Origin: Cheilinus undulatus
Taxonomy: Eukaryota > Chordata > Actinopteri > Labriformes > Labridae
Length of the DNA stretch: 64,000 nucleotides
Direction: 5' to 3'
Assembly: GCF_018320785.1 (NCBI RefSeq)
Contig: NC_054877.1
Coordinates: 10,995,229-11,059,228, forward strand
A model generated the notes under the pieces. The model ran no database searches and was not told the DNA's origin. It saw nothing but the letters and a program-made list of their open reading frames with translations. Each line of letters starts with the position of its first letter. Position 1 is the stretch's first letter. Of the stretch, positions 1 to 64,000 are shown one piece after another. A program made the translations under genes and the position numbers.

Positions 1-1187
1 TTCGAAAATGCATTGTTAAAACAATAGATGCAACGCAAGTAGTGATTGTGCACAACTAGGCGTTGCATTTTCAGTGCAATTACAGATTTTGCATGTTTTC
101 CATACACTTGTGGATCCATTATACTTTGTATTATTCCAACTTTTCTAAAATAACAGTTTTTTTACACAAAATAATTTGTTCCTTTGGGTAGGGAAGTGTC
201 AGGCAAATTGCTGAAATACAGAATAATATTTTAACTTAAAGAAAAGTCACAAATCCTTCAAGAAATTTAAGTCACTTTATGATCCTTCCAAGATGGTAAA
301 ATGCTCTGATTCCTAAAGTAGGGATCAAACATTTAAATTTTCTGGCAAGGCTCTTTTGGTTGGCATGAGCTACAAAGTTAAGCCACGCATACCTCCTATA
401 AAATGACAGAAACATGACAGGCAAGCATCTGAAACAGTTTCTAAAATATTTGTTTTGTGTCAGTAAGTCTTTTTCTAAGCAGTGAGGCAGGCCTACTATG
501 TAGAGTTTAGCAAGTTTGAAGTTTGGATGAGATCAATAAAATGATTAATAGTAAAACTGAAGAGGGGCCATCCAGATTAACATGAAAACAGCAACAATAC
601 TCTCAGATATTTCCCTGTCTCATTCAGATGTTATGCACAATTTAACACCAATAGAGGGCAGCATTTACACCATAAATCTGATTTTTTTTAGTCTGATGTC
701 AGATTATTTTATCAGAGTATCTACCAGAGAACAGAGTACACCAGACCTTTTATGTTTATTTAGTTTCCCAAGAATGAAAACTATCCCCTTCCTGTAAATC
801 AGAGCAGCCCTACCTTTAAAATAAAAAACAAGGGAAGGCAACAGTTAAAGAAGCAAGACTTCAGGAAGGATTGGTATGTTGAATAAAGCATGGGGCTTTG
901 TGGGAATTAGGAGATTGGGAAGTGAGTCCTGACACAGCAAACATGAAAACAGTACTGGCATCAACAGTAGCACGCCCCCTCTAGCTGTCAGGGGGGGTCG
1001 AACAGTCATCACTCACTCCATAGCGTCTGTGTGCAGGGCTGTCGTCTGTCTGATGTTTGACACTGTGGGCTGGGATCAGTTTGGGCTGGTGTCTCGACCT
1101 TCACCTTCGCCCCTCGCGATTTATACTGAGGCGACAGAAAACACACCTCAGTCAAGCCGAGCAGGGTTATGGTGTACCAAGTCTTAC
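1..1187. other. unrecognised AT-rich DNA
   Basis: No coding exon, RNA gene or repeat that I can name in most of this stretch. From about 965 to 1187 the composition shifts to GC- and CpG-richer sequence, next to the candidate minus-strand exon at 1188-1258. Short open frames here show no familiar motif. Confidence 0.4.
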
Positions 1188-1258
1188 CTGGTTGGGGTGT
1201 GTACAGGGGTTAGTGACGAGGCAAACACACACAGGGTAAACTCATCACAGCTAGCCAT
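1188..1258 (-). other. candidate minus-strand coding exon, unassigned
   Basis: On the minus strand an ATG at 1258 opens a 71-nt frame without stop (23 codons plus two bases, starting MASCDEFTLC). It ends in CAG directly before GTAAGAC, a consensus splice donor, so it could be a first coding exon. A TAG that could act as acceptor lies just upstream on the minus strand (1280-1282), but its pyrimidine tract is weak. A second minus-strand donor in the CpG-rich block near 4453 could belong to an upstream untranslated exon of the same gene. I recognise no protein family. The frame is short enough to be chance. Confidence 0.2.
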
Positions 1259-1289
1259 GTTGAGAATAAAACCTAACCCCTAATGCATT

Positions 1290-2248
1290 TTCATGTGCAA
1301 CATGTAATGCTATTAATACATAATATGTAGAGGGAGAGCATAAAGTACTTAATTAGCTTAGCTTCGAAATAACTGCATAAACAGGTAAATGAGGCAAGCT
1401 CTAGTTTTCCATGTGTGCTTTTTTTGTGTAGGACATGGTCAAAGATGTTCAGAAAAATTGTATACTCAGTGTGAACAGTGCAAGCGATGCCCCTTTCAAA
1501 ATAGCACTGACCCCTACCTTTTCATCAGATGATGGCAAACATCAAATATATTGGTTAAATATCTTTTACATTACCTTAAAAAAATCGTACTTATCATATA
1601 AAGTTACTGAAAGGAAAAATCATGTTCAAACACTTTAATCATGAGACAAACTTAAACACCAACTGTGCTGGCTAGAATACCAAGAGCATCAGGTTTCGCA
1701 GAAAAACAATGAATTTTGCACACTAAAAAGCCTGAACCATCAGTTGAGTGACATTATAAAAGGTAAGAAAAAAACGATTTTGTTTCTGAAATGGAGCAGG
1801 TGTGCCAAAATGAACAGTGTCCTAGGAAAATGTATTATTTGAGTCAATTTCACCACAGTGGAAGGTGAATGAAAGGTGAAGAAACTAGAAAGATCTTGTA
1901 ATGATATCACATTATGTCACCAATGCCAACGTGCAGAATTACTAAAAAGAGAACATCTTTGATGACTTTGTCCTTTTACTGAGTTTTTAATTCGGTATTT
2001 ATCTGAAAAAAGATATATTCAATGGCTAAGTTGAAGTAAAATTAGGGATGCACAATACTGATTGGATCTATGCCAATAGCTGACATGCTTTGATGATATT
2101 TCCAGACTTGTTCTAGCTGATACACACCTTATTAGAATTACTAATCATCCAATTATTTATTTCATTTGAATCAAAAACAACACCAAGAATCTGCTGTGCT
2201 AGGATTCACTTGTGACTTATCTTGTGACAATTTTTAAAGAAATTCACA
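1290..2248. other. unrecognised intergenic/intronic DNA
   Basis: AT-rich sequence without a recognisable gene, RNA or repeat boundary. It lies between the candidate exon and the TIR element at 2249. Confidence 0.4.
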
Positions 2249-2844
2249 TAAGGCTGGCCACACACTAGACGACAGTGAAATCTTTAACAATTCTTAAAGC
2301 ATGGGAGACCACTGACGTGGTGACAGTTTCAAACAATTTTTCATCCAATAATTCTCAGAGTGCATTCACAAGGTGACTCAGCCTGACAGAGAGAATTCAC
2401 ACCTGCCATCTTGGATGATCAAACATGACATCAGAGCAAAAAAGGAAACATGGAGGATGACTGAAAGCCTAAGTTGGCTGTCCTGGCAGGTGTTCAAAGT
2501 TGCAGCACAAAAAAAATAAAAAATAAAAATGCAATAAACACTGAGTGAAATCCTGGCTGAAATGAAGGTGTGGTTGAGCCAAAAGGTATTTAAAAATTAG
2601 ATGGTGATGCAACTGTCTGCTACTTTCCATTGATTTAATCAACTGAAGGCAGCCTGATATAGAATCATAAATGTGAAAAACTGAATATCTACGATTCTAT
2701 GTTGGGGAGGTATTGACGTGGTAGGAAAAACTATCATGTGGTCACCACATTTGAGAATAACTTTGACTGTTTGTGACAAAGTGCCAGAGAGGCAAATCTG
2801 ATCTAAAGCTGTGCTTAAAGTCATGTAGAGTATGGCCAGCCTTA
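2249..2844. mobile_element. non-autonomous TIR DNA transposon (MITE-like)
   Basis: The left end TAAGGCTGGCCACACACTA and the right end, read in reverse complement as TAAGGCTGGCCATACTCTA, form terminal inverted repeats about 596 bp apart. There is no transposase frame inside. I could not find a clean target-site duplication, so the superfamily is open; hAT or Harbinger are possible. Confidence 0.55.
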
Positions 2845-2918
2845 AACAAGACTCACATTGGTTCTGCAAAAAATTATGCACCTAGAGATATGCTAGGATT
2901 GAACTATTTAAGAAAATT

Positions 2919-2923
<5 letters not shown>

Positions 2924-2970
<47 letters not shown>

Positions 2971-2976
2971 TATATA
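2924..2976. repeat. (TA)n microsatellite
   Basis: An almost pure TA dinucleotide run of about 50 bp, with a single C interruption and a short CA lead-in. Confidence 0.95.
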
Positions 2977-3830
2977 ACTGATTTAAAATGCAATTATTTT
3001 TAAGTTCCTAACCTTATGTATCTTTCAACAAACAAGTAAAAACTATACTATATTTAAACTTACATAATATTATTTAATTGAACAAGGGCCGAACAGATCT
3101 AGAAAGATATTCAATTGTGATTATTTTGAATCAAATTGCAAATTCAACTAGAATTGTTTCACTGGGGGAAATGAAAATGTTTTTAATGTCATTCTCATTT
3201 TGATAAAGTAATAAAGACGCAAAAATAAGGAAAGTAGGGGTTTTTGTAAACCATACTTAAAAATGCTGATGGTGTGATTGCATTTTTACAAGTGTTAAAC
3301 TGATAATTTCACTCATTTCAGGTTAAAGAAATATTGAACCCTCTGTGAGTTCAAAATTTCAGCAGGCTATATTGTGATTTAATATGAGTTTCGATTAATC
3401 AGCCAGCCCTTGGTCAGACCTAATAGTTAAATCCAAGGATGACTTAAAAATTTGAGGAATGAAGCTTTAAAAAACTGTAATCTACTGGTAACCACATCAC
3501 ACCGATAATATCAAACATCCCAAGCAATGTGACTATGAGGCTTGTGTGTGCTACCTGAAGGCATGGGTTGATTTGATACACAAACAGCCATTATGCTCTT
3601 TCAGAATGACAAATGTTTAATCAATAACAATGTGAAATTGTAAGTTTATGTAACAAAACTGAAGCCATTGACAGTCCAAAACTCCCAAAATCAGAAAAAT
3701 ATCACTCTTCATCATGGAGGAAAAAAAGTCGTAAAAAATCTATTCCACAAAAAAACAAATTTACAGAGCAGAATGAGGCGGAAATCAGTCTTTGGTTAAT
3801 CAAAAATTACCTAAAATCATTCACAACACA
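2977..3830. other. unrecognised AT-rich DNA
   Basis: No gene seen. Part of 3086-3411 (GGGCCGAAC at one end, CAGCCAGCCCTT at the other) has the look of a decayed hAT-like MITE, but I cannot define its ends. Confidence 0.3.
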
Positions 3831-4690
3831 CCCGCCTGGATACCGACAGCGCCACCAAGAGGCTTTAGTGAGAAACACAGGCCCTGCCTTGGCCCCGGTT
3901 AAAAAGCCGGATGGCTTGGCTAACATTAGCCAAAAACCACACAAAAAGCTCAAAAATACATCGCACTAGACCAGTCCTCCTCCTTTCAAAAACCAAAACC
4001 TGCAAAAATCTAACACTTGGGGGTATTCTGTAAATCAACTGTGGACCAGGACGATCCTGAGACTACAAAGCCACGAGCCTCTGACGCTGTTAGCTAGTGC
4101 TAACTAGTTAGCATGGTGGGCTGGCTGAGAAGCGTGCCAAAAACAAATCAGTCCCATCATCAAGGAAAAGTCTTCACAATAAACGCCACAAAAACAACGC
4201 TACACAAACGTGCAAAAAACGGTAAAACTGCAGCTAAAATGCATCCAAAGCGTCGTGTACTCTAAAAAACACAACCAACGTTCGTGTTTGTGGGGGATGA
4301 GCGTCTTCGAGTTAGCTCAGCTAGCTACCTTAGCTAGCCAGCACATTACGTTCTGTCCACTTGCAAAATAGGAAAAAGCATCGTTGAAAAAAATCCAAAA
4401 AGAAAAGAAAAAGGAAGGAAAAATGAAAAATGTCTGGAAACAAAATACTCACCACGACCTTTACGAGTAAAATGTCTTGCTTTCGGTAAAATCGTTCAAA
4501 TTGTTACTTAGGTCGTCCTTTAGAGAACAAGCGATTCGCCCCCCTGAGCAGCGAGCTAGCTTTCTTCTAGCCTCCGAGCTAACGTAAGTGGTGATGGCGC
4601 AGTACGCGGCAGGGGTGCTTGTTTTGTATCCAAGCGCTGCCCTGGGAAGCGGGGTCGCTCCCTACAGAATCACACGAAGAAAAAAAAATG
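3831..4690 (-). promoter_or_regulatory. CpG-containing promoter-like block with putative minus-strand 5' exon
   Basis: This block has clearly more CpG and G+C than its surroundings, with several GCTAAC/GTTAGC words often seen near fish promoters. On the minus strand a strong donor, GGTCGT followed by GGTGAGTATT, ends a putative exon at 4453 whose upstream part would lie between there and about 4630. No ATG-initiated frame of note is visible in that exon, so it would be 5' untranslated. A minus-strand gene running toward the left edge is inferred, possibly using the candidate exon at 1258-1188. Confidence 0.3.
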
Positions 4691-5084
4691 ACTACGGTGT
4701 GTCCTGATATTCAAAACGTATTTACCTGTTGTTTCAAGAAATCACCCTTTCTTGCCTGCTTAGTCTTGATTTGCCTTTTATTTTCGCAATTATTTTTAAC
4801 GCCTGTAAAGAAGCAATCGAGACAACCACTGATATTAAGCTTTAATAAGAAACGCTTTCAAACTGGGCTTAAAATCAAACCTTTAAATTGTGTGATTATA
4901 CCTTCTATAGAGCAGTAAAACACCGCTTCACTGAAACAGACATTTATTAACTGTTTAAACATTCATTTCACTAAGATAGTATGATAGTATGTCAGTGAAG
5001 GCCTAGGCCATAAACTGCCTCATCTACCCCTCACTCAGCCCTAAATGTATGAACTTCATACATCCCCGACCTATGCTCAATGGC

Positions 5085-5935
5085 AGTAATCCTCAACCTT
5101 TTTAGCCCGCAAACCCCCAAATAAAAAGTGCCAGAGACCGGGGAACCCCACTGTACCTGAAGGTGGTTGAACACAGCCATGCACAATTTTGAATAGTCAT
5201 ATACAGACAAGGCGGCCCATAAAGAGGGAAAAATGGGAGAGCTTTCTGGCACCCAGCCAAACTGGGGGCCCATGGAGGTCAGCAAAACCATGGTCCATTA
5301 TAACGTTAGGCTGTGATATCTATATTTCATATTTAACCTTAAAAAAAATCACTCTTATCAAAGAAACAAAAATCTTTTTAAATCATTCATGTAGTTAATA
5401 GCCTTCCTAAAAATGTAAATCCCCAATGTAGAGAAAAAAAAAATCAAAATGGTTTACAAATTGCTACAATGGGTTGATTATGGCAAAAATGGTAGAAAAG
5501 GTGGGCGAATTGGATTTTAAGTAGCAAAAATGGGTTAGAAGTTACAAAAATTAGATAAAAATGGCAAAAAAGGCAAAAAAGGGTTAAAAACGGGCATAAA
5601 TAGAGGTAAAAGGGAATTAAATAGTGGCTAGAATGGCTTTGAAGTGGTAAAAATGCGTGGACATTTGGTGAAATGGGATAAAAAAAATGGATATAAACTG
5701 GCCAAAAAGGGTTAACTGAGAAAGAAACAATAGGCCGATATTGGAAATTGGTTAAACTAGTGAAAATGGGCATATCAAATGTTGAAATGTGGTTAAAATG
5801 GGGAAAATTGGGTGTAAAAAGTGGTAAAAAGGGGTTAATAGTAGCAATAATAGGTCAACAGAGGCAACAATTGGACAAGAATTGGAAACCTTCACACCAT
5901 GCATGTAATAAGCCTTTAAGAGCCACAACTTACTT
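5085..5935. repeat. dispersed GGCAAAAATGGG-type repeat, copy 1
   Basis: The left part (ATCCTCAACCTTTTTAGCCC, then ACCCAGCCAAACTGGGGGCC) resembles a hAT-type non-autonomous element. It is followed at about 5450-5885 by a degenerate run of short words such as GGCAAAAATGG, GGGTTAAAA and GTGGTAAAA, repeating roughly every 18-25 bp. The same two-part structure recurs at 9258-9851, 21725-22600 and 23281-24420. The outer limits are approximate. Confidence 0.6.
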
Positions 5936-6770
5936 CTAATTTTATATTTTCTTTATTTTTTCATTTTTCTGTCTTGTTTCCCAGCTGTATCACCAACTGT
6001 ATCCTGGCTGAAAGACTTATTGAAAAGAAAAGGAAAAAAGAGGAGGAAAATACAACCCAGGGTGAATAAAATGACTGTGTAAAACCGATTCTAGTTCTCT
6101 ATGGAAGTGTTAATTGTAGGGGAATACCATCAGCTTACATGATTTTTCTTTGTTGCTAAATAGTGTTCATTTTCATTAACAGTATTTTCAAGGCATAAAT
6201 AAGTAACCATCATAAATATTTTTGTGTCCTCACTGTCTTGATAATAAAAAATAAGAATGGTCAGTGCTGTAATACCACATATCACCAACAGGTGGCAGAG
6301 TTGCAAAAAAAAAGAATGAATAGTAACAGTTTTTTTTCCCATGAGATATATTTTTCATCAAGAGTTTGTCTTAAATGACTGATAAGATGAACCGATACCT
6401 GTAAGTGATTCATTCACTGATTTCTAAGCTGCAGAACATAGAGATGTATATTTCCCCCGAATTAAACCCAAAACTCCAGGTGAAGCTGTAGATGTGGGAC
6501 AACTTTGTAATAAATAAAAAAAAAATCTCCCTTAAAAAACTTCCTCTGATAAAAAATTAAAGATAGATGAGAAAAATATGGACTACTGGGCATAATGATC
6601 TGTATTAAGTTATTGGTAGTTTTTCAGTTTTCTTGTTGTTGTTCTTTGTTGCTTTTTTTTTTTTTTTAAATATTTTTTTGTTCTCTTGTTTTATACTTGT
6701 AACACTAAGATTCAATTTAAAAGCAAAACACACCATCTGTAAATTGCAATATTATTGCTATTATTATTGC

Positions 6771-6815
<45 letters not shown>

Positions 6816-7177
6816 GATGATGATCCTTATTATTAGAGTACTGATTTTGATGTTTCACATAATGCACTGCTATTTTGGTTAAAACATGAGTTCTTAAATC
6901 AAATTAGCCAGCCATTCTTTTGTGAATTAGAGGGCATCAAAAATATTGATAAAAGGCCACTCATTATTCTAGTTATGGCTGTCTACTGTGTATGGAGTTC
7001 TGTGACCCATTGATATTGTTAGCTGCTTCTGTTTGGCTTGATCTATCTCTCGTCCTGTAAGCTCAGTCTCAGCAGATGGCTGTTCAGCATGACCCTGGCT
7101 CTGCAGGTTTCTGCCCCTTAAGATGACTCTTTTATTGCCACCATAACTTCGCTAAATGTTGCCAAATGTTTTGTTCA
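5936..7177. other. unrecognised DNA with an ATT microsatellite
   Basis: AT-rich sequence with no gene seen. It contains the ATT microsatellite listed separately and a poly-T stretch around 6652-6667. Confidence 0.4.
6749..6831. repeat. (ATT)n microsatellite
   Basis: An interrupted ATT/TTA trinucleotide run of about 80 bp, ending in a short GAT repeat. Confidence 0.9.
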
Positions 7178-7185
7178 TTGTGGAT

Positions 7186-7842
7186 TAGGGCTGGGCAATT
7201 AATCACAAATTTGACCGAACTGCAATATGGCCTGCTGCAATTATCAAATTGCAGAAGTTGTAATATTTCTTTAACTTTAAATGTGTCAAAACACCAGTCT
7301 AGTTAATAATTTGTTGCCGCGGCAGAGATTTTATGCACATTATGCAGACATTTAAGTGTCAATTTTTTTTTGTAATTGTTTACAAAAAGCCTCCATTTTG
7401 TGTTTTATGCATGATTTTCTTAATCAAAATGAGTGACATAAAAATGCTAATACCCTTAAACAAAGCAAACAACATATTTGCAATATGAGCAAAAAATAGT
7501 TAGCTCAGTCCATCTAAAACTGATGAAGTCTAGCGTTACTTCATGAAAGTCACACCCCAGCTGTGATCAGCTGATAGCCAGCCTCCCCTCCTCCACCCCA
7601 GCCGCCTCCTTTATAGCTGAAAACTTGTTGAACCCCCCTATTCAGATTTATGCTACCATGGATTAATAGCTTTGGAAATAATTTCATTGTTTTCAATACA
7701 CATGGTCTTCTTTATGGAATTATTTATTGCTTGAATTTATTGAAAAACACGTAAGATTAACCCAAGAATAATCGCATATTAAATCGCAGTATTTTGGAAA
7801 AAAAATTGCAATTAGATTATTTTTGCAAATCGTTCAGCCCTA
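7186..7842. mobile_element. non-autonomous hAT element with perfect 8-bp target duplication
   Basis: The element starts TAGGGCTGGGCAATTAATC and ends CAAATCGTTCAGCCCTA, which are imperfect terminal inverted repeats. It is flanked on both sides by TTGTGGAT (7178-7185 and 7843-7850), a perfect 8-bp duplication, which is the hAT hallmark. It is 657 bp long and has no transposase frame. Confidence 0.85.
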
Positions 7843-8532
7843 TTGTGGATCCATGTTGCAGCTTGGTGCACAGTCTAGACCTGCTCTTTTTTAAAACTGT
7901 CCTGAGTTGGTGATGAATTAGTTGTAGTCTGACAATTATTTATCAATGGTATTCATTATTTTGAATAAGTCATGTTTCACATCTTGCTGACACCAGTTTG
8001 CAGCTGCTTAGGGCTTAGTTTAGGTTTACCAATATGATGAACCTCCTCAAAGCCCGACTGGTTGAAAGAAGACAGAAATAGAGAAAAAGGGAGGAGCAGA
8101 AGATGGATTGGTTTGATTTTAGGGAAATCTAGGGGCATGTTGAAGTGGGATACTACTCACAAAACTTTGCCTTAATCACCACTTCAGTACTACTTTTTTG
8201 TGTACTTAATATTCTGTAAAAAGGGTAAGAATGAGGATAGTAACATTTTATTTCTTTTTTTTTTTTTTTTTTACATTTAGGGCACCTTTTTTTTTTTTTA
8301 CAGTGCCTATAAAAAGTATTCACCCTCTTAGATGTTTTCTCCTGTTATTGATTTTATAAATCAATCATGGTCAAATCAATAATTTGGCATTTTTGACCAA
8401 AAAAAAAAAACCCTCCTTAAAGTCAAAGTGAAAACAGATTTCTACAAAGTAATGTCAATTAAATAAAAATCTGATTTAAAATAAGCGACTGCATAAATAT
8501 TCATCCCTTTAAGTCAGTATTTAGTAGATGTA

Positions 8533-9081
8533 CAGTGCTTAAAAAATGTATTAGACCACCTGTCATATTTGTCTCAGAGACCATCCAGCATCATGAAGTG
8601 CTTTAATGCAGGCTCTTTCATTTTCAGTGAGCTCTCCACGTTTTACCATTTTGAACAGGAATGAGAAATTTCAAAGTGAATTCACCTTTTTGTACCCAAA
8701 TTTGAGCCGGCTCACTGGGCTTCTCTGAGAAGTCAGAAATTAATCAAGCATAACATTCAACCACTAAAACTCATTTTTCTGTTCAAGAATGCAAGTAAAT
8801 AACTATAATTTGACATATTAATCAAGAAATATTAATGTGCTTTACTATTTTTTCAGTTTTGTTTTTTGTAAATCAGTACATCTGAAAATTCATGGATAAC
8901 AATAATAATTATATTTTAGCATTAAAAATATCATTTCAGTAAAAGAGCTTCTACATATTGGTGTATTAACCATTGCAGAAACATAAAAAATGATTTTGGT
9001 AATTACCAATGCTGTTAATTTAAGGCAGCTGTGGCATAAACCTTACTTTGGGTGGTGGTCTTATACATTTGTTAAGCACTG
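8533..9081 (-). mobile_element. internally deleted Tc1-type element
   Basis: The terminal inverted repeats begin CAGTGCTTAAAAAATGTATT at the left and, in reverse complement, CAGTGCTTAACAAATGTATA at the right. TA dinucleotides flank both ends (8531-8532 and 9082-9083). On the minus strand the interior matches the 5' part of the Tc1 copy at 26741-27248, including the first few dozen transposase codons, and then jumps directly to the terminal repeat. It is therefore a MITE-like deletion derivative of that family, inserted at a TA of the older Tc1-like element. Confidence 0.85.
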
Positions 9082-9257
9082 TACCTTTGGCTGCAATCAC
9101 AGCACTGCGTCTGTGTTGGTAGGTCTCAATCAGGCTTACACATCTGGACACTGCAATTTTACTCTTTCACTCTTCTTTGCAAAAACTGCTCAAGCTCTGA
9201 CATTTTGCACAGGGGTGGGGTGTAAACAGCTCTTTTGAGTCCAGCTACAAATTCTCT

Positions 9258-9851
9258 TCTCCTTAAGATTGGAAAAAGGGGAAAGCCTTCTGGGACCCAG
9301 CCAAACTTTGGGCCCACAGAGGTCAAGAAACTCACGATCCATTGTAGAGTTAATCTGTGGTGACCATATTTTACTTTACTTGAATAATAACCACTCTTAT
9401 CAAAGCAACAAAAATGATTTTATTTATTCCTGCTGTAGTACGATAAAGCATTTTCAAAATGTAAAATCATTCTCTTAAAACAGAGTTCTCTCTTTTGGTA
9501 ATGTAAACAATGTGGATGGGCACATTAAACTACACTATTTGGAAAATAATCTTAGATTTCATAGCAGACCCACGATGTGCACAAAGGTCAGCATACCATA
9601 GAATAAAGTACAAAACTGAGAAATCTGGAAGGGAAAGATAACAAAATAACTGCAAAACAAAGGCAAAAAAATTAGGGCACAGTTAGGCAGGAAAATGGGT
9701 GGAAAGTGGTTAAAAAGGCACAAAATGGATTATAAATGGCGAAAAGGGTTACAAGTGACAATAAAGGGCAAAAATGGGTGACTAAAGTAGTCGGAAATTA
9801 GTTGAAAATAGCAAATTTGGCTAAAAGTGACAAAAATGTTACAAATTCTCT
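9258..9851. repeat. dispersed GGCAAAAATGGG-type repeat, copy 2 (insertion)
   Basis: This block interrupts the older Tc1-like element. Host sequence ACAAATTCTCT occurs at both edges (9247-9257 and 9841-9851), consistent with a target duplication of about 11 bp. The interior has the same CTTCTGGGACCCAGCCAAAC segment as copy 1, followed by degenerate repeats of GGCAAAAATGG and GGTTAAAAAGG from about 9650 to 9840. No open frame is meaningful. Confidence 0.65.
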
Positions 9852-9947
9852 GTTGGATCGAGGTCTGAGCTTTGACTTGGCCACTCCAGAACATACACTT
9901 TGTTGTCTTACAAACATTTCTGTGCAGCTTTCACTATCTGCTTTGGG

Positions 9948-10163
9948 TCATTGTCTTACTGGTAAATAATTCTTCTCCCTTCTCCGTGATTCTCCTGCAG
10001 ACTGAATAAGATTGTCCTCCAGGATTTTCCTAGATTTTGCTGCATTCATTTTACCCTCCACCTTTACAAGCCTTCCAGGGCTGGCTACTGAGAAGCATCC
10101 CCACAGCATGAAAACACACCATCCCCACGGTGAAGCACAGCAGGGATGGTGTGTTTTTGTCAT
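9948..10163 (-). pseudogene. Tc1-like transposase fragment
   Basis: The minus-strand frame includes WGCFSVASPGRLVKVEGKM, the conserved segment between the first and second catalytic aspartates of Tc1-type DDE transposases. Only about 70 codons survive. Frames on either side are shifted or interrupted, so this is a dead remnant of the element at 8301-11020. Confidence 0.8.
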
Positions 10164-10174
10164 ATTAAAACTGT

Positions 10175-10440
10175 AGTAAAGATCAGAGGTGTCAAGTAAT
10201 GAAGTACAAATACTTTGTTACCTTACTTTACTAGAAATTTTGGGTATCTATACTTTACTGAAGTAATTATTTTTCAGCCTACTTTTTACTTCTACTCCTT
10301 ATATTTTCAAACAATTATCTGTACTTTCTGCTCCTTACATTTTAAAAATAGCCTCGTTACTGCTATTTCATTCCAGCTTGTTTTCATTCCAGCTTGTCAT
10401 TGTTCAACCCCCCCCAAGAAAAAGAGGTTTCTTCAACAGG
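10175..10440. mobile_element. hAT-like repeat inserted in the old Tc1 element
   Basis: Sequence of the type AAGTAATGAAGTACAAATAC is a familiar end of non-autonomous fish hAT elements. It breaks the Tc1 transposase sequence, which resumes after about 10440. Exact ends and target duplication were not resolved. Confidence 0.45.
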
Positions 10441-11020
10441 TGAAGAACCCAGGCAACAGTTCCCGTATGCAGGGTCTCTCCCATCTCAGCTCCTGAAGCT
10501 TTTAACTCTTTTAGAGTAGTCATGGGTGTCTTGGTGGCCTCTCTCAGTAGTCTCCTTCTTGCACAATCTCTCAGTTTGTGAGGACAGCCTGATCTTGGCA
10601 GAAGTGCTTTATTCCTTAAATTTCAACTGAACTCCAGGAGGATGTTCAGTGTCTTGGATTTTTGCATCCATCCCCTGACTCAGACTTTTCAATAACCTTT
10701 TCTCTGAGTTGGATTGGAGTGTTCTTTTGTCTTTATGGTGTAATGTAGCCATGAATACTCATTAACCAGTGACTGGGCCTTCCAGACAAATGTGTCTTTA
10801 AACTGCTGTCACTTGAGACTCAGGTGACCACCATTTCACTATTTGTGAGACAAATAGCACCAATTGTCTGGACCTCTGTTGAATTGGATCAGCCACTTTA
10901 AAGAGGGTAAATATTTATGCAGTCACTTATTTTACATTACATCTTTTTATTTAATTAACCGTGACTGATGTATAAAATCATTAAAAGGGTAAATCATCCA
11001 AGGGGGTGGATCATTTTTCG

Positions 11021-11692
11021 GTATCTTGTTTGTGCAGATTCTGGGAACAATGAGCGATTCTTCAAAGTAGTTCCTGACAAACATGTTTCAACTACTTTTC
11101 ATGGACGATATACTGTAGAAGCACTCACATCAACTTAACGTCAATGTGTGTGCGAGCATGGAAACACACAACATGACCAAGGAGTGCACACAGACAAATA
11201 CATACAGTAAAGTTACCATGGAAGAGAAAGTAGAGCCAGGGCTGCGTGCTAGAGCAGGGGTTAGTGCTGTCACCTCACAGTGCTGGAAGGTTCCCGTCCC
11301 CATCAGACAGGGCATTTCCTGTGTGGAGTTTGCATGTTTTCACTGTGCGTGCACTGGTTCTCTCCAGGTTCTCTGGCTTCTTCACACAGTCCAAAGAAAT
11401 GATCATTAGATTATAAGTTTGCACAACGAATCTCTGAACTTTTATCTTTAATTGATTTAAATGTTAAAGCCCCTGTAAAGTGAAATCCAAACTTTGTGTC
11501 TTACCACACTAGACATGTTGGAATAAGGTAAACCCGTGAAAACACTGAGATCTACATGTGACCGAATTTTGGATTTAGACTGTTGGAAAGTTGTTCATCT
11601 CTATCTTGGTTTGGTTTTATTTCAGCAGGGCAACAGTTTGAGCCCATGACATCATCAGTCTTTGACCCCACCCCTTAACAGTACAATGATAT
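11021..11692. other. spacer with a SINE-like segment
   Basis: Apart from the SINE-like block at 11243-11430, no gene or defined element is visible between the Tc1 remnant and the LTR at 11693. Confidence 0.4.
11243..11430 (+). mobile_element. tRNA-derived SINE-like fragment
   Basis: The order of words (GGTTAGTGCTGTCACCTCAC, GTGTGGAGTTTGCATGTTTT, TCTCCAGGTTCTCTGGCTTC, ACAGTCCAAAGAAATG) matches a common fish SINE type whose head derives from a tRNA. The internal promoter boxes are degraded, so it is a fossil. Confidence 0.55.
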
Positions 11693-11889
11693 TGTCATGC
11701 TCTTGGATGGCAGGCAGTGTGAGTGGGAGAAAAAATTGCAACCAGGTGGAGGATTCATACGCAGAGGAGAACTTTAATTTTCTGACCATCAAAACAACAA
11801 CAAATATTTCCAAAAATAATAGTCCCCTGCAGAGGAAAAACAGAAAGAGTAGTCCAACATAGGGGAAAAGGCTCTCATCATAGCCTCAG
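11693..11889 (-). repeat. truncated 3' LTR of retrotransposon copy A
   Basis: The sequence from TGTCATGCTCTTGGATGGCA to about 11889 is nearly identical to the low-coordinate half of the LTRs at 14358 and 19593. The upstream half (minus-strand sense) is missing. The LTR is joined to integrase sequence within a shared CTCAACA at about 11888-11896, so a deletion removed the rest. Confidence 0.85.
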
Positions 11890-11972
11890 CTCAACAAGGC
11901 ACCGAACAACATGCTTCACCTGAAGAGAACGCAGAGGATAGACATCAGGATGTCTGGTTGCATAATCACAAA

Positions 11973-12419
11973 TTACAAGAGCATATTTGCATATTTGCAT
12001 CCTGAGCTACTCGTTGGTAATGGACCAATAATGTCCATGGCTATCCTCTCATAAGGAACACTCATAATGGGTAGTGGCTGCAAATAACCTCTGTCAGATT
12101 TACGGGCTGGAGCAACAACTTGACAAGCATGACATGACTTGCAGTAATCTTGAACATCTTTATACAAACAAGGCCAATAGAACCTCTGACTAACCCTGTC
12201 ATATGTCTCAGCTTGTCCTAAGTGGCCAGCCCATGGAATAGTGTGTCCTAAATGAAGGATCAGTTGACGGTAGACTTTAGGGATAACTAACCTTGGTGTA
12301 GCAGTGTCAGAAAGATATAATAAATCGTTCTTTAAAATAAATGGATCTGCAGTGACTCCAGGCAACACTTTTACACCTTCCACTGGTACTCCATCTACCT
12401 CAAAGACTTTGTCAAACAA
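11973..12419 (-). pseudogene. integrase N-terminal fragment, copy A
   Basis: The frame shows the HHCC zinc-binding region of retroviral-type integrases (HLGHTIPWAGH, then CKSCHACQ), followed by the start of the catalytic core, MDIIGPLP, which carries the first aspartate. An 8-bp duplication (ATTTGCAT twice at about 11986-12001, single in copy B) shifts the frame immediately after. A little further on the sequence is truncated into the LTR. The catalytic core is therefore lost. Confidence 0.85.
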
Positions 12420-12484
12420 GGGTTTTAAAGTTGAATCATTCCTTTGGATATCTCTGAAATTTTCTGGAATCTGCCACTCTGGGT

Positions 12485-14292
12485 CTATCTCTGAGCTTTT
12501 AAGATCAATACCAACAGGAATTTGAACTTTACTGGTCCCTTTGTTCTTTTCACGTCGACGTTGTCGTCTACTTTTTTTTTTACCTTGGTTCCTCCCTGCA
12601 CTAGTTCATCATCAAAATTTGGTAGAGGCTCTAGACCTCTGGTCATAGATCTTGTAACCACGATACATGTACATGCATCTGAGGTTTGTTGAACAACACT
12701 GTCAAGAATGGGTAAATCTTCTCCCAGGATAACATCATAAGCTAGATTTTCAAGAACTCCAACAGTTAGCAAAAAGACCTGACTCTCTATCTCTAGGGTT
12801 ACGTTGGCAGTAGGATACTCCTGGCTGTCACCATGAACACAAGTTACATTTACAACTTTCTCATAACTGGGAAGAACATTACCAATCAAACCTGCTTTGA
12901 CTAATGTTTGATTACTGCCAGTGTCTGCTAGCGCTTTAACCTCTTTACCATTAATGGTTACATTGGTTACATGTTTATGTTGACACAATGGCTCCTTAGA
13001 TTTCATTTCATGCCCTGGTCTGGGTACTGAACTCATCTCTACAGCTTTAGGTTTCCGTAAAGGACACACTGAAGCCTTGTGACCAGATTGTTGACAATAG
13101 AAACAAATCAGTTCACCTTTTGGACGAGACATTGTAGGCCTTCTCATAACCCCGGTGTCAGTATTACTGTGGTCTGTTGGGTTGATCAGCCTGTGTCCCT
13201 CATACCTAGGCTTCATTGCAGACGCCCTCCTCTTGATAGAGTCTCGATGAGCTGCCATGTACCGTTCTGCCAAATCTGCCGCTTCCTCTCCAGTCTGTGG
13301 ATTGTGCTCCTTTACCCAGGTGCGTACATCAGGCTGAAGAAGCAGCGCAGGTACTGTTCCAAAATGATGACTTCTCCCACCTGGTCCTAAGTGCGGCTGT
13401 CTGGACGCATCCACCTCCTGTATAACCCCTTCAGACGGTTGTAACTCTCCCGAACAGTCTCCCCGGCTGGAACGATGGTGCTGTTGAACCTCTGCCGATA
13501 CGTCTCTTCTGTAACATTGTATTTTGTCAGTACTGCTGCTTTAATGGCTGCATAAGACTCTGCCTGCTCTTCATCCATGCATGCATATGCTTCAAGGGCC
13601 CTGCCAGTCAACAGGGTTACTACTCGGGCAGCCCACTCTTCCTGCCTCCACCCCCAGGTTCTTGCAATCCTCTCAAACCGCACAAAGAAACTCTCTGCAT
13701 CTTCACCTTCTCTGAAGTCAGGGATTCTAGGTTCTGAAACCCTTGAGATTGAGGCTTGACTGGGTGGATTACTGGGAAGCAGGGGTTGTTGTTCATACGG
13801 CTGATTAAGTTGATTTTGAATCCCTTGTGGAATGGCTGCAGGCATAAATGTTGAAGTGTTAGTTGGAATGTGAGAACGAGCAGGTGTTGGTAGAGGGTAA
13901 TGTTGACTTAACTGTTCTTCTGATACCCACTCTTGTTCAGGTTTTGGTTGCACTTGATCTTTCAACTGTCTTATTTGTTCAAACAACATCTCCTCTGTCT
14001 GCTTAGAGTGATGCATAAAGTCTCTCAGTTCATTCATGAAGTTGACATCAGTAAATTGAGTTCTTGGAGTACTCACGGTAACCACTTTAGGTCGAACCAC
14101 CGGCTCTTCGTCAACAGGCTCAGAAGCTTCAGTCATCTGGTAACTGTCCGGCTGATCTGGAAAAGACGCTGTGGCCCCTTTCTGTGAAGCATCAAAATCC
14201 ATGCTTCTCTCTTCCCGGTCACTTTCATTGCCCTCCAGTTGAGCTGGGTTCTGTCTTGTGACTCGGTCTCGTCCACGTCCCACACCTTTCAT
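12485..14292 (-). pseudogene. gag-protease of Gmr1-like Ty3/gypsy element, copy A
   Basis: The minus-strand start is the ATG at 14292 (MKGVGRG). The first frame runs about 301 codons through a charged N-terminal region and a capsid-type helical region, into a segment resembling the SCAN domain (GLYRRWMRPDS, and further on VRTWVKEHNP with GEEAADLAERYM). A stop codon, TAG at 13387-13389, interrupts this segment. A frameshift follows within the next 20 codons, and reading resumes in the 13414-12485 frame. Downstream are a zinc knuckle CFYCQQSGHKASVC (C-x2-C-x4-H-x4-C) and an aspartic protease motif ADTGSNQT. Gag packages RNA in virus-like particles and the protease matures it. This copy cannot make a full product. 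Confidence 0.9.
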
Positions 14293-14357
14293 CTGGTCAA
14301 CTGTCTTCTTTCTCTTTCCACTTCACAAAGGCGTACCATCCCACCACTGCCACCAAA

Positions 14358-14750
14358 TGTCATGCTCTTGGATGGCAGGCAGTGTGAGTGGGAGAAAAAA
14401 TTGCAACCAGGTGGAGGATTCATACGCAGAGGAGAACTTTAATTTTCTGACCATCAAAACAACAACAAATATTTCCAAAAATAATAGTCCCCTGCAGAGG
14501 AAAAACAGAAAGAGTAGTCCAATATAGGGGAAAAGGCTCTCCTCATAGCCTCATCTCAACAGTGACACACACCTTCCATGCTCTGTTACCTACAGCTCTC
14601 ATCACAGCCACACTGACTGCAGGTGTGATCAATCTCACACCTGCAGCAGGTGAGAGAAAATGCAGCTCAACTAAAGAGCAAAGGGAAAACCCTATTTAAA
14701 AAGATATTTAAAGCAATACATTTTAATTAAAGAAACACAAAATTTACACA
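14358..14750 (-). repeat. shared LTR (5' LTR of copy A, 3' LTR of copy B)
   Basis: About 393 bp. On the minus strand it starts TGTGTAAATTTTG and ends CATGACA, so it has TG...CA ends. It is preceded by a purine-rich tract (GCACAAGGGGA, plus-strand 14751-14761), a candidate polypurine tract for copy B. It is followed by TTTGGTGGCAGTGG, the position of the primer-binding site for copy A; I could not assign the tRNA. One LTR serves both internal regions. Confidence 0.85.
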
Positions 14751-14899
14751 TCCCCTTGTGCTTATTAATTTAATTAATAACTAAAGTATTTTAAGGTTCC
14801 TCAAAATGAGCACTAATTTATCCAGCTATGTCACTTAAATATTAATTCATGTGCAGGAGGAATGCACACCGTCCTCCAGCACAGGCAATATCCACTAAT

Positions 14900-17675
14900 C
14901 TAGACACAGGGCCTCTCAACATTTCTCACCCCCTCTCCCTGTGGCTGACACATCTCAGGTAGTCTGGACAAAAAGTCAGCAATAAAGTTTTTCTTACCCG
15001 GACAATGCTCAATGGTGAACTGGTATGGCTGGAGGGCAAGACACCATCGCAGGATTCGGGCATTCTTGTGTTGCATTGTGTGAATCCATTTCAGGGCTCT
15101 GTGATCCGTTTGCAGTTGGAATTCTCTTCCAAGGAGATAATAACGTAGGGAATCAATGGCCCACTTAATAGCTAGTCCCTCCTTCTCAACAGTAGAATAT
15201 TTCTTCTCCCGGTCAAAGAGTTTTCTACTCACTCTACAGGATGGGTCTCTCTTGGCCTGGCTCTCCCTGAGCCAGCACAGCTCCTAGTCCAACGTCTGAA
15301 GCGTCCACTTGGACAAGAAACTTCTTGTCAAAGTCTGGACTCTGTAACACAGGAGCTTGACAGATGAGAAACTTCAAAGTCTTAAAGGCCCTCTCGGACT
15401 CCTCTGACCACAGTAATCTTGATTTACTGGATTTCTTTGTGAGGTCAGTTAATGGGGAAGCTACAGTGGCACAATGTGGGATGAACCTTCTATACCATCC
15501 AATAAGTCCAAGGAATGATCTCAACTGCTTCTTAGTTTCAGGTCTTGGTATCATTTCTACAGCTTTCACTTTCTCTACCTGGGGTTTTATCTGTCCCTTC
15601 CCAATCAGATAACCCAGGTAACTCACCTCCTCTTGAGCCCAAGAACATTTTCTCTCATTTATGGTGAGGCCGGCATTCTGAATCTTCTCAAGGACATTTT
15701 TTAGGTGCTGAAGGCGATCCTCCCAACTTTCACTGTAAATAACAACATCGTCAAGATATGCGGCTGCAAATTTGCAGCAGTCTTGCAGAACAATGTCCAT
15801 TAACCTCTGAAAGGTTGCAGGGGCCCCATGTACACCAAATGGTAGGACAGTGTAGTGGAAAAGACCTAACCCTGGAACTTGAAAGGCAGTGTATTCTTTA
15901 CAGGCAGGATCCAGGGGAACCTGCCAGTATCCTTTACAAAGATCTAAGATGGTAATGTACTTTGCTTTGCCTAGTCTTTCCAAAAGTTCATCAATACGGG
16001 GCATTGGATAGGAGTCAAAACTTGAGATGCTGTTGAGTTTTCTCATGTCTGAACAGAACCGTAACTGAGGAGAATTTTTTTTCGGAACCAAAACAATTGG
16101 GTTAGACCACTCACTTTTAGATGGCTCTATGACACCCATATCTAGCATTGCTCGTACCTCTTGTTTCAGGGGTTCCACCAGTCGCTCTGGGATTCTGTAG
16201 GGTCTCAAACGTACTGGTTTGTTTTCTTTGAGCACAATTTTATGGCTAATAAGATCAGTTCTGCCAGGTTTGTCTTGAAATAATGCTGAGAAGGACTGCT
16301 TTACCTGACTCAGTTGGATTTGTTGTTCTGGGCTCAGGTGTTCTGGGACCATTTGATGGTTACTTCCTGACCTGGTTGGAGTTAGCTCAGCTTCATCAGT
16401 CTCTTCCATCTCTTCCCCCTTTACTGGGACATCTCTGATCAGCAAGACCTGCTGGCTTAAGGGCTCAGGTTCTCTCTCTCTGTACAACTTTAGAAGATTT
16501 ACATGGAGGATCTGCTTTGGCTTCCGCTTATCAGGACAGAGAATTTCATATGTTACAGGTCCAACTTTCCGAGACACAGCATATGGGCCTTGCCACTTAG
16601 CAAGTAGCTTACTTGGTCCTGTAGGTAATAATATCAAGACTTTCTCTCCTGGTTTCAGATCTCTCTCTCTTGCATGTTTGTCGTACCATACCTTTTGTTT
16701 GCCCTGGCTTTCTTCCATGTGTTGCTTGGCCATCTCCCGAAAGTTTTCCAGCTTATTTCTCATTTGCAGGATATAGGACACTGTGCTGTGCGTTGTTGCC
16801 TCATCAGCCACCCAGTTCTCCTTGAGCATGTCCAGGGGTCCTCTGACTTGCCTGCCATAGAGTAACTCGAAAGGAGAAAAACCAGTTGATGCCTGTGGCA
16901 CTTCTCGGTAGGCAAATAACAAGAAAGGCAACCATTTATCCCAATCTTTACCCGTCTCATTAATGAACTTTCTCAGCATCTGTTTCAAAGTACCATTAAA
17001 TCTTTCCACAAGACCATCAGTCTCAGGATGGTAAGGAGTGGTTCTTATACCTTTGACTCCCAGCTGAGCATACATGGCTTTCATCAGGTGAGACATGAAG
17101 TTGGTGCCCTGGTCAGTCAAGATTTCCTGTGGAATCCCGACTCTGGAGAACAGCTCAACAAGGCACCGAACGACATGCTTCACCTGAAGAGAACGCAGAG
17201 GATAGACATCAGGATATCTGGTTGCATAATCACAAATTACAAGAGCATATTTGCATCCTGAGCTACTCGCTGGTAATGGACCAATAATGTCCATGGCTAT
17301 CCTCTCATAAGGAACACTCATAATGGGTAGTGGCTGCAAATAACCTCTGTCAGATTTACAGGCTGGAGCAACAACTTGACAAGCATGACATGACTTGCAG
17401 TAATCTTGAACATCTTTATACAAACAAGGCCACTAAAACCTCTGACTAACCCTGTCATATGTCTTAGCTTGTCCTAAGTGGCCAGCCCATGGAATAGTGT
17501 GTCCTAAATGAAGGATCAGTTGACGGTAGACTTTAGGGATAACTAACCTTGGTGTAGCAGTGTCAGAAAGATATAATAAATCATTCTTTAAAATAAATGG
17601 ATCTGCAGTGACTCCAGGCAACACTTTTACACCTCCCACTGGTACTCCATCTACCTCAAAGACTTTGTCAAACAA
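14900..17675 (-). pseudogene. pol of copy B: integrase, then RT, then RNase H
   Basis: 17675-17433 encodes the integrase HHCC region (HLGHTIPWAGH). A TAG replaces a tyrosine codon at about 17433-17435. The next frame, 17423-15234, is 729 codons. It holds CKSCHACQ and the integrase core with D, D and E in MDIIGPL, LTDQGTNF and GLVERFNGTLK. After a linker comes reverse transcriptase with the YLDD active site (AAYLDDVVIYS), and then the RNase H start VDASDVGLGAVLAQ. A frameshift at 15233-15240 separates the rest of RNase H (15232-14900), which contains TDHRALKW. The long intact frame suggests a fairly recent element, but this copy is not intact. Confidence 0.93.
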
Positions 17676-17823
17676 GGGTTTTAAAGTTGAATCATTCCTT
17701 TGGTGATCTCTGAAATTTTCTGGAATCTGCCACTCTGGGTCTATCTCTGAGCTTTTAAGATCAATACCAACAGGAATTTGAACTTTACTGGTCCCTTTGT
17801 TCTTTTCATGTCGACGTTGTCGT

Positions 17824-19527
17824 CTACTTTTTTTTTACCTTGGTTCCTCCCTGCACTAGTTCATCATCAAAATTTGGTAGAGGCTCTAGACCTCTGGTCA
17901 TAGATCTTGTAACCACGATACATGTACATGCATCTGAGGTTTGTTGAACAACACTGTCAAGAATGGGTAAATCTTCTCCCAGGATAACATCATAAGCTAG
18001 ATTTTCAAGAACTCCAACAGTTAGCAAAAAGACCTGACTCTCTATCTCTAGGGTTACGTTGGCAGTAGGATACTCCTGGCTGTCACCATGAACACAAGTT
18101 ACATTTACAACTTTCTCATAACTGGGAAGAACATTACCAATCAAACCTGCTTTGACTAATGTTTGATTACTGCCAGTGTCTGCCAGCGCTTTAACCTCTT
18201 TACCATTAATGGTTACATTGGTTACATGTTTATGTTGACACAATGGCTCCTTAGATTTCATTTCATGCCCTGGTCTGGGTACTGAACTCATCTCTACAGC
18301 TTTAGGTTTCCATAAAGGACACACTGAAGCCTTGTGACCAGATTGTTGACAATAGAAACAAATCAGTTCACCTTTTGGACGAGACATTGTAGGCCTTCTC
18401 ATAACCCCGGTGTCAGTATTACTGTGGTCTGTTGGGTTGATCAGCCTGTGTCCCTCATACCTAGGCTTCATTGCAGACGCCCCCCTCTTGATAGAGTCTC
18501 GATGAGCTGCCATGTACCGTTCTGCCAAATCTGCCGCTTCCTCTCCAGTCTGTGGATTGTGCTCCTTTACCCAGGTGCGTACATCAGGCTGAAGAACGCG
18601 CAGGTACTGTTCCAAAATGATGACTTCTCCCACCTGGTCCTAAGTGCGGCTGTCTGGACGCATCCACCTCCTGTATAACCCCTTCAGACGGTTGTAACTC
18701 TCCCGAACAGTCTCCCCGGCTGGAACGATGGTGCTGCGGAACCTCTGCCGATACGTCTCTTCTGTAACATTGTATTTTGTCAGTACTGCTGCTTTAATGG
18801 CTGCATAAGACTCTGCCTGCTCTTCATCCATGCATGCATATGCTTCAAGGGCCCTTCAAGGGCAGCCCACTCTTCCTGCCTCCACCCCCAGGTTCTTGCA
18901 ATCCTCTCAAACCGCACAAAGAAACTCTCTGCATCTTCACCTTCTCTGAAGTCAGGGATTCTAGGTTCTGAAACCCTTGAGATTGAGGCTTGACTGGGTG
19001 GATTACTGGGAAGCAGGGGTTGTTGTTCATACGGCTGATTAAGTTGATTTTGAATCCCTTGTGGAATGGCTGCAGGCATAAATGTTGAAGTGTTAGTTGG
19101 AATGTGAGAACGAGCAGGTGTTGGTAGAGGGTAATGTTGACTTAACTGTTCTTCTGATACCCACTCTTGTTCAGGTTTTGGTTGCACTTGATCTTTCAAC
19201 TGTCTTATTTGTTCAAACAACATCTCCTCTGTCTGCTTAGAGTGATGCATAAAGTCATCTCAGTTCTTTCATGAAGTTGACATCAGTAAATTGAGTTCTT
19301 GGAGTACTCACGGTAACCACTTTAGGTCGAACCACCGGCTCTTCGTCAACAGGCTCAGAAGCTTCAGTCATCTGGTAACTGTCCGGCTGATCTGGAAAAG
19401 ACGCTGTGGCCCCTTTCTGTGAAGCATCAAAATCCATGCTTCTCTCTTCCCGGTCACTTTCATTGCCCTCCAGTTGAGCTGGGTTCTGTCTTGTGACTCG
19501 GCCTCATCCACGTCCCACACCTTTCAT
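17824..19527 (-). pseudogene. gag-protease, copy B
   Basis: Homologous throughout to the copy A gag-protease, with the same zinc knuckle (CFYCQQSGHKASVC) and protease motif (ADTGSNQT). Several breaks are visible. Codon 8 is TGA where copy A has CGA, as expected of CpG decay. A 1-bp difference near 19255 shifts the frame. About 30 bp are missing near 18855 between short GGGC/AAGGGC repeats. A TAG at 18640-18642 interrupts the SCAN-like segment at exactly the same codon as in copy A. Downstream of that stop the frame stays open through the zinc knuckle and protease. Confidence 0.9.
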
Positions 19528-19592
19528 CCGGTCAACTGTCTTCTTTCTCTTTCCACTTCACAAAGGCGTACCATCCCACCACTGCCACCAAA

Positions 19593-19984
19593 TGTCATGC
19601 TCTTGGATGGCAGGCAGTGTGAGTGGGAGAAAAAATTGCAACCAGGTGGAGGATTCATACGCAGAGGAGAACTTTAATTTTCTGACCATCAAAACAACAA
19701 CAAATATTTCAAAAAATAATAGTCCCCTGCAGAGGAAAAACAGAAAGAGTAGTCCAACATAGGGGAAAAGGCTCTCCTCATAGCCTCATCTCAACAGTGA
19801 CACACACCTCCCATGCTCTGTTACCTACAGCTCTCATCACAGCCACACTGACTGCAGGTGTGATCAATCTCACACCTGCAGCAGGTGAGAGAAAATGCAG
19901 CTCAACTAAAGAGCAAAGGGAAAACCCTATTTAAAAAGATATTTAAAGCAATACATTTTAATTAAAGAAACACAAAATTTACAT
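19593..19984 (-). repeat. 5' LTR of retrotransposon copy B
   Basis: About 392 bp, nearly identical to the LTR at 14358-14750 and ending CATGACA (minus strand) before the same TTTGGTGGCAGTGG sequence. Homology with the shared LTR continues about 12 bp beyond its apparent start, through the purine-rich CAAGGGGA tract, so the exact outer boundary is uncertain. Confidence 0.85.
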
Positions 19985-19997
19985 ATCCCCTTGTGCT

Positions 19998-21230
19998 TTA
20001 TTCAAAATCAAAAGTATCCAATCCAAGGATTTGCTTCAAAAGCCGTTTTACTCCACCTATTGTAAGCAGATGACTGATGTCACACAGGGTTTGTCCAATG
20101 CTTTCTACAGTCTATGGGCAAAACACACTAAACTGCCCCCAACGAAGAATTTCACTATAGTTCCACCTGCCACATATGGGCACAAAGACTTCAGACTTGA
20201 TTCATCCCTGCCACCTGCAGCAATGGAGTAGCACTTATGTCCATGCTTCATCATAGTTTGTTTCTTTTGAGGTGTCAAATAAATATTTTAAATGTGTATT
20301 GTTCTCTGTGTGTTTTTATCACAGAGCCATCTTGGGTGAAGAAAACACACTAAACTCCATAAGACCATTAGGACCAAGAAATACTATGAAACATTACTGT
20401 TGCAATGACTTCTATGTTGGGCCCTTTTTTGATCTATATTGAGAACTATATCTCCCAGAACCAGTTTGGATTATCTGGTGCTAATATGGTGTTAAAATGC
20501 ACTAGAATACAGGAAATGGCATCTACTTAATTGAAAATGTTCTAGGGGAAGACCCCCAGATCCCCTAGGGATTTATTTATTTATTTCTGAGTGTTCTTCA
20601 CAGTCCAACGTTGAATCTACACAGTTCTTGTGGATGCTGATCCTAACTACAAACTAACTTGAGTAGTCTGTCTAGTTAGTCTGTTTTAAGGCTTTTATAA
20701 TGTGCCATTTGTATAACATATAAACATGTCCAAAGTGCCCTCGAAAACACACCTACCTTAGTGCCCTCTTCAGTGGCGAGAACACGCTGTATATGCCCTT
20801 TTTGTTCTTTTCGCCCCTACCCTTAAAAAAGTCTGTGCATGCCACTGATAAACAATAACCTACAAAGTTGAAAAAGATTATGTAGAAGAGCGGAAAGGAA
20901 GTGAGAGAAGACAAAATTACATGAAAGACCTTCCCTACCCTGACTTCCTTTAACAAACAGGAGAAAGACACAAGTCAACTACTTCTCTAACCTGATACCA
21001 ATAACCAGAACAAACACACCATACCTATTTAAAACCATAAATCTACTTATTAACCCTCCCTCCTCTAGCTCTCTAAGCTTCCTCAAAGATCATCGGTATC
21101 TGTTCTACTGTTATTCTGCTGACAGCAACACCCTATTCCCATGGTTATCCTGTCCACTATGGAGTACTTAGACACTTTCAACCTTTCTCTATCAACCTTA
21201 TCAACACTGTCTCAATCTGAAAGAGGTGAT
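19998..21230. other. unrecognised DNA
   Basis: Flank of the retrotransposon array with no gene or element that I can name. A short ATTT repeat occurs near 20572-20588. Confidence 0.4.
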
Positions 21231-21238
21231 TAGCACTA

Positions 21239-21720
21239 TTGGCCCCAGCTTCAACACCATTAACTGATTCCTCACTTCTGGACGTGTTCCCCATTGTTTT
21301 AAACAAGCAAGCATCCAGACCCAACCAAAAACAGCCCAACCTAGATCAGCGACCTCCACAGAATTACAGGCCCATTTTTACACTCCCTTTCGTATCAAAA
21401 GTCTTGAAAAAGCCAACTAAGATCTGTTTTAATCAAACACAATATATTCTTTTATAAGTTTCAGTCAAGACTATGCAAACGAAACTGCTCTCGTCATGGT
21501 AATAAATGATTTATTAATGAGTGCTGATAATGTAGGTTATTATGAGATTGTAACAAACACAAACTGTAGGTCCCACATCAGCCCAATCCTGTATTCCCTT
21601 TTCTGGCTGCCCATAAAACACAGAATTGATTTTAGGATTATTTTATTGACTTTTAAAGCACAACACAGTCCAGCCTCTTCTTATATCACCGATATTTTTA
21701 AAATTTTAAACATTTATTTA
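21239..21720 (+). pseudogene. L2-like LINE reverse-transcriptase remnants
   Basis: Three short plus-strand patches keep the order of an L2-type RT. PPQNYRPIFTLPFVSKVLKK corresponds to the conserved NYRPIS..SK.LEK block. ETALVMVINDLLMSAD follows in the next frame. FWLPIKHRIDFRIILLTFKA is typical of the C-terminal end. Stops and frameshifts separate them, and the catalytic YxDD block is gone. Confidence 0.7.
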
Positions 21721-21724
21721 GCAC

Positions 21725-22600
21725 TTAATTACCTTTTTTTGGTAATGTTAACAATGTGGATGGGCACATTAGGAAAATTATGTAAAACCTGGAAGGGAAA
21801 ATGATAGCAAAATAACTGCAAAAACAAAGGCACAAAGTGGCCAAAATACACTGAGTAACTTTAAAAATGCACATTGAAATTCGTGAATATATTACTTGTA
21901 ATTCATGAACTATATTTCCAATTATAGTTATTGTTCTTACTGCACACATCTTGTGGGAGACATACACACAAAATCAGGAATTATATATATATTGTGTGTC
22001 TGAGAAGTAGTTTGAAGCATCTGAGTACATCTCATGACAATTCTAGCAAATTTTACAATGTGCATTTTTAAAGTTACTTAGTGTAGCTTAATTGGGGCAA
22101 AAGGGGATAAAGCCACAATTATGAGCTAAGAGATGGAAAAAAGGGCAGGAAAATGGGTGAAAAGTGGTTTAAAAGGCACAAAAATGAATTATAACTGGCA
22201 AAAATGGGTTAAAAGTGACAATAAAGGGCAAAAATGGGTGACTAAGGTAGTGGAAAGGTGTTGAAAATAGCAAATTTGGCTAAAAGTGACAGAAAGGGTG
22301 TAATGTGGACACAAATGTGGCAAAATAGATGGAAACAGTGATGGAAAAAAATTTTAAAGTGGCATTAGTAAATACCCAATTATGGCTTGGCACACTTTTT
22401 ATCTTCAACAGGAGGCCATGGCCACCCAAATCTGTAGCACCACTGCTACAGATCCAACACACATGCATTGATATCATCAATAAATCACAACTGGGAATGG
22501 CCCATTACTTGGGTTTTTCAGGGGCCCAGCCAATTCTCCGTTCCCCAGAATTCCATCTTGGGGTGCATCCTGTAAAAGAAAGAGGGTTTCCTGAACCAAA
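21725..22600. repeat. dispersed GGCAAAAATGGG-type repeat, copy 3
   Basis: GGTAATGTTAACAATGTGGATGGGCACATT and the following words match copy 2 at about 9497-9525. From about 22140 to 22330 the GGCAAAAATGG / GGTTAAAAGTG words recur. A TA-flanked MITE (21849-22083) is inserted within it. The right limit near 22600 is approximate. Confidence 0.55.
21849..22083. mobile_element. 235-bp MITE with TA target duplication
   Basis: The left end CACTGAGTAACTTTAAAAAT and the right end, in reverse complement CACTAAGTAACTTTAAAAAT, form an inverted repeat of about 28 bp with one mismatch. TA lies on both flanks (21847-21848 and 22084-22085), as for Tc1/mariner-mobilised elements. No coding content. Confidence 0.85.
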
Positions 22601-23280
22601 TCCTGTCTTTGGTATTGGCATTTCCTCGAGTGTAGGTGAACAGCAGAAGCAAAATCTGCATTAAAACAATGTTTGTTTTGTTTTGTTTTTTTTTCAAATT
22701 TCAGTCAGGCAGGTGCAGGCCATTTTAGAGGAGGTTTTTCTCACAATGTAGAGTTTAGTGTCCTGTATAAGCATCAAGATTCAGACCTTAGCAGATCTAC
22801 TGATGTTCAGACACAGTCTTTCAGTTCCTTGCAGAATCAATCAAGTTTTAATCCTGTTCAAAGTGCTGGATTATTTCAGGGTGGGGAGGCTGTTGTCATT
22901 CACTTTGACAGGACTTGAGAAAGGTGAGGATGTAATGGTGTGTGTTTAGAAACCACTAAGTTGTTTCAGTTTGTTAATTATGCCAGGTGTGTCCCTTTGG
23001 ATTATTAAAAGCCAAACATGTTGTGAAATGCAGTCTGTGGCTATTCTAAGAGTGGGCCTAGCAAGTGAACTTAAAAACAGGTGTACCAGTTGATAGGATT
23101 AATGAGAATAAACACCACCACTAACTGTGTCTGAGTGGATGGTGTTATAGAGCTGGACAACAAATGCTTCATTAAAATACTGCACAAGTTTATCTTATGT
23201 GCTCCAGCTGATACCAGTGGCTCCCATGCCTTCTCTTAGACTACAGGCAAATACAAAAATGTCTTGATAGTTTTAGGGCA
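22601..23280. other. unrecognised DNA
   Basis: No gene that I can support. Open frames around 22673-22949 lack recognisable motifs or splice context. Confidence 0.4.
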
Positions 23281-24420
23281 CTGGATGTCGGGACCTTAAG
23301 ACCCTTAGACTACTGTAAAGATCCAAAGGCTTTGGACCAAAACCTTGTGGCTTGGAAGAGCAAAGGATTGAAAGCCTCTCTTGGCAGGAAAGATATTTTT
23401 GTTCTACAAAATCGAGGTCTATTACAAAGTTAAGCTGATATCCACATTTTTTACCTGAAAAATAACCAGTTATCAAAGCAACAAGTCTCTCTTTATTTTT
23501 ATTTTCATTATTGTCTGTGCCATAGCATATAGCCAACTTAGAAAGGAGAATCCCTTTTCTTCAAAAAAGAATTTAAATGGGAAAAGAAATTGGCTAAAAT
23601 TGTTTGAGAAAGGCAAAATAGGCAGAAAAGGTGGTGAATAGGGTTTAAAAAGTAGAAATGGATTAAAATTGGCAAACATTAGATAAAAGTGGCAAAAAGC
23701 CAAAAGTAGCCAAAATGGGTTAAAGGGGCAAAAACGGGCATAACAAGTGGTAAAAGGGGTTAACATTGGCAATGTTGGCTCAAAAGTGCAAGAAACTGGT
23801 GGAAAAGGTGGTGAAATGGGATTAAACAGTGGCAGAAATTGGTTTAAAGGGGCAAACATTTATGTGTTTTAAGAGGCAAACAAATGAGGTAAAATGAGGA
23901 AGAAATGGATTAGGCTTATGAAAATAGGCAAAACAAATAGTGAAATGTGGTTCAAATGGGTGTAAAAAGTGGTGGGAAAGTATAATAGTGGCAATAATGG
24001 GTTAACAGATTGAACACTAGTCAGAAAGTGGCGAGAATTGACTTCAGATGTGGCAAAAATGGGCAGAAAAAGTGGTGGAATGGGTTTTCAAGTGACAAAA
24101 ATGGCTCAAAAGTGGAATGAATTGGCATAAAAAGTGGTGTGATGGGATTTAAAAGTGGCAGAAATTGGTTTAAAGGGGAAAAGTCTGTTAAAAGTGGCAA
24201 AAGTGGTCGGGCAGAAGTGATGATAACTGGCTAAAAGGTGGCAAAATTGGTTGGTAAAATAAAGCAAAAACTGGCACAAAGTGGGCAAAATTATGAAAAA
24301 AGGCAAAATTTGGCAGGGAAAATGGTTAAAAAAGTGGCACAAAAAATACTTTAAACATTTGAATCCAACAATAGTTTGACACACTTTTCAGCTCCAACAT
24401 CAGGTAACTGGCCCCTCTCT
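23281..24420. repeat. dispersed GGCAAAAATGGG-type repeat, copy 4
   Basis: The longest copy. From about 23570 to 24360 nearly every 18-25 bp holds a variant of GTGGCAAAAATGGGTTAAAA. Apparent open frames on the minus strand (rich in Phe, Pro, Leu) simply reflect this purine-rich periodicity. Confidence 0.65.
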
Positions 24421-24685
24421 GTTCTGACATTGATAAGAGTTTAATTAATAAGAGTTTAGAGGCGCATATTATTTCTTCAAAATCATGATCAAAAACATAA
24501 TGCACAACAACGTTTTAGGGCCACCCTAAAAGATAAAAAAAAAATAAAGCAGATGGTAAATTTAAGATATCATGAAGTAAGAAATGACAAGAAATCCAAC
24601 TGAAAACAGTGGTTGGATTACCCCAGATTGCAAAATTGTCTCTCCAAAATCCAGATGATCATGATGATGGGATGATTCTAGGTTA

Positions 24686-24845
24686 CAGACACCAGTTTAG
24701 CTCAGTAGGTAGAACCCAGCCCATCTACAGAGGCTATGGTCCTGCATGCACTGGTCACATTGGTGCATGTCTTTCCCCCACTCTCTCTCCTCATATTTCC
24801 TGTCTCTCTTCAGTCTATAGTCTTGAATACATGTTTATGTTTTGC
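24686..24845 (+). mobile_element. tRNA-derived SINE
   Basis: GTTTAGCTCAGTAGGTAGAA is a tRNA-like A box. It is followed by CATCTACAGAGGCTATGGTCC and a C/T-rich body (CCCCCACTCTCTCTCCTC), the arrangement of a common fish SINE. The B box region is damaged, so transcription is unlikely. The related copy at 38719 keeps the B box. Confidence 0.65.
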
Positions 24846-26550
24846 TCCTCTACACTGAAGAGCTGAATGATGAGCCACAGAGATAACATTCTAGTGATAC
24901 ACATGCACACGAAGGTTCAAGTGAGTTTACATGGGTGAAATGAGGACACTATTTTGAAGCCTGCTGTGTCTTGTTTCTCTGTTATGTTTTCAGCGTTTCT
25001 CAGAAGCAGCTAGATAGTCATTGTGTGTGTGCTTTTCTTGCTGATATCTGCCAGAATAATTAATCATGTGTCTTTGGAGATGTTTCCGCATTCACACGTT
25101 TAATAAGTGGCTGCTGTCAGCAAAACTGCCAACCTCTCACTCAGTTATTTTGATTTTCCTTTTTTGCTTTTTGTTGAGTCTAAGAACACGATGTTGGCTT
25201 ACAAGTTATGGCAGCTTTCCATATAAGCCACTTGAATTGACTTAATTCATGTATGTGCCAGAAAGGTGTCCTTCAGTCTGTGTGAAAGTGGCAATACTGC
25301 AGATAAACACAGCTGGCAAACCATAAATACAAACTTGTACTGGAAGAGAAAGCAGGGGTGTTGTTTGGTTACAGAAAAAAAAGAAATTTAAAAGGGCCAA
25401 CAGCTACACGGGATAATCCTGCCAATTGTTGGGCTGAATCCCTCTGTCCCACCTGCAAAGAACTGATTATCGATTATACTTAAGATTACCTTAGTTTCAA
25501 TGTTTTATTAATGCTTATGTAACAAAAACAGAGTGTGACTTTGTTGACAGCACCAAGCATTTTGAATAATAAGAACCGTCAACCCCAACCCTGCCTGTCC
25601 ACACCCATCCTAAATCTCTCAGGAAGAAAATAAATAAATAAAATAAAAATACACAAATCAATAACTTAAATAAATAAATGGATTAAAATACAGGATTTGT
25701 GGCAAAGTGTTCAACAACTTGTACTGTAAAATCGACCACAGACAAACTGACAAGGGAGGGAGCTGGACCAAAACAGCAACTGCAAAGTACTTAGCATGTA
25801 ACAGCTAACCAGCTTCTTCACTCTAAAGTCACATTTGACTCTGCAGGATTTGGTGTTTTGAGAGACGAGACCAGGCCGAGACTCTAATAGTCACTGAACA
25901 GAATCTGTGAGTGTGTAGGTGTGCTGAGTTGTTCCTCTCATTTGACACCACAAACAATATGATGGGTGATTATTTATCACTATGTGTAGGGACTCTCACA
26001 CTGAAAAATTGGTTAGGCATCTAGCCTTGAATTTTAAATAATGCCTTAGAACAACCTTAGAATAGTAAGAATTTAAATGAAATCGCAGACTCTAAACACT
26101 GTGTCAAACAGTAAGGGCCCATGTCCATATCCAGCTTTTTTTTTTACACTGGCAGTGCTGATATCCTCCTTTTTAGAGCGATTCTCGTCAGTGCTTATTG
26201 TTGCCACGTCATCAAAAAATATAGAATCTGTAACATTGTTCAAAAATAGCTCTATTTTATATCTTGCTTATTTCTGTATTTCAATGCAGTATCACGCAGC
26301 AGAGACAGGCTGCAGCTGCAGACATTAAAACTCTCCTCAAGAAAAGATGACGGACAAGTTAGACTGGTTTCTCTTCCAGTATTGCCAGAAGTCCCGCCCC
26401 TTCTTGATTTTGATTGATAAGTGAGGGAAAAGTGACACTGATAAGTGCAGCACTGATCAGAAGGTTGAACAGTTTTCAACTGTGTGCACTTAAAGCCCTG
26501 CACCAAAAACAGCTGACAATGGGTTTTTTTTTCTACCCAGAGCGCTCAGA
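24846..26550. other. unrecognised DNA
   Basis: No supported gene. A simple AAAT/AATA-rich stretch occurs near 25626-25685. Confidence 0.4.
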
Positions 26551-26555
26551 ACTAG

Positions 26556-26740
26556 GGGTGGGAATCGCAGGGTACCTCATGATACCTTGATACGATACAC
26601 GGTCCACGATACTGATGTTATCACAATACAGCGCTTCTGCGCTAATCGATATATTGCAAGAAAATTATATCACAATACATCACAAAATATGTCTAACTAA
26701 AGGATACATAAGAGTTGTAAAAAATATATATATTTATATA
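26556..26740. mobile_element. truncated hAT-like MITE
   Basis: AGGGGTGGGAATCGCAGGGT followed by TACGATACACGGTCCACGATA is the start of a familiar fish non-autonomous element. The Tc1 copy beginning at about 26741 cuts it off, and I did not find its other half. Confidence 0.45.
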
Positions 26741-27164
26741 CTTAACAAATTTATTAGACCACTTCCCAAAGTAAGGTTTATGCCACAGCTGCCCTAAGTA
26801 AACAGCATTGGTAATTACCAAAATCATTTTTTATGTTTCTGCAATGGTTAATAAACCAATATTTAGAAGCTCCTTAACCCAAATGAAATTTTTAATGCTA
26901 AAATATAATTATTATTGTTATCCATGAATTTTCAAATGTATACTGATTTACAAAAAAACTGAAAAATAGTAAAGCACATCAATATTTCTTGATTAATATG
27001 TCAAATTATAGTTATTTCCTTGCATTCTTGAATAGAAAAATGAGTTTTAGTGGTTGAATGTTATGCTTGATTCATTTCTGACTTCTCAGAGAAGCCCAGT
27101 GAGCTGGCTCAAATTTGGGTATAAAAAGGTGAATTCAGTTTGAAATTCCTAATTCCTATTCAAA

Positions 27165-27895
27165 ATTGTAAAACTTGGAGAGCTCAATGAAAATGAAAGA
27201 GTCCACATTAAAGCACTTCATGATGCTGGATGGTCTCTGAGACAAATAGGGAAAGAAATAAAGTGTTCTCACAGTGTGGTCAAGTATGCTTTGGAGTCAA
27301 TTGCAGAGACTGGTACTTACAAAATGAGCCAAAGAAGAGGCAGGAAACCAAAGTTAACTGAAGCAGATGTCAGATACCTCAAGATTTTAAGTACTAGAGA
27401 CAGAAGGAAGACCACTGCTGATCTTCAGGCAGAGATGAATGCTTCTAGATCAGAGTCTGAGAAAGTCTCCAGAATGACCATAAGCAGACGACTGACGGAA
27501 CAAGGCTTAAAGGGAAGAACAGCTGCTAAGAAGCCATTATTGAGGCCTGCAAACATCCAGAAACGCCTCAGATTTGCCAGGGATCACAAACACTGGACTG
27601 TTGATGACTGGAAGAGGGTACTCTGGAAGGACCAGTCCAAGTTTGAACTCTTCGGTCAGCATCGTTGTGTTTATGTCTGCAGAAAAGCTGGAGAACGTTT
27701 TGATGCCAGATGCATTGCACCCACAGTGAAACACAGTGGAGATTCCATTATGGTATGGGGTTCCATTTGTGGATACAGCGTGGGCAAATTAGTGAAAATG
27801 GATGGTATCATGAACAAGAACATCTACCACAACATCTTAGTGCATCATGGAATCCCTTCTGGACTGAATCTGATTGGTTGTGGGTTTATATACCA
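27165..27895 (+). pseudogene. Tc1 transposase, N-terminal two thirds
   Basis: Reading starts at 27165, where the expected start codon is ATT; the related copy at 8533-9081 has ATG on its minus strand. A helix-turn-helix (ALHDAGWSLRQIGKEIKCSH) is followed by the GRKPKL hook-like basic segment, a second helical DNA-binding region (MTISRRLTEQGLKGRT), and the catalytic domain with VLWKDQSKFELFG (first aspartate) and MVWGSICGYSVGKLVKMDG. The protein breaks off after YQLDN, inside the block carrying the second aspartate, where inserted DNA begins. Lost start codon and disruption make it a pseudogene. Confidence 0.88.
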
Positions 27896-28105
27896 ACTAG
27901 ACAATTTCCACAAGCAGAAATCGCAAGAGGGGCTCGGGGAGCCGTGCCAGTTTCATCGCAGGGTGATTTATGACAATAGACCTGACTTGTCAATACAAGG
28001 TCATGTCAAAGTCCAGGCTGAAGCAGCATGAAGCTGGACAATGACTAGGTGAAATGGTTGAGAAACACTGTACATGACAGGAGACTTCATTCATGTGTTG
28101 TAGGG

Positions 28106-28809
28106 TACGTTCACACCAGAGCTGTTTGGTCCACTTTAACCAAACTCTGGTCCATTTTCCCGGATAGTCCGGTTCGTTTCGAGTGGTGTGAATGCTCACA
28201 TGAACTCTGGTACAGATCAAACAAGCGGACTCTGGTCCACCTGAAACAGTGGGTCTCGGTCCGCTTCCTTACGAACCCTGGTGCGGTTTGTTGGAGGTGT
28301 GAATGCAAAGCAGACCAACTTGTGAACCAAAGGCAGGCATAAACTGTAATCATATATGGATTTATATGTGATTTAATAAGCTCAAATACAAGTCGGTACC
28401 TTGCTTCGTATATGTACCATGGCAACACGTCGTAGTCCGTGCTGATTTATTCGTCTCTTGTAAAGGACGACATGCTGGACAGCTCACCACCTTGCCGGCT
28501 GCTCATAATGCCGAAATGCAAGAGCAGAAACCACAAGACAGTGTAAATTCTGTGTTTTTCCATTGTTTATGTGGAAGAAAAGACCGGCGGAAGGAGTTTC
28601 ATCTTCTTCTATGCCTTCTTTTCTTCTTGGTCGCCGTTTTTTGGCGAGAGCGCCCCTAGCAGGCAGAGGTTGTAGGTGTTCAGACGGTTTGGTCCGCTTG
28701 ACCAAAGAGAGCAGTATGAATGCAAACCAAACCAAAGGAAAGTGCAACAATGTTGCCATTTTTGTTCCAAAATGGCCCGAGTCCCCGGACTATCAGGTGG
28801 GAACACGAC
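28106..28809. mobile_element. GTTCACACC-type TIR element
   Basis: TACGTTCACACCAGAGC at the left, with a decayed counterpart at the right (GGACTATCAGGTGGGAACAC), bounds sequence rich in GGTCCGCTT/TTTGGTCCAC words. This matches a common non-autonomous fish DNA transposon. Inner copies of GGTGTGAATGC suggest internal rearrangement. No transposase. Confidence 0.5.
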
Positions 28810-29086
28810 CTAAGTCATGTGTGGCCTGATTAGCTGATGCTGATCACCTGGCACCTGAGCTTCAGCTGTCTTCTTGATATACCTGGTGGTGATGGCCCTC
28901 CCTATGAGCTGAGGTAACATTATGACTACAAATGGATGTGGCGGTGATACAACGAAACAATGAAATCCATCTAATGAAACAGTGTGTCTGTCTCTCTTAC
29001 TCATGTGGCCTGGTCATAGTTTAATAGCAGTTCCTGAAACATGAGGCTAAGAAGTTTGTGCAGATTCACACATGCATGTAACTTTA

Positions 29087-29112
29087 ACACACACACACAA
29101 ACACACACACAT
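29087..29112. repeat. (CA)n microsatellite
   Basis: An AC/CA dinucleotide run of about 25 bp with one interruption. Confidence 0.9.
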
Positions 29113-29186
29113 GCACGCTTTCGTGCAATGACACACACAAATGCACAATCTCTCCCATTCACTTCATATGGGATATATGTGTGGCT

Positions 29187-29214
29187 GTCTTTGGCGACTG
29201 ATGTCGCCAAAGAC
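29187..29214. repeat. perfect 12-bp inverted repeat (hairpin)
   Basis: GTCTTTGGCGAC, a TGAT loop and GTCGCCAAAGAC make a perfect stem. It lies within the DNA inserted in the Tc1 gene and may be an end structure of an unidentified element. Confidence 0.85.
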
Positions 29215-30235
29215 TTTATGGGGGTCTGTATGTGGATGAGAAGCAACCCACAGTGTCCCACCATCCTGTTAAAGCATTGTTTAAATGGGCTGCTTTATTG
29301 GAACAGCTCCATGTGTGTGCGTGATCAGAGCTCATTGAGGGCTGTATGTGTGTTAATCAGCGATGACATCATCATCAGTGATCACAGTGAGCAGTTACAC
29401 CTGTGAGAGAAGGCAGCAGTTTGGGGTGATTTTGCTTGTGAACACACTCTTTCTCCTCTCTGTGTGCAAACACCATACATGCTATCATCAAACAGATTTA
29501 GGTGTGAGCATCTGCAGGCTTGGAACTAGCACTGATGTTATTTTGGTGTTGATTGTGCGAAAAATGAGGCCAGGGGGTGGTTCTTGGTTCTTGGTTTGAC
29601 AGTAGTGGGACAAGATTTCCTCTTTTTTGTTATATATTTTTTATGTGTGTGGTGTTAGATTTGTGGCCGTAGTCAGTAGTTGTTCACAAAATTGTCCGTT
29701 GATGTGTCAGCTCTGCTAGCCTCAAGGGTGATGACATCACCCACTCTAGCAGGGCGATTTTTAAGCATTTTCAGTCAACGCACAGTTTTGAAGACTTGCC
29801 CATCAAAACCCGTAAACCCCATCATCATAACAAAGACATTCCTGAAGACAGGACAAAATACCTGCATTTTAAAGTTTGAATGATTCGTGTAGGGGAAAGT
29901 ATGGCAAAGCAGTAGGGGTGGTAAAAAAAAAAAACTATTTTTGTGGTTTCTTTGTCCCTCTCCCCATTCATTTCAAACGGGACTTTTTTTGCAGTTTGTT
30001 GCAAATAACTTTGCGAAAAATTGGCGAATCTCTTAGAAAAGACATAGCACAACGATCGGGAAAAAACTACACATGTTTTGATGTATAATTTGCAGGGGTT
30101 TTCTCAAACCCCTAGGAGGAGTTGCGCGCCGAAATTTTGTCCGATGAAGAAATTTTGAAGATGAAGAATGAAAAATAAATGCACAGAAGAACAATAGTGG
30201 CTCGTGGCTCGTGCGTTGCCCCTAGCCCCTAACAT

Positions 30236-30610
30236 GACAGTGACCCCAAGCATACTTCTAAGCTGCGCAGAGACTATTTGAGCAAGAAAAAAGGAATCTG
30301 GAGTACTGGAACTGATGGACTGGCCAAGTCAAAGACCGGATTTGAATGCTATTGAACAAATTTGGGATTTAGTGGATTCAAAGATTGATGGCACAAAAGT
30401 TTTATCTAAAGCAAGTCTGTGGGAACAGCTAGAAACTATTTGGAACTCAATAACAAAAGAGACTGTGGAAAAGTACATAAAAACAATGCCAGCAAGAATC
30501 CAAGCTGTTATCAAAGGCAAAGGAGGCCACACAAAATATGAAGTTTTTTGGTTATTATGTGTGAAAAAGGACTACATAGTTGTTTCAATTTGTTATTTGC
30601 CAAATAAATA
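30236..30610 (+). pseudogene. Tc1 transposase, C-terminal third
   Basis: Begins DPKHTSKLRRDYLSKK, the block after the second catalytic aspartate. A frameshift in an A-run (30285-30295) follows. The sequence then reads MDWPSQRPDLNAIEQIW, which carries the third acidic residue (E), and ends GKGGHTKYEVF near the usual C-terminus. It continues the fragment at 27165-27895. Confidence 0.88.
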
Positions 30611-30865
30611 ACAATAACATTTTTAGTTTTAAACAAGTTTTTGAAAGATCTCTACTATGTACTACTACTATGTAATTTTAGGTAAATATGGAATATAACA
30701 AAACAGAATCAAACTATTAAAAAATATGTAGCCCTGCATCATCTCACATTTTAATTATCTTTGTGCAATCTGAAGATGAGGATTTTCCCCATTTGCTGCA
30801 CTAAATTGAAATGCTGTCAGGATTTTTTTTTTTTTAAGAAAAGGGGAATAAATCAGTGTAGAGCA

Positions 30866-31045
30866 GAGTGCTGTGAAAAAGTATGTGCCCCTGTTTTGTT
30901 CCTAATCTTTTTGGTTATTTATCACACTTAAATGTGTCAGATCATCAAACCAATTTCAATATTTCACAAAGACAGCACAAATTAATAGAAAATTTAGTTT
31001 CTAAATGATGATTTTATCTATTAAGGGGAAAAAATCTTAAACTAA
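30866..31045. mobile_element. Tc1-like terminal fragment
   Basis: GTGCTGTGAAAAAGTATGTG followed by TTTGGTTATTTATCACACTT resembles the end of another fish Tc1-like family. Only about 180 bp is recognisable and no second end is seen. Confidence 0.5.
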
Positions 31046-32764
31046 TGCTATTGCTATGATGTCTGGCTTGCAGGTTTGTCATGTTGTCTGGACACTCGAT
31101 TGGAATCTGACAGTTTTTTTTCCACTCACATTTGAATTCATATCCCTTTTAATGTTAACAGCATATTTTGCCTTAAATGCTTATTTCTTGATTGAAATGT
31201 GCTGCCATGACTAATAACCCTTAAGCTAGCAAGCGGTTGCTAACCTTAGCTTACTCATTAGCATGCTAACAGTACAAAATCAACTATGTCACCAATTTGA
31301 AGAGGGCTCTGGCTGCTATCGCTGACAGCTACTCTCAAACACCATCTCTGTGAGAACATAAGTGCGGAATTTACTGATACACAGTATTTCCAGTTTTAGG
31401 TTCGTTTTTAATTCAACTTTTTTCATACACAAAGTCTGGCTGTTACATTTATGAAATAACCACACTGCAAACATTATAGACTAAGAAACACTTTATAAAT
31501 GAAACAGAAAAAAATGGTCAGTGTAATCTGGGATTAAATTATGTACAGACCTGTTTTATAAGTAGTTACATGAATGGCAGCATGCTTTAGCTTTGCTATC
31601 TTTAGCTAAAGCTAAGCTACAAAATGAACCCTATTAAATAGGCCGATGCAGCCAAGTTAGATTTAGCATTGTGGGCTTTAGCAAACATAAATAACATATC
31701 ATTGTAGATAAAATAGCTGACATAGCTGGTTTGTGAGCTAAGCTTTAGCTACGTTAGCGATGTTAGCTTTATAGCTACATAAGGTTTGTTTTCTCTGATA
31801 GAATATTTTCATGGAGGACAGGCTTTGTTCCTGTAAAGAGGCTGTTTACTTGCCTATATTTAACAGTTTATAATTAGGTTTTGCAGGTCGGTCCTGACCT
31901 GTATAACTTTAGCAGGAGGTGGCTTTTTTTGCATTAAGTGTAGTAGCAGTTTTGTGGCAAAAGTTTAAAAGCCACTTAGCCCATCACTTGATACAATGGC
32001 TGAAGCTAAGCAGATGGTGATGGATGAACCCAACACCGTGTCCTCACAACATGCTAGCGTAAGCATTGCCCGCTTACTGTCCACACTGGATCCGTTAAGA
32101 AAGTAACTCTCATACCTAGGAATTTCAGACTCCCCTTGTAAGCAGTATTACATACAGTATAGCATTTTTGTTTTGAGCATTCTGACAAACTCTGTTAAAT
32201 GGAAAAAGTGGAAGAAAGTTGAGGAGAGATTCCTGTCCGACAGTCCTGATGCCTTGTCATGTCCCTTTTTCCTTGCTCCTTGTCCATGTGAGGGAAAAAG
32301 AGGACAGTGAGAATAAGACCATGGGACAAAAACAGTGCGGATACTGCGGCAGGAATCCAGGTGATTTTGTTGCTGATGCTTGCTCGTATCATGTGTAGTC
32401 AGGACAATTTGTGAGAAAATGGCTCAACAAGGCTAAGAAGGAAATAAACGTCCAGGGAAATATTTTAGAAACGTTTTGAAGGGCTTATTTCTTTGTTTGA
32501 TTTACCTTATCTCACCTGCCACACCTAAAGCTTTTGGATGAGGACACTGAACCATAAAAAAAACAGTCTCCTTCCTGGAACTAATCAAATGAACCTCCTC
32601 TTAGAGGTCTAACAGTTCATTCTGAAACTGTACGCCTCTGCCTTGGGTCATGTGACCCTGATCTGTCCTGCCTTGCCTCCGTTTAAAAATCCATTCTGAG
32701 GTGAAAAGGTGGAAACTCCTGCTGCAGTTCAGTCATGCCCTTCTGATGCTTTAACACCTGCGTG
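31046..32764. other. upstream region of the cytochrome b561 gene
   Basis: No repeat that I can name. Several GCTAGC/TTAGCTA words lie between 31215 and 31775. One short ATG-to-donor frame, 31996-32058 (21 codons, followed by GTAAGC), could be an exon, but it is not in a phase that would join the b561 exon at a visible acceptor. The promoter of the gene at 32765 should lie in the right part. I see no convincing TATA box. Confidence 0.3.
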
Positions 32765-32952
32765 ATGGAGAATCAAAAACAATTAACGGTTGCTCTGTTG
32801 GCTGCCTTTGCTTTCGGCTTTGCGGCGCGGTGCTTTTGTGCTGAGGTGGGTTCTCCACTACAGAGAGGGTCTAGCCTGGGATGGAGGACAAGCCAATTTC
32901 AACTGGCATCCTGTGTTGCAGCTCTCTGGCTTCATTTTCTTGAATGGAATTG
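32765..32952 (+). CDS. cybrd1: cybrd1-like exon 1 (contains frameshift)
   Basis: The ATG at 32765 opens [19 protein letters not shown], a hydrophobic first membrane segment. The same frame then runs off into unrelated residues. The expected [14 protein letters not shown] and FNWHPV are in the next frame from about 32829. That frame has a TAA at 32784 and no ATG of its own, so the frames must join around 32822-32834, where the GGCGCGG run is a plausible site for one extra base. The exon ends at 32952 (phase 1) before GTGAGA. Confidence 0.85.
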
Positions 32953-35900
32953 GTGAGAAGAGTTTGGTTTCTTCAGAAAAAAACTTTAGATAAATACTTG
33001 AAGATAGGCGTAAACTAAAACAAATATTGCTTTTAAGCTTCATGGGGTTAGTCTTCTGTTAGGTGCACAATAAATAACACAATTTACATGATCTTATTCA
33101 TCAATCTACTCATATTAAAGAAAAGCTAAGTCCCCCTCTGACTCACTTGGAAAGATTACCATAAAATTTTAATTATTTAAATTGAGAACATCCCTACCTA
33201 ATACGCCTACACCCACTCTTGAAAAAGGGTCTATGTATTAACTTTCTATTATTATGGCAGCATATTAGGGCCAACCTAGAGGAAATAATAGCCTACATAG
33301 AGATAATACAAGATAATATATTCTGAAAGTTGAAAATCCAGCCACTGTTGTCAGAAAAGTTTCTTTAAATTTCTTATTTTTGATAAATGTATAATGCAAA
33401 AACAATTACATTTTTTAGTCTCTGATGTCAGCATTTACGACTTTGAGTTTTTTTTCTTCTAAGTATAGAAATTAATAATCTCAAAAAATATATTTTTTTC
33501 CCATTAATTTTTTCTCAAAAATTAGCATCCTCTTTTTCGTTAAGATTTTCTTATGTTTTTGGGTGGCCCTAATACAGGGGTCAACATTTAATCATAAACT
33601 GTCAGCCTCATTTTTTTTTTTACCAGCCATGAATTCTTGAAAAAAACCCAAAAAACTAAGCACTAAAGATAAATGATTTTGCAATTTTAAACAAGTCAAA
33701 ATGAAAAGTTTAAAGGCTCAAAATCTGAGATAAAAAGTCAAAATAATGTTTTAAAGGGCAAATATATAAAATACAAAGTCCTAATCATGTTTTATAGAAT
33801 GAAATATGAGATAAAATTCAAATCATGGGTTTTAAAGGTCAAAATATGAGTTGAAAGTTTAAATTGTGACTCTCAAAAAGGTCGACATATGAGATTGAAA
33901 GTCAAAATTATGAATTGAAAAGGTCAAAACATGAGATAAAAAGTCAGAATCATAAGTTTAAGTCGTAATTGTGGGATGCAAAATTGAAAATCTGAAATGA
34001 AAACATGAATTGATTTCATTTTCTACATTCTTGACTTTATATCTTATTACTTTTACATGCTACTCTTTCACATTTTTCTGACTGCAAGATATTGAAATTG
34101 TCAAGTTCACATTTTTATACAAGAGGATATCTACGGACCTCATACTGGTGGGCAAGTTATGATTTAAATATTATATGGTCTTGCAGGCCAGGTATAACTA
34201 AATCATGGGCCTGATTCGGGCCCCCGGGCCTTGAGTTTGACAAACCTGCCTTAATAAATAGTTGTACATTATGTTTGTAATAATGAGTTCAGAAAATAGA
34301 TAACCTCTAGATGTTTGCTGGTTGGGAACCACTGATCTACGTTATTGTATAAAACAGTGTCTGAAAAGAAAATTGTTGGAAAAACTTAGAAAATTGATTG
34401 ACTTTAATTAAAAAGATGTATGAATATAACTTGAGTTGAATAACTGGATTTGACTGCAAAAAAATTGAGGCAATTTTCAAAGTAGGCCCATGAATCTTGT
34501 TATGACAAGTGATGAAAGTAATGATGATGATATAATCACAGATGTTGTTGCAATTTTGATTTTGCAATTATTCTGATTATGAACAGTGCTATTTAAGTTA
34601 TGAATCACATTCAATCCAATCCACTTTATTTATATAGCACATTTTAAAAACATTCAAGTTTACATTCAGCCACTTCTTGGTTTTACTCTGTTTGCTTTTC
34701 CTTCTTTAAATTTGGTTTTCTGTATGTAAGATGTAAAGCACTTTCAATCAACTGTGTTGTTTGTAAAGTGCTTTTTAAATAAAGTAGATTTTGATTTTTT
34801 TATTTATGAGAATAAAACATATGGCTGGATGTTTCCATGCATACTAGACTCTCTTCAAGTCACACATTTCAACCCACTTTTGGGTCCAAAGATGCTTCCT
34901 ACAAATTTACCTTTTTAACTTCAACATGTACATACAAATACCCAGAACAAAGATGAGCCTACTTTACAGAAAAAACCCAAACATTTAGTTGTGTGAAAAT
35001 GTTTAAATCTGCATGATTGTTATGCTAAGTTTTTGTTGATTAATCCTGGATATCCTTCTCTTGCAGCCATCCTTTCCTACAGGCTCCCCTGGACTCAGCA
35101 GCTCAGCAGAGAATCTGTGAAGTACATCCACGCAGGCCTGAATCTGCTCGCCCTCACCTGTGCTGTGATTTCATTCAGAGCTGTTTTTCGTTCTCAAGGT
35201 GCCTCCAATTTCCCCGACTTGTTCAGCCTACACAGCTGGCTGGGCCTGACAGCTGTTGCCCTCTTCAGTCTGCAGGTAAATAGAATAACTTCATGATAAT
35301 CAATAAATAACTGTTTTAAATGATTTGCAGAGGAAAGACAAGAATTGCTCCTGGTTTTGCTTCTTATTTTGTCTTGTAAAATATTAATGTCAAACCAAAC
35401 ATCCTTTGGACAGCACATTTCAGTGCAATGTGCTTCACAATCAGTCAGTTCATCTTCATAGAGCGCCGATTAATGATAAATGTCATCTCCTTTACAACAA
35501 CAGTATAAGTCTACACCAAAGTATAATTTTTGGGGATTTTTCATCTTTTGTTCTAAATTTCACCTGAAGTTTCATTAGTTTTACTGTTGGTTTTGTTAGT
35601 TTACTTCTATTCTGCAAAAAGGCTTTGATTCAGTTTTTATTAGTTTTAGTTTTTCATGAATAAGGGACTTGTGTCAGGGTTGAGACCCAAAAGGGACAGT
35701 AAGTTAAAAAGCATACAATTTTTAAAAAGCATTTAAACAGGCTATACTCGTTATTTTTCATTCTATTAACAGATTTCATTCTATTAACAGACTGGACAAA
35801 TGCAGCACTCCAAGCCTGAGTGGTTAGAGTAGGGATCTTTATTGTAGCAGATGGCTGGAGAATGCTTGGCTGATGTGGATTAAGGGTGCACTCACACTAG

Positions 35901-38371
35901 GCCATCCGTACTGTGCCTGGGCCCGTTTCAGCCTAAAATCCGGTACATTTGGCCAATGTGAGTGCAATTGTTTTTCGTGCTTCGGCGCCGCATGCTTTGC
36001 GGCCCCGGCTTGGAAGGACGAGGTGGGCCTAGGCACGGCACGGATGAGAGTTGCCAGCAGGAGGGGGGGTCAAGAATCCTGGGGCACAAAGAAGGCAGTT
36101 TGGTTCAGGTAAAAAAAAGGCATGGAGCAAAAACTTGAAGCCAAAGTATTGCAAAACAGCAATTTGCAAAAAAAAACTAGTGTTAATCATGATTAACCAC
36201 AGCATTTTTTAAATAATTTAAGTATATTTTCATGTTTTTATATTTATTAAAGGTTTTTATTGTCAAGTGTTTTATTTTTATTCTTTTAATTCTATGTACA
36301 GCACATTGAAAGTGCTGATGTGAGTCCTTATCGATACCACTATTAATACTTTCTATAGTTTGGTGGAAAGACAAAATAAGGGTAAGTATTTAAACTACAA
36401 GTTGTCTTAGCTGAGTAGTACTTGAGTTAAAAAGGCTATGATTCAGTCTGTCACATCTATTGTATATCCCTTAGATATAAACACATATTCATAACTATTT
36501 ATTGAAGTTTCTCATCAAAAACTAAATTTTCACATTTTTATTTGACATTTAAACACATAACATAAAGAATATAGTCGTCTAATTTACTGAGGTTACCTGA
36601 ACGCATCATATTTTCCATCTTCAGCTCCTAAAGTTCGCTAATTAACTTCAATTTTGCCAGTTCCACCACAGATTTCTACAGTGGGTTAATATTGTTAACA
36701 AACAGGACTTGCTCAAGTTTAGGAGCACTGTCAGCATTGATCTGAGCAGCTGAAGAGGAAAACTGTCCTGAAGCAGCTGAAGAGAGTGGTATGACCATGG
36801 CTTGATCCCGTGATGTTGTTAGCATCTTTGCTAACATTAGCAAAGATGTGCTTTACCTGAAGGTGGAACTTGCAACTCGTGCTTCGGTGTAAACACAGTT
36901 CATCACTGCAGCATGTACCCACAATTTGGTTTTTATCTTAACTAACATTCTCCAGCTTTTTGAAAATAAAATTGCCATTAAGCATACCTGGGTCTTTCTC
37001 CTCACTCATCACTGCTGGCTGTGTCTGACCCTCTCACCTCTTCACCCTCAGGCACATAAACATCCGTGCTGGAGGACTACAGGAGCAGTTGTGGTCAAAC
37101 TTAGTCATATGATTAAATTGCATTATTATTTTTTTTTAACATGTTAAGGTTTCAAGATTAATCCCAAGCATTTAGTGTTAATGTTAGCAGCCCTAAAAAA
37201 CACAAAAAAGGCCTTAGGTGTGTACCACTGTGACTGATATATGAGCTGGTAATGAGTGGCTGTTGAATTACAGTGGAGCTTGATAAGCTGATGGGGAGCA
37301 GCTGAGCAGGTTTGAGCAGGTGAAAGAAATCAAAAAATAGGAGAGAAGAGAATATTGTTAACAATAGCTTTAACCCCTTCAAGGGATGTTAGAAGTCCTC
37401 AGCCTCTGGTTGTATTCTTGAAGTCACTGGCTGAAAAGTTAGGGAACCCCTGGTCTAGACTGTTTTCATTGCTCTACCATTTAGGAAAACACATTATTTC
37501 ATCAGGGATGCACAATTGTATTACAACAGCCGAAGTATCTGCTTCTTTTTCCTCCACCTGTTCATAACACATGCACACCACACTCCCTCTCTCTCACTCA
37601 TCCACCACTGAACTCTTTCATTGTGTGCTCGTGGAGTAAAGCAGGTGGGCAGTGCCACTTTTAACAGCTTTTCTCCCTCATTATGTTGAAAACATACATT
37701 AAAAGAAAACAGGGATATAATGTCAAGCAAATATACTAACTGGTGTTCTCTCTTCATAAGACTTCTTAACTTAGGAAATAGGACCAACAAAGCTGGCAAG
37801 TATATGTTACTTGGTGAGGAAGATCTGCTCTTGTTGAATTTTGCCTTAAACTATTACAAGAAAAACTCAAAAATCAGGCATAAAGCAGAAATTTGCAGAC
37901 TAAATATTTTTGTTTTTCTCTTCATTGAACAGATGGTTCTTTCAGCCTGCATCTTTTTGTTGCCGATCACCCCAGACTCCTTGAAGGAAGCATTCATGCC
38001 CCTCCACACGTTCCTCGGACGTTTTCTCTTTGGTAGCGCCATCTCGGTGTCACTCATTGGCATTACAGAGAGACTCATTTTTGGCCTGTAAGCATCACTA
38101 TAAAAATCTGCTTTAAATTAAACATGTTTTAAAAAGTGAGAGTGATACCTAACAGTTTTTGTAACCGGTGTTTGTTATCATTTTATCCTCCTTATTCAGG
38201 AAAGAGCCAAATTACATGGATTCTCCTCCTGAGGCGATTTTTGCCAATGTTATGGGAATGCTCCTGGTGGCCTATGGTGTTGCAGTCCTCTGGATTTCCA
38301 TTCACAGATCATGGAAACGTCCTGGTGATCCAGTGTGGCGTACCAGTGGGCTTGAGGACAAGATAAAATGA
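32765..38371 (+). CDS. cybrd1: cytochrome b561 family ferric reductase (cybrd1/Dcytb-like), frameshift in exon 1
   Basis: Four exons (32765-32952, 35067-35275, 37933-38087, 38200-38371) with GT-AG introns. They total 724 nt, one base more than a 240-residue frame plus stop. Cytochrome b561 proteins are six-helix membrane reductases that move electrons from ascorbate across a membrane; Dcytb reduces iron at the gut surface. [13 protein letters not shown] and YRLPWT are closest to vertebrate CYBRD1. The four haem-ligand histidines are visible in NWHPV, YIHAGLN, SLHSWLG and PLHTFLGR, one pair per haem. The C-terminal tail is much shorter than the 286-residue human protein. The ATG frame and the b561 frame differ by one base near 32822-32834, so this is either a sequence error or a disabled gene. 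CYB561A3 is a less likely assignment. Confidence 0.85.
33575..34248. mobile_element. non-autonomous hAT element with GTCAAAAT periodic interior
   Basis: The ends CAGGGGTCAACATT and, in reverse complement, CAGGTTTGTCAAACTC are hAT-like inverted repeats. The flanks CCCTAATA (33567-33574) and CCTTAATA (34249-34256) are an 8-bp target duplication with one mismatch. The interior, about 33690-33990, is a degenerate tandem of AAAGTCAAAATNATGAG-like words every 20-30 bp. Confidence 0.8.
34615..34800 (+). mobile_element. LINE/SINE 3'-tail fragments
   Basis: CCACTTTATTTATATAGCAC, and then GTAAAGTGCTTTTTAAATAAAGTAG, resemble the 3' ends of fish L2-type LINEs and the SINEs that share them. No coding sequence. 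Confidence 0.45.
35067..35275 (+). CDS. cybrd1: cybrd1-like exon 2
   Basis: Begins after TTGCAG and completes a GCC codon with the last base of exon 1, giving [13 protein letters not shown] across the junction. It carries YIHAGLN and FSLHSWLGL, each with a haem-ligand histidine. It ends at CTGCAG before GTAAAT, phase 0. Confidence 0.93.
35276..37932 (+). other. intron 2
   Basis: GTAAAT to TTGAACAG. It contains TTAGTTTTAGTTT-rich sequence near 35570-35660, a CACTCACACT-bounded MITE around 35880-36115, and a palindrome CATCTTTGCTAACATTAGCAAAGATG at about 36823-36848 given here by its arms CATCTTTGCTAA / TTAGCAAAGATG. No supported exon of another gene. Confidence 0.75.
35885..36115. mobile_element. 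probable MITE in intron 2
   Basis: GGGTGCACTCACACTAGGCC and nearby GGCCAATGTGAGTGCAATTG are inverted relatives of the CACTCACA ends seen in fish non-autonomous elements. The right end is not clear. Confidence 0.35.
37933..38087 (+). CDS. cybrd1: cybrd1-like exon 3
   Basis: Follows TTGAACAG and reads [29 protein letters not shown] (fourth haem-ligand histidine) and [10 protein letters not shown]. It ends with two bases of a leucine codon before GTAAGC, phase 2. Confidence 0.92.
38200..38371 (+). CDS. cybrd1: cybrd1-like exon 4
   Basis: Follows CTTATTCAG and restores the leucine codon. It encodes [19 protein letters not shown], the last membrane helix ([13 protein letters not shown]) and a short tail [10 protein letters not shown] to a TGA at 38369-38371. 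The SWKRP motif after the last helix is typical of the family. Confidence 0.93.
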
Positions 38372-38594
38372 GATAGATGAAACTGACGCTGAGTGGGTGT
38401 GAGAAGGGGTGGTGGCAAACTAGAGGATTAGGCCATCTGATAATAGATAAAGGATAGCCTATGGAGCAGATGTTTAGAATTAATGTGCTCATGCTCTAAA
38501 CTGGTCAGATAATATATAGAAATCTGACTCGCTATAATTTGTTTGAACCTATATATTTCATGATTTCTGCATATGCACTTGTTTTCTTGCATTA

Positions 38595-38625
38595 AGTAGT
38601 AGTAGTAGTAGTAGTATCAGTAGTA
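38595..38625. repeat. (AGT)n microsatellite
   Basis: About ten AGT units with one interruption, inside the likely 3' untranslated region of the cybrd1-like gene. Confidence 0.9.
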
Positions 38626-38683
38626 AAACACATACACAATCAATGCTTTTTTAAGATGTAAACATGGTGCTGGTAAAATCTTT

Positions 38684-38689
38684 AATAAA
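38684..38689 (+). promoter_or_regulatory. possible polyadenylation signal
   Basis: AATAAA about 310 bp after the cybrd1-like stop codon, the first canonical one that I noticed downstream. It could end the gene's 3' untranslated region. Confidence 0.4.
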
Positions 38690-38718
38690 AACTGTTTTTA
38701 TTTGGGTACAGGTGGCCT

Positions 38719-38880
38719 ACTACTACTGGTTTAAGGTGCGCTTCATGTACGTGGTTGGCCCGGGTTCAAATCAGGCCTGTGGCACTCTCCCCAGCTCTCT
38801 CATCCCTAATTCCAATTCTGTCCACTGTCCTCTGTTATCAATAAAGGCGTTAAAAGCCCCAAAATAAATCTAAAAAAAAA
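38719..38880 (+). mobile_element. tRNA-derived SINE
   Basis: The B-box sequence GGGTTCAAATC lies in GGCCCGGGTTCAAATCAGGC, followed by CTGTGGCACTCTCCCCAG, CTCTCTCATCCC and the tail ATCAATAAAGGCGTTAAAAG ending in A-rich sequence. This is the same family as 24686-24845, with the better-preserved 3' half here. Confidence 0.7.
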
Positions 38881-40262
38881 CTGTCTTTATTCTAGTCAAT
38901 AATCGTCTAATTTTTAGGGGTGCATAATTAAAGGTCTGTTTAGAAGCTTACTGCAATAAACAATAAAAATCTGACATTCTGACCTCTTTATTTATGTGTA
39001 AATATTTCAGTTTCCTAATATTCTACCTGCAGTTGATGATATCAGTAAGACAATAAGCAGCATCCTTGCTGTCTTTAGCTCTGAGTTCACATTTTTTCTA
39101 TAAATGAGGTACCAAACTCAATATTAATATGTCGTTCATGTAAAAGTGCACATAAACATCGTAAAGAAAAAAATTAAAAGCTTCAACACAAGGGGAAATT
39201 GCAAATACAGTGCCTATAAAAAGTATTCATATCATGGCCTGTAGACACATCGTTCCACCTCTCCTCATTCTTTAGCTTTGGCTTCCTGTTTCTGCTCTTT
39301 TCACTGTGTTTATTATCATAGTGCAAAAACCAAACACCAGCACTCGTCATTAAGTTTTACACTTTTATTTAAAAAATTAAATGAGAGCAGCAAACAAAAC
39401 GGACGCGTTTCAGCCCGCGGCTTTCATCAGCGTTTCTACAACACCCGTGGGTGTGTCACTTATAAACAATCAACACTAGGTGACAAATCAACACCAGAAC
39501 AGTCTAATAGGATTTTATCATCATAGTGCATTAAAGATCAAATAAAACACCCATGATTGGACAAGTTTCACATGATATTGAGCAATTTCAACACGTGACC
39601 CGTGTGTGTGAGGCTCGCTGATGATGACACGTATCGCAATGATCATGAGAAAATAGGAGTGTGGAAGAGCATCGGTGGAAAATGACTAAGGAAAACTGTT
39701 AAAACGAAGGCATGAGAATCTTTGGTTTGAACACAAGATAGCACACCTCAATGAATGAGCTTTAGGCTACGTTCACACTGCAGTCAAAAGTGACCTGAAT
39801 CTGATTTTTTTGCTCACATGTGACTCATATCTGATTTTTTTCTGACTGCGTGAACAGCATGTCACATGGAATCTGACCTTTTGAAATCAGAGATTGACTG
39901 CAGTGTGAACAGGCACCACTGGCAGACTTCCTCTGCTCACACTTCCACACATTCCTCTGTCTCGCACACCCAACGATAATAATACACGGATTAAAAGGAA
40001 ATAAAAGTTATTTATAAGACTTGGCGCTGAAGAGCCACAGGTGACTGGAGAACCATGAGTTGGGTATCTCTGCTCTATACATTAAACAGAAAGTAACGTA
40101 ATGGTGTGGTGTAGTCCTTCATCCATTTCGCCACTGTTTTAACTGTAATTATTGTTAGGGTTGCTCCAGCCCCCCAAAGAGGGCCAAACGGCATCCATGA
40201 ACACAACGCTGTGTCCATATCTGCCAAACCGATGTTATGTCAGATCTTAACGCAAGCTGGTG
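38881..40262. other. repeat-rich intergenic DNA
   Basis: No gene seen. A solitary Tc1-like end (CAGTGCCTATAAAAAGTATT, 39208-39227) matches the terminal repeat at 8301. ACGCGTTTCAGCCC...CTTTCATCAG near 39403-39431 resembles a repeat end that I cannot name. A short MITE is listed separately. Confidence 0.5.
39768..39915. mobile_element. short TIR element (MITE)
   Basis: CTACGTTCACACTGCAGTCA at the left and GACTGCAGTGTGAACAGGCA at the right are inverted repeats about 120 bp apart, around TCTGATTTTTT repeats. A typical short non-autonomous fish DNA element. Confidence 0.65.
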
Positions 40263-40976
40263 TAGGGGAGATTGGGGACATGTTATTAAACATGTTTTAA
40301 GCAAACAAAATTCAAATTGTTTTAAAACTCTATATGACAACAAATGAATTGACTTTTCTCCTGTTTTCACAGGAACATTTATGTGGCTAGTTTGTCCCAT
40401 AGCACAACAGATACAACAATAATTGCTTATTTTTGCTCAACAATTTATTTGGAGAATTATTTTGTTTTTTTATTAGGATTAGTTTCTCATTGTCTTATAA
40501 TATGATTGCCTGTTCTGTTCATCATGAGCAATGAAATATATTAAATGTGTCTATTTTGAACTAAAAATCTTAAAAAATACTGCTGTGTGGTCTGTTTTGA
40601 TATGACTAAATCAGCATGGGGGCGATTGCAACCGTCCCCATGGTATCAGTCATGACAAAACATCATGTGCTAGCTAGCCACGCTGACATTGACACATGCT
40701 AATGTCACTGAATAGTCAACAAAACAATGACAAAGAAACTAGGTAAGTTTGGATTAATTCATATGAAAAAAAGCTACTTTCATACCCCCCAAACAACTTT
40801 GTCTTGATACAAGCAGGACTAGATGCTCAATATGGCCTCTCTCTTCTTGGTGGGCAGAGGGTCTGACTGAGCATGTGCAGTATGAGTGTCATCACTCTAG
40901 CATGTTTCTGATTGGAGAAATAAGGCTTGTTGCAGCAGTGGTTGTAGCTTGTTGTAGCTGTCCCCAGTCTCCCCTA
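40263..40976. mobile_element. 714-bp TIR element, TAGGGGAGA ends
   Basis: TAGGGGAGATTGGGGACA at the left and its reverse complement with one mismatch (TAGGGGAGACTGGGGACA) at the right. No transposase frame. I found no clear target duplication. Confidence 0.75.
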
Positions 40977-40999
40977 ATTATGGAGCTATTATTGTTGCA

Positions 41000-41215
41000 A
41001 AAGTATTTACAAATGCATACAAAGATCTGTGCACAAATCTGCAAATGCGTAGGCAGATTTGAAAATACATGCACAAATACACAAATGCATGCACAAATAC
41101 ACAAATGAGTGCACAATACACAAATGTGTGTACAGATCTGTAAATGCATGCAAAAATTTGCAAGTTCGTACAGAGATCCACAAATGTGTGCGCTAATCTG
41201 CAAATATGTAGACCA
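41000..41215. repeat. degenerate CACAAAT/GCAAAT minisatellite
   Basis: About ten diverged copies of a roughly 18-22 bp word such as TGCACAAATCTGCAAATGCG. Several overlapping open frames rich in Cys and His arise only from this repetition. A related word recurs at 41370-41400. Confidence 0.7.
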
Positions 41216-41625
41216 AATTGTAATTGTGGACTTAGTTAATTTTGGCTCAGAAAACTCACTCTTTTTTACTTCAAGTTGTCAAAATCTTCACAAGCCATCA
41301 GTTACAACTGAAATCTGCCTCTCAATTGGCTGTCATACGTGATTTTTGCAACACTTACACCATGCACGATCCACAAATGTGTACTCAGGTCCATAAGCGT
41401 AAGAACTGGGTGTGTTTCCCTCAGCGCAGGCTCACAGGTCCCCCTCATCGCATAGGCATCACACAGAAGGCATCAGTTAAGCCTTATAAGGCTCTATATA
41501 ACATCAACATGAAAGGAGAAATGCTCTTGTATTTTACTTTTACTATTCATGCTTCATTTATTTTCTGTTCTGCTTATCCTGCTGGGGGTCGCTGGAGCCA
41601 CACTCTGGACCAGAGTTAATTTTGG

Positions 41626-41800
41626 CAGCTATTTTTAATTTTAGTTTTAGTTTTAGTCTTTAAATAAAATGCATTTTAGTTTTAGTCACATTTTTGTAAT
41701 TTCTATCCTTTTTAGTCTAGTTTTAGTTGACGAAACCTCAAAACATTTTAGTCTAGTTTTCGTCCATAAAAAGTCCTCACATTTAAGTCTTTACTTTTAG
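41626..41800. repeat. TTAGTTTTAGT-rich repeat
   Basis: Tandem and dispersed copies of TTTTAGTTTTAGTC with a GTTGACGAAAC core, a familiar fish repeat word. Related sequence is seen at 35570-35660. Confidence 0.55.
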
Positions 41801-42295
41801 TCCACCTAATGCCTTCAGTTTTGATTTGCGAACAATGCTTTTGTGGCCTGAAACAGCAAAGCAGGCAGCTGACTCTAAATAGCTGTTACATGAGAATTGC
41901 AACTCCAGTGCACTAGAAAATATCAGCCTCTACCTCTCTTTCTACCAAATCTTTTGCCAGCAAAGTTCAGTTGCCTCTACCAAAAATTGTGATGAACCAA
42001 AGTGCATCCATTGTGAGAAATCATCTTTTGATATCCTCCCCTGCGATATTCAGAAGAAAACTTCCATCTTAGCCTCCAAATTTAAGTCTGCCAGCAAAAA
42101 CTTGAAGCCATCCTGCCTGGGATTCATGGCTCATAGATGCAGCTCATGCCTTCACTCCAACATATGCTATTCAAACAAAGCAACTGTTTCCAGCTACATC
42201 CTCCGGCACATATTTGGCAAATGCCTTTACTTTAGCTTTACAAAACAAAATGAGCTTCTGATCCAGACAAATCACCTTAAACTATCACAGCAGTC
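41801..42295. other. degenerate pyrimidine-rich DNA
   Basis: No gene. Recurrent words such as CTCTGCC, TGCCTTCA and CCAGCAAA link it to 44440-45530, so the LINE between them probably inserted into one pre-existing repeat region. Confidence 0.35.
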
Positions 42296-42420
42296 TCAGA
42301 AAAAAACTCAAGGTGGCTTTGGACCCTTGGCTTGTTGCTGCTGGGATGCAAGCTGAGATTTGATCCCCACAGGGGGGTTGAGATCCCCAAGTGGACAGAC
42401 CTATGTTGTACAACCCACGC
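42296..42420 (+). repeat. direct repeat upstream of the LINE (LINE 3'-end type sequence)
   Basis: AAGGTGGCTTTGGA, and then GCTTGTTGCTGCTGGGATGC, recur at 44329-44385 directly after the LINE coding remnant. It is either the 3' end of a second, upstream LINE copy or a long flanking duplication. Confidence 0.6.
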
Positions 42421-42439
42421 ATATGATCAGACAACAAGT

Positions 42440-44340
42440 GAAGCACAATGTATCCGCATGGCCAAAAAATTCATCAAGTTCGGATGAAATGTCTGGAGAA
42501 GGTCAGCCAAACACAGCACACAGAATCATGTCCTGATGAGACGCAGGAGGATCACGGCCAGGACTCACCCCACAGCACCTGGTCCCTCCCAGCGCCTACT
42601 GGCCCCGACCCAGGCAGAGCTATTGAGCAACAGATCAAATGGCCCCTACCTATTAACAGGAGTCAGTGGCATAAGTTCAGGGAAGATGTCTGCATGACTC
42701 TGCAAAAGACAGCCGTGGTGATGCAGAGCAACGGCCGTGGGCACTGACTGCCATTATTGTCAGCTATGCAGCAGAGACATTTGGCCACCCCCTTCAGCTT
42801 TTCCAAGAAGCTGCTTGGTGACAAACTGAACTGCCACCTCGAGTGTTCACGGGAAGAAATCAACACCTTCTTGCACAACACCCTCAGAAATCCAGTCAGA
42901 GACCAGGACCTCGGCCCCAACCAGGCCCTGATAAACCCAGACCCTCCATCATCTGAGTTCAACCTGAGTGAGCCAAGCTGGAAAGAGATCCAAGAAGTCA
43001 GCAAAGCGGTTAGATCAGCCTCTGCCCCAAGACCAAGCGGAGTTCCACACAGCATGTATAAGCGCTGCCCAATACTACTCCACCACCTATGGAGGATCCT
43101 TAAGGTGTTTTGGAGGAAAGGAAGAGTTGCTGACCAGTGTCGCTGTGCTGTGGCCCTGTGGCTGTGGAAAAGATAAGCAGCTTCTTGCGAAGGTGGATTG
43201 GTCCGCCTACAAGCCTGAACAGCACCGTGCTGTATGGCGCATCCAACGTCCTACAGCTTCTCTTCAGAGGCCTCACTGAAGATTTCATGGTGACATGAAC
43301 AAGAGAGGCCATGCATTACAGTGACTCCCAGGACCCAAAAATAGCAGCAGCTGGTATTGAGGTCTGCACCGGCAGGAAGTGGAGTGCCACTAGAGAACTA
43401 CAGGTGGAAGTATCACGCTTGTAGCAGACGTCCCTAGATGGAAACGTAGCAACAGGACGAGCAGGCCTGGGCTTTTTTCCGAGTTGCCACATCAGCAAAA
43501 CTACAGGGAAGGAGAGGCAGCGCCTCCTTCTGGGAGAGGTTCGCTCAGGAGTGGAGGAAGCCTGGGCCAGCAGGGCAGTTGGACTGGGGCAACAAGGAGC
43601 CTGGACAAGGTGGGAGAGTGTGGTACAGCGAAAGATCTCCTGGTCAGATTTTTGGCGGTCTGACTTCCATCATGTCAGGTTCCTTGCCAAGCCCGTCCAC
43701 TCTCCACACATGGGGCAAAGCTGAGTCACCTTCCTGCCCTCAGTGTGGTGGGAGAGGATCCCTGCAACACCTTCTCAGTAGTTGTCCAAAAGCTCTGGCT
43801 GATTGTCGCTATCGCTACTGGCACCATGACCAGGTGCTTAAGGCAGTTGCGGAAGTGCTCAGCACAGCCATCAAGGACAGCAAATTCAGCGAGAGTTCCA
43901 TCAGCTTCCTCAAACCTGGTGAGAACCAGGTGAAAACATCTTTGCTCTCCACAACATCTGTGCTCTCCACAGCCCATGATTGGCAGCTAAGAGCGGACCT
44001 CAGCAGACAGCTGAAATTCCCCAAACACATCACCTACACAGCACTCCGTCCTGACCTGGTCATGTTCTCAGATTCCACCAAGAACATCATCATGTGTGAA
44101 CTCACCGTGCCATAGGAGGAACACATGGAGGAGGCCCATGAGAGGAAAATGAGCAAAAACCAGGAGCTGGTGGACGAGTGCAGACATCATAGGCGGTGGG
44201 CACATTGCCTCGCTATTGAAGTGGGCTGCCAAGGCTTCCTGGGACAATCCCTCTGCAAAGCCCTGACAGCACTGGGTGTGACCCGAGGGGAGCCATACGC
44301 ACCATCCCAGGGACCGCAGAAAAAGCCACAAGGTGGCTTT
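42440..44340 (+). pseudogene. decayed LINE with restriction-like endonuclease domain
   Basis: Plus-strand remnant in several frames. 42757-43176 ends with an N-terminal RT block (SASAPRPSGVPHSMYKRCP, WRKGRVADQ). The central RT including the catalytic YxDD block is missing. From 43180 a post-RT region follows with many stops. 43579-44115 shows a zinc finger C-x2-C-x7-H-x4-C (CPQCGGRGSLQHLLSSC), and then LRPDLVMFS and MCELTVP, consistent with a restriction-like endonuclease as in R2/HERO-type LINEs. A TAG at 44113 interrupts the conserved ELTVP..E segment, and related residues (EEHMEEAHERKMSK) continue after it. The element is dead. The LINE clade assignment is tentative. Confidence 0.75.
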
Positions 44341-44402
44341 GGATGAAGAGGGGAGACTCTTTGCTTGTTGCTGCTGGGATGCAAGCTGGGACTTGATCCC
44401 CC
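44325..44402 (+). repeat. direct repeat downstream of the LINE
   Basis: Second copy of the AAGGTGGCTTTGGA ... TTGTTGCTGCTGGGATGC sequence found at 42296-42420. Here it lies immediately 3' of the LINE reading frame and is therefore probably its 3' untranslated end. Confidence 0.6.
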
Positions 44403-45540
44403 CAGCTGGGTCACCTGGGCGAGGGGGTATGATGTTTAAAAACCCGAAATGTATTTAAAACCAGCAATTTCCTCCACTGATGCCTTAAAGAGTCGAGGAA
44501 CTTTCAGAGACAACAACTGCAGCAACTTATCTCTGAAATTAAAAATGAAATCAAAAACACCAAGAGCAACAAACTCTGGGTGCATGTTTGGCTTGAAACC
44601 ATGGCGCTTCAGTATTGCAAAAACAATTTCCTCCCTGGTTTCAAACTCAAATCTCTGCCAACAACATGCAGCAAACTACACCTGCATCATGCAACTAACA
44701 CATACAATGACCATAGGAAGCCATTAGCTTTCAATAACTTGCAACTATCTTAGTTTGCAATGTCTGAATTTGGTTGAAACATAAGAACATTAGAGACAGC
44801 TCGTTCCCAGGTCTCCAGCTCAAGCCTCAACATGCTATAGCTACCACAGCCTCTGCCTGCAAAGATTTCTGAAAGCTGTGGCCTATGCTTGTAACTTTCT
44901 TCATCTGCCAAACAACACAGAGGCTACCTTCAACTGCAGAGCCATTCCCTACCACTGCTACCTCCTTCACACATCTGTGGGAAATGCCTTCAACTGCAAC
45001 TTTATTGTAAAGTAAGCTGATGCTCTGAAAAATTCTCTATCTGCAGGATCTCCAAAGAGACGTCAATCACTAAAGTTGCCTTGCTGTACAAAGACAGCAC
45101 CTTCAATGGCTCCTACAAAAGCATTTGCCAGAAAACTTAAGTAGCTCTTCCAAATTTGTTATCAGCAAGAGCCAAGCATTTACGACACCAAATTTTCCCT
45201 CCTCTGTATTGTGAACAACTGTCAACCTTCACCTTCTGTATGAATCCGTCAGCACAAAACTAATGCCTTTAACTCAAGCCTTCAGCATCAACCAACTATT
45301 TTCACCAGCACCCCATCCCTTGCTCTCCAACCTCTGCCTTGCAGCAGAAGTCACCACCTCCTCCTGCAGTCTCTGAAAAATCAATACCCTCAATGTTTGT
45401 TTCTGCAGGGTCGTCCTTCTCTAACATGAACAATCTGCTCAAGAAGCTGCAGCCAATGCCTTCATATCCTCCATCTACCAGAAGTCAACACTCCACTGCT
45501 CTCTGCCTCCACCTGCTGTTTGCTTTATGAACTGCTACGT
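44403..45540. other. degenerate pyrimidine-rich DNA
   Basis: No gene that I can support. Loose repetition of TGCCTTCAACT, CTCTGCC and CCTCC words, as in 41801-42295. Confidence 0.35.
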
Positions 45541-45553
45541 AAGTTTTGTCCCT

Positions 45554-45792
45554 AACCATGGATCTATGAGACTGAAAGATGACCGTCACCAGGGTCTAAC
45601 CAAGGATGAATGAAGCCATCCTTCGACCTATCTTCGAGACCATAATAGCAACAAAGTCATGTGACTGACCTTAAAAGGCTGCATATAGTGCATTTGGAGC
45701 AGATGCCTCTTCCTCCTGCTTGGAACATCTCAGCCAGTTCCAAGTGACAAGAGATAGTGACTGTCATCGTTCGGTCTCATAGATCCATAGTT
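45554..45792. repeat. inverted repeat, ~35-bp arms
   Basis: ACCATGGATCTATGAGACTG (45555 onward) pairs with CGGTCTCATAGATCCATAGT (45772 onward). About 30 of 35 positions match in inverted orientation across about 170 bp. Such arms are typical of DIRS-type retrotransposon ends, and other DIRS remnants lie nearby. Confidence 0.7.
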
Positions 45793-46792
45793 ATGGACAT
45801 AAATTACAACCTATTTTGACCTCACTCAGACCATCACCATGGTCTAACCATGGGTGAATCATGGCAACAGGGTCGTAAGGAACTTAAGATTCCACCTCGT
45901 CATTATGTTCAGTGGCCGACATGAGAACAGTGGAGCCGATCATTGTCACATTGTCACATTGACTCTGTAAAATCTGGCAAAAGTGCATGGTGTGCTCCAT
46001 GATACTGCTGCACATATGTCACAATAACCTGATTCATGGTCTGAGGACTCCCTACCTTGGGTAGGAAGAATGGATTTGGCCAGAGAGACACCCTGACATT
46101 CTCATGTTTCTACCTTAAACCTTCATCACTCACATAGAGTGCATTTAGCTCCCCCACCTCTTAGCAGAGCACATGGCTAAGAGAAAAGTCATCTTACATG
46201 ATAGAAGTTTAAGAGTCATCTGCTCTTGTGGTTCATATCGAGCCCCAGCCAATGAACTCAACACCAGAGGGAGGTCCCATGATGGTGTTCTCAGACACCT
46301 ACCAGGTCATAAACGGCTGGCCCCCTTGAGGAACTGGGACACTAGAGGGTGCTTCCCTACAGAAAAAAAAAACCCTACCGACTCATGAAACACAGAGATG
46401 GCTGTGGTGTAAACCCTCAAGGTGTTGGCTGCCCTCCCCAACTCCAGGAGAGACTGGAGGAAGTGGAGCATAGAGGCCAGAGGGCAGGTGACAGGGTCCA
46501 GCCCTCTGATCTGGCACCAAGAAGAGAATGGCTTCCATTTCGGTTGGTAATTAGCTCATGTGAAAGATGCCCTGGCATTGTTTATGGTCTCCAAGACAGC
46601 CTCATTCAGATCCTGAGAGGCAGACTGAGGAGGGGCAAGGCCCACAGCTAAGATAGCTGCATTTGGATGTCAGATTTGTCCCACTGCCTGAGAGAGAAGA
46701 TCTGCCCTGAGTGACAGAGGGCAGGGTTTGCCATGCACAAGGCAAAGAAGGGCCAGAAACCTTTGTTTCCTCAGCCAGGGGTACTATTAACA
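45793..46792. other. DIRS-neighbouring DNA, unrecognised
   Basis: No supported gene. Sequence around 46390-46740 may be internal DIRS sequence given the flanking remnants, but no domain can be read. Confidence 0.3.
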
Positions 46793-47095
46793 GAACTTTG
46801 GGTTACCTGACGTAATCCCTGGTTCTTTTTCTAACTTCATTCGGTGTTTCACTATAGGAATTGCTTAGGTGTGACCTGTTTAGAAACTCCAATGACACGT
46901 CTGTCTGTGACAGACAGGTCGGACTGTGCTTGGGGCACACCCCCTCATATTATCACAGTCAACCCGCCTCTGTCAAATCATTCTAGGCAGGTTTCTTACC
47001 ATGCCTGTGCAAGGAGGGATGTGAAGGTGAAACACCTTACTCTGTTTTCAAAGAACCAGGGATTACGTCAAGTGGCCCAAAGTTCTTTTTTTTCT
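46793..47095. repeat. inverted repeat of DIRS type, ~60-bp arms
   Basis: GAACTTTGGGTTACCTGACG...CCTGGTTCTTT at 46793-46850 is inverted at 47028-47095 (AAAGAACCAGGGATTACGTC...CCCAAAGTTC), with about 180 bp between. Inverted termini are characteristic of DIRS retrotransposons, which integrate with a tyrosine recombinase; the fragment of that enzyme follows at 47176. Confidence 0.75.
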
Positions 47096-47175
47096 TCACT
47101 ATGGGAGATATAGACAACTCCCGGATTGCATGAGCATCCTAAAGCCATAAAACATTACAGACTTAGCACCAGTTC

Positions 47176-47487
47176 TCAAAGTGACCCAGGTGCAACTGTC
47201 TCCAGCACTGATTGTGCCACAGATGGCCCTGAAACATCCAGTCTGTAAAATCTGACAAAGGTGTGAGGCAACACCCAGATCTCCGCATCATAGATGTCCT
47301 GCACTGAGACACCTCTAAACAGAGCCCAAGAGGTGGCCATGCTCCTAGTGGAATGGGCCCTCAGGCCTTGAGGGGGCTGCAGGCCCCTAACGTGGTAGGC
47401 CAGAGAGATGGCTTCCACGATCCAGTGGGATAGCCTCTGACGAGATAGTGGCTTGCCCTTATGAGGAGTAGCCCAACAGCTGATCAT
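47176..47487 (-). pseudogene. DIRS-type tyrosine recombinase fragment
   Basis: The minus-strand frame has GLRAHSTRSMATSWA, the R..H..R box of tyrosine recombinases as found in DIRS elements, and LPHTFVRFYRLDV with the catalytic tyrosine. About 100 C-terminal codons remain in one open frame. The N-terminal half, RT and RNase H are absent from this window. DIRS elements use this enzyme instead of an integrase. Confidence 0.85.
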
Positions 47488-47529
47488 TTCTCTTCAACGC
47501 TGCTGTTTTATTCACATACATGTGCAAAG

Positions 47530-47665
47530 CCTGTACTGTTCCGCCTGTCAATCTCCCGCTCCATTCTTCCCTCACTCGTGAACAAGACCCCAAGATACTT
47601 GAACTCCTCCACTTGGGGCAGGATCTCATTCCCAACCTGGAGAGGGCATTCCACCCTTTTCCTAA
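47530..47665 (-). pseudogene. non-LTR retrotransposon RT C-terminal fragment
   Basis: On the minus strand this reads VEEFKYLGVLFTSEGRMERE, followed by IDRR, a conserved block after the RT fingers and palm in several fish LINEs. Only about 45 codons remain. It abuts the DIRS fragment. Confidence 0.75.
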
Positions 47666-49072
47666 TTTAATAATTTAACATTTATTTATTTTTAGTTTGG
47701 GGAGAACTTGAGGATTCATTTTTGATATCACTAATGTTATCGTAGAGTATGTAAGTATTGATCGGGGCTTTTGTTTTGATATATTTGTAGTTTGGAGAGG
47801 ATGGGCGGGCACTGGGGAAGGTGAATGGTTTTTTACCAGGAAGGCATGGGCTAGGAGCACACCAGGAGAACGCCAAAGAGAAACCTTTTGATTTTGAGTG
47901 CGTTTGTTAATTGACAACAGCAAATCACTGCTACAATATATTTAAACTAAAGGAGTAAGCCAGACTCAAAATGTTTGAGGGGCGAAAATGATAACTAGGG
48001 CACCTGCTGTATGCAGTGGGGCACCAGCACACAACCTGCTTATCTGATGTTTATCTATCAACCGGGGCATTAGAGTAGGCACACAATTTTTCAAACATTA
48101 GGTCATGAAGGGGGAGGAATGCCCCTCTCTGAGTCCAGCAGTAAAATAAAGACAGCACCATTTACAAGTATATAGCACATAATCTAAATGCTATATTTTT
48201 CTTTAAAGGGGCTCTATGCAAGATTTAGAAAAATATCAGTGTAGCGACACCGCCGGCCATTAGGCGAACTACAGCAATACTGTGTTGCATGTCCACGACA
48301 GCACGCTCCTTGCTCATGAACGAGCCTCTGGTTTATCAGCTGATACACAAGCAGACCAAGGTGATTTACCGGCATCGTGTATACAGAGGAGGTAAGTGAA
48401 GTGACACTTAAAAGTTCCACCAACTAAAAATTAAAATGAATAAAGCATATTTGAACCTCTAGTGCGGACACGGCACAAAGGCTACTGAAAAAGGACGATA
48501 TTTTTGCGACTATTTCTATGAATGAACAACTTAGCGACTTAGTGCAGCACTGACCAATTTAATTGTCTTTTTACGTGTATAATGTGTGATGTGTATTGAA
48601 TTGGACGCGTTTTAGAGCAGAAGCAACAGGGCTAACGTTGCTTCGGTGCCTCAACCACGGATATCAGATAGCTGACATTATGTGTTTAAGATATTTTACA
48701 AAGTATCAAAACATAAACTCAGTAAGTTGAGTCCAGTGCCAGGAAGCAAGAAAAAGATGAAATATTATCCGGAAAACACCGAATGAGTAATGTGACGTTC
48801 TCGTTGTTTGGATAGCATCTTTGTAAGCAAGCTAACGTGATGTAGCGTATGGTTTATACAGCATAAAACACTACATTGTATTTCATGGTCCAGAGTGATG
48901 CTCAACCTTTTCCACAGAAAGACAGCCATCTCTGGATCGGTTTTTATCCCGAGCGCCGAGCGTAGCTCCCTCTATTTCTCAAATGATCCATCGATATTTA
49001 TCCTCCATTTCCCCCTGTGTCGGTTACACTCTCTTAGCTTGACGGGCTTCAGCAGATAAAACTGTCTTAGTT
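47666..49072. other. unrecognised DNA left of the tandem array
   Basis: No gene that I can name. AGGGGCTCTATGCAAGATTT near 48207 looks like the end of a fish repeat. Sequence from 48440 to 49070 is somewhat CpG-richer. The array starts cleanly after ACTGTCTTAGTT at 49072. Confidence 0.4.
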
Positions 49073-49180
49073 AGGGTTCTAACCCCTCCGGGGGTTAGAA
49101 CCCTATTGTTTTCCTGCCGGTTTATTAGGGTTCTAACCCCGAAGGGGTAGAACCCTATTGTTTTCGTCCCGGTTTATTAT
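49073..49180 (+). repeat. start hairpins of unit 1 (2 copies)
   Basis: The first copy has a perfect 13-bp stem, GGGTTCTAACCCC / GGGGTTAGAACCC, around TCCG. The second is the common form with GGGTTCTAACCCC, GAA and GGGGTAGAACCC. Each is followed by TATTGTTTTC and GGTTTATTA. Confidence 0.9.
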
Positions 49181-51176
49181 TATTTCCGTTCTGCCGCTTG
49201 AGCTAAAATTCCCGTGAGCTGGAATGAGCTAGAAAGCTGAAACTTGGCCAAAACATTGGAAATGATGTGCAGCAACTTTCCATTAATCATGAGCCCGGTC
49301 AGCCACATGGTGGCGCTACAATTAAGGCCTAAAATCTTTTTTTTGGGAAGGCCACGCCCCTCACACCGTGAGTCCGATTGACTTGAAAATCGGCCCACAG
49401 ATGCAGCTCAATGTGCTCTACAAAAAAGCCAATTGGACCCCTAAAGTCCGCCTAATTAGATTTTTGGCTAATTAGCATAATTTGAAAAACAGTCAAATGA
49501 ATAGAAGTCGGGAAATATTTACCCTATCAGCACCAAATTTGGCACATGGCCTCGGGGGACAAAAAGTCAAATTTCTATTATCGATGAGCCTGATCCGTTC
49601 AAAAACATGGCCGCTAGACCCCGAAATATCTTTGCTACTGGGCGGAGCCAACAAATGATTGGTCAGAACTCTCACACCTTTTGCCCGATCATCACCAAAT
49701 TTGGTATGTAGGTTCACAACAGGACTGGGAAGCTGCCTGTCAAAGCGTTTTGAGCTCAACCCATAGGGGGCGCTATAAACACCACATGTCTATATCTCAA
49801 AGACCATTGGTTGGAATTTCACCAAATTTGGTGTGCATGTTCTAGGGGCGAGTATTAACTAAAATGTTAAGCAGCATATTTATTGGTGAAAGTGGGCGTG
49901 GCCTATTCATCATTAAGTACCTTTTCTTCATTTGTGGTGAGCTGGAATGACCTAGAGACACCAATCTTTGTACGTCAAGTATAAATGATGTGTAAATGCT
50001 GCTCCTAAAATTTGAGCCGAATCGGCCTAAAGGGGGCGCTATAACGTAGAGTGCAAAACTTCAAAAGCCCCGCCCCCACACACAGCAAGTGCTGTTGACT
50101 TGAAATTTCTCACACAGCTTCACCTGATAGGTCTCTACAAAAAAGCCTCTTGCACCATCAACGCCGTTATTACGGATTTTTGGCTAATATGCATAATGCT
50201 AAAAACAGTCAAATGAATAGAACTTTTGCAAAATTAATGCTATCTACACCAATGTTGGTATGTGGCATCGGGGGACCGAGATGCTCATTTCTATTGCAGA
50301 AGAGCACAATCGGTTGAAAAACGTAGCCGGGTCAATCCGAGTATTGAGTGCCATTTGAGTCGCCATGCCATAATGTGGTGTATTTTGTGTAAAAGTGGGC
50401 TAATATTTATTTTGAAAATATCTTGTTACATGGTTAACTCCCCTCTACCATAAAACACAACCATATATACACAGGATGACTTAACCCTTTAAAACCCACC
50501 ATTATGCCAGTCCGCCAGGAAATATTCTTAGATTTTTACATACTGTAGTGGCATTTTTGGCAGTATTTTTGTTTGCTTAACATCAAAAAAACCCTTATAT
50601 CCCAAATTTTAATAATATGTATTGACTTAAGTATTAACTACTACAATAAATTGTTTAAAAGTGCAATAAACCTAAAAAAATGAAAATCGTTTTTGTTTTT
50701 TCACATATATTTCAAAATACAGAAATTGCACAGCTGTATCCCTCAAATTTGTCAATGTAAAAAAGTTGCACGATATCCTTTGGAACCACAGGAAATTTAT
50801 TTGGAGTCTCTACATAACTTGCTTTGTGAGATATAGTCAATTTTGTAACCTTTAACAAAAACTGAGCCGTATCCTCCTGACTACCAGGAAAAAAAATGTT
50901 GTCCATTCACATGTTTTGTAAATCCCCCAATCTTTGTAAGGTACTTAGAATACTGAAAATATTTTTTGGAAAAAAAAATAGTTTTCATTTTTAAGATGTC
51001 ATGAATGCCATACATGTGAAAACGAATCTTGATGGCAATCAGTTATTCCCAAAGAAAATAGCAAAAAGTCAATATAAGAATGAGTTTAACATCCACATAA
51101 CTGTCCATCATCACTTTTTTTTTGTTTTGCTTTGTTTTGCTCATTTGGTATGACACTTCAAAAAGCAATTTCCTGA

Positions 51177-51617
51177 GCCTGTGATGTTGCCCTCTGAGCC
51201 TGTGATGACCCCCTCTGTGCCTGTGATGAGGCCCTCTGAGCCTGTGATGTTGCCCTCTGAGCCTGTGATGAGGCCCCCTGAGCCTGTGATAAGGCCCTCT
51301 GAGCCTGCAATGACCCCCTCTGTACCTGTGATGTGCACTTCAAAGCCTGTGATGAGGCCCTCTGAGCCTGCAATGACCCCCTCTGAACCTGTGATGTGCA
51401 CTTCAGAGCCTGTGATTAGGCCCTCTGAGCCTGCAATGACCCCCTCTGAGCCTGTGATGTTGCCCTCTTAGCCTGTGATGTTGCCCTCTGAGCATTTGAT
51501 TTGACCTTCTGAGCCTGTGATGTGCCCTTCTGAGTCAGCAATGACCCCCTCTGAGCCTGTGATTTGACCTTCTGAGCCTGCAGTGACCCCTTTTGAGCCT
51601 GTGATGACCCCTTCTGC
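51177..51617 (+). repeat. 21-bp minisatellite in unit 1 (21 copies)
   Basis: Twenty-one units of exactly 21 bp, of the form GCCTGTGATGTTGCCCTCTG plus A, with variants in the second half. Because 21 is divisible by three, long repetitive open frames appear on both strands. These are not evidence of a protein. Confidence 0.95.
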
Positions 51618-51888
51618 TCTGAAACATGGTGAATGTGTGAAATGTTAGTGTAACTCCCCAGGTTTTACATGCAAAAGGAATGATTGATCTATCTTATGCA
51701 GTTTCAAATCTATCCACAATCAAAAATGGATATGCTTACTTTGGTGTCTTAGCCAACCCTATGCTGGGATCTATAGGGTTAAATCACCACATGTGTTCAT
51801 TAGGTATTTGTAACCCAGTTGTATATTTTAATATAGGTTTCCCTGTATAACATCTAAGCTGCCGCTTTAATTATCACGTCCTTTGAAA

Positions 51889-51898
51889 TCTCGCGAGA
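51889..51898. promoter_or_regulatory. TCTCGCGAGA element, unit 1
   Basis: A perfect 10-bp palindrome known as the CGCG element of vertebrate CpG-island promoters and bound by BANP. It lies 38 bp before an ATG and about 110 bp before a splice-donor-like CAG/GTAACT. Confidence 0.6.
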
Positions 51899-51926
51899 CT
51901 TGAGGTCACGAGAGTTGCGCTGCTCC

Positions 51927-52147
51927 ATGCGGGATATACCAGACAGACTCTCTATCGCTTATCAGGTGTGTGGGGGAAGCAGGACCATGAGCAGCTGCAG
52001 GTAACTTAGTTAGCCCTTTAAGATCACTCGTTTTTCTATCTAAAATGATCCGGTTTTAACCGTTGTGCTCCTCAACTTGTAGATGCGTCCACTGCCGATG
52101 AAAAACTCTCCGACTGTGATTCGTGTTACAAGTAAACAAAGGAATTG
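51927..52147 (+). other. two exon-like blocks of a possible captured transcript, unit 1
   Basis: Block 1 ends at 52000 in GCTGCAG before GTAACT. Block 2, 52083-52147, follows CTCAACTTGTAG and ends before GTGAGTGTC. Spliced, an ATG at 51927 would give a 30-codon frame starting MRDIPDRLSIAYQV and ending at a TGA in block 2. The 82-bp intron is short but normal for fish. Units 2 and 3 keep the same sites and frame. Possible third-exon acceptors lie at 52613 (TTTTCTTAG) and 52663 (CTTGTTCAG). I do not recognise the peptide. A captured promoter and 5' exons of a host gene are an inference. Confidence 0.35.
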
Positions 52148-53642
52148 GTGAGTGTCACGGCGCTAATGCTAACCGGCGCTAATGCTAATCGGCGCTAGCA
52201 TTTGTTTATGCATCTAATGTGTTTCTGTGGTGATATCCAGCTAATGCTAGCCCAGTATTTCCGTGTATTACCCAGTCAATTGTTGTGGTGGTGTTTAGTG
52301 CTGGTTGTGCTGCTCTATAGCTTAAGTGGCTACTTTGTCTTATTGTTGACATGTCTCTTGCATTTAATGTGACTTGCTGTCACTGGTTTATTGAATGACC
52401 TTGGTCTAATGTTTTATTAGCTACATTCAAGCATTGAATTAACACCTAATCATTATTATATGCCTGAAGTATTAATATGCAATTATGGTAGCTGTATCTG
52501 CACTTAATTGCACTTTATTATCAAAAAGATGGTGCTGCAGAAATACTTGTGTATCAATAATGTACATCTCCAAGCTGATTACAATCAGTCATATTTGCTA
52601 TTTATTTTCTTAGGCATTTGTTTTGTGTACACAAGTTATTTATACATGCATGTTCTTGTTCAGGCCAGGTTTTGTGGGGGTTTAGGGGTAAGACCTGCCG
52701 ATTGGAAACAACCCAGCAGCCCAGCCTGTGAACTCTCCTCACTCTGACAACCTACACCTGGATGTGCGGTAGGAGGCTCTGCAGCCGATCCTTTCACTCA
52801 CTCCCACCACCTCCAACGTGCTCGGGACCCTTTTAAAGGACCCCTGTCCTCTTGGGTTATTTGGAGTAGAAATGTTCTCTGGAACTGGACCATTGAACTG
52901 ACTAAACTCTTCTTTTGCGTTGTGTGGATTCTAAACGTTCTGACGGGGATTGCAGAAGCATAAATGAACTCTTACTGTACCTTGTGTGTATCAAATGTTA
53001 ACTATTAACTTCCTCAAGTGCACTTGAACTGTATATATTGTACATATTAATCAATAACACCTGGTATTTTGGTAGCACCGCACAATTTGTCCTGTTTTCA
53101 TTTTGGCACAATATTATTTCCTCCTAGAGTGAACTGAATCTTCTGATCATTTTAATTGGGTCATAGTATTACTCAATTGTAACTGCTAATTGCGATCAAT
53201 ACACCCTATACAAGTGTTACATATTTCTTTGATACATGTCAACATAAAGTGAGATGTGTGTGTCACAGTTAGGAGCACGTAATGGGAGAAGTGACGTTGT
53301 CTTTCTGAAATTTGGCCCATAAAATGTCACTACAGCGGCACTGGTGAAGAGTGCTGTCAAAGAGGGAGCAACGACAGCTGTTTTTGATTGTGTTCATGTG
53401 TGAGAAGCTTGACCTACATGTATATGTTGATCCAAACATGCTGACATCATGGACTGCTACTTTGTTGCATTCACTTTCTGAAGCTCTGTAGGATCTTGGA
53501 GATGGTTCTCAGGAAAGGGGTTTTCCTTGCTTCTTTTTGGCTAAACCGTGTGCTTGACCGCTCACGTATTGCTTCTGGGAGGCGTGGAGCCCAGGGGCTG
53601 ACTGAATATAGGGCTGGTCTTGGCCGTTGGAAAGGGCGGAAA

Positions 53643-53676
53643 GGGTTAGAACCCGCCAATAGCCGCTTGCGGCTAT
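53643..53676 (+). repeat. right-end motif and terminal hairpin, unit 1
   Basis: GGGTTAGAACCC (53643-53654) is the exact reverse complement of the start motif GGGTTCTAACCC. It is followed by ATAGCCG, CTTG, CGGCTAT (53659-53676), a 7-bp perfect stem four bases from the unit boundary. Confidence 0.9.
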
Positions 53677-53680
53677 ATTT

Positions 53681-54190
53681 AGGGTTCTAACCCCGAAGGG
53701 GTAGAACCCTATTGTTTTCCTGCCGGTTTATTATTAGGGTTCTAACCCCGAAGGGGTAGAACCCTATTGTTTTCCTGCCGGTTTATTAGGGTTCTAACCC
53801 CGAAGGGGTAGAACCCTATTGTTTTCCTGCCGGTTTATTATTATTATTATTATTAGGGTTCTAACCCCGAAGGGGTAGAACCCTATTGTTTTCCTGCCGG
53901 TTTATTATTATTAGGGTTCTAACCCCGAAGGGGTAGAACCCTATTGTTTTCGTCCCGGTTTATTAGGGTTCTAACCCCGAAGGGGTAGAACCCTATTGTT
54001 TTCCTGCCGGTTTATTAGGGTTCTAACCCCGAAGGGGTAGAACCCTATTGTTTTCCTCCCGGTTTATTATTATTAGGGTTCTAACCCCGAAGGGGTAGAA
54101 CCCTATTGTTTTCCTGCCGGTTTATTATTAGGGTTCTAACCCCCGGAGGGGGTAGAACCCTATTGTTTTCCTGCCGGTTTATTATTATTT
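53681..54190 (+). repeat. start hairpin array of unit 2 (9 copies)
   Basis: Copies begin at 53681, 53736, 53788, 53855, 53913, 53965, 54017, 54075 and 54130, spaced 52-67 bp. The length varies through TTA repeats after GCCGGTTTATT. The last copy has CCCCC paired with GGGGG around GGA. Confidence 0.93.
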
Positions 54191-56173
54191 TTCTCCTGCC
54201 GGTTGAGCTCAAATTCCCGTGAGCTGGAATGAGCTAGAAAGCTGAAACTTGGCCAAAACATTGGAAATGATGTGCAGCAACTTTCCATAAATCATGAGCC
54301 CGGTCAGCCACATGGTGGCGCTACAATTAAGGCCTAAAATCTTTTTTTTGAGAAGGCCACGCCCCTCACACCGTGAGTCCGATTGACTTGAAAATCGGCC
54401 CACAGATGCAGCTCAATGTGCTCTACAAAAAAGCCTCTGGGACCCCTAAAGTCCGCCTAATTAGATTTTTGGCTAATTAGCATAATTTGAAAAACAGTCA
54501 AATGAATAGAAGTCGGGAAATATTTACCCTATCAGCACCAAATTTGGCACATGGCCTCAGGAGACAAAATGTCAAATTTCTATTATCGATGAGCCTGATC
54601 CGCTCAAAAACATGGCCGCTAGACCCCGAAATATCTTTGCTACTGGGCGGAGCCAACAAATGATTGGTCAGAACTCCCACACCTTTTGCCCGATCATCAC
54701 CAAATTGGGTATGTAGGTTCACAACAGGACTGGGAAGCTGCCTGTGTAAGCGTTTTGAGCTCAACCCATAGGGGGCGCTATAAACACCACATGTCTATAA
54801 CTCAAAGACCATTGGTTGGAATTTCACCAAATTTGGTGTGCATGTTCTAGGGGCGAGTATTAACTAATGTGTTGAGCAGCATATTTTTTGGTGAAAGTGG
54901 GCGTGGCCTATTCATCATTAAGTACCTTTTCTTCATTTGTGGTGAGCTGGAATGACCTAGAGACACCAATCTTTGTACGTCAAGTATGAATGACGTCTAA
55001 ATGCTGCTCCTAAAATTTGAGCCCAATCGGCCTAAAGGGGGCGCTATAACATAGAGTGCAAAACTTCAAAAGCCCCGCCCCCACAAACAGCAAGTGCTGT
55101 TGACTTGAAATTTCTCACACAGCTTCACCTGATAGGTCTCTACAAAAAAGCCTCTTGCACCACTAACGCCGTTATTACGGATTTTTGGCTAATATGCATA
55201 ATGCTAAAAACAGTCAAATGAATAGAACTTTTGCAAAATTGATGCTATCCACACAAATGTTGGTATGTGGCATCGGGAGACCGAGACGCTCATTTCTATT
55301 ACAGAAGAGCACAATCGGTTGAAAATCGTAGCCGGGTCAATCCGAGTATTGGGTGCCATTTGAGTCGCCATGCCATAATGTGGTGTATTTTGTATAAAAG
55401 TGGGCTAATATTTATTTTGAAAATATCTTGTTACATGGTTAACTCCCCTCTACCATAAAACACAACCATATATACACAGGATCAATTAACCCTTTAAAAC
55501 CCACCATTATGCGAGTCCGCCAGGACATATTCTTAGATTTTTACATACTGTAGTGGCATTATTGGGAATATTTTTGTTCGCTTAACATCAAAAAAACCCT
55601 TATATCCCAAATTTTAATAATATGAATCGACTTAAGTCTTAATTACTACAATAAATTGCTTAAAAGTGCAATAAACCTAAAAAAATGAAAATCGCTGTTG
55701 TTTTTTTCACATATATTTCAAAATACAGAAATTGCACAACTGTATCCCTCAAATTTGTCAATGTAAAAAAGTTGCACAATATCCTTTGGAACCACAGGAA
55801 ATTGATTTGGAGTCTCTACATAACTTGCTTTTTGAGATACAGTCAATTTTGTAACCTTTAACAAAAACCAAGCCATATCCTCCTGACTACCAGGAAAAAA
55901 AATGTTGTCCATTCACATGTTTTGTAAATCCCCCAATCTTTGTAAGGTACTTAGAATACTGAAAACATTTTTTGGAAAAAAAAAAAAGTTTTTATTTTTA
56001 AGATATCATAAATGCCATACATGTGAAAACGAATCTTGATGGCAATCAGTTATTCCCAAAGAAAATACCAAAAAGTCAATATAAGAATGAGTTTAACATC
56101 CACATAACTGTCCATCATCACTTTTGTTTTGTTTTGCTCATTTGGTATGACACTTCAAAAAGCAATTTCCTGA

Positions 56174-56341
56174 GCCTGTGATGTTGCCCTCTGAGCCTGT
56201 GATGAGGCCCTCTGAGCCTGTGATAAGGCTCTCTGAGCCTGCAATGACCCCCTCTGAGCCTGTGATGTTGCCCTCTTAGCCTGTGATGTTGCCCTCTGAG
56301 TCTGCAGTGACCCCCTCTGAGCCTGTGATGACCCCTTCTGC
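56174..56341 (+). repeat. 21-bp minisatellite in unit 2 (8 copies)
   Basis: Eight 21-bp units in the same position relative to unit boundaries, beginning and ending with the same flanks (AATTTCCTGA and TCTGAAACATGG). Confidence 0.95.
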
Positions 56342-56612
56342 TCTGAAACATGGTGAATGTGTGAAATGTTAGTGTAACTCCCCAGGTTTTACATGCGAAA
56401 GGAATGATTGATCTATCTTATGTAGTTTCAAATCTATCCACAATCAAAAATAGATATGCTTACTTTGGTATCTTAGCCAACCCTACGCTGGGATCTATAG
56501 GGTTAAATCACCACATGTGTTCATTAGGTATTTGTAACCCAGTTGTATATTTTAATATAGGTTTCCCTGTTTAACATCAAAGCTGCCGCTTTAATTATCA
56601 CGTCCTTTGAAA

Positions 56613-56622
56613 TCTCGCGAGA
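56613..56622. promoter_or_regulatory. TCTCGCGAGA element, unit 2
   Basis: Same palindrome at the same place in unit 2, with intact flanks. Confidence 0.6.
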
Positions 56623-58383
56623 CTTGAGGTCACGAGAGTTGCGCTGCTCCATGCGGGATATTCCAGACAGACTCCCTATCGCTTATCAGGTGTGTGGGGG
56701 AAGCAGGACCATGAGCAGCTGCAGGTAACTTAGTTAGCCCTTTAAGATCACTCGTTTTTCTATCTAAAATGATCCGGTTTTAACCGTTGTGCTCCTCAAC
56801 TTGTAGATGCGTCCACTGCCGATGAAAAACTCTCCGACTGTGATTCGTGTTACAAGTAAACAAAGGAATTGGTGAGTGTCACGGCGCTAATGCTAACCGG
56901 CGCTAATGCTAATCGGCGCTAATGCTAATCGGCGCTAGCATTTGTTTATGCATCTAATGTGTTTCTGTGGTGATATCCAGCTAATGCTAGCCCAGTATTT
57001 CCGTGTATTACCCAGTCAATTGTTGTGGTGGTGTTTAGTGCTGGTTGTGCTGCTCTATAGCTTAAGTGGCTACTTTGTCTTATTGTTGACATGTCTCTTG
57101 CATTTAATGTGACTCGCTGTCACTGGTTTATTGAATGACCTTGGTCTAATGTTTTATTAGGTACATTCAAACATTGAATTAACACCTAATCATTATTATA
57201 TGCCTGAAGTATTAATATGCAATTATGGTAGCTGTATCTGCACTTAATTGCACTTTATTATCAAAAAGATGGTGCTGCAGAAATACTTGTGTATCAATAA
57301 TGTACATCTCCAAGCTGATTACAATCAGTCATATTTGCTATTTATTTTCTTAGGCATTTGTTTTGTGTACACAAGTTATTTATACATGCATGTTCTTGTT
57401 CAGGCCAGGTTTTGTGGGGGTTTAGGGGTAAGACCTGCCGATTGGAAACAACCCAGCAGCCCAGCCTGTGAACTCTCCTCACTCTGACAACCTACACCTG
57501 GATGTGCGGTAGGAGGCTCTGCAGCCGATCCTTTCACTCACTCCCACCACCTCCAACGTGCTCGGGACCCTTTTAAAGGACCCCTGTCCTCTTGGGTTAT
57601 TTGGAGTATAAATGTTCTCTGGAACTGGACCATTGAACTGACTAAACTCTTCTTTTTGCGTTGTGTGGATTATAAACGTTCTGACGGGGATTGCAGAAGC
57701 ATAAATGAACTCTTACTGTACCTTGTGTGTATCAAATGTTAACTATTAACTTCCTCAAGTGCACTTGAACTGTATATATTGTACATATTAATCAATAACA
57801 CCTGGTATTTTGGTAGCACCGCACAATTTGTCCTGTTTTCATTTTGGCACAATATTATTTCCTCCTAGAGTGAACTGAATCTTCTGATCATTTTAATTGG
57901 GTCATAGTATTACTCAATTGTAACTGCTAATTGCGATCAATACACCCTGTACAAGTGTTACATATTTCTTTGATACATGTCAACATAAAGTAAGATGTGT
58001 ATGTCACAGTTAGGAGCAGGTAATGGGAGAAGTGACGTTGTCTTTCTGAAATTTGGCCCATAAAATGTCACTACAGCGGCACTGGTGAAGAGTGCTGTCA
58101 AAGAGGGAGCAACGACAGCTGTTTTTGATTGTGTTCATGTGTGAGAAGCTTGACCTACATGTATATGTTGATCCAAACATGCTGACATCATGGACTGCTA
58201 CTTTGTTGCATTCACTTTCTGAAGCACTGTAGGATCTTGGAGATGGTTCTCAGGAAAGGGGTTTTCCTTGCTTCTTTTTGGCTAAACCGTGTGCTTGACC
58301 GCTCACGTATTGGTTCTGGGAGGCGTGGAGCCCAGGGGCTGACTGAATATAGGGCTGGTCTTGGCCGTTGGAAAGGGCGGAAA

Positions 58384-58417
58384 GGGTTAGAACCCCCCAA
58401 TAGCCGCTTGCGGCTAT
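58384..58417 (+). repeat. right-end motif and terminal hairpin, unit 2
   Basis: Same arrangement; the spacer reads CCCCA instead of CGCCA. The hairpin is unchanged. Confidence 0.9.
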
Positions 58418-58421
58418 ATTT

Positions 58422-58925
58422 AGGGTTCTAACCCCGAAGGGGTAGAACCCTATTGTTTTCCTGCCGGTTTATTATTAGGGTTCTAACCCCGAAGGGGTAG
58501 AACCCTATTGTTTTCCTGCCGGTTTATTATTAGGGTTCTAACCCCGAAGGGGTAGAACCCTATTGTTTTCCTGCCGGTTTATTATTAGGGTTCTAACCCC
58601 GAAGGGGTAGAACCCTATTGTTTTCCTACCGGTTTATTATTATTAGGGTTCTAACCCCGAAGGGGTAGAACCCTATTGTTTTCCTGCCGGTTTATTATTA
58701 ATAGGGTTCGAACCCCGAAGGGGGAGAACCCTATTGGATTCGTCCCGGTTTATTAGGGTTCTAACCAAGAGTAGAACCCTATTGTTTTCCTCGGTTTATT
58801 ATTATTAGGTTCTAACGAAGAAGTAGAACCTATTGTTTTCCTGCCGGTTTATTATTAGGGTTCTAACCCCCGGAGGGGGTAGAACCCTATTGTTTTCCTG
58901 CCGGTTTATTATTATTTTTCTCCTG
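58422..58925 (+). repeat. start hairpin array of unit 3 (9 copies, some shortened)
   Basis: Copies begin at 58422, 58477, 58532, 58587, 58645, 58703, 58755, 58807 and 58857. The copies at 58755 and 58807 have lost bases in both arms but keep a pairing stem (GGGTTCTA with TAGAACCC; GGTTCTA with TAGAACC). The last copy carries the same CCCCC/GGGGG variant as in unit 2. Confidence 0.93.
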
Positions 58926-60905
58926 CCGGTTGAGCTCAAATTCCCGTGAGCTGGAATGAGCTAGAAAGCTGAAACTTGGCCAAAACATTGGAAATGATGT
59001 GCAGCAACTTTCCATAAATCATGAGCCCGGTCAGCCACATGGTGGCGCTACAATTAAGGCCTAAAATCTTTTTTTTGAGAAGGCCACGCCCCTCACACCG
59101 TGAGTCCGATTGACTTGAAAATCGGCCCACAGATGCAGCTCAATGTGCTCTACAAAAAGCCTCTGGGACCCCTAAAGTCCGCCTAATTAGATTTTTGGCT
59201 AATTAGCATAATTTGAAAAACAGTCAAATGAATAGAAGTCGGGAAATATTTACCCTATCAGCACCAAATTTGGCACATGGCCTCAGGAGACAAAATGTCA
59301 AATTTCTATTATCGATGAGCCTGATCCGCTCAAAAACATGGCCGCTAGACCCCGAAATATCTTTGCTACTGGGCGGAGCCAACAAATGATTGGTCAGAAC
59401 TCCCACACCTTTTGCCCGATCATCACCAAATTTGGTATGTAGGTTCACAACAGGACTGGGAAGCTGCCTGTCAAAGCGTTTTGAGCTCAACCCATAGGGG
59501 GCGCTATAAACACCACATGTCTATAACTCAAAGACCATTGGTTGGAATTTCACCAAATTTGGTGTGCATGTTCTAGGGGCGAGTATTAACTAATGTGTTG
59601 AGCAGCATATTTTTTGGTGAAAGTGGGCGTGGCCTATTCATCATTAAGTACCTTTTCTTCATTTGTGGTGAGCTGGAATGACCTAGAGACACCAATCTTT
59701 GTACGTCAAGTATGAATGAGGTCTAAATGCTGCTCCTAAAATTTGAGCCCAATCGGCCTAAAGGGGGCGCTATAACATAGAGTGAAAAACTTCAAAAGCC
59801 CGCCCCACAGCAAGTGCTGTTGACTTGAAATTTCTCACACAGCTTCACCTGATAGGTCTCTACAAAAAGCCTCTTGCACCACTAAAGTCCGCCTAATTAC
59901 GGATTTTTGGCTAATATGCATAATGCTAAAAACAGTCAAATGAATAGAACTTTTGCAAAATTAATGCTATCTACACCAATGTTGGTATGTGGCATCAGGG
60001 GACCGAGACACTCATTTCTATTACAGAAGAGCACAATCGGTTGAAAAACGTAGCCGGGTCAATCCGAGTATTGAGTGCCATTTGAGTCGCCATGCCATAA
60101 TGTGGTGTATTTTGTGTAAAAGTGGGCTAATATTTATTTTGAAAATATCTTATTACATGGTTAACTCCCCTCTACCATAAAACCCAACCATATATACACA
60201 GGATCAATTAACCCTTTAAAACCCACCATTATGCGAGTCCGCCAGGACATATTCTTAGATTTTTACATACTGTAGTGGCATTATTGGGAATATTTTTGTT
60301 CGCTTAACATCAAAAAAACCCTTATATCCCAAATTTTAATAATATGAATCGACTTAAGTCTTAATTACTACAATAAATTGCTTAAAAGTGCAATAAACCT
60401 AAAAAAATGAAAATCGCTGTTGTTTTTTTCACATATATTTCAAAATACAGAAATTGCACAACTGTATCCCTCAAATTTGTCAATGTAAAAAAGTTGCACA
60501 ATATCCTTTGGAACCACAGGAAATTGATTTGGAGTCTCTACATAACTTGCTTTTTGAGATACAGTCAATTTTGTAACCTTTAACAAAAACCGAGCCATAT
60601 CCTCCTGACTACCAGGAAAAAAAATGTTGTCCATTCACATGTTTTGTAAATCCCCCAATCTTTGTAAGGTACTTAGAATACTGAAAACATTTTTTGGAAA
60701 AAAAAAATAGTTTTTATTTCTAAGATATCATGAATGCCATACATGTGAAACCGAATCTTGATGGCAATCAGTTATTCCCAAAGAAAATAGCAAAAAGTCA
60801 ATATAAGAATGAGTTTAACATCCACATAACTTTCCATCATCACTTTTGTTTTGTTTTGCTTTGTTTTGCTCATTTGGTATGACACTTCAAAAAGCAATTT
60901 CCTGA

Positions 60906-61136
60906 GCCTGTGATGTTGCCATCTGAGCCTGTGATGAGGCCCTCTGAGCCTGTGATAAGGCCCTCTGAGCCTGCAATGACCCCCTCTGAGCCTGTGATGT
61001 GCACTTCAGAGCCTGTGATGAGGCCCTCTGAGTCTGCAATGACCCCCTATGAGCCTGTGATGTTGCCCTCTGAGCATTTGATTTGACCTTCTTAGCCTGT
61101 GATGTGCCCTTCTGAGCCTGTGATGACCCCTTCTGT
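60906..61136 (+). repeat. 21-bp minisatellite in unit 3 (11 copies)
   Basis: Eleven 21-bp units between the same flanks. The order of variant units differs from units 1 and 2, consistent with unequal exchange. Confidence 0.95.
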
Positions 61137-61407
61137 TCTGAAACATGGTGAATGTGTGAAATGTTAGTGTGACTCCCCAGGTTTTACATGCAAAAGGAAT
61201 GATTGATCTATCTTATGCAGTTTCAAATCTATCCACAATCAAAAATGGATATGCTTACTTTGGTATCTTAGCCAACCCTACGCTGGGATCTATAGGGTTA
61301 AATCACCACATGTGTTCATTAGGTATTTGTAACCCAGTTGTATATTTTAATATAGGTTTCCCTGTATAACATCAAAGCTGCCGCTTTAATTATCGCGTCC
61401 TTTGAAA

Positions 61408-61417
61408 TCTCGCGAGA
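61408..61417. promoter_or_regulatory. TCTCGCGAGA element, unit 3
   Basis: Same palindrome in unit 3, kept although neighbouring bases differ (TATCGCGTCC upstream instead of TATCACGTCC). Confidence 0.6.
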
Positions 61418-63178
61418 CTTGAGGTCACGAGAGTTGCGCTGCTCCATGCGGGATATTCCAGACAGACTCCCCATCGCTTATCAGGTGTGTGGGGGAAGCA
61501 GGACCATGAGCAGCTGCAGGTAACTTAGTTAGCCCTTTAAGATCACTTGTTTTTCTTTCTAAAATGATCCGGTTTTAACCGTTGTGCTCCTCAACTTGTA
61601 GATGTGTCCACTGCCGATGAAAAACTCTCCGACTGTGATTCGTGTTACAAGTAAACAAAGGAATTGGTGAGTGTCACGGCGCTAATGCTAACCGGCGCTA
61701 ATGCTAATCGGCGCTAATGCTAATCGGCGCTAGCATTTGTTTATGCATCTAATGTGTTTCTGTGGTGATATCCAGCTAATGCTAGCCCAGTATTTCCGTG
61801 TATTACCCAGTCAATTGTTGTGGTGGTGTTTAGTGCTGGTTGTGCTGCTCTATAGCTTAAGTGGCTACTTTGTCTTATTGTTGACATGTCTCTTGCATTT
61901 AATGTGACTCGCTGTCACTGGTTTATTGAATGACCTTGGTCTAATGTTTTATTAGGTACATTCAAACATTGAATTAACACCTAATCATTATTATATGCCT
62001 GAAGTATTAATATGCAATTATGGTAGCTGTATCTGCACTTAATTGCACTTTATTATCAAAAAGATGGTGCTGCAGAAATACTTGTGTATCAATAATGTAC
62101 ATCTCCAAGCTGATTACAATCAGTCATATTTGCTATTTATTTTCTTAGGCATTTGTTTTGTGTACACAAGTTATTTATACATGCATGTTCTTGTTCAGGC
62201 CAGGTTTTGTGGGGGTTTAGGGGTAAGACCTGCCGATTGGAAACAACCCAGCAGCCCAGCCTGTGAACTCTCCTCACTCTGACAACCTACACCTGGATGT
62301 GCGGTAGGAGGCTCTGCAGCCGATCCTTTCACTCACTCCCACCACCTCCAACGTGCTCGGGACCCTTTTAAAGGACCCCTGTCCTCCTGGGTTATTTGGA
62401 GTAGAAATGTTCTCTGGAACTGGACCATTGAACTGACTAAACTCTTCTTTTGCGTTGTGTGGATTATAAACGTTCTGACAGGGATTGCAGAAGCATAAAT
62501 GAACTCTTACTGTACCTTGTGTGTATCAAATGTTAACTATTAACTTCCTCAAGTGCACTTGAACTGTATATATTGTACATATTAATCAATAACACCTGGT
62601 ATTTTGGTAGCACCGCACAATTTGTCCTGTTTTCATTTTGGCAAAATATTATTTCCTCCTAGAGTGAACTGAATCTTCTGATCATTTTAATTGGGTCATA
62701 GTATTACTCAATTGTAACTGTTAATTGCGATCAATACACCCTATACAAGTGTTAGGTATTTCTTTGATACATGTCAACATAAAGTGAGCTGTGTATGTCA
62801 CAGTTAGGAGCACGTAATGGGAGAAATGACGTTGTCTTTCTGAAATTTGGCCCATAAAATGTCACTACAACGGCACTGGTGAAGAGTTCTGTCAAAGAGG
62901 GAGCAACGACAGCCATTTTTGATTGTGTTCATGTGTTAGAAGCTTGACCTACATGTATATGTTGATCCAAACATGCTGACACCATGGACTGCTACTTTGT
63001 TGCATTCACTTTCTGAAGCACTGTAGGATCTTGGAGATGGTTCTCAAGAAATGTGTTTTTCTCAGCTTCTTTTTGGCTAAACCGTGTGCTTGACCGCTCA
63101 CGTATTGCTTCTGGGCGGCGTGGAGCCCAGGGGCTGATTGAATATAGGGCTGGTCTTGGCCGTTGGAAAGGGCGGAAA

Positions 63179-63212
63179 GGGTTAGAACCCGCCAATAGCC
63201 GCTTGCGGCTAT
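63179..63212 (+). repeat. right-end motif and terminal hairpin, unit 3
   Basis: Identical to unit 1 in motif, spacer and hairpin, four bases before unit 4 begins. Confidence 0.9.
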
Positions 63213-63216
63213 ATTT

Positions 63217-64000
63217 AGGGTTCTAACCCCGAAGGGGTAGAACCCTATTGTTTTCCTACCGGTTTATTATTATTATTATTTGTCTCCTGCCGGTTGAGCT
63301 AAAATTCCCGTGAGCTGGAATGAGCTAGAAAGCTGAAACTTGGCCAAAACATTGGAAATGATGTGCAGCAACTTTCCATAAATCATGAGCCCGGTCAGCC
63401 ACATGGTGGCGCTACAATTAAGGCCTAAAATCTTTTTTTTGGGAAGGCCACGCCCCTCACACCGTGAGTCCGATTGACTTGAAAATCGGCCCACAGATGC
63501 AGCTCAATGTGCTCTACAAAAAAGCCAATTGGACCCCTAAAGTCCGCCTAATTAGATTTTTTGCTAATTAGCATAATTTGAAAAACAGTCAAATGAATAG
63601 AAGTCGGGAAATATTTACCCTATCAGCACCAAATTTGGCACATGGCCTCAGGGGACAAAATGTCAAATTTCTATTATCGATGAGCCTGATCCGTTCAAAA
63701 ACATGGCCGCTAGACCCCGAAATATCTTTGCTACTGGGCGGAGCCAACAAATGATTGGTCAGAACTCCCACACCTTTTGCCCGATCATCACCAAATTTGG
63801 TATGTAGGTTCACAACAGGACTGGGAAGCTGCCTGTCAAAGCGTTTTGAGCTCAACCCATAGGGGGCGCTATAAACACCACATGTCTATAACTCAAAGAC
63901 CATTGGTTGGAATTTCACCAAATTTGGTGTGCATGTTCTAGGGGCGAGTATTAACTAATGTGTTGAGCAGCATATTTTTTGGTGAAAGTGGGCGTGGCTA
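63217..64000 (+). mobile_element. tandem Helentron-like unit 4 (partial, cut by window end)
   Basis: Starts with a single hairpin, then TTATTATTATTATTATT and the same block as the other units. It matches unit 1 rather than 2 or 3 at GGGAAGGCC and AAGCCAATTGGACC. The array continues beyond 64000. Confidence 0.65.

Follow-up and report, generated by a model that had tools for sequence, protein, structure and literature searches.

The origin of tandem Helitron arrays, by a missed terminator or by repeated end insertion, is unsettled in the available parts of the literature. The closest known systems to the family analysed here are the HINE/Helentron pairs of the mite Metaseiulus and of Culex. 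As described in the available text of PMC4067079, these have palindromic 12-15 bp subterminal inverted repeats (subTIRs), of which the 5' one lies 2-4 nt inside the terminus, a 3' hairpin, TT insertion with boundary T's, internal tandem repeats and non-autonomous partners, and the Helentrons have an S between G and P in Rep motif 2; our family shares these features. It also resembles FoHeli (Helitron2) of the fungus Fusarium oxysporum, which, in the available part of PMC5148889, has asymmetric terminal inverted repeats, a joined-end form, short multiple 5' termini and, in two subgroups, hairpins at both ends. The same source mentions a single instance of three copies in tandem in Metarhizium, its origin left open, and in its available part describes no array set large enough to tell serial insertion apart from rolling-circle replication. 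Tandem plant Helitrons are rolling-circle element arrays, as here (Xiong et al. 2016, via the available text of PMC12628747), and for Drosophila transposon dimers insertion-site preference was proposed as the chief route (McGurk and Barbash 2018, via the same text). The Drosophila array named in that text consists of hobo, whereas the element studied here is a rolling-circle element inserted at T|T.

We analysed a 64,000-nucleotide stretch of the Cheilinus undulatus genome (the window). From 49071 to 64000 it contains three complete units and one partial unit on the plus strand: U1 (49071-53679, 4609 bp), U2 (53680-58420, 4741 bp), U3 (58421-63215, 4795 bp) and the partial U4 (63216-64000), which ends at a 100-N assembly gap. 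Since the next 100 bases are N, the array is not finished at 64000. An earlier note on this DNA had described the units as joined without spacer, and this was confirmed, as all three junctions are identical (ATAGCCGCTTGCGGCTATATT|TAGGGTTCTAACCCC). The left host flank of U1 reads ..CTTAGT/TAGGG, with the boundary after T.

The same note had proposed reverse-complementary subterminal motifs and a 3' hairpin, both of which held, and a single 5' motif, in place of which we found consecutive hairpin iterons of 50-67 bp. Their copy numbers in U1-U4 are 2, 9, 9 and 1 (49072-49179 in U1, 53680-54184 in U2 and 58421-58914 in U3, where at least two are clearly degenerate), and each iteron of U1 begins with the palindromic 12-bp 5' subTIR GGGTTCTAACCC. 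On both strands and with at most one mismatch, this motif occurs 42 times in the window, always at or after 49074, against a chance expectation of 0.34. The 3' subTIR GGGTTAGAACCC lies at 53643-53654, 58384-58395 and 63179-63190 in U1, U2 and U3. Comparison of the first 60 with the last 60 bases of adjoining units gave a longest inverted match of 12 bp, a length reached by none of 500 shuffles. The 3' terminal hairpin ATAGCCG-CTTG-CGGCTAT (53659-53676, 58400-58417 and 63195-63212), has a 7-bp stem closed by a CTTG loop, and of 32 3' ends compared, 27 carry it without any letter change; its folding by itself says little (z -2.0; as good a fold arises in 11 of 200 shuffles).

The window family fits the Helentron/HINE class. 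Its ends, TAGGG...ATATT at T|T, differ from those of canonical Helitrons (5' TC, 3' CTRR, A|T target). Relative to the Metaseiulus/Culex pairs, as far as the available text of PMC4067079 gives distances, the 3' subTIR is 25 nt from the end rather than 38-60 and the hairpin 3 nt rather than ~8-35, and the iterated 5' hairpin and whole-element arrays set the family apart. Exact end motifs had no matches in viral contigs (two patterns) or prokaryote genome contigs (one pattern), and the end-motif strings had none in open-access texts.

Inside the units we found a 21/63-bp minisatellite (51173-51616 in U1, 56170-56331 in U2, 60902-61126 in U3), and every complete window unit contains one nested LTR-like insertion of ~1.43 kb, hereafter the passenger (51809-53221, ~56534-57957 and ~61329-62754), which in U1 has TG...CA ends and TATT on both sides. 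The array has no open frame of 110 aa or more; the longest frame in U1 (108 aa) overlies the minisatellite, and four U1 frames had no Pfam match. Within the window there were no PF14214 or PF05970 profile matches and no gathering-level Rfam matches.

Single copies of the family were found elsewhere in the genome with exactly the predicted ends and flanking T's. T stands immediately before the element in all 13 host flanks on the 5' side and immediately after it in 12 of 13 on the 3' side; the 13 starts leave out a copy without an intact 5' start (C14b). Insertion occurs without consistent target duplication: the flanks match each other over 1-3 bases at 8 of 10 loci, and over 5 and 6 bases in two arrays. 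Paralogous empty sites, seen as alignments of the joined flanks to paralogous repeats and without a base-level view, were recovered at two of the three loci tried. At C6, 38 of 40 non-self rows extend 10 bases or more past the join in both directions (40 scored of 2678 candidates), as do 36 of 38 by hand count at C5 (40 scored of 580). The third locus, C9c, was dropped as useless for an empty-site test, because the sequence on its left side is the terminal part of another repeat (2125 candidates), and all 38 non-self rows scored stop at the join or at most 18 bases from it. The family size is a lower bound, as end searches drew on the best 40 candidates each and extra matches (C10:21844475, C15:25845202, C11:18296357, C11:18298196, C9:30900506 and C1:41019070) stand outside the counts.

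A search for an element with Rep and helicase that shares the unit ends led to a ~25-kb element at C21:23214730-23239683 on the minus strand, which has both ends of the window family. Its 5' end (C21:23239683) is 98% identical to the units over 328 bp and its 3' tail 83-84%. By profile search, Rep and PIF1 helicase domain matches both fall in one stop-free 1868-aa frame, which was read over 801 bp. The Rep motif is VEFQMRGSPHVH, and the signature ..DYFYRVEFQMRGSPHVH.. in L047, judged against the text description in PMC4067079, has the S between G and P of motif 2, with F/Y-x-R beside it. Judged from its sequence, this element is a candidate autonomous partner, whose unbroken gene could move the family. 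Together with the single copies, it supports the non-autonomous, Helentron-like reading of the earlier note. A passenger-free long form has positions 1-2872 of U3 and the last ~495 bp in common with the partner, and looks like an internal deletion of it. On C21, a 4.6-kb unit directly abuts the 25-kb element. We had considered the upstream C21 tail as old, and hence as dating the order of insertion; this was dropped, since its 16% divergence may reflect lineage rather than age, given that the element is 93-98% like the units in its 5' part.

Including the window array, we examined 24 junctions in six clusters on six contigs. Units run head to tail, and at all 24 junctions ATATT is joined directly to T; seven of them lack an iteron. 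The clusters mix 1.6- and 4.6-kb forms and differ in flanks, unit lengths and orders. In the tree, units from the six contigs interleave, and the nearest relative of a unit is often on another contig: C15_8 and C9_1 have identical bodies over 1455 bp and differ at two tail sites, C15_6 and C2_1 differ by 0.69%, and C13_1 and C21a_1 by 0.62%. Mean divergence in the three large arrays is 2.33% between neighbours and 2.44% over all within-array pairs; within-array units are slightly closer than between-array units (2.44 versus 2.73%; 51 of 5000 label shuffles). The claim of amplification in tandem therefore stood as to tandem arrangement and fell as to copies of one template, since the units of an array are of different lineages. 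With six clusters of one family, mixed units, single copies and a Rep/helicase relative, models of array formation predict different, checkable outcomes.

On balance, we favour a reading in which the units are HINEs from the ~25-kb Rep/PIF1-helicase Helentron lineage and the arrays arose by serial end-to-end addition followed by recombination. HINEs would arise as internal deletion derivatives of the C21-type lineage in the same genome; one may have acquired the LTR-like insertion and then spread it to at least four loci. Rep/helicase would act on the two shared ends and insert copies at T|T. Each terminus restores such a site (ATATT|TAGGG), so that a resident element would itself offer a target at its end, in fixed orientation, and arrays would therefore gain whole, independently derived copies singly and always head to tail. 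We infer that the partner protein is mover and end-joiner, via a circle; ends may be preferred over other TT sites possibly owing to the two palindromes beside the T run. Later recombination between units would yield mosaics and alter iteron numbers, and the junctions without iteron would need subsequent iteron loss. As in the Drosophila proposal, site preference would be the route here. Its specific form, that joined termini are the transposon's own preferred target, at whose T run between 3' hairpin and 5' palindrome autonomous and non-autonomous copies from different loci are added singly to give heteromeric arrays without a single-template concatemer, is put forward tentatively, as a little short of an even bet.

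Rolling-circle over-replication of a single template past a missed terminator, with insertion as a concatemer, has precedents: tandem Helitrons of bat and silkworm were ascribed to terminator bypass (available text of PMC4067079), and many plant arrays, whose units are truncated, have multiple 5' ends and one 3' end (Xiong et al. 2016, via the available text of PMC12628747). Here, however, the unit upstream of the junction retains its 3' end in 24 of 24 cases, adjacent units are as divergent as given above with lengths and lineages mixed, and a 4.6-kb unit adjoins the 25-kb element, so that this origin is already strained and we regard it as quite improbable. In another proposal, joined-end circles recombine homologously with a copy already in place, in the iterons or the interior, and add one unit each time. 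This would account for head-to-tail units from any donor and for widespread mosaicism, and a joined-end form is reported for Fusarium Helitron2 (available part of PMC5148889). Integration inside units predicts linkage across junctions similar to that within units. Within-unit similarity of the 5' (20-700) and 3' (1200-end) parts was correlated (r 0.40; 2 of 1500 permutations), whereas no correlation was seen between the 3' part of a unit and the 5' part of the one that follows (r 0.01; 661 of 1500), over 21 junctions; omitted were the three involving the partial U4, the first C15 unit with its deleted body, and the C21 partner. The within-minus-across difference was zero or less in a bootstrap fraction of 0.021 for this split, which was picked after segment 900-1200 was found to correlate with little. 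Three other splits gave within/across r of 0.17/-0.04, 0.18/-0.01 and 0.29/0.07, unchanged in direction, with bootstrap fractions of 0.122, 0.092 and 0.053 (all pairs); with between-array pairs only, the four splits gave 0.07-0.29. Linkage across junctions was thus lower in four of four splits, mostly without significance, and the test weakly favours independent-copy addition, depending on the split point. Circle integration with crossovers confined to the iterons would escape this test, and linkage at junctions would likewise be broken if crossovers clustered in the palindromic iterons; we consider circle integration rather unlikely.

That local recombination also acts follows from the slightly closer array mates and from U2, which is a mosaic of U1 and U3, as unequal exchange would make it. 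In 49180-49700, all 16 two-against-one sites pair U2 with U3; in 53150-53680, 18 of 25 pair U1 with U2, 5 U1 with U3 and 2 U2 with U3. U2 accordingly has a U3-like 5' part and a U1-like 3' end; its break-point test set aside U1+U3 sites, sites before 49180 and the minisatellite. This order is that expected from unequal crossover of U1 and U3 in a plain satellite growing by unequal crossing-over and gene conversion. A classical satellite has no defined termini or solitary insertions, and its arrays are internally most alike; against this stand single copies with precise T|T ends, a Rep/helicase relative that shares these ends and a tree interleaved across six contigs. Satellite-type processes are contradicted as array origin by the single copies, this origin being very improbable, and stand as later modifiers. 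An assembly artefact in array structure or unit order might be suspected, as the window array stops at the N gap and the analysis drew on the assembly alone, but the six clusters are separate and vary in flanks, unit lengths and order, which makes it extremely improbable.

The conserved central block had been considered as a captured, selected host gene, which was rejected: the block is the LTR-like insertion and is found alone elsewhere. The low divergence of the passenger is consistent with a more recent shared origin and a later exchange of element bodies. The family shows a Helentron carrying and multiplying a nested LTR-like element; in FoHeli, by contrast, nested-transposon elements gave no sign of movement in the available part of PMC5148889, whereas here the passenger-bearing copy spread. 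Read by eye, the passenger occurs alone at seven further places with 4-bp flank repeats, exact at five (C18, C19, C4 52.8 Mb, C16 and C11) and with one mismatch at two (C4 56.2 Mb and C6); an eighth copy, on C20, is missing its left end.

Head to tail and without spacer, as the earlier note had described, three complete units of 4609, 4741 and 4795 bp start from 49071 (U1, 49071-53679; U2, 53680-58420; U3, 58421-63215), and a partial fourth unit (U4) follows from 63216. Every unit junction in the window is ATAGCCGCTTGCGGCTATATT joined directly to TAGGGTTCTAACCCC, and the complete units are pairwise 97.2-98.1% identical over aligned bases. The left ends of the units are palindromic iterons of 50-67 bp with TTA repeats between them (2, 9, 9 and 1 copies in U1, U2, U3 and U4); as single strands, two of these have folds that beat shuffled sequence by 4.9 and 7.1 sd. 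To the right of the iterons lies a body of ~2.0 kb without long frames, in which a 0.27-kb stretch has a second copy 0.72 kb further on (71% identity), followed by a 21/63-bp minisatellite, a nested LTR-like insertion of about 1.43 kb (the passenger) and, at the right end, a 3' part of ~0.46 kb that holds the 3' subterminal inverted repeat and hairpin. The array in the window contained no frame of at least 110 aa, and a profile search of the assembly gave no Rep or PIF1 match inside the window. A 100-N gap follows the window; in the 9.4 kb past it, element sequence was not found at an E cut-off of 1e-8.

In the 1.17-Gb assembly, at least 56 matches were obtained with the 328-bp 5' end of the family and at least 40 with its 200-bp 3' end, the best 40 candidates being scored for each; 16 regions were compared, including the array of the window. 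The same ends bound elements of about 1.6 kb, in which U3 positions 1-1935 are joined to 4669-4795; of about 3.1-3.8 kb, without the passenger (contigs C6, C7 and C4a, and C14b with a cut start; suffix letters denote separate loci); and of 4.3-4.8 kb, with the passenger (C13, C5, C21 and one C15 unit). Clusters comprised at least 4 units on C13, 10 on C15, 5 on C2, 7 on C9 and 2 on C14, and on C21 a far longer partner element plus one unit.

A T precedes the element start, TAGGG, in 13/13 placeable left flanks, which are 30% T overall. Since the pattern used to find starts includes this T, the by-eye flank check is the independent one. Of the 13 right flanks, 12 have a T after the element end; the exception, the C15 array, has C, and in C4a and C4b one letter of ATATT is changed. 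The left and right outer flanks of the C15 array have CTTGT in common, a possible 5-bp repeat or chance. When the flanks of the C6 copy were joined, they aligned to many paralogous repeat copies, and 38/40 non-self rows extended 10 bases or more past the join in either direction (best 40 of 2678 candidates), as did 36/38 for C5 by hand count (best 40 of 580 candidates). At the level of alignment spans, these rows represent paralogous copies of the repeats with the site empty. At a third locus tried, C9:49.7 Mb (L033, around position 1731), the solitary copy abuts the terminus of a different repeat, one that has 2125 candidates in the genome.

PF14214 had 4 matches in the assembly, the top one (C21:23223408-23224001(-)) inside an 1868-aa open frame that also holds, in the same phase, a PF05970 match (C21:23221182-23221793(-)). 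On the minus strand like these Rep and PIF1 matches, this family's 5' end at C21:23239683 and a 3' end of the family at C21:23214730 enclose them and put the partner's end-to-end span at 24,954 bp, a minor part of which was read. Its Rep stretch (L047) scored 111.5 bits against Helitron_like_N, contains ..DYFYRVEFQMRGSPHVH.. and has both features that set Helentrons apart from Helitrons in the available portion of PMC4067079. In the family long form, similarity to the partner extends to U3 2872, with a length difference in the minisatellite, and is found again from near U3 2878, the passenger aside; because the match stops and resumes in this way, the long form looks, at the sequence level, like an internal deletion of the partner lineage. 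A second locus with both domains, of Helitron-type Rep/PIF1, lies at C10:34621847-34624627 (34.62 Mb); its Rep match has one stop, and no family end was found nearby among the matches listed.

The family has the defining features of Helentrons and their non-autonomous forms (HINEs) that were tested, a set with the C-terminal endonuclease outside it. Tandem Helitrons in bat and silkworm are attributed to missed termination in the available portion of PMC4067079, and tandem Helitrons in plants and transposon dimers in Drosophila are recounted in excerpts of PMC12628747. The accessible text of PMC5148889 describes three tandem copies in Metarhizium, leaving their origin open, and short multiple 5' termini were already known from it. 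In the open-access subset of the literature searched, no comparable set of heteromeric Helentron arrays came to light.

ATATT was joined to T in 24/24 junctions. Thirteen of these run straight to an iteron, 4 reach one through TTA repeats, and 7 have TTA repeats with no iteron left; at least one iteron was present in all 13 leftmost or solitary units counted. In a tree of 35 bodies the arrays were interleaved, and several nearest relatives lay on other contigs (C15_6 with C2_1, C15_1 with C9_7, C13_1 with C21a_1, the final digit being the unit). C15_8 and C9_1 have identical bodies and tails that differ at two sites. Close neighbours also exist (C15_2/3, C15_7/8, C2_4/5); in the three large arrays adjacency was without effect (1104/5000 order shuffles as extreme), and array mates diverged a little less than units from different arrays did (2.44 vs 2.73%; 51/5000 shuffles). 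Because seven close cross-cluster pairs span divergences of 0 to 1.4%, the data suggest that units were added at different times rather than in a single burst, a picture blurred by mosaicism.

Addition of whole units predicts a shared 5' and 3' history within a unit and none across a junction. With a split of 20-700 versus 1200-end, picked after segment correlations had been looked at, r was 0.40 within the unit and 0.01 across the junction (bootstrap fraction of the difference <=0, 0.021; 0.052 for between-array pairs only). Three other splits gave within/across values of 0.17/-0.04, 0.18/-0.01 and 0.29/0.07 (bootstrap fractions 0.122, 0.092 and 0.053) and were weaker for between-array pairs (0.154-0.291). 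The direction is constant over all splits, and the test by itself does not decide. U2 groups with U3 over its 5' part and with U1 at its 3' end (the gain in likelihood was 17.0; maximum of 2000 shuffles 9.2), the order expected from an unequal crossover of U1 with U3. Six carriers of the passenger were compared (15 pairs): passenger bins differ by 0.0-2.7% and the bin immediately left of the passenger is also low (0-2.7%), whereas 51/60 body bins differ by 2.0-6.6% and 9/60 by less. Bodies have thus been exchanged after the passenger arrived.

In U1 the passenger spans 51809-53221, starts with TG, ends with CA and has TATT on either side. By eye, solitary copies at other loci have different 4-bp flank repeats (exact ATAA, CCAG, CAAT, CACG and CGTA, and two more with one mismatch), and copies with the same ends on C16 and C11 cleanly lack two GT..AG intron-like stretches. 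We infer that the passenger behaves as a solo LTR and was once transcribed, spliced and reverse-copied. It occupies the identical position of the Helentron unit in 4 loci, and because they share this position, one chimeric copy of Helentron and passenger has spread. The LTR-like sequence at 51809-53221 also contains a TCTCGCGAGA motif, which we take to be promoter-like.

Elsewhere in the window, a Ty3/gypsy-type retrotransposon lies on the minus strand at 11693-19998, with about 2.9 kb duplicated at 98%; in one of its frames integrase precedes reverse transcriptase, an order known from Gmr1-like elements. A frame at 27153-28031 is that of a Tc1-like transposase (HTH_Tnp_Tc3_2), and another at 37690-38091, with a cytochrome b561 match, is probably a host gene exon.
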